A stretch of DNA of 31,264 bases from Jimgerdemannia flammicorona (lineage: Eukaryota > Mucoromycota > Endogonomycetes > Endogonales > Endogonaceae). The stretch covers positions 1-31,264 of the forward strand of contig RBNI01000443.1 of assembly GCA_003990745.1 (NCBI GenBank), written 5' to 3'. Shown here piece after piece: positions 1 to 31,264 of this stretch (position 1 is its first letter; each line of letters opens with the position of its first letter). Both the position numbers and the translations under genes were made by a program. Below the pieces are notes generated by a model that was not told the DNA's origin, did no database searches, and saw only the letters and a program-made list of their open reading frames with translations.

Positions 1-245
1 TTTTCTCATGAGCTCTAGGTCTCTTTATTAACTAATCTATAACAAATATATAGTCCTCATACCACACCAGTAGCTCCAACCCAACCCCACCCTATTTTAT
101 CTCAATACACTCTCTCTTTCCTACCTCCACTCTCTTAAAAACTACTAGATTGTTAACTACCTCAATCTACCTATTATTTCTCTTTTACTAGACATCTATA
201 GTGTAATGTGCCAGCTCAATGGAGGCAAATTACAAGGTTGGGGGA
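1..245. other. Flank beyond the Gypsy-m LTR, no gene
   Basis: AT-rich and pyrimidine-rich sequence without a usable ORF. Read on the minus strand, the part next to the LTR (about 190-245) resembles 20019-20080, the flank of the other Gypsy copy; both hold CTTGTAATTTGCCTC followed by YATTGAG. The match fades further out. It may be unrecognised LTR sequence or flank copied together with the element. Nothing else is recognisable here. Confidence 0.5.
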
Positions 246-641
246 TGATGTAGTTTGGCTTGAGCCCCCAGTTACTTTGTCAAAAAGCAACAAAATGTTC
301 TAAGATTCCTGAGGTCCTTGGTGTTTAGTGGTATAATAGTTAAAGCTAGATATCTACAAGCAATTTGTATGTCGATTTCCTAATTGGGACAGTTCTCTAG
401 GTGTAGCAGCAATTTGTATGAATGGGTTTCCTTCTTGGGTCAACTGGGAATAGCAGAATTTCATGTATAGCATAATGATCTTGTGTGTGACAGTCTGGCA
501 ATTTAACAGTTCTCCTTATATGATTTCTGCATGACGATCTCTGTATAGTGTGGGTTTCCTTATGTAGGTCATTCTGATAATTTGGCGGATAACTCGATAA
601 CTCAGGCTCACTGGGAATGATGAATAATTCAGAGGTTGCAG

Positions 642-787
642 ATTCTTCCTAAATCAGTGGGCTTCTGGGAAATAACTTGAATGACACTGATTCTTCCTGA
701 ATTGGCAGCTTCAACTGGGAATACAATGGCTTGGAAATGGCAAATAGTGTGGATTCTCCTGAATCAGTGGCTTCAACTGGGAATTAA
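642..787 (-). repeat. Degenerate tandem repeat in LTR, unit 1
   Basis: Three imperfect copies of a unit containing ATTCTTCCTGAATCAGTGGC followed by TTCAACTGGGAA (plus-strand reading), starting at 642, 690 and 753. Spacing is uneven (48 and 63 bp). They lie in the long R-U5 part of the LTR. Confidence 0.65.
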
Positions 788-803
788 CTAGGATTCTTGG
801 CAA

Positions 804-886
804 GTTACATCAAAGACTGGCTTCATTTGCACAGGGTTACATCATAGACTGGCTCTACTGCGAAGTTGCATCAGAAAGACTGGCTT
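804..886 (-). repeat. Degenerate tandem repeat in LTR, unit 2
   Basis: Three copies of GTTRCATCAnAGACTGGCT (plus-strand reading) start at 804, 836 and 865, a spacing of about 30 bp. The plus-strand LTR carries more copies of the complement (AGCCAGTCTnTGATGYAAC) at about 19303-19525, so copy number differs between the LTRs. Confidence 0.7.
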
Positions 887-1132
887 GTAGCAAGAATGGC
901 AGGCTCTCTGGGAATGTGGTGAAGTTCTTCCTCGAACTTGGCAGAAAACTGGGATTCTTCAGGCTTATCTGGCAAGCGTACCAAAAATGAACTTGTTCTT
1001 TATATCAGAAAGTAGACCAGAGTGGGAAAAGGGGACCAATGCTCACAATCTCCTAACAGTAGCTGTAGAGTTCCTCTTGAAGTGTGGTAGGCAGACTTGT
1101 CTTTTGCTTTTGGATTCAATTTCAGACTGAGG

Positions 1133-1138
1133 TTTATT
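1133..1138 (-). terminator. Possible poly(A) signal in the LTR
   Basis: AATAAA on the minus strand (TTTATT on plus), about 20 bp downstream of the TATA box and conserved at the same spacing in the plus-strand LTR (19049-19054). It would mark the R region if used. Its closeness to the promoter leaves open that it is a conserved but unused motif. Confidence 0.4.
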
Positions 1139-1158
1139 CACTCTTGTCTCTGGGGTAA

Positions 1159-1164
1159 TTTATA
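1159..1164 (-). promoter_or_regulatory. TATA box in the LTR
   Basis: The minus strand reads TATAAATT here, about 275 bp inside the LTR and about 20 bp before an AATAAA. The same arrangement is conserved in the plus-strand LTR (TATAAA at 19025). It is the likely Pol II promoter of Gypsy-m by position; no transcript evidence is visible. Confidence 0.55.
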
Positions 1165-1474
1165 CAAGTTGGTTGCTATCTGGTTACTATGTAGCTAATT
1201 ATAGATTTGCTATCTATAGTATGTTTGGGCAGATGGTCACTGTCTAGCGGACAGCCACTGTCCAGGGAACAGCCACTGTTTACATTATTCCCTTCTTTAG
1301 CTATCTGGTTATTTATATATTTTTTTTTGCAGCAATGGTTGCTGGTTACTAAGCTATATATTCATGTCATCTTGGCTAATTGTTCATATCATCTGGTTAA
1401 GATATAATTTGGGTGGTACATCTTGGTTTATTACATCAGCCCCTACTAAAGGGTAGTCTGTCCTAGACTATTCT

Positions 1475-1981
1475 TCAGTTATCATCCCAATAAGCATAAG
1501 TATCCTCTGCATCTATGCCTGTTCCATCATCTTCATTGTCTGTACTGGGATCACTCCATTCTAGTTCTGGATCTTCTTCTTGTCCTTCGGGAAACAGGAT
1601 GTCTACTTGTTGGAGAATACTCTGAAAAGTGATCTCATTCATCTGATGAATATCATTGAGGTAGAAGTGAGATTGTACTAGGGCTCCAACATTTCATTTT
1701 TACAGAGTGTAGATTCGTTTGGCAGTTCTTGCTTCTTGGCGGGTTATCCTAGCTGGTTCTCTAATATATGACTGTTCTTCAAGTAATTGTCCGATATTGT
1801 AAAAGGCTTGTAGATGGTGGATCTGTAACAATCTTTGGGCAATGGCAAGGTTCTCTTGATGCTTCTGGATCAATTGTATTAGGGTTTCTTCAAGTTGGCA
1901 GAACTGGGGCAAGGGAACTGGTAGGGCTTGGAAAGAGCTGAGGATGAGGGTCTGAAGGTGCTGATCAATTCTTTGGCTCAT
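1475..1981 (-). pseudogene. ORF3 of Gypsy-m, third ORF after integrase
   Basis: A 168-codon frame from the ATG at 1981 to the TGA at 1477-1475, broken by a TAA (1702-1700) and a TGA (1696-1694). The N-terminal two thirds are rich in Leu, Gln and Glu and look helical; the last 40 residues are very acidic (DPELEWSDPSTDNEDD) and end a few tens of bases before the polypurine tract. The ATG overlaps the end of the integrase frame as ATGA (1981-1978), which suggests termination-reinitiation. The same ORF with the same ATGA overlap exists in Gypsy-p at 12439. It sits where env lies in some Gypsy elements, but there is no signal peptide or membrane segment, so Env is unlikely. I do not recognise the family. 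Confidence 0.7.
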
Positions 1982-3000
1982 AGTATAGAGGGAATATATA
2001 GTTTGAGGTGATTGATGTGTACTAGTGTTCTCAGGGTTCGTCTATCCAATACTTCTTAAATAGATGCTGGTCCCTCTGATGTTGTGTACAAGATATGGTC
2101 CTTCCCATTTTGGTTCCAGTTTGGCAGCAAAGTTTGTCTCAATCATGCTTCTCCAAACTAGGACTTGATCTCCAATTTTGATCTCCTGATCCTTCTGTTT
2201 TTGGTTATAATACTTCTTTTATCTTTCCTGAGCTTTGATAATCTGTCCTTGGGCTTGATTATGTAATTGTTCTGCCTTTTTGAAGAGGTCTCCAAGATTC
2301 TCATGGTCAGTAGTTCTAGTTCTTTTGGCAAACATCATTTCGAATAGCTTTTGTTTGGTGGAGACAACAGGGGTGTTCCAAATTTCCCATAGGATCTCAG
2401 GTAAGCAGAGGTCCCAATTAGTAGGATTGACTCGGGCAAGTCCTTTCTTGATGGTCTGGTTCATTCTTTCTGTCATACCATTGGTCTGGAGGTAGTATGA
2501 TGTGGTTCTTTTGAGGTGGATCTTGTGAATTCGGGCATAACTTGTGATGATGTTGTTGATGAATTCCATGCCTTGGTCAGAGATGAGTTCTTTTGGAGGT
2601 CCATATCTGAGTGTAAGTCTATGGAAAAGGCCTACAATGGTTAAGGCATCTGTGATTTCTATTGGGAAAGCCTTGGGCCACTTGGTCAGATATTCCACAA
2701 ATATAAGGATGTATTTGTTTCTTCTTGGTATAACTGGTAGAGGTCCAATTACATCTACTCCCCATCTCTGAAAGATGTGAATGGTTGGGGGAATCGGTTG
2801 CAAAGGGGCTTGATAGTTCTTCTTTCCTTGGTACTTCTGGCAAGTGTCACATTTCTGGATGATGTCTCAGACTTGAGCTCTGAGGTGAGGCTAATGTTGA
2901 TATTGTTTTCAGATCTTATCTTCTGTGCTTGTCTGTCCTTGGTGGGCTTTCTGATGTTTTTATCAGATGAGATCTTCTTGTTCCTTAATGGTTATAGGGA
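1978..3000 (-). pseudogene. Integrase of Gypsy-m
   Basis: The enzyme that inserts element cDNA into the genome. A zinc-binding region at about 2830-2980 includes the CDTC pair followed by QKYQGKKNYQAPL. The catalytic core keeps the D,D-35-E residues: D in GVDVIGPL, D in LISDQG and E in MTERMNQTIKKGL. The C-terminal part (about 2060-2200) has a GPY/F-like module (KLEPKWEGPYLVHNI). It ends VHINHLKLYI with a TGA at 1980-1978 that overlaps the ORF3 start. The reading frame is broken by TGA at 2911-2909 and 2869-2867, a TAG near 2895, and a 1-nt insertion near 2047 relative to Gypsy-p. It is in a different frame from RT and RNase H. No chromodomain was seen. Confidence 0.85.
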
Positions 3001-3039
3001 CTTCCTTTAGGGTGTAGTTCCTTGGGACACTCTTCTTCT

Positions 3040-3420
3040 GGTTCATTGGGGCTGGCAGGAAAGTACATCAACATTGTTGTGAGCTTTCTCTGCTTTGTGG
3101 ATAATAGTGATTTTGTAATCCTGAAGGATAAGGATCCAGCAGGCTAGGATTTCAGTATGTTCCTTGCAGTTGAATAACTATTTGAGGACTGCATGGTCTG
3201 TAATCAGAGTGAATTTTTTTCTGATGAGGTAATGCTTGAACAGGGTGACCACCCATATAACTGTAAGGTATTCCAGTTTGGTGCTACCATAGTTCATCTG
3301 CTGCTGATTGGTAGCTCTGCTTGTATAAGCTATCATATGGTGCTGTTGATCGGGTCCTTCTTGGGATAGAACTGCTCCAAGGCCATCTTTAGAGGCATCT
3401 GTATACAAGATGAATGGCTT
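3040..3420 (-). pseudogene. RNase H domain of Gypsy-m
   Basis: Degrades the RNA strand of the RNA-DNA hybrid during reverse transcription. The acidic active-site residues are visible: D in FILYTDASKDGLGAVL, E in YGSTKLEYL, D in TLITDHAVLK. It is in the same frame as RT, separated by a TAG at 3423-3421. A second TAG at 3180-3178 interrupts the domain before LFNCKEHTEIL. Both TAGs are present at the same residues in Gypsy-p. The frame decays after about 3050, where a frameshift leads into integrase. Confidence 0.85.
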
Positions 3421-4458
3421 CTATAGATTGGGGCGCACAAGGATTAGTGCTGTAGTCATGTGGTTTTTGAGTTCTTTGAAGGCTTTTTCTTGTGATTCTG
3501 TCCACTTAAATGGCACTTCTTTCTTGAGAAGGATCCAGATTAGGGAAGTGATTTGGGCAAAGTCCTTGATAAACCTTCTGTAGTAGGATACTAGCATCAG
3601 GAATGATAGTGTTTCCTTTGGGGTCTTGGGTACTGGCCAATTTTTGATCTTCTTGGTTTTCTTTGGGTCTGCATGAGTTCCTTCTTTTGAGACTATGAAT
3701 CCAAGGAATTCAAGTTTCTGTTTCCCAAAGTAGCATTTCTTTGCATTTAGTCTCAAGTGGTTTTTATGGGTAAGCTTGAAGAATTCCTCTAAGTGGTGTA
3801 GGTATTCTTCGAAATTTGCTGAATAGATGTTGGAATCATCCATGTATACAATCAGACAGTGGTGGATCAAAGGGGCATAGACTGAATTCATCATCCTCTG
3901 GAAGGTGGGGGGTGCATTGCAAAGTCCAAAGGGTATTCAGAGATACTCAAATAGTTTTCCTAGCATAAGGAAGACTGTCTTTTGAATATCCTTGGGGTCC
4001 ATGGGGATCTCATGGAATCCTGCGAAGAGGTCCATACTGCTGAAGTATCTGGTATCTTGTAACTGATCCAAAAGGTCATCAATTCTGGGCAGAGGATAGG
4101 CATTCTTTTCAGTGACTGAATTGAGTTTCCTGTAATCCACGCAGAGTCTCCATCCTCCTTTCTTTGGTACAATAAATATAGGGCTAGCCCAGGGGCTGGT
4201 AGAGGGTCGGATGACTCCATTGTCTAAGAGTTCTTGTATGTGCTCTTTTTCGAATGTTTTCAAGTGATGGGGTATTCTATAGGGTTTCTGCTGGATGGGT
4301 GTTGCATTTCCTGTATTTATGCTGTGGTGGTATGATAGATTGTATGGTAGGTTGCCATAATCAGTGGTGAAGATATCTTGATATTTGTTGAGAAGTTCTA
4401 CTAGTTGTTGTTGTTGTTGAGGTGTCAATTCTTCTCCAATGTTGGTGGAAGGCTTCAC
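3421..4458 (-). pseudogene. Reverse transcriptase of Gypsy-m
   Basis: Typical Ty3/Gypsy RT in one frame of about 346 codons with one TGA (3939-3937) just before IPFGLCNAPPTF. Motifs in order are [38 protein letters not shown] (catalytic D), FGLCNAP, VYMDDSNIYS (catalytic DD, Met at the x position of YxDD), LEFLGFIVS, then the connection FKWTESQEKAFKELK. The frame upstream of 4458 opposes a TGA (about 4460) and continues in another frame up to the inversion boundary near 4719. That linker includes TIILSKGTIIGHLVP, a segment like those found between protease or dUTPase and RT in related elements. Confidence 0.9.
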
Positions 4459-4469
4459 TGTCTCCTGGG

Positions 4470-4718
4470 TCGCAGAGGGGCCTTTCCTTTCTTCTGGGAC
4501 CTTTTGCCATTTCCCAATAGGTTTAGTTCATAAACTTCCCTATGAGTTCGGTTGAGAAAAGGCACCAGGTGTCCTATGATAGTTCCTTTTGACAAGATGA
4601 TGGTCTCCCAACTTTGGTTGGTTGCTCAGGGGTGTACTGGGTTCATCTTGTCAGGAAATGTGTGTCCCTCTATGTCCAGGTATGGGATATCTTCCTTGGG
4701 TTCAAAGAAAAGGTTTCT
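4470..4718 (-). pseudogene. Linker between dUTPase and RT, Gypsy-m
   Basis: Coding remnant read on the minus strand as NLFFEPKEDIPYLDIEGHTF, then after an in-frame TGA as TIILSKGTIIGHLVPFLNR. A TGA near 4460 separates it from the RT frame. The segment resembles the pre-RT part of Gypsy pol proteins. No DTG or DSG aspartic-protease motif is visible in it. The upstream boundary at about 4717-4723 is the left breakpoint of the inverted segment. Confidence 0.5.
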
Positions 4719-5175
4719 GGGGTCAGGCTGGAAAAACCTTCATGGTCAGAACTGGATTAGCCATACAGCCACCCCAAGGAGCTTATATTCAACTGACCTC
4801 AAGATCCAGACTTGCCAGACAAGGGATAACTGTAGAAGGAGAAACCATTGACCCTAGATATACAGGCAAAATCAAGGTTATCCTATACAACAGCAGTGCA
4901 GAATGGCACTGAATCATTAGAGGACAGAAGATTGCCCAAGCAGTCTTCATGAAGATCAAGACCCCACAGTTACAGGAAGTCTCTGAACTAACCGAAGGAA
5001 CAAGACAAGCCAAGGGATTTGGAAGTTCAGACAGGGAGGAGGTACATCTCCTTCAAGTCAACCACCTCAAAAGGAATGTTCCCCAGCAAGTGTACTGGCA
5101 ACCAGTCAGACTGCACAAAAATCTCATCCTGGAGCCTGGAGAACAAACTACCTTTGAAATCTTTGCACCAAGATT
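4719..5175 (+). pseudogene. dUTPase domain (motifs 2-5), inverted segment of Gypsy-m
   Basis: dUTPase converts dUTP to dUMP and so limits uracil in newly made DNA. On the plus strand a single frame shows TFMVRTGLAIQPPQGAY, then SRSRLARQGI (motif 2), ETIDPRYTGKIKVILYN (motif 3), RGQKIAQAVF (motif 4) and ELTEGTRQAKGFGSSD (Gly-rich motif 5, ending 5032). One TGA (4910-4912) lies between motifs 3 and 4. The frame continues into HKNLILEPGEQTTFEI, which fits the piece that should precede the linker at 4718. The rest of the element is on the minus strand, and motif 1 (GYDLHS) is on the minus strand at 5203-5177, so this block is an inversion. Family assignment is firm; activity is impossible in this copy. 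Confidence 0.85.
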
Positions 5176-5176
5176 C

Positions 5177-6560
5177 ATTCTCCAGGCTGTGGAGATCATA
5201 TCCTATATCCTCTGGATGGACTTTGGTCAGGGGTTTGGCCTTGGGGTGCAGCAGGGCATACTGGGCAATATCCTTGCTGAGTTCAGGCTTTCCTAAGGCT
5301 GAGGCTCTACTAGCAAAAGGCCTCCAAGCTCTAAGGTTGAGGTGTGGCCATCTGGCTCCAGTAGAGGGGTCTCAGAGATAGTTGATTCCCCTCCTTCCTA
5401 TAGGGTCAAGTGCCTCCATAAAGTTGGTAGCATCTTCTGCCCATCCTTGGCGAGTTGCATGTCTGATGAGAGCCAGAATATCTTCTCCCAAATCATAGAT
5501 CTTGAGGATTCTTCGTTCTGGCTTCTTGGTCTGGCTTTTTTAGATCTGACCTCTGTTTTCTCCTCTCTTCAAGATATGAACTGTAACATCATGACTGAGA
5601 TGAATCTTCTGATGCCTGCAGTCTCGGCAATCTGGGTGTCTTCTATGGTTGCAGTATCCCATTGCTTGGAAATGATGTTCCCAGTTGTTTATCTCTTGTT
5701 GTCTTGAGAATCGGTACCCATCTTGGTCATAAGTGGGTGGAAGAGTAGATAAGGGGTATATTTCTGTCCAGGTGAAGAAGCCTTGTCCCCTAAATCGACT
5801 TTGTAACCTTGTGGTGACTTCTTGAAAGGTGGTAGACTGTGCAAGAGTAGCTGGGAGTTCTGGACTCTGGGGTCTCTGTCTTTCTTATTGGTCCAATAGA
5901 TGACACTGATAGCAGTAGTCTCGGGGAGAGGGGAAGACCATTTGGTGTGGACATCTTCCTAGCTGAAAAGCTTTTTTTTGGTGGGTTTCTTTCTTGGGGA
6001 TAATGGTGATTATACTGGGTCCCTCTTCGGTATTCCAAGGATTATTGTCTTCAGGTGGTGTCCAGCGAGGGTTATCCCAGGGGATGAGTTCAGGGACCTC
6101 TTCTTCTTTGGGTGCTTCCTGTTCAGGAACCTCTTGGTCAGAAGTTTCTTCTTCCTCAGATGATTCTTGACCCCAAATTGCTTGTACTTCTGCAGCTTCA
6201 GTTGCAGGTGTTTCTAGAACATGTTTGCATTTCTTCTTCTTCCTTCTGCACTCTGGGCAGGCTGTGCCAGGCGATTTCCTTGTTCCCATGATCTTGGAGG
6301 AATGCTTGAGACACTTGTGTCTCTTAAGGCAGGTGGGGCATCCTTTGGCTTCTCCTGCAATAGCTCCAATGGTAATATGGATGGTGTTCCTGGCCCACAT
6401 ATTGTCTTCTGGTCTGTCATCTACCAGGTTAATTTGGGGATTGAGTCTGGGATCATTTCCATCTTCAGATTCTTCTTCTTCTTCTTCTGTAGTAGACTCC
6501 TCACTACTGGCATATTCTTCCTGAATAGTGACCTTCTTCTTCTTCTTTGATTGCTCATAG
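5177..6560 (-). pseudogene. Upstream Cys/His-rich protein leading into dUTPase motif 1, Gypsy-m
   Basis: One minus-strand frame of about 460 codons with three stops (TAA 5887-5885, TAA 5542-5540, TGA 5374-5372), truncated upstream by LINE A. N-terminal part: basic KKKKK stretch, acidic Ser/Glu runs, then two Cys/His clusters, CPTCLKRHKCLKH and CPECRRKKKKCKH. Middle: a third cluster, YCNHRRHPDCRDCRHQKIH. C-terminal part: DLGEDILALIRHATRQGW and, at 5203-5177, GYDLHSLEN, which fits dUTPase motif 1. It occupies the Gag position, and the clusters could bind nucleic acid in place of a standard CCHC knuckle, but I do not recognise a capsid domain. No protease motif is visible. Confidence 0.6.
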
Positions 6561-6562
6561 CT

Positions 6563-9500
6563 GGTGGGTCTGGGGACAAGAATCAACTGGATTTTGACTG
6601 CCAGCTGCTGGGGCCTAGATGTTTGGAAGTCACTGGAGGCGGAATGGTGTCTATGGTCGGATCACTGGGGGCTTTTGGGACAGGGGTGCTTTGGAGGAAG
6701 TGGGGATGAGCCTGGACATTGGCGACTCAATTCCTCTTTGTTAGATGACAAGACCCAGTGGGATGAGTGGGCTAAGGACATTCAGCTGAGGGTGGAGAAC
6801 TGGTGGCTGGAAGGTGCCTCAGTTGGGGTTTGGTGGTTGAGGATGAAGGAGATGGCCAAGATTTACTGGAGTGAGACTGGCAAGGAGGCAGGGAAGCAGA
6901 GAAGGTGTAGAGTACATTGGGCTTCTACTAGATTGACTAGGCTCCTGGAGGAGTGGGCGAGGGTGAAGATGTTGGAGGGAGAAGAGGATTGGAGGTTAAT
7001 GAGGGTGAAAATGGAGGTTGGGGAACTACAACAGGTGCTGTGGGAAGAGGAAGAGGCAAGGGTACAGAGCTTGGCAGCACAGCTCCACTGGCAGGATTTG
7101 GAGGAAGGGGAGAGACCTTCCAAGTTTCTTACAAGGGCTCTTAGGGCAAGGCGGGTATAACAATGGTGGGAAGAGGTGTTGGACTCTGATGGTATACTGG
7201 TGCATGGTGTACAGGACATTCTTGGATCACTGAAGGAGAGATGGAGTAGATTGTGGAGTGAGGAGGAGGGTGGGGCAGATGCTGCAACTATTGACTGAAC
7301 ATTGGAGGATTGGCACTCACCACAAGTTAAGGGGCTAGGTGACCTGGTGATGCCTGTACAGGAAAATGAGATCCACCAGGTTCTTGCCACAACAACGCCA
7401 GGTATGGCACCTGGAGAGGATGGTCTACCCTGGGACTTTTGGAAGTGAATGGTTGGAGTCCCAGGGGTGATGGGAGAGATGACAGCATTGTGCGACTTCA
7501 TTCTACAGACTAGGAGGTGGGTGGGGGAGCAGGACCTTGGGCTGGTGATGCTGCTTTATAAAAACAAAGGAAGGTGAGAGGATTGGAAGAACTGGCAGCC
7601 GATAATGTTGCTAGATATGGACAGAAAGTTGGTGACTAAGGTGGTGGTGGCAAGACTACAGAAGGTGGCCCAGTAAGTTATGGGTGTTGAGCAGAGGGGA
7701 TTTGTGGGTGGTCGGCTCATCAGGGATAGCACTGCCTGAGTATATAGAGTTATTGAAGGGGCAAGGGCCTGTGGACTAGATAGGCATCTAGTCTACTTGG
7801 ACTAGGAGAAGGCCTACGACCGGGTGCAAAGAGTCTGGCTGGTGAAAGTTTTGGATAGGATGGGAGTTCCATTCTAATTCCAGTCAGTAATAGTCAGCCT
7901 ACTGGAAGGGAGTAGGGCTGCACTCATGTATAATGGTCATAGAGGAGTGGTATTCTCCTTGGGTAGGGGGGTGCCCCAGGGGGACCCACTGTCCCCCATT
8001 TTGTATGCTCTTTCCCTGGAACCCCTTATGGATAGAATCAGGCAGAGGATAGGAGGACTCTCTGTCTTTGGCATAGGATGGAAAGTTGGGGCCTTTGCAG
8101 ATGACATGGTGGTTGGTTTGGGTTCGATTGCTGATGTTGAAGAGCTCAAGAAGACTGTAGAGTGGTATGAGGAGAACTCTGGAGTGAAGCTGAATTAGCA
8201 TAAGTGTGAAACAATGGTGCTCGGCAATGGCCTAGTGGGAGGAGAGGTCATAGGAACAATCGTCCCCACTGGTGAAGCAGTATAGTACTTGGGCATCTAT
8301 TTGTCGGTCTATGGGTCAGTTCTGCCCAGGCTTTGGTGGGAGCAGAGGATTGGAATCTGAGAGGAGGCCCTGCGGAGTTGGGGAGGAAGACAATTTTCTC
8401 TGGCAGGACGGGTCTCAATTTTGAATGTCTACTGGCTGCCAAAGTTGTAGTACCTGGTATATCATCTGGACTTCCCAGCCTGGGTGGTGAAGAGATTGGT
8501 GAAGACAGCAAAGGGATGGATTTGGGCTGGAGGGTGGAGTCAGATTGGTTGGGAGATCTTGTCCCTACCAGTGGTGATAGGTGGTCTTGGGCTGGTTGAC
8601 TTTCCAAAATGGTTACACTGCTTGAGAGCATGGTGGCTGGAGAGGGCCATGGAATTGAGAGGAGGTGGTTGGGTTCCTCTGCTACAGAAGATCTGGGAGA
8701 GGCGGTCATTGCCAAGGGGCTCAACTGGCGATCTCCTCTCATTGGTTGGGCTTCAGAACACTAAAAAACTGCAATATAAAGGTTTTTGGTGGGGGATAGC
8801 AGAGGGGGTGCACCACATTGGAATTTGTTGGCAGGGGAATGAAGGAGAGGAGGATTGGGACCCAGTGATGTAGAGATGGAATCGCATACTATGGGTGGCA
8901 CTCCTTTAATTGAGTTCGACATTGGTGATGGAATAGAATGCCAAAGGGGACTGGGCCAGGATCTGTGGCCTAGCAGTTGGCAAGGAGTCAGAATTGGCAA
9001 AGAGTGGAACTGGCATGGTGTTTGGACCTGGAGTGCCACAGTGAGAAAGTGGATGCCACCAAAGTACTGAGTGGTCTGGTGGCACATGCTGCAGAGGAAT
9101 GTTATGCTCAACTTTCGCTCAGGGCACCTTATCATAGGGGGTTGCTTCAACTGTAAGGAGTGCCATAATGTAGGGCAGGAGGGGGGCTGTGTACAGATAT
9201 CTGAACATTGGCTAGGAGAGTGTGAGGTGTTGGGGGACTTTTGGCAGGCAATTGGGGAATGCTTGGAGGTACGACATAGGAGAGATGAAGTATGGGGGAG
9301 GTGGGAGGACTTGAGGGATAGATTGGTAGAAGGGATAGGGAAGGAGTAGATTACTTTGGGCTGGGTGTTAGCTATTTGGGTAGGGCTGGCCAGTCACTGG
9401 CTATTTGTTTTTGAGGATAGGAGTAGACAGGACTTGGGGGATTGGTTGTTGTGGTGGCGTGGGCTTATGGAAGACACCTTAACAGGCTGGTGGCTTGGTT

Positions 9501-9640
9501 GGGGGCTGCAGGGTAGTCAGAGACGCTGCTTAGTGGAGAAAATTTGTGGACAGAGTGGGGGGAGAGTGGGCATAGTTGGTGAAAGGGTGATTCTTATCCG
9601 TGAGGAGGTGGGGAGGAGCCCCCCTATGGGGATTGGGTAG
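6563..9640 (+). pseudogene. LINE A ORF2, endonuclease end, RT and zinc finger
   Basis: Begins GLGTRINWIL (the RIDW region of the APE-like endonuclease) followed by CLWSDHWGLLG. RT motifs follow: PGEDGLPWDFWK, WKNW.PIMLLDMDRKLVTK, GVPQGDPLSPILYAL, FADDMVVGLGS. The C-x2-C...H-x4-C finger (CKECHNVGQEGG, SEHWLGEC) and a Trp-rich tail end at the TAG 9638-9640. The frame is almost continuous, with one frameshift near 8870-8910, but carries many stops. Compared with sister copies they replace Trp or Gln: TAA at 7158, TGA at 7446 (FWK*MV), TAG at 7813 (LD*EKAYDRV) and TAG at 8196 (KLN*HKCE). Confidence 0.85.
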
Positions 9641-9676
9641 TGAGTGGTGATGATGTATACTTATGCATAGACTGGT

Positions 9677-9682
9677 AATAAA
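9677..9682 (+). terminator. Poly(A) signal of LINE A
   Basis: AATAAA, 20 bp before the poly(A) tail, followed by GTCCAAGTGACTATA. The same AATAAAGG and GTCC-R-AGTGACT arrangement ends LINE B and LINE E, so it is a family 3'-end feature. Confidence 0.7.
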
Positions 9683-9702
9683 GGCAGAGTCCAAGTGACT
9701 AT

Positions 9703-9716
9703 AAAAAAAAAAAAAA
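9703..9716 (+). other. Poly(A) tail of LINE A
   Basis: Fourteen A residues following GTGACTAT, directly joined to Gypsy-p sequence GACAATAGAG at 9717. It marks the 3' end of the reverse-transcribed LINE. Confidence 0.85.
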
Positions 9717-10505
9717 GACAATAGAGTGATCCGACCCTCAACCAGTCCTTGGGCCAGCCCTATACTTATTATACCAAAGAAAGGAGGATGGAGACTATGC
9801 ATAGACTACAGAAAACTCAATTCAGTCACTAAAAAGGATGCCTATCCTTTGTCCAGAATTGATGACCTTTTGGATTAGTTACAAGATACCAGATACTTCA
9901 GCAGTAAGGATCTTTTTGTGGGATTCTATGAGATTCCCATGGACCCCAAAGACATTCAGAAGACAGCCTTTCTTACTCTAGGAAAACTGTTTGAATACCT
10001 CTTAATGCTCTTTGGACTTTGCAATACACCTCTCACCTTTCAGAGAATGATGAATTCAGTCTATATCTCTCTGATCTACTACTATCTGATTGTATATATA
10101 GATGATTCCAACATCTATTTGGCAAATTTTGAGGAGCACCTGTACCACCTAGAAGAATTCTTCAAGCTCACCTGTAAGAATCACCTGAGACTCAATGTCC
10201 TTTGAAAAACAGAGACTTGAATTTCTTGGATTTATAGTTTCAAAAGAAAGAACCCATATAGACCCAAAGAAAACCAAGAAGATCAACAATTGGCAGTACC
10301 CAAGACCCCAAAGAAAATACCATAATTCCTGATGCTAGTGTCCTACTATAGAAGGTTTATCAAGAACTTGGCCCAAATCACTACCCCAATCTGAATCCTT
10401 CTCAAGAAAGAAGTATCTTACAAATAGACAGAATTATAAGAGAAAGCCTTCAAAGAACTCATACACTGCATGAGCACAGCACCAATCCTTGTTTGGCCCT
10501 ATCTA
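9717..10505 (+). pseudogene. Reverse transcriptase of Gypsy-p (5'-truncated)
   Basis: Starts at [17 protein letters not shown] and keeps [30 protein letters not shown] (catalytic D kept), FGLCNTPLTFQRMMN and VYIDDSNIYLANFEE. Ile replaces the usual x residue of YxDD. An open stretch covers 9918-10205; after that the frame shifts (the CKKC-like segment is lost) and stops accumulate. A TAG at about 9876 (LLD*LQDTRY) replaces the CAG found in Gypsy-m. Confidence 0.85.
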
Positions 10506-10900
10506 TAGAAGCCATTCATCTTGTACACAGATATCTCCAAAGATAGCCTGGGAGCAGTTCTAGCCCAAGAAGAATCTGATCAATAATACTATATGATAGC
10601 TTATGCAAGCCAAGCTACCAATCAGCAGCAGATGAACTATGGTAGCACCAAATTGGAATGCTTTGCAGTTATATGGGCAGTCACTCTGTTCAAGCATTAC
10701 CTCATCAAAAAAATATTTACCCTGATAACTAACAATGCAGCCCTCAAATAGCTATTCAACTGCAAGGAACCTACCAGAATCCTAGCCCACTAGATTCTTA
10801 TCTTCAGGATTACAAAATTACCATCATCTACAAAACAGAGAAAGTTCACAACAATGTTGATATACTTTTCCACCAATCCCAATGAACTAGAAGAAAGGTG
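10506..10900 (+). pseudogene. RNase H domain of Gypsy-p
   Basis: Reads KPFILYTDISKDSLGAVL, then YGSTKLECFAVIWAVTLFKH and TLITNNAALK. The first two acidic positions remain (D, E); the third is N instead of the D in Gypsy-m. It is flanked by a TAG at 10506-10508 and a TAG at 10749-10751, both at the same residues as in Gypsy-m. Decayed and not functional. Confidence 0.75.
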
Positions 10901-11331
10901 TACTGAGGAACTACACTCTAAAAGAAGCTTCTCAGACCATTAAGGCTTAAGAAGATCTCATCCAAAAAGAACATCAAAAAGCCTACCAAGGATAGATGAA
11001 TATAGAAGAAAAATTGTGAACAGCATACCAGTATTGGCCCAAATTCAGAATATAAGTCTAAGATATACTCAAGAAATATGACATCTGCCCAAACTACCAA
11101 AGAAGAAAGAACTATCAAGCACCACTACAACCAATTGTACCACCAGAAAACATCTTTTAGATAGGGAGTAGAAATAATTGGACCTCTACTAGTTACACTA
11201 AGAAGGAACAAGTATATTCTTATATTCATAGAATATCTGACTAAATGGCCCAAGGCTTTCCCAATAGAAATCACAGATGTCTTGGCCATTGTAGGCCTTC
11301 TTCATGAACTCACACTCAGATATGGACTTCC

Positions 11332-11343
11332 AAAAGAACTTAT

Positions 11344-11346
<3 letters not shown>
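11332..11346. repeat. Target-site duplication of LINE E, left copy
   Basis: AAAAGAACTTATCTC, repeated exactly at 11832-11846. It is Gypsy integrase sequence (encoding KELIS) duplicated when LINE E inserted. One more T could belong to it but merges with the T run. Confidence 0.92.
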
Positions 11347-11385
<39 letters not shown>

Positions 11386-11831
11386 GTCACTCGGACTCCA
11401 TTCCTTTATTAATTCCCATCTATCCCATAGAAATACAATGATCCCACCCCCTATCCAATCCCCCTAGAGGGTCCCCTCCCTCCAACTCCTTTCTTATGAA
11501 AGACCACTTTGTCTAACACTATTGCCACCCTCTCCCCACTCTGCTCACAGATCCTCACCACCAAACCATGATGTCGGCCCCCCTGAGGACCCCAACCCAC
11601 CCACCATCCCGTCAGCAGATCCCCCAATAGCCCTTCCCATCTTAACACCTTCTCCTACAGCCCCAACCACTGCCCCTCTTCAAATACAAAAAGCCAATGA
11701 CCTGCCAGTCCTACCCATATTGCTAACATCCACCCTATAGTGAGCCAACTATCACCCACCCCACCCACAAGCCGAGATCTCAAGTTCTCCCAGTGACCTC
11801 CCTCCCCCACTAGCCTACGCCCCACACCCAA
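11347..11831 (-). mobile_element. LINE E: short 5'-truncated LINE, minus strand
   Basis: About 485 bp. It starts on the plus strand with a T run of 36 (11347-11382), the poly(A) tail of a minus-strand LINE. Next come ATAGTCACTCGGAC (complement of the family 3' box) and AATAAA on the minus strand (11405-11410). The remainder is the 3' end of ORF2. It is flanked by a perfect 15-16 bp duplication. It is closest to LINE D, judging by the shared tail text. Confidence 0.93.
11451..11831 (-). pseudogene. LINE E ORF2 C-terminal fragment
   Basis: Minus-strand reading gives ...GHWLFVFEEGQ, then LLGDLLTGWWVGWGPQGG, RICEQSGERVAIVLDKVVF and a stop after GPSRGIG at 11451. This is the Trp-rich C-terminal tail that follows the zinc finger in the other ORF2 copies. 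It shows where ORF2 of the LINE D type should end, which in LINE D lies just outside the window. Confidence 0.8.
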
Positions 11832-11846
11832 AAAAGAACTTATCTC
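11832..11846. repeat. Target-site duplication of LINE E, right copy
   Basis: Exact repeat of 11332-11346; Gypsy-p integrase continues in register immediately after it. Confidence 0.92.
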
Positions 11847-12438
11847 TGACTAAGGCACAGACTTCATCAATAACATAATTACAAGTTATGCCCAAATTCA
11901 CAAGATCTACCTCAAATGGACTACACCATATTACTCTCAGACCAATTGTATGACAGAAAGAATGAATCATACTATCAAGAAATAACTTGTCTGAGTCAAT
12001 CCTACCAACTGAGATCTCTGCTTATCTGAGATCCTATGGGAAATTTGGAACACTCCTACTGCCTTTACCAAACAAAGCTCTTTGAAATAATATTTATAAA
12101 GTAAACCAGAACTGCTGATCATGAGTACCTCAGAGACCTCCTCAAGAAGGCAAACAGTTATATAATCAAGCCTGAGTTCAGATTATCAAAGCTCAAGAAA
12201 GACAAAAGAAATACTATGATCAGAAGCAGAAGGATCAGAAGATCAAGATTAGAGATCAAGTACTAGTTTGGAGAGGCATGATCAAAATGAACTTTGCTAT
12301 CAAATTGGAGCCCAAATGAGAAGAACCTTATCTTGTTCACAATATCAGAGGAACCAGTATCTATTTAAGAAGCATGGATAGATGAACCCTGAGGATACCA
12401 GTACACATCAATTGTCTCAAGGTACCTCTCCTCATATC

Positions 12439-12878
12439 ATGAATCAGAGAATTGACAACTGCCTCCAGACTCTTGTCCTTAGTTCTCTCTAAGCTCTATC
12501 TGTTCCCCTGCCACAGTTTCAAGAACTCAATGGAATATCTTCAAAGAATCCAGGTTCATCAAGAAAACCTCACTCTGGCCAAAAGATTACTCCAAGTTCA
12601 TCAGCTAGAGGCCTACTATACAATTGAAGAATATCTGTAGAATCTTCCCCTCCCAGACCTAACCTATGTCTGCAACACTACTGGCCTGAATAGAAAGAAA
12701 TTCACTGCTGCAGAAAGACTATAACTTTAACCCAGGCACAGTTCTCCCTAAATGACCTTCAAAGAATGACCCTATCCACTTATATCATATCATCTACCAA
12801 GTTGAGACCCTATTCCCCAAGGAAGAAGAGGAGCCCTTAGAATAAAGTGACCATAGTATAGATAATGATGATGATCGA
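12439..12878 (+). pseudogene. ORF3 of Gypsy-p, 5' part (split by LINE B)
   Basis: Starts at ATG 12439, which overlaps the integrase stop as ATGA (12439-12442), exactly as in Gypsy-m. It reads MNQRIDNCLQTLVLSSL, then a TAA, ALSVPLPQF, a frameshift, IQVHQENLTLAKRLLQVHQL and, near the end, YQVETLFPKEEEEPLE followed by SDHSIDNDDD. These match the Gypsy-m protein along its length. A TAA replaces the Trp of LEWSD. LINE B inserted in the GAT-rich acidic tail; the last codons lie at 18666-18712. Confidence 0.7.
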
Positions 12879-12946
12879 CCTTTCACCAGTAACATTCAGG
12901 TGACACAAGACTCCAATAACACTTTCTACAGCATTTTTGGTGAAAG

Positions 12947-14878
12947 GTGACTAGTAACATAGACAGTAATAATTATAATAGTGAGTGTGTTGGCCAGGGA
13001 GACAGCAGTGCCTTCAACTGACAGTATGTAGGAAGGAGGAGGGGTGATGGTTTGGGAATGCCAGGGCCTTCTATGGCTGGCCAGGGTGCTGGTGGAGGAG
13101 GAAGAGGTGGATTGAGGCAGCATGGAGGGGAGAGGATGACCTTGGTGGATAAGGTCAAGATGGGGAGAATGGCTTCTGGTCTGGAGAGTTGGCTGGGCCT
13201 AGAGAAGGCATCGACAGCTACTGTTGAGAGATAGGGAGGGGCCCCCATGGGAGGCTCAGACAGTAGGGAAGGGGGGGGAGTAGGGGCTGTAGATGTGACT
13301 GCTGATGGAGCTGTGACTGAGGATCTGGAAAAAAATCCAGATATAATAGTGGTTGACAGACCAGGACAGAGGGTGGGCATGAGACCTGGGGACCTGGTGG
13401 ATAGTGTGACAGGCATAGTGTCAGCACTATTACTCAAGAAATCAAGGTCGGAATTTGCCATCACATTGTGTTTCCAGGGCTTGGCAGTGACTGCATGGAT
13501 GATCTTGGGGCTGGTGGTGCAGGAGGCAAAGGGAGTGGCTTCAGTGAGGTTCTTGAAGGGGAAAGAAGGGGTCAAGGTTGGGTTTGAGGAAGAGGCATCC
13601 CTGTTGGCAGCCATGGAGAAAGGGGTAATGGTGGGTGGGGTAGTGGTCCCTATGGCCAGATGTATGTACTGGGACCCCCGAGTGGTATAGCTGATGGTGT
13701 TGGATCTTAAACAGTATTGAGGGAGAGGGCCAGGGAGTTGATTGTGGAGGTGGTCAAGGAGTATGGGGAGATTGTGGACATTGGGTTCAGAGTCTGGGAG
13801 AGTACAGAGCTCTGGACTAGTGATGTTGACATCTGGGTGAGGCTGGTGGGATAGGAGAACACAGGGAAGATGAGGGACTAGCTAGCGACTCTGAAGTGAG
13901 GATCAGTGGAGTGCAAGGTGTTGTGGGTGAAAGGGACTCTGGAAGAGGAGGAGGATTTGCTAGAGGCTCTTGAGGATCTGGCAGGAGTTGTTGAGAGGAG
14001 GAGATTGGCTTGGAAGGAGTATGAAGCCAAGACAGTGGTGGAAATGGTAGATGGAAAGAGAATCAGGATGGACTGGGTGACCTGGGAGAAGATGTAGGGA
14101 AGGCGAATCCAGAAGGAGCTACTGAAGAAGTTGGGTGGTGGTAGGGCTGGCAACAGTGCAGGAGAAGGGGGAGCAGGATTGCAAGAGAGTACCTGGGCAG
14201 GGGAATACAGGATGGCTCAAGGTGGGGCCCAGAGTGGATCGAGAGAGGAGGGACAGGGCAGCATGGAGGCAGATGCAGAAATGAGTAAGGAAGTGCACTC
14301 TCAGTATAGTGTCCCAGGTGGGGCAGAGGGTGAGGAGGAACTACTGGATATACCTGAAGAGGAGTGGGATGAGTCAGTGAGGAGGAGCACTTTGGTGGAC
14401 CCAGAGGTGGGAGTTGAATGGGTTGCTCAGAGTGTAGCAGAGGTAGTGGATGAGGAGAAGTAGCTGTGGAAGACTCTGGAGGGGGTGGCAGCAGGAGGAG
14501 CTGGGGGGAGAGGACTTTCAGGTTATGGAAGAGAGACATTGGGAGGAAATTCTTCATAGGGAGGAGGTACCAAGAAAGGTTAGAAATGAGATCCTGGCAG
14601 TACTCTTGGAATTGTTTGAACATCAAGTGGATGATCAGCAGGAGGAGGAACTTTGGATAATTGCGAATGAATAGGCAGCATACTTGTGGGGATTGAGGAA
14701 GAGGTTGGAGAAGTAGAAGGTGGTCTGTGCAGATTATTAGGCAGAGATGGAAGTGGTGGATGGGGTGGAATATCAAGAGATCTTGGAGGCACTGGATGCT
14801 CAGGCTGTAGTGGAAGGTGACCTGGAAGCAGAGCAGTGCTTGGATCTGACTGGGGATGAGATGAGCATGGATTATTAG
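12947..14878 (+). pseudogene. LINE B ORF1
   Basis: The start codon seems to have decayed to GTG (12947). The frame is broken many times. The most readable parts are 13247-13690 (GDLVDSVTGIVSALLLKKSR, SEFAITLCF, ARCMYWDPRVV), 13906-14100 (EEEEDLLEALEDLAGVVERR) and 14131-14460 (ELLDIPEEEWDESV). The true stop matches TAG 14876-14878, 31 nt before ORF2. Same protein family as ORF1 of LINE D. Confidence 0.75.
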
Positions 14879-14909
14879 GCTGGGTTCTCAAATTCAAACA
14901 TTATTCAAT

Positions 14910-17900
14910 ATGAACAGTACAACTAGAATATTCTCTTTGAACATAAATGGATTGAGGGGGGCAGCTCAGTGAAGATTCATATTTAGTTGGCTCAAGGATT
15001 GGATGCAGATCTCTTCTTACTACAGGATGTATGTTATGAGGTAGATGTGGTTGGACTAGAGAATGGGGGGGGGCAGCAGTGTGGGGGGGGCAGATGGGTA
15101 TCCTTGTTTGAAAGGGGATGGGGGACATTGGTGATATTGAACAATAGGGGAGTCAGTTGGTATGGGGAGTGTGGAAGAGGCCTAGATGGAGCCCTTTGAC
15201 TGTTGGGTCTTATTACTGCCTAGCAGAGAGGGGGGAATGAGTAGATTGGATCAGAATTTTGAGAGAGGCTGGTGTCTGGGTGAGGCAGAGATCAACTGTC
15301 TAGGGGAGGATTTCAACATGGTACAGGATAATGTGGTAGACAGGACTGATGGCAGGAGAGAGTTGAGGAGCAGAAGTGGTAGGTTGGATGATTGGATGGA
15401 GATGGAGAGACTGAGTTCTTTGGTTGATTTGGGGAGACATTTTTGAGAGAATTGTCGAATTTATACTCATTGGACAGCAGGGCTGAGCTCTAGGATCAAC
15501 TGGATATTGATGGCAGAGTGCTGGAGAGCGGATGTCTGGGCTGTGCTGGAGGTGGTTTGGTGCCCTTGGTCAGATCACTGGGGTCTGTTAGGGAGAGGGA
15601 GGTTTGGGGGAAGTGGGAATGGGCCTGGACATTGGCAACTGAATTCCTCTTTGTGGAGAATGGTGCTTTATGGGCAGACTGAGTGGAGGAGGCTTTTGGG
15701 AAAATTGGTAGGTGGCAGGAGCTGGGTCTGGTGATTGGGGATCGCTGGCAGAGGCTGAAATTGAGTGCTCAGAGGTATTGGAGGGACGCAGGGAAAGGAA
15801 GGAGTGCTCAGTGGCAGCAGAGAGTGCTTTGGGCTTCATGGTGATTGGCAGCACTCCTGGGGAGATAGGCAGGGGTGCTAGAGGATTGGATGGCAGCAGA
15901 CTGGTGTATTGTGCAGATTCAAAAGGCTATTGAGGAGCTTAAGGAAGTGATATGTAGGGAGGAAGAGATTAAGCTAGAGGGGATGGTGGCAAGGCTGAGG
16001 TGACAAGGGTTGGAGAAAGGCAAGAGACCCACTCAGTTCTTATTGTGGATACTACAAGCATAGAGAACTAAACAGTGGTGGGATGGACTTTTGAATGAGG
16101 ATGGGGAGATGGTGGTGGGGACTTCAGCAATTCTGGGATTGCTAAGGACCCGCTGGGAGGATCTATGAAATGAGGAAGAAGGGGGTGAGGATGTCTCAAA
16201 CATTGAAAGGCAGTTGGAGGATTGGCATCCAGACCCAGCAATGGGCCTGGGGAATCTGGGAGACCCAGTGAAGAGGGAGAAAATTTGCAAGGTCTTGGCT
16301 TTAACAAACAAGGGGACAGCTCAGGGAGAAGATGGACTTCCCTGGGATTTTTGAAAGAAGATAGCTGGGGTGGAGGTGGTATTGGAGGAGATGATGGCAA
16401 TGTGTGATGAGGTTCTTCAGTCTGGAACTTAGATTGGGGGCCAGCACCTAGGGCTGGTCTCATTGCTCTATAAGGATAAGGAGAGAAGAGAAGATTGGAA
16501 GAACTGGTGACCAATCATGCTCCTTGATATGGACTGCAAGCTGGTGACAAAGGTCTTGGTGACTAGACTGCAAAGGATCACTCAGCAAGTACTAGGAGTA
16601 GAGCAAATAGGGTTTGTGGGTGGTTGATAGATCCGAGATGGGATGACCTGAGTCTATGGAGTGATTGAAGAGACTCGGGCTGCTGGGGTTGATGGCTGAT
16701 TAGTGTTTCTGAATCAGGAGAAGACATATAACAGAGTGAGGAGGATCTGGCTAGAGGGAGTGCTGAAATGAGTGAGTGTTCCCTCAGGGTTCAAGAGGTC
16801 ATTAATCAGTCTTTTGGACAACAGTCAGGCAGCATTAGTGGTCAATAGACACAGGGGTGTAACTTTCTGCTTGGTCATGGGGTATCACAAGGAGATCCTT
16901 TGTTGCCCATCTTATATGCCCTTTCCTTAGAGCTCCTATTGGACGGGATCAGGTATAAAATTGGGAGTTTGAACATTCTGGGGATTAATTGGAAAGTGGG
17001 GGCCTTTGCAGATGATATGGTGGTTGGACTGGGTTTGTTGGAGGATGTGGAGGAATTAAGGAGGTCTGTGGAATGGTATGAGAGGGGCTCCAATGCTAGA
17101 CTCAATTGGTACAAATGTGAGACTCTGGTGCTAGGCAGTAGAATAGTTGGCGGTAACATGATTGGGACAGTGGTGCCAGCAGGGAATTCAGTTTGCTACC
17201 TGGGGATCTACTTCTTGGTATATGGGTTGCTTCTGTCCTATACTTGATGAGAACAGCCACTCCTAGTATGGGGAAATATGCTCTTATGGTAGGGTAGTTG
17301 GTATATATCCTTAGCAGGAAGGGTGATAGTACTGAATGTATATTGGCTGCTGAAGCTATAGTATGTGGAGTATCATCTGGATTTCCCAGTATGGGTGGTC
17401 AGGTGACTTCTGAAGATAGCAAGATCATGGATCTGGGCTGAGCAGCAAAGTCAAATAGGATGAGAGGTTCTGACCCTACTGGTGGACAAAGGTGGGCTAG
17501 GCTTGATAGACTTTACCAAATGCCTGCATTGCTTACAAGCATGGTGGCTGAAGCAGGCAAGCAAGTTGAGGGGCCAGGAGTGGGTGCCACTCATGCAAAG
17601 GGTGTGGGAGGCCTGGTACTCTCCCTATGGAGTATCTGGTGATCTGCTTGCAATAGTGGCCCTGGATGGGAGTAAGAGGATGTATTATAGGAGCTTTTGG
17701 TGAGAAGTGGTGGATGGTGCTAGGAGAATTGGACTTAGGTGGCAGGGTGATAAGGGAGAGGAAGATTGGAGACTGCAGATATGGAGATAGGACAGGCTAC
17801 TGCTGGGTGGTGCTTTGGTGGAGGATTTTCAGCTTAGTGATGGAATGGATTGTAAACAGGACTTAGGGAGGGATCTGTGGCCTGAAGTATGGCAGAGGGT

Positions 17901-18560
17901 TGGGATTGGCAAAGAGTGGGACTGGAATGGACTTTGGCCTTGGAGCAAGCAGATATTGTAGTGACTTTCTCCCAAGTTCTGAGTGGTATGGTGGCAGTTT
18001 CTAAGGCAGAATATGATGTTGAACTATTGGTCTGGGCACTTGGTAGTGGATGGCATATTTGAGTGTAATGAATGTTTGGATGTTGAACAGGAGAGAGGAG
18101 TGATACAAATACCTGAACATTGGCTTGGTGAGTGTGATATCTTAGGAGAGTTTTGGTACCACATTGCAGACCAGTTAGAGCTGCAAGCCCTGGCAGGTGG
18201 GGAAGGGGGGAGATGGGGAGACCTCTGCCAAAGGCTAGTGGGAGGGGTTGGGGACAAATGGCTGACCCTGGGATAGGCTCTGGCAATTTGAGTGGAGCTG
18301 GCTGGGCATTGGTTACATATATTCAAGGAGAGCCAGTAGGTTGGAGTTGAGGCTAGGGTGGTATGATGAAAATGGCTATTACTGGACATTTTGAATAGCT
18401 GGTGGAGAGGGTGGAGACTGAGTGGGGGGAGCTGACAGAGTTTGGTATATTGTATTTACTAGAAAAGTGGTGGGAGGATTTGGATATTGGGTGACTGGGT
18501 TATCCTCCAACAGAGAGAGATGGAGAGTAGAGAGGTAGATCCAAGGGGTATTGGTTGAGA
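14910..18560 (+). pseudogene. LINE B ORF2
   Basis: Starts ATGAACAGTACAAC with FSLNINGLRG. Endonuclease remnants include LLQDVCYEVD, DFNMVQDNVVDRTDG and PWSDHWGLLGRG. RT remnants include LVTKVLVTRLQ, LPILYALSLELLLDGI, FADDMVVGLGL and RLNWYKCETLVLG. The finger is kept as CNECLDVEQERG then PEHWLGEC. There are numerous stops and several frameshifts. The first Gly of GGDFN has become Glu (GEDFN). Not functional. Confidence 0.8.
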
Positions 18561-18625
18561 GGATGTGGGTGGGATTGTATTATTATTTATAGATTGTGAT
18601 AATAAAGGGAAGTCCAAGTGACTCT

Positions 18626-18664
18626 AAAAAAAAAAAAAAAAAAAAATAATAATAATAATAATAA
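18626..18664 (+). repeat. Poly(A) tail of LINE B and trinucleotide run
   Basis: About 21 A residues after GTCCAAGTGACTCT, continuing as an AAT/TAA microsatellite of about six units before the Gypsy sequence TGGAACAG. The trinucleotide part may have grown from the tail together with the duplicated GAT-rich target. Confidence 0.75.
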
Positions 18665-18748
18665 TGGAACAGATATATAAAAGCTGCTTATACTTATTGG
18701 AATGATGACTGAAGAACAGTCTGAGGCAGACTATCCTTCAGTGGGAGC
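18661..18748 (+). pseudogene. Gypsy-p ORF3 3' end and polypurine tract
   Basis: Resumption of Gypsy-p after LINE B: GGAACAGATATA...TATTGGAATGATGACTGA. The TGA at 18710-18712 matches the ORF3 stop of Gypsy-m. It is followed by a purine-rich AGTGGGAGC just before the LTR start TGATGTGATG, the likely plus-strand primer site. Confidence 0.7.
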
Positions 18749-19024
18749 TGATGTGATGAGCAAATAGTATAATATAGTCAGATAATGTGAACTCTCAGTA
18801 TAGTATAGTTACTCATATCTGCCATACTTATAATTAGCCAGGATACTAAATGGAGGTTATTTATCTATGTTCTGAGAACACACCTGTGCCTGGCAGATAT
18901 ACTCATATCCTATAGACACACTCATATCCTGCAGATACACTCATATCCAATAGATATACCCAAATATTACCAGAGATAGTAAATCTATAATTATCCAGAT
19001 AGCAACCAGATAGCAACCACAATG

Positions 19025-19030
19025 TATAAA
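19025..19030 (+). promoter_or_regulatory. TATA box in the Gypsy-p LTR
   Basis: TATAAA at the same relative position as in the Gypsy-m LTR, about 275 bp into the repeat and just upstream of an AATAAA. Likely Pol II promoter by position and conservation. Confidence 0.5.
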
Positions 19031-19302
19031 ATACCCCAGATAAGAGTGAATAAACCTCAGTCTAAAAATTTGAAGTACAAACCAAAGAAGTCTCTAAAGA
19101 TTGAGTATTAGTCCCCTTTTCCCCACTCTGGTCTACTTTCTAATACAAAGAAGAGTTTGTTACATTTTTGGTTCACTTGCCAGCTAAGCCTGAAGAATCT
19201 GAGAAATCCACTAAGTTCAAGTGAAGAACTTTGCTGCCATTTGAGTAATCTGCTGCTTAAGAAAAAACTACTGTTTTCAAGAAGTCCACCATCTTATCAC
19301 CA

Positions 19303-19525
19303 AAGCCAGTCTGTTGACACAACTTTGCAGTAGAGCCAGTCTATCAATGTAACTATGTATAAACAAAGCCAGTCTTGTTGCAACTTTGCTCAAGATATCT
19401 GCTATTCCCAGAGAGTATGCTTTAAGGATCCTTGTCATCAAGCCAGTCTATCTGATGCAACTTTGTAGTGGAGCCAGTCTATGATGTAACTCTATACAAA
19501 CAAAGCTAGTCTTTGATGTAACTTG
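19303..19525 (+). repeat. Tandem repeats in the Gypsy-p LTR
   Basis: Six or so degenerate copies of AGCCAGTCTnTGATGYAACTT, interspersed with spacers and a GCAGTAGAGCC element. They are the complement of the repeats at 804-886 in the Gypsy-m LTR but more numerous. Confidence 0.7.
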
Positions 19526-20018
19526 TCAAGAATCTATGACATCTGAGTTATCCAAGTTATCCATATTATCCAAGTTATTCATCTATTCTCAGTGAGACTA
19601 ATTCAGAAGATTCTGCACTACTCTCTATTCCTAAAAGCTCACTGATTCAGGAGAATCTGTACCCAAATCAAGTTATCTACCAAATTGTCAGATTGTCCTA
19701 TATAAGGAATCTTGCCATATTATACAGAGATCACCTGCCACTCAAGAAGAAAATCAGATCAACTTGCATAAGGAACTCATCCTGCTATATAGAGATTGTT
19801 ATGCTATACAAGAGATTATCACACAGAAATTGTATACTTTTGAAGAATATTTATGCTATACAAATCACTACTATATTCAGAGAACTATCTCAATAAGAAA
19901 ATCAACCATTATATTGAGACTTGACTATTATACCACTAAATACTAAGGACCTCAGAAATCTTAGAACATTTTATTACTTTTTGACAAAGTAACTGAGGGC
20001 TCAAGCCAAACTACATCA

Positions 20019-20210
20019 ACCTCCAATCTTGTAATTTGCCTCTATTGAGTCAGATATATTATAATATGACCAGAGATTATTCTACTTTACTACTATTTTC
20101 ATTCAGTCAATACTAAAAGAATGAGATAAATAAATAATTAGGTTGAGATAGAGATAATTTATCAATTCTATAGTACCAGATATTAATAACTTACTTATAT
20201 ATGAGAGCAT
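20019..20210. other. Flank between Gypsy-p LTR and LINE C, no gene
   Basis: AT-rich spacer. Its first part (ACCTCCAATCTTGTAATTTG...) resembles the flank of the Gypsy-m LTR read in reverse complement (about 190-245). The rest is too diverged to align by eye. It is interrupted at 20211 by the 5' end of LINE C. Confidence 0.5.
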
Positions 20211-20288
20211 CTTTCACCAGTACCATTCAGGTGACACAAGACTCAGACAATACTTTTGACAACATCTTCAAGTATTGGTGCTATCAAG

Positions 20289-22173
20289 ATGGTGAGCAAC
20301 ACACATTCTGGTGAGCATACTGGACAGGGGGGCCCAGTGCCTTTAACTGGCAACATATGGGGGGGGGTCAAGGTACTGGTATTGGCATGCCAAGTGCTTC
20401 GATGAGGGGATGCGGGGCCGGGGGTGGTGGCAGAGGAGGTACAAGGCCACATGGGGGAGGGAGGATGACCTTCGCAGAGAAAGTCAGAATGGGAAAGCAG
20501 GTGACTGGGCTGGATGGCTGGCTGGAGCTGGGGAAGGCAGCTGCTACTATGAGTAGCAAGGAGGCCTCTTCACTGGGGAGACAGCATAGTGGGGCTGGAG
20601 GTGTAGTGGCTGAGGTGGTGACTGTTGATGGCAGTGTGATGGGCAATCTGGAAAAAAATCCAGATGTGATGGCTGATGGGGAACCTGGACAGGGAAGCGG
20701 CACAAGACCTGGGGACCTGGCGGATGGTGTAATGGGTCTCATGGCAGCCCTGTTACTCAAGAAATCGAGATCGGAATTCGCCGTCACATTGTGTTTCCAT
20801 GGCTTGGTGGTGATAGCGAAGATGGTGCTAGGGCTGTTGGTGAGCAAGATGAAGGGTGCAGCCTTGGTTAAGTTCTTGAAGAAGCTGGAGGCCATCAAGG
20901 TGGGGTTTGAAGAGGAGGGTTTACTACTGGAGGCAGTGGAGAAGGGTGTGGTAGTTGGAGGGATTTCGGTGCCAATGGCGAGGTGTATGCATTGGGATCC
21001 CCGAGTGGTGCATCTGGTGATTGCGGACTTGCTGACAGTGAAGAAGGAGGAGGTGAGGAGGCTGGTCACAGATGTGGTGAAGGAGTATGGTGAGGTGGTC
21101 AATATTGGATTCAGGGTGTGGGAGGGGACTGAGCTCAGGACAGGTAATGTGGATGTCCGGTTGAGGCTGTTTGGGATGGAGAATACTGAGAAGGCTAGGG
21201 ACTGGCCGGTGGCACTGAAATGGGACCTGGTGGAGTGCAAGGTTTCGAGGGTGAAGGGGTCAGAGGAAGAAGAGGAGGACCTGCTGGAGGCACTTGAGGA
21301 TCTCGCAGGGGCTGTGGAGAGGAGGCAAAGGACTTGGAGGGTTTATGAGGCTAGGATGGTTGTGGAGGTGATCAAGGGCCAGAAGGTGCAAATGGACAAG
21401 GTGCTCTGGGAGAAGGCGAAGGGGAGACAGCTGCAGAAGGATTTGCTGGCCAGCTTGGATGGGGGACAAAGGGCAGGGGCCATGGAAGAGGGTGCTGGAG
21501 TGAGGGCTAGCATCTGGGCAGAGGCTGGACAGTAAGGGGGGAAGGCGAAGGAGAGTGGGGACAGGGGCCAGAGGAGGTGGTAGTGGATACAGCAATGGTG
21601 GAAGATAATCAGATCCAGTATAGTGTTCCTGAGGTGGGAGAGGGAGAGTTGGAGGATGTGTCAGAGGATGGTTGAGATGAGTCTGTGCGAACTGAGGAGA
21701 GGAAGGAGGGAGAGGCAGATTTGGCACAGGCAGCAGAGGTAGTTGGGGGGGAGAAGTGGCTGTTGAGGGCACTGCAGAATGTGGCAGCTGAGGAACTGAG
21801 AGAGATTGACTTTAGGGTGATCAGTGAGGAATTCTGGGGGCAAGTGCTGCGAGGGGAGGAGGTCATGAGGAAGTTGCGAGATGAGATGATGGCAGCTCTT
21901 CTGGAGGCAGAGGAGTATGAGTTCACCGAGGCTAGGGAGGCAATACTCTTGGGTATTGCTAATGAAAGGGCGGCTTATCTGTGGGGGCTGTGGAAGGGAC
22001 TGGAAAAGTGGCAGGTGGTGTGCAAGGAGCACTGGGCATCGATGGAGATAGTGGATGGAGAGGACTGTGCAGAATTGTTGGCAGCTCTGGATGAATAGCA
22101 AAATGTGGAAGATGAGATTGCGGTAGAACAGAATCTGGATCTGGCTGGGGAGGAAGTGAGCATGGAATTGTAG
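20289..22173 (+). pseudogene. LINE C ORF1
   Basis: Likely start ATG 20289 (MVSNTHSGEH). A run of eight G (20360-20367) shifts the frame, after which 20357-21535 is open for 392 codons. This part holds KKSRSEFAVTLCFHGLVV, LEAIKVGFEEEG, CMHWDPRVVHLVIADL, EEEEDLLEALEDLAGAVERR. A TAA at 21533 and a frameshift follow, then the C-terminal domain from 21595 with a TGA near 21676 and a TAG at 22096-22098. The homologous end is the TAG at 22171-22173, 34 nt before ORF2. The function is inferred to be RNA binding and RNP formation, as for LINE ORF1 proteins in general. Confidence 0.82.
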
Positions 22174-22207
22174 ATGTAGTGATATCAACACCCTCAAATA
22201 TTTCACT

Positions 22208-25200
22208 ATGAATAGTACAACCAATATTTTTTCTTTGAATGTCAATGGGCTTAGAGGGACTGGGAGGAGACGTATGATTTTTGGATGGCTGAAGAAACTG
22301 GAGGCAGATCTTTTTTTACTTCAAGATGTATGGTATGAGGGGGAGGAAGATGGCCTGGAGTGGACGAGAGAGTGGGGTGAGGAGGCAGTTTGGTAGGGTA
22401 AAGTGGGAATCCTGGTTAGGAAGGGGAAAGGGGACATTGTGGACACTGGACATTGGGGCAGTAGATTAGTGTGGGGGACATGGCATAGGCCTGGTTGGAA
22501 CTCAATTGTGGTGGGATCATGTTACTGCCCGGCTGAAAGAGGGACCCAAGTGGAGTAGATTGGAGATCTGTGAGACTCTGGGCTCTTGGTTGAGGCTGGG
22601 GTGGATTGTCTGGGAGGTGACTTTAATATGGTACAGGAGAGTAGACTGGACAGAACTGATGGGAGACAGGGTATGACAGGAAGGAGTGGGGGATTGGAGG
22701 ACTGGGAAGAGGTGGAAAGGCTCAGCTCACTGGTGGATGCCATGTGACTTCAGAATGGGGATCGACGTTTATATACTCACTGGGTTGGAGGACTTGGTAC
22801 TAGGATTGATTGGATTCTGACTGCTGAGTATTGGGGTGATACAGTTTGGGAGATGATGGAGGTTGAGTGGTGTCCTTGGTCAGATCACTGGGGTATTCGG
22901 GGAGGTGGGAGGTTTGGAGGGAGTGGAGAGGGGCCAGGACATTGGCGTCTGAACTCTTCGTTGCTGGATGAGATGGATCTGTGGAATGCATGGGTGGTAG
23001 AGGTGCGATACAAGGTTAATAACTGGAGGCGAGCCAGGATGAGGATTGGAGATAGGTGGTGTAGACTGAAATCTGAAGCTCAGAGGTACTGGGGGGAAGT
23101 GAGGAAGGAGTGAGGTGCTCAGCAGAGGAGACAAGTCAGATGGGCATCTAGGAGACTAGAAAGATTACTTCTGAATTAGGCTGGGTTACTGGAGGAGGAG
23201 GAGGTATTGGACTGGAAGGCTAAGCAGGCTAAGCTGGAAGTGGTGGAACTACAGGATTTGTTGAGGAAAGAGGAAGCGATGCAGGCACAGGCTATGGCAG
23301 CAAGACTACAGTGGCAGGGATTGGAAGAAGGAGAACAGCTCACAAGGTTTTTGTCTCATCTTCTTCATGCTAGGGGAGCAAGACACTGGTGGGAAGGGGT
23401 CCTTAATGATGAGGGAGAGATGGTATTAGGTGTTCAGGGGATTCTTGCCCAGCTGAGCACCCATTGGAGTAACCTCTGGAGTGAAGAGGAGGGAGGAGAG
23501 GTGGTGCAGAACATTGAGTGGCATCTAGAGGAGTGGTACCCAAATCCTGCAGCAGGGCTGGGGGACATTGGCCAACTGGTTTTGGGAGAGGAGATCCTTC
23601 GAGTTCTGGCATCAACAGCCCTGGGAATGGTACCTGGGGAGGATGGTTTGCCTTGGGACTTTTGGAAATGGATGGCATCCATTGAGGAGGTTCTGGGGGA
23701 GATGTCGCTGATGTGTGATGCAGTCATCAGTAATGGGGAGTGGATTGGAGGGCAGCAGTTGGAGCTGGTATCCCTGCTGTATAAGGACAAAGGGCGTAAG
23801 GAGGACTGGAAGAATTGGAGGCCAATTATGCTTCTGGATATGGACCACAAGTTGGTCACCAAAATCCTGGTGGCGAGACTACAGGGGGTGGCCCAACAGG
23901 TGCTAGGGAAGGAGCAGCGAGGATTTGTTGGGGGCCAACTGATCTGAGATGGCACAGCATGGGTTCACGGTGTCATTGAAGGTACTAGGGCAGCAGGGGT
24001 GGATGGCCGCTTGGTCTTCCTGGACCAGGAGAAGGCCTATGATAGGGTTCAGAGAGTATGATTAGAGAAGGTACTGGAGCGCATTGGGGTACCAGTGGGC
24101 ATGTGTTGGTCAATTATTGGACTACTGGAAGGGAGTCGGGCTGCAATTCTGGTGAATGGACACAGGGGGGCTTCCTTCCCCTTGGGGAGGGGGGTGTCTC
24201 AGGGAGATCTGCTGTCACCTATCCTCTACGCCTTCACTCTGGAGCCGTTGTTGGATCGGATCCGGCACAGAGTTGGTGGACTGAATATCTTGGGCATCAA
24301 TTGGAAGGTGGGGGCCTTTGCAGATGATATGGTGGTTGGGTTGGGCTCAGTGGTGGATGTGGCCATACTCAAGGAGACAGTTGAGTGGTATGAGAGATGC
24401 TCTGGGGCGAAACTCAACTGGCACAAGTGTGAGACAATAGTTCTTGGGGAAGGAGTCATAGGGGGGGACATCATTGGAACAATTGTCCCAGCTGGAGGAG
24501 TGGTATGGTATTTGGGTATCTTTTTCTCAGTGTATGGCTCTTTACTTCCCAAAGAGTGGTGGGAGCACAAGCTGGTAGAATGGGGGAAAGTACTGACGAG
24601 TTGGGATGGCAGGCAGGTGTCACTGGCGGGAAGGGTAACTGTTCTGAATGTGTATTAGATGCCGAAGCTTTGGTATCTGGGCTACCATTTGGACTTCCCT
24701 AAGTGGGTGGTTAAAAAGCTTCTCAAGATGGCCTGCTCTTGGCTCTGGGCTGGACACCAGAGTCAGATTGGCTGGGAGATACTAGCACTTCCTGTGGATC
24801 GTAGAGGTCTTGGCCTGGTGGACTTTCCCAAGAGGCTACTCTGCTGGAGGGCATGGTGGATGAAGAGGGCCAGTGAGTTGAGAGGAGGTGAATGGGTGCT
24901 CCTTATGTGGTGTTTGTGGGAGGTGAGGGTGTCGCCATGGGGTGGCTCAGGAGATCTACTGTCCTTGGTGGTCTTGGATGGTAGCCAGAGGATGCGATAT
25001 AAAGAATTCTGATGGGGAGTGGAAGATGGGACCCATCGCATTGGGATCCATTGGCGAGGTACTGAAGGGGAGGAGGACTGGGGTCCAGAGATGTGGAGGT
25101 GGGACAGACTCTTGTTGGGAGGGAATCTGGTCAAGGACTTTACTTAGAGGAGGGTATGGAGTGCCTTAGGGGTCTGGGGCAGGACCTTTGGCCAGAGACC

Positions 25201-25500
25201 TGGCAAGGAGCTGGGATTGGGGAGAGATGGGACTGGGCAGGTGTCTGGTCTTGGGTCAAGGTGGTGTCAAGGTGGCTCCTGCCAAAATTCTGGATAGTAT
25301 GGTGGAGGCTGTTGCATTGAAACATGATGCTAAACTTTAGGACTGGTCATCTGGTGGATGGCGGGGTCTTTGATTGTGAGGAGTGTCATAATGTAGGGCA
25401 GGAGGGTGGGGTGGTGCAGACTCCTGAACATTGTCTAGGGGAGTGCGAGAGTATGGAGAATTTTTGGAGGGTAGTTGGGGAGAGGTTGGGTGAGGCATCA
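22208..25500 (+). pseudogene. LINE C ORF2 (3' end missing)
   Basis: Starts ATGAATAGTACAACC with FSLNVNGLRGTGRRR. One frame runs to about 25130 with about ten stops (for example TAG 22394, TGA 23945 in QLI*DGTAWVHG, TGA at about 24059 in RV*LEKV, TAG 24656 in VY*MPKLW, TGA 25010). A single frameshift near 25130 leads into the zinc finger (CEECHNVGQEGG, PEHCLGEC). Endonuclease and RT motifs are all visible: LLQDVWYEG, GGDFNMVQ, RIDWILTAEYW, PWSDHWGI, PGEDGLPWDFWKW, LDQEKAYDRV, FADDMVVGLGS. Truncated by LINE D at 25500. Confidence 0.85.
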
Positions 25501-25580
25501 TCTTTCTCTGGTACAATTCGCATTACACAAACTTCAGGCAACAGTTTTTCAACATAAAGTAGAGAAAAGGTACTATAAAC
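25501..25580 (+). promoter_or_regulatory. 5' leader of LINE D
   Basis: 80 nt between the element 5' end and the ORF1 ATG. The same length and partly the same text (GGTAC-ATTC, ACACAA-ACT) are found in LINE C (78 nt). LINEs usually carry an internal promoter in this region; no specific box can be identified. Confidence 0.4.
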
Positions 25581-27608
25581 ATGTCTACGAGCAAGAGTTC
25601 TGATGGGCGTGCTGGGTTGGGTGGACCTGGGGCCTTTGGCTGGCAGCAGGTTGAGAGGGATTATGGCCTGGGGATGGGGGCCTTTGGAGGGTCGAAGGGC
25701 AGTGAGGGTGCTGGAGGAGGGCTGGTGTCGGGTGGGAATAGAGGAGGGACTGGCCCTATGAGCTTTGCTGACAAGGTGAAGGGGAGTAGATGGCCAACTG
25801 GAACCAGGGCTGGTGCTGCTGTGGAGAAGGGCAAGGCGAGCCTTGGAAGGGGGGGAGGTCCCCAGTCTGGGGGTGTGAGTGTAGGGTCCGGAGGTATTGT
25901 GGCTGGGGGCAGGACTGCTGATGGAGGCGTGACAGGGAATAATGAAAAAAAAAGAGATGTGACAGCTGATGGCAGAGTGGGGCTGGGGCTACCGATTTGG
26001 AAGGGGGACCTGGCTGATGGTGTGATAGGGCTGGTGGTGGTATCATTACTCAAGAAGTCGACTTCGGAGTTTGCAGTCACCTTGTGCTTCTGAGGCTTGG
26101 TGGTGATGGCGAGGATGGTCTTGGGGCTAATCTCACAGCAGGTGGCTGGGGCTGCTTTGGTGAAGTTCCTGAAGGGGCTAGAGGGGGTGGAGGTGGGATT
26201 TGAGGAGGCAGGCCCACTGGATGTGGCGATGAAGATGGGAGTGGTAGTTGGTGAAGTGGCGGTGCCTATGGTGAGGTGCCTTAGGTGGGACCCCAGGGTA
26301 GTACAGTTGATGGTCAAGGGGGTGCCTACAGTGACGAAGGTGGAGACCAGAAGGAGGGTTGAGGAGGTGATGGCCGAGTATGGTGATATTGTGGATATCG
26401 GGTTCAGGATGTGGGAGGGGACAGAGATCAGGACAGGTGATGTGGATATCAGGATTAGGCTGGCAGGGAGAGAGGCCACGGGAAAGGAGAGGGACTGGCC
26501 TTCGGTGTTGATGTGGGGTGCTATCGTCTGTAGGGTGTTAAGGGTGAAGGAGAGTGAGGAGGAGGAGGAGGACTTGCTGGAGGCATTGGAGGAGTTGGGT
26601 GGTACAGTGGAACAGAGGGCGAAGGCCTGGAAGCTTTTCGAGGAGTCGACACATCTGGAGGTTGTAGAGGGGAAACATGTCCACATGGACAAGAAGCAGT
26701 GGAAGAGGGTACAGGGGCGCAGGAGGCAGAGGGAGCTTCTGGTGAGTATGACAGCAGAGGTGAAGAAGATGGCAGTTGGAGCTGAGGTATCAGGGGGTGT
26801 CGATGCCAGTGTCTGGGCGGATAATGGCAGAGGGGAGGCTGAGGCAGGCAAGGAAGAGGCTGGGAAGGTGCTGGGCAAGGACCCCTATGCCAATGGCACT
26901 TTTGAGGTCTGGGAACAGGAATTAGATGACACCCCCCCTCCTCTTATCAGGAGGGGCCTGGCAGTGAAGAGGAGGGCACCTGAGGATGTGGTGATGAAGG
27001 GGGCCCAGCGGGTGCACTTTGGGGTCCCGGATGTGGAGAAAGGGGGCCAGGTGGTGGCGGCTGGCGAGGATGAGCTGGTGGACATCTCTGAGGAGGAGTG
27101 GGATGAGGCTGCCAGTGCAGGTGCCGATGTCACGATGTTGGATGCTGGACGGCCAGCAACCCCTGGAGAGAAGGAGGTGGGGAACTTGCTGTGGATGCGC
27201 ACAATGATGGATAACCTCGCAGCAGATACATTGGGAGAGGTGGACCTGCGGACAATACCAGAGGAGTACTGGGAAAGAGTTCTGCAGGGCGAGAGTGTGG
27301 TGGAGGCACTGAAAGGGGAAATTCTTGCGATCTTCCTAGAGGAGGAGGGTTATGAGGTCAATGGAGTGAGGAGGGCGGAGCTGGCGGTAGCTGCAGGTGA
27401 GAGGGCAGCCTACTGTTGGGATGAGCGTCATGGTTTGCAGCTCTGGAGAGAGGCTTGTCTGGAGTATAGGGAGGACTTTGAGGAGAGGGAGGATGGAGCT
27501 ATGGTAGAACTTCTGGAAGGGCTGGAGGCGCAGGAATCAGGGGAAAGGGAACGAGCTGCTGAGCATGCATTGGACCTGGTGCAGGAGGAGTGGGATGCGG
27601 ACTTGTAG
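25581..27608 (+). pseudogene. LINE D ORF1, one nonsense codon
   Basis: A 675-codon ORF interrupted only by TGA at codon 171 (26091-26093, LCF*GLVV); LINE C has CAT and LINE B CAG there, and CGA-to-TGA is the simplest origin. N-terminal third: Gly-rich and basic. Residues about 240-300: an RRM-like stretch (VVQLMVKGVPTVTKVE, EYGDIVDIGFRMWEGTEIR, GDVDIRIRLAG). Then an acidic coil (EEEEEDLLEALEELGG), a motif ELVDISEEEWDEA, and a conserved helical domain at about 540-655. No CCHC knuckle is visible. Likely an RNA-binding, multimerising LINE ORF1 protein. Starts with MSTSKSSDGRAG, the first ATG after the leader. Confidence 0.85.
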
Positions 27609-27639
27609 AGGATGGAATGTTCATTTAACATTATTTCCT

Positions 27640-30600
27640 ATGAACAGTACAATGAACATTTTCTCTCTTAATGTGAATGGGTTGCGGGGATCTGGATGGC
27701 ATAAGAACATTTTTACTTGGCTCAAGAGATTGGAGGCAGACCTATTTCTACTACAGGATGTGAGGTGTGAGGATGAGGATGATAGGATGGAGTGGACTAG
27801 GGAATGGGGTGGGGCTGCTGCTTGGTTTGGGAAGGTGGCGATTCTGGTGAGGAAGGGTAGAGGGGACTTGGAGAGCATCAGGAGCTGGGGGGATCGACTG
27901 GTCTGGGGAGATTGGCAGAGGCCGGAGTGGGAGTCAGTGTGAGTTGGCTCTTGCTACTGCCCTGTGGTTAGGGGTGAGAGAATTGCATGGATCAAGGAGC
28001 TGATGGCAGAGGGTACTCTTTTAGAGGAAGGGATAGATGTTCTGGGGGGGGACTTTAATATGGTTTGGGATCAGCATCTTGACAGGACTGATGGAGGGAG
28101 GAGTGCAGGGGGGAGAAGTGGGGGGCTGGGGGCGTGGGAGGAGGTGGAGAGGTTGAGCTCATTGGGGGATATGGGCAGAACGTGGTGGGGTGATGCAAGG
28201 GTCTATACACATTGGGTGAATGGCTTAGGTACTCGGATTGACTGGATTCTGACAGCTGAGTGCTGGGGTGCTGATGTTTGGAAGACATTAGAGGTAGAGT
28301 GGTGCCCATGGTCAGACCACTGGGGACTGTTGGGGCAGGGGCAGTTTGGGGGGAGTGGAGATGGACCTGGACATTGGCGCCTTAACTCCTCTCTGCTGGC
28401 CAAGAAGGGGTTGTGGGACTCATGGGTGGAGGACATTCAGGCGAAGGTTGCTGTGTGGCGGCATGAGGGTTTGTCTGTAGATATATGTTGGAAACATTTG
28501 AAAGAGGCTGCGAGGGTCTTTTGGAGAGAAGCCGGTAGGGAGGCTGGGAGGCGAAGGAGGGAGTGCACTAGGTGTGCTTCCAATAGGCTGCAGAGGCTGC
28601 AGTTGGATTGGGTGAATCTGCTCACTTCTGATGGAGTGGAGGAATGGAGGATGGAGAGGGCGAAATTGGAGATAGTAGAACTACAACGGGTGTTGTGGGA
28701 TGAGGAGGAGACTCATATGTGAGGCATGGCTGCCAGGCTAAGGTGGCAGGGGCTTGAGGAGAGTGAGCAGCCTACTCGGTACTTATCGAGACTCCTCAAT
28801 GCTAGGAGAGTGCAACATCGGTGGGATGGGGTCCTGGATGCTGATGGGGATATAGTGTATGGTCCGCAACAAATCTTGGGAGTTTTGAAGGAGCAATGGT
28901 GGGATTTGTGGAGTGAGGAAGAAGGGGGTGCAGATGAGGAGGTGATTGCTAATACACTAGAGGAGTGGGGGCCACTGCATGTGGCAGATTTGGGTGACTT
29001 GATCTTACTGGTGCAAGGAGAGGAGATTCATAGTGTCCTTGTAGTGACTAAACTTGGAACTTCACCAGGGGAGGATGGATTGCCATGGGACTTCTGGAAA
29101 AAGATGGTGAAGGTCTCTGGAGTTTTAGGTGAGATGATGGCCCTCTGTGACCATGTTATTCAGAGGGGTGAGTGGGTTGGAGAGCAGGACCTTGGGCTGG
29201 TGGCCTTATTGTACAAAGAGAAAGGGAGAAGGGAGGACTGGAAGAATTGGAGGCCGATTATGCTCCTGGATATGGACAGGAAAATGGTGACTAAGGTGGT
29301 CATTGCTAGGCTGCAGAAGGTTGCCCAAGGGGTGCTGGGGGAGGAGCAGTGGGGATTTGTTGGGGGTATGCTCATAAGAGATGGGACTGCTTGGGTTCAT
29401 GGTGTCATTGAAGGGACTTGGGCCTGTGGTCTCGATGGAAGGTTGGTTTTCCTGGACCAAGAGAAGGCATATGACCGGGTACAGCGGGTTTGGCTGGGCA
29501 AGGTGCTAGATCGAATTGGTGTTCCTTCAAGATTCCGGGCCTCTATGTTGAGCCTGCTAGGGAGCAGTTGGGCGGCATTGATGTGCAATGGACACTGTGG
29601 TCTGGTGTTTTCCTTGGGAAGAGGAGTTCCTCAGGGGGATCCTTTGTCCCCTATTCTCTATGCCCTATTGCTGGAGCCATTGATGGATCGGATTCACCGA
29701 AAGGTAGCAGAGCTCTCTATCTATGATATAGGGTGGAAGGTGGGGGGCTTTGCTGATGACATGGTGGTTGGACTTGGGTCTGTGGCAGATGTCAAGGTGC
29801 TTAAGGAGATGGTAGATTGGTATGAGGCTCACTCTGGGGCGAAGCTCAACTGGAATAAGTATGAGATGATGGTGCTAGAGAATGGGCTAGTGGGTGGGGA
29901 CGTCATTGGAACAATTGTCCCTACTGGTGAGGTGGTGCAGTGTCTGGGCATCTTCCTCTCTGTGTATGGCTCTGTCCTGCCAAGGGTGTGGTGGGAGAGC
30001 AGAGTGACCATGTGGGGGGAGGCCCTTCGAGGTTGGAGAGGCTGTCATATCTCTCTGGCAGGACAGATGATGATACTGAATGTATATTGGTTTCCCAAGC
30101 TGTGGTATGTGGCCTATCACCTGGACTTCCCAGTGTGGGTGGTGAAGAGACTGACGAAAGTGGCTAGAGATTGGATTTGGGCAGGGAGGAGGGCCTAGGT
30201 CAGTTGGGATACTTTGGTGATACCAGTGGTCAGGGGGGGTCTAGGCCTTGTGGATTTCCCCAAGCAGTTGCATTGCTTGCGAGCCTGGTGGTTGAAGAGA
30301 GCTGCTGAACTGTGGGGCAGAGGTTGGGTGCCTCTGCTGCAGAAGGTGTGGGAGATGAGATCCTCCCCTCGAGGGTCCTCTGGAGATCTGCTTTCTATGG
30401 TAGGGCTGAATGGTGCTCGGTGGCTGCGATTCAAGGGCTTTTGGTAGAGAGTGGTAGAGGGAGCACACAGAATTGGCCTGTGTTGGCAGGGCAATGAGGG
30501 GGAGGTGATGTGGGGGCCCAGTATGTGGAGTTGGGATAGGCTACTCCTGGGGGGTGCTCCACTTGAAACATTTGATATTGGGGATAGAGTGGAGTATCAG

Positions 30601-31264
30601 CAGTGTCTTGGTCTGGATCTTTGGCCAGGTAGCTGGCAGGCAGCAGGGATCAGCAAGGAGTGGGACTGGGCAGGTATCTGGTCTTGGAGTGCCGAGGTGC
30701 GATGGTGGCTTCCTCCTAAATACTGGGTAGTATGGTGGTGGATACTGCAGAGGAATATCATGTTGAATTTCCATACTGGGCATCTGGTGGACAGTGGCTG
30801 CTTTGAGTGTGAGGAGTGTTACAATGTAGGGCAGGCTGGGGGCCTGGTGCAGATGCCAGAACATTGGCTAGGAGAGTGTGAGGTATTGGGGGACTTTTGG
30901 GTAGTAATCGAGAATAGACTGAGTGTAGAGCAGAGGCTGGTTGGTGTGGGATGACTTGAAATCTCGGCTAGTGGGGGGGGTGGGTGATAGTTGGCTCACT
31001 GTAGGCTGGGTGTTGGCAGTGTGGGTAGGACTGGCAGGTCATTGGCTCTTTGTATTTGAGGAGGGAAGGCAGATGGGACTGCAGGAGAAGGTGGTACAGT
31101 GGGAGGAGCTGGTGGGGGATTTGTTGACTGGATGGTGGGTTGGTTGGGGTCTGCTGGGTGGGAGACGACACAGTTTGGTAACAAGGATCTGTGAGCAGAG
31201 TGGTGGGAGGGTGGCGATAGTGTTAGACAAAGTGGTCTTTCATTGGGAAGGGATAGGGGGGGGG
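27640..31264 (+). pseudogene. LINE D ORF2: APE endonuclease, RT, zinc finger (runs off the window)
   Basis: Makes the target nick and copies the RNA (target-primed reverse transcription). One frame runs from ATG 27640 (MNSTMNIFSLNVNGLRG). Endonuclease: LLQDV at D40, GDFN at 138-140, RIDW with D201, SDH 225-227. RT: PGEDGLPWDFWKKM, WKNWRPIMLLDMDRKMVTK, LDQEKAYDRV (D606), GVPQGDPLSPILYALLLEPL, FADD (D706, D707). Zinc finger: C1057, C1060, H1075, C1080. Stops: TGA 27940, TGA 28720, TAG 30196, TAG 30445. A frameshift near 30943 puts the tail (GHWLFVFEEGRQ, LTGWWVGWG) in another frame. No RNase H domain was found. Confidence 0.88.

What the first reader, a model, noticed from the sequence alone, without database searches (positions are those of the whole stretch)
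1475..1981. Conserved ORF3 after integrase, overlapping pol by ATGA
In both Gypsy copies an ORF starts in the 4-nt overlap ATGA with the end of the integrase frame (1981-1978 minus; 12439-12442 plus). Both copies keep the same protein: MxQRID start, HQENLxxAxRLLQ helix, QVxxLFP, LExSDxSxDNxDD acidic tail. ORF length is about 168 codons and it ends just before the polypurine tract. Such an overlap fits termination-reinitiation. No membrane segment is seen, so it is not a typical Env. I do not recognise the family; it may be an undescribed accessory protein of this lineage.
Basis: partly seen in the sequence, partly recalled or inferred. Interest (0 to 1): 0.75.

Follow-up and report, generated by a model that had tools for sequence, protein, structure and literature searches.

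The report
Swappable third gene of fungal retrotransposon
A jumping element in a fungal genome carries, after its copying enzymes, a third small gene for a helical protein with an acidic tail that has been kept by selection and whose core has been exchanged between otherwise similar elements, which hints that it recognises some partner.

Summary
The ORF after integrase is a real gene of this Ty3/Gypsy family, but both window copies are dead. Copy 1 (1475-1981, minus) has two in-frame stops. Copy 2 (from 12439, plus) has stops and frameshifts and is cut by a LINE near 12879. The ATGA overlap with pol is present in 41 of 45 genome copies examined. The ORF3 frame is under purifying selection: dN/dS 0.11-0.25 between subfamilies, lowest of six frames. 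Complete 169-172 aa relatives lie in public sequence sets, with no significant Pfam, PDB or fold match. Helices and an acidic tail, no membrane segment.

The unexpected result: ORF3 comes in at least four types on nearly one pol backbone. Between types, transversions differ by 0.009-0.024 per site in pol but 0.067-0.208 in the ORF3 core, and pol data reject each type as one clade. So the core has been exchanged between element lineages. The window's copies carry types A and B3.

Best reading: an accessory adaptor translated by stop-restart after pol, with an exchangeable partner-recognising core and a common acidic tail. Anatomy is well supported; function is inferred.

The parts
1475..1981 (-). 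ORF3 of Gypsy copy 1 (type A), decayed: two in-frame stops
1978..1981 (-). ATGA: ORF3 start overlapping the pol stop (in this copy pol has shifted frame upstream)
2222..2866 (-). integrase part of pol, copy 1
   Evidence: rve PF00665 1.3e-07, just under its cut-off
3181..3420 (-). RNase H part of pol, copy 1
   Evidence: PF17917 4.5e-27
3424..4527 (-). reverse transcriptase part of pol, copy 1, in two open pieces
   Evidence: RVT_1 2.7e-09 (3940-4527) and 7.6e-17 (3424-3936)
4601..5293 (+). dUTPase stretch lying antisense to copy 1, probably an in-place inversion (edges approximate)
   Evidence: PF00692 1.6e-08 and 2.8e-05; on one strand in another copy; same strand as ORF3 on five contigs compared by eye
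5543..6661 (-). region between gag and dUTPase of copy 1, Cys-rich
   Evidence: same protein stretches as in L080 by eye
246..1438 (-). putative 3' LTR of copy 1; begins 36 nt after ORF3; outer end uncertain
   Evidence: TGATGT...ACATCA read by eye; 215-353 matches 19911-20049 beyond that end
9716..12441 (+). pol of Gypsy copy 2 (RT to integrase end), decayed; 11475-11792 inside it matches a LINE end in reverse
   Evidence: inverted-repeat arms with copy 1, and pair I4
12439..12878 (+). ORF3 of Gypsy copy 2 (type B3), frameshifted, with stops, cut by a LINE

Best explanation
ORF3 is the third gene of a dUTPase-bearing Ty3/Gypsy family (gag - dUTPase - RT - RNase H - integrase - ORF3 - LTR) in a fungus. 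Shown: about 170 aa, purifying selection, a start codon inside the pol stop (ATGA), predicted helices, an acidic tail with no basic residue, no membrane segment, and a core exchanged between element lineages while the neighbouring pol is shared. Inferred: ribosomes ending pol restart on the same AUG and make a small amount of ORF3. The helical core recognises a partner that differs between element types or hosts, and the common acidic tail (ending in aromatic residues and aspartates) binds a constant partner such as the element's nucleoprotein or host chromatin. New combinations arise by template switching between co-packaged RNAs within pol or ORF3 codons 1-12 and near the acidic tail and polypurine tract. 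Confidence: gene and core exchange about 0.9; stop-restart translation about 0.65; partner-recognising adaptor about 0.35.
For: dN/dS in frame: AxB1 0.25 (203 pairs), AxB2 0.18 (87), B1xB2 0.11 (21), the lowest of six frames in each set. ATGA in 41 of 45 copies; the second codon varies (mostly AGC/AGT, also ACT, ACC, AAT, AGG) but begins with A, as the pol TGA needs, in 44 of 45. Core exchange: pol dS A1xB1 0.23 (within A1 0.18, within B1 0.17) against ORF3 core dS 1.99, while A1xA2 have pol 0.36 and ORF3 0.30. Transversions only: A1xB1 pol 0.011 vs ORF3 0.188; A1xA2 pol 0.022 vs ORF3 0.005. Trees of 35 copies: the four types need 3 changes on the ORF3 tree (expected, as they were named from ORF3) and 8 on the pol tree; AU p 0.0147, 0.00143, 0.000178, 0.0214 for A, B1, B2, B3 held as one clade on pol. 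Junction: A2xB1 share codons 2-12 (pS 0.07), then differ at pS 0.57-0.74. The dUTPase about 3 kb upstream does not separate types: a 61-62 aa piece is 87-92% identical to the window's in four typed B1 contigs and 82-89% in ten type-A contigs. Acidic tail 0 K/R and 11-18 D/E; hydropathy.
Against: No expression data and no known fold. One structure model is moderate (pLDDT 78.0, the other four of five 62.2-43.6); the model of the other type is poor (43.6), so only the helices can be relied on. RNA structure at the overlap is not convincing (3 of 32 pairs with changes on both sides). Most scored copies have stops. Within B1 frame-0 dN/dS is only 0.41. The types are still clustered on the pol tree (8 changes against a shuffled mean of 18.3; 7 of 8 B2 rows under one starred node), so exchange is occasional, and only 6 of 32 inner pol branches are starred. 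Only about 480 nt of pol were compared. The tail is not fully shared: transversions 0.030-0.090 between types, against 0.003-0.013 within A1, A2, B1 and B2. Selection does not tell function.
Confidence: 0.6

Rival explanations
1. ORF3 is a separately encoded integration tether that takes the place of the chromodomain which follows the integrase in chromoviruses; types differ in the chromatin or DNA mark they read.
For: It sits directly after the integrase C-terminus; no chromodomain was found in the last 167 pol codons of the one copy tested; the acidic tail could bind histones (inference).
Against: No similarity to a reader domain; no integration-site data.
Confidence: 0.2
2. ORF3 is a counter-defence factor (anti-silencing, or against the C-to-T decay seen in the copies); core types track host defences.
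For: Most stops seen in ORF3 of type-A copies are of C-to-T or G-to-A type, so hypermutation or deamination acts on the family; diversity is kept and exchanged.
Against: No direct link of ORF3 to the decay; stops occur in types A, B1, B2 and B3; no homology to known suppressors was found.
Confidence: 0.2
3. ORF3 is a structural protein (minor particle component or Gag partner) whose core co-evolves with Gag.
For: Helical, small, last gene; the acidic tail could bind the zinc-knuckle part of Gag (inference).
Against: No similarity to one piece of the family's gag (probability 0.1%); gag was not compared between types.
Confidence: 0.15
4. ORF3 is an Env-like or Env-relic protein.
For: Position after pol, as in env-bearing Gypsy elements.
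Against: No transmembrane-like stretch in 4 of 4 proteins and 0-1 cysteine; helices only.
Confidence: 0.03
5. There was no exchange: ORF3 simply evolves faster than pol.
For: ORF3 dN is higher than pol dN between types.
Against: The excess is as large at silent sites (dS 1.30-1.99 vs 0.23-0.46) and at transversions, and the trees conflict.
Confidence: 0.04
6. The mosaics are assembly chimeras between repeated copies.
For: Short contigs and a highly repeated family.
Against: Each type is seen in several copies (A 14, B1 8, B2 8, B3 5 rows), all with a pol close to the others; the position of the junction was examined only on group averages, not copy by copy.
Confidence: 0.05

Closest known systems
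Fungal Gypsy elements with dUTPase and 'add. [quoted passage not shown] section 5 and passages read)
   Same: Fungal Ty3/Gypsy, dUTPase domain, extra ORF of unknown function named in the legend of Figure 3
   Different: The paper treats chromoviruses and Ylt1-like elements; the figure and the sequences of its additional ORFs were not seen, so identity with ORF3 is untested; no core exchange in the parts read
Bdelloid rotifer LTR retrotransposons with ORF3 (PMC5408684; abstract and passages read)
   Same: dUTPase-bearing retrovirus-like pol followed by a variable ORF3 acquired or lost between lineages
   Different: Their ORF3s are GDSL esterases, DEDDy exonucleases, env-like or TM proteins, typically on spliced messages; here one homologous helical protein in several types with an ATGA overlap
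Retand elements of plants (PMC11963269; abstract and outline read)
   Same: Extra ORF between pol and 3' LTR, unknown function, possible regulatory role
   Different: Those ORFs are antisense and mostly encode TRP28; ORF3 here is sense and overlaps pol by ATGA
Coupled termination-reinitiation at overlapping stop-start codons in victoriviruses and the SART1 LINE (review PMC5972666; passages read)
   Same: Stop and start codons overlap; downstream cistron on the same RNA
   Different: Studied by experiment there; here inferred from sequence, and for the last gene of an LTR element

Membership tests
Ty3/Gypsy LTR retrotransposon | RT - RNase H - integrase order | tested here: met
   (integrase hit just under the Pfam cut-off)
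Ty3/Gypsy LTR retrotransposon | two LTRs | tested here: inconclusive
   Putative 3' LTR only, by eye; outer end uncertain
Ty3/Gypsy LTR retrotransposon | gag with zinc knuckle | tested here: inconclusive
   zf-CCHC 0.0084, under its cut-off, in one copy
Chromovirus | chromodomain after integrase | tested here: not met
   No chromodomain at E 0.1 in the last 167 pol codons of the one copy tested
Env-bearing Gypsy (errantivirus-like) | transmembrane Env as ORF3 | tested here: not met
   Maximal 19-residue hydropathy 0.94-1.36 in 4 of 4 proteins
Coupled termination-reinitiation | overlapping stop and start | tested here: met
   41 of 45 copies ATGA; 19 of 45 with the last 30 pol codons open up to it
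Coupled termination-reinitiation | RNA element near the overlap | tested here: inconclusive
Coupled termination-reinitiation | downstream product depends on upstream termination | not testable with these tools
   needs a reporter assay
Bdelloid ORF3 enzymes (GDSL, DEDDy) | enzyme domain | tested here: not met
   No Pfam family over its cut-off in 4 of 4 proteins

The most novel reading that the evidence does not exclude
ORF3 is a recognition protein of a retrotransposon whose core exists as several interchangeable types maintained within one genome, exchanged between sibling elements by recombination like a specificity cassette, so that elements tell partners (host factors or sibling elements) apart.
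Probability: 0.3. Interest if true: 0.75.

Novelty: new variant of a known kind. Interest (0 to 1): 0.52.

Why it matters
Extra genes of LTR retrotransposons are often noted and rarely understood. Here one can be read by comparison: it is kept by selection, its start is tied to the pol stop, and its core is exchanged between elements that otherwise share a backbone. That pattern is expected of a protein with a variable partner, and the many copies in one genome make the question testable by computation (insertion sites, gag types and decay per ORF3 type) before any experiment.

Full report
What the window holds. The window is contig C443 of a genome held as 134.8 Mb in 7,754 contigs, a fungus by 22 matches of the fungal transcription-factor domain PF04082, with none in 14 named control genomes. 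It holds a Gypsy copy on the minus strand (RT, RNase H and integrase between 2222 and 4527), a second one on the plus strand (arms of inverted repeats between 9716 and 12375), and four related LINE-like stretches on the plus strand (repeat families D1-D3, D5 and D6; RT in 28726-30195, E 2.2e-23).

Check of the observation. ATGA is at both places given, and the motifs are there. Neither copy is open. Copy 1 has stops at codons 94 and 96. In copy 2 the motifs lie in different frames, and a LINE-like 5' end, also seen at about 20206, follows the acidic stretch at about 12879 (by eye). In copy 1 the integrase is itself in the ORF3 frame, so the pol frame shifts before the overlap. Of 45 genome copies examined (35 of type A, 10 of type B, all taken from the best-scoring matches), 41 have ATGA, and in 19 the last 30 pol codons are open and end at that TGA.

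The family. ORF3 is highly repeated: 1,121 and 1,253 first-look candidates, of which 150 were scored each time. With a 141-aa query 8 of 150 have no stop in the matched stretch (one is the query itself); with a 172-aa query 12 of 150. Of 35 type-A copies, 6 were dropped for indels, and 0 of the remaining 29 are open, with 1-6 stops each, mostly of C-to-T or G-to-A type. Three complete ones have 169-172 aa, and one of 183 aa starts further upstream. One of them is about 89% identical to type-B2 copies of this genome, so it may come from the same or a near species.

Selection. With stop codons skipped, dN/dS in the ORF3 frame is 0.25 (AxB1, 203 pairs), 0.18 (AxB2, 87), 0.11 (B1xB2, 21), 0.25 (AxA, 406), 0.41 (B1xB1, 21) and 0.17 (B2xB2, 3). 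The five other frames give 0.29-2.84, and frame 0 is lowest in each set. The ten type-B copies used there were picked partly because their ORF3 had no stop.

The overlap. The second codon is AGC in 35, AGT in 5 and one each of GGC, AGG, ACT, ACC and AAT in the 45 copies. Several relatives begin MN or MT, and copies of types B2 and B3 begin MN. So the residue varies while the A that completes the pol TGA is kept in 44 of 45. The base at -3 is A in 44 of 45. Consensus folding around the overlap gave only weak covariation.

The cassette. A sliding comparison (14 of the 35 type-A copies and 10 type-B copies) shows pol at 0.77-0.95 identity between types, like the 0.75-0.95 within A2 and B1, a fall to 0.49-0.85 over the ORF3 core, and a return to 0.85-0.92 for type A against B1 over the tail and what follows. 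At silent sites A1 and B1 differ by 0.23 in pol but 1.99 in the core, while A1 and A2 differ by 0.36 in pol and 0.30 in the core (group means there used 6 A1, 8 A2, 7 B1 and 3 B2 copies). Counting transversions only, which C-to-T and G-to-A decay does not touch, pol differs by 0.009-0.024 between the main types and the core by 0.067-0.208 (14 A, 8 B1, 8 B2 and 5 B3 rows). Trees of the same 35 rows agree: the four types, named from ORF3, are each one group on the core tree (supports 100/100, 90/95, 100/100, 100/99; stems 0.73, 0.079, 0.27, 0.30). On the pol tree they need 8 changes instead of 3, and AU tests reject each type as one clade (p 0.0147, 0.00143, 0.000178, 0.0214). Against free mixing: the types are still clustered on the pol tree (8 changes, shuffled mean 18.3; 7 of 8 B2 rows under one starred node), and 6 of 32 inner pol branches are starred, so the contrast in branch length is the stronger argument and exchange looks occasional. 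One junction is visible near codon 12: A2 and B1 share codons 2-12 (pS 0.07, few sites) and then diverge. The tail is intermediate (pS 0.33 for A2xB1, 0.57-0.69 for AxB2; transversions 0.030-0.090 between types), so the 3' junction is not uniform. Window copy 1 is type A and copy 2 is type B3.

The protein. In four proteins the core is about neutral (11-13 K/R, 8-14 D/E), the tail has no basic residue and 11-18 acidic ones, there are 0-1 cysteines, and there is no membrane-like stretch. AlphaFold gives helices for a B-type protein (best model pLDDT 78.0, the other four 62.2 to 43.6) and mostly the same helices at low confidence for an A-type one (43.6), so the tertiary fold is not established. 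No solved or viral structure matches significantly, nor a PDB sequence or Pfam family.

The rest of the element. In one other copy a gag-like stretch, a weak zinc knuckle (0.0084), a Cys-rich stretch and dUTPase (3.5e-21) lie on the ORF3 strand. No chromodomain follows the integrase in the one copy tested. The dUTPase does not separate the ORF3 types.

How it most likely works. Shown: a selected gene, a kept ATGA, an exchanged core. Inferred: after pol has been made, some ribosomes restart on the overlapping AUG and make ORF3. The core meets a partner that varies, the tail one that does not. Template switching between two packaged RNAs makes new combinations because the flanks (pol, first codons, tail and polypurine tract) are alike enough. 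A tether beside an integrase without chromodomain, a counter-defence factor and a structural partner are the main alternatives; the data do not choose among them.

What is known. Fungal Gypsy elements with dUTPase and with an additional ORF of unknown function are in print (PMC2864245, section 5 read). Variable ORF3s after a dUTPase-bearing pol are known in rotifers (PMC5408684, abstract and passages). Extra ORFs before the 3' LTR are known in plants, but antisense (PMC11963269, abstract). Reinitiation at overlapping stop-start codons is known in victoriviruses and SART1 (PMC5972666, passages). I found no description of this protein or of exchange of such a core in the listings of searches.

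Noticed in passing
window 4601-5293 (+): dUTPase stretch in reverse orientation inside the minus-strand Gypsy copy 1; looks like an in-place inversion of roughly 0.4 kb or an assembly error, since five other contigs have it on the ORF3 strand.
   Followed up: partly
window 6538-9233, 15451-18145, 22761-25456, 28193-30889 (+): Four LINE-like stretches 62-75% alike; Pfam RT in a piece of the fourth (2.2e-23) and weakly in the third (0.0001), weak endonuclease in the fourth. One seems inserted in ORF3 of Gypsy copy 2, with the rest of that copy's LTR at 19911-20049.
   Followed up: partly
window 11475-11792: Stretch inside the integrase region of Gypsy copy 2 that matches 30947-31264 in reverse (82%), i.e. 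probably a LINE fragment inserted there.
   Followed up: no
L080:1330-1581 (-): Cys-rich stretch between gag and dUTPase with a sub-threshold match to the fungal Zn2-Cys6 cluster (0.021); a similar stretch is at window 5888-6661 (-).
   Followed up: no
L078: The only one of 7 5.8S rRNA matches over the cut-off lies in an AT-rich stretch (locus GC 0.36, two loci with host genes 0.57-0.59), so point-mutation decay may also have hit an rDNA copy.
   Followed up: no
L009-L038: A1 and A2 copies differ strongly at silent sites in ORF3 codons 2-12 (pS 0.57, few sites) although the rest of their core is alike, a second small mosaic.
   Followed up: partly
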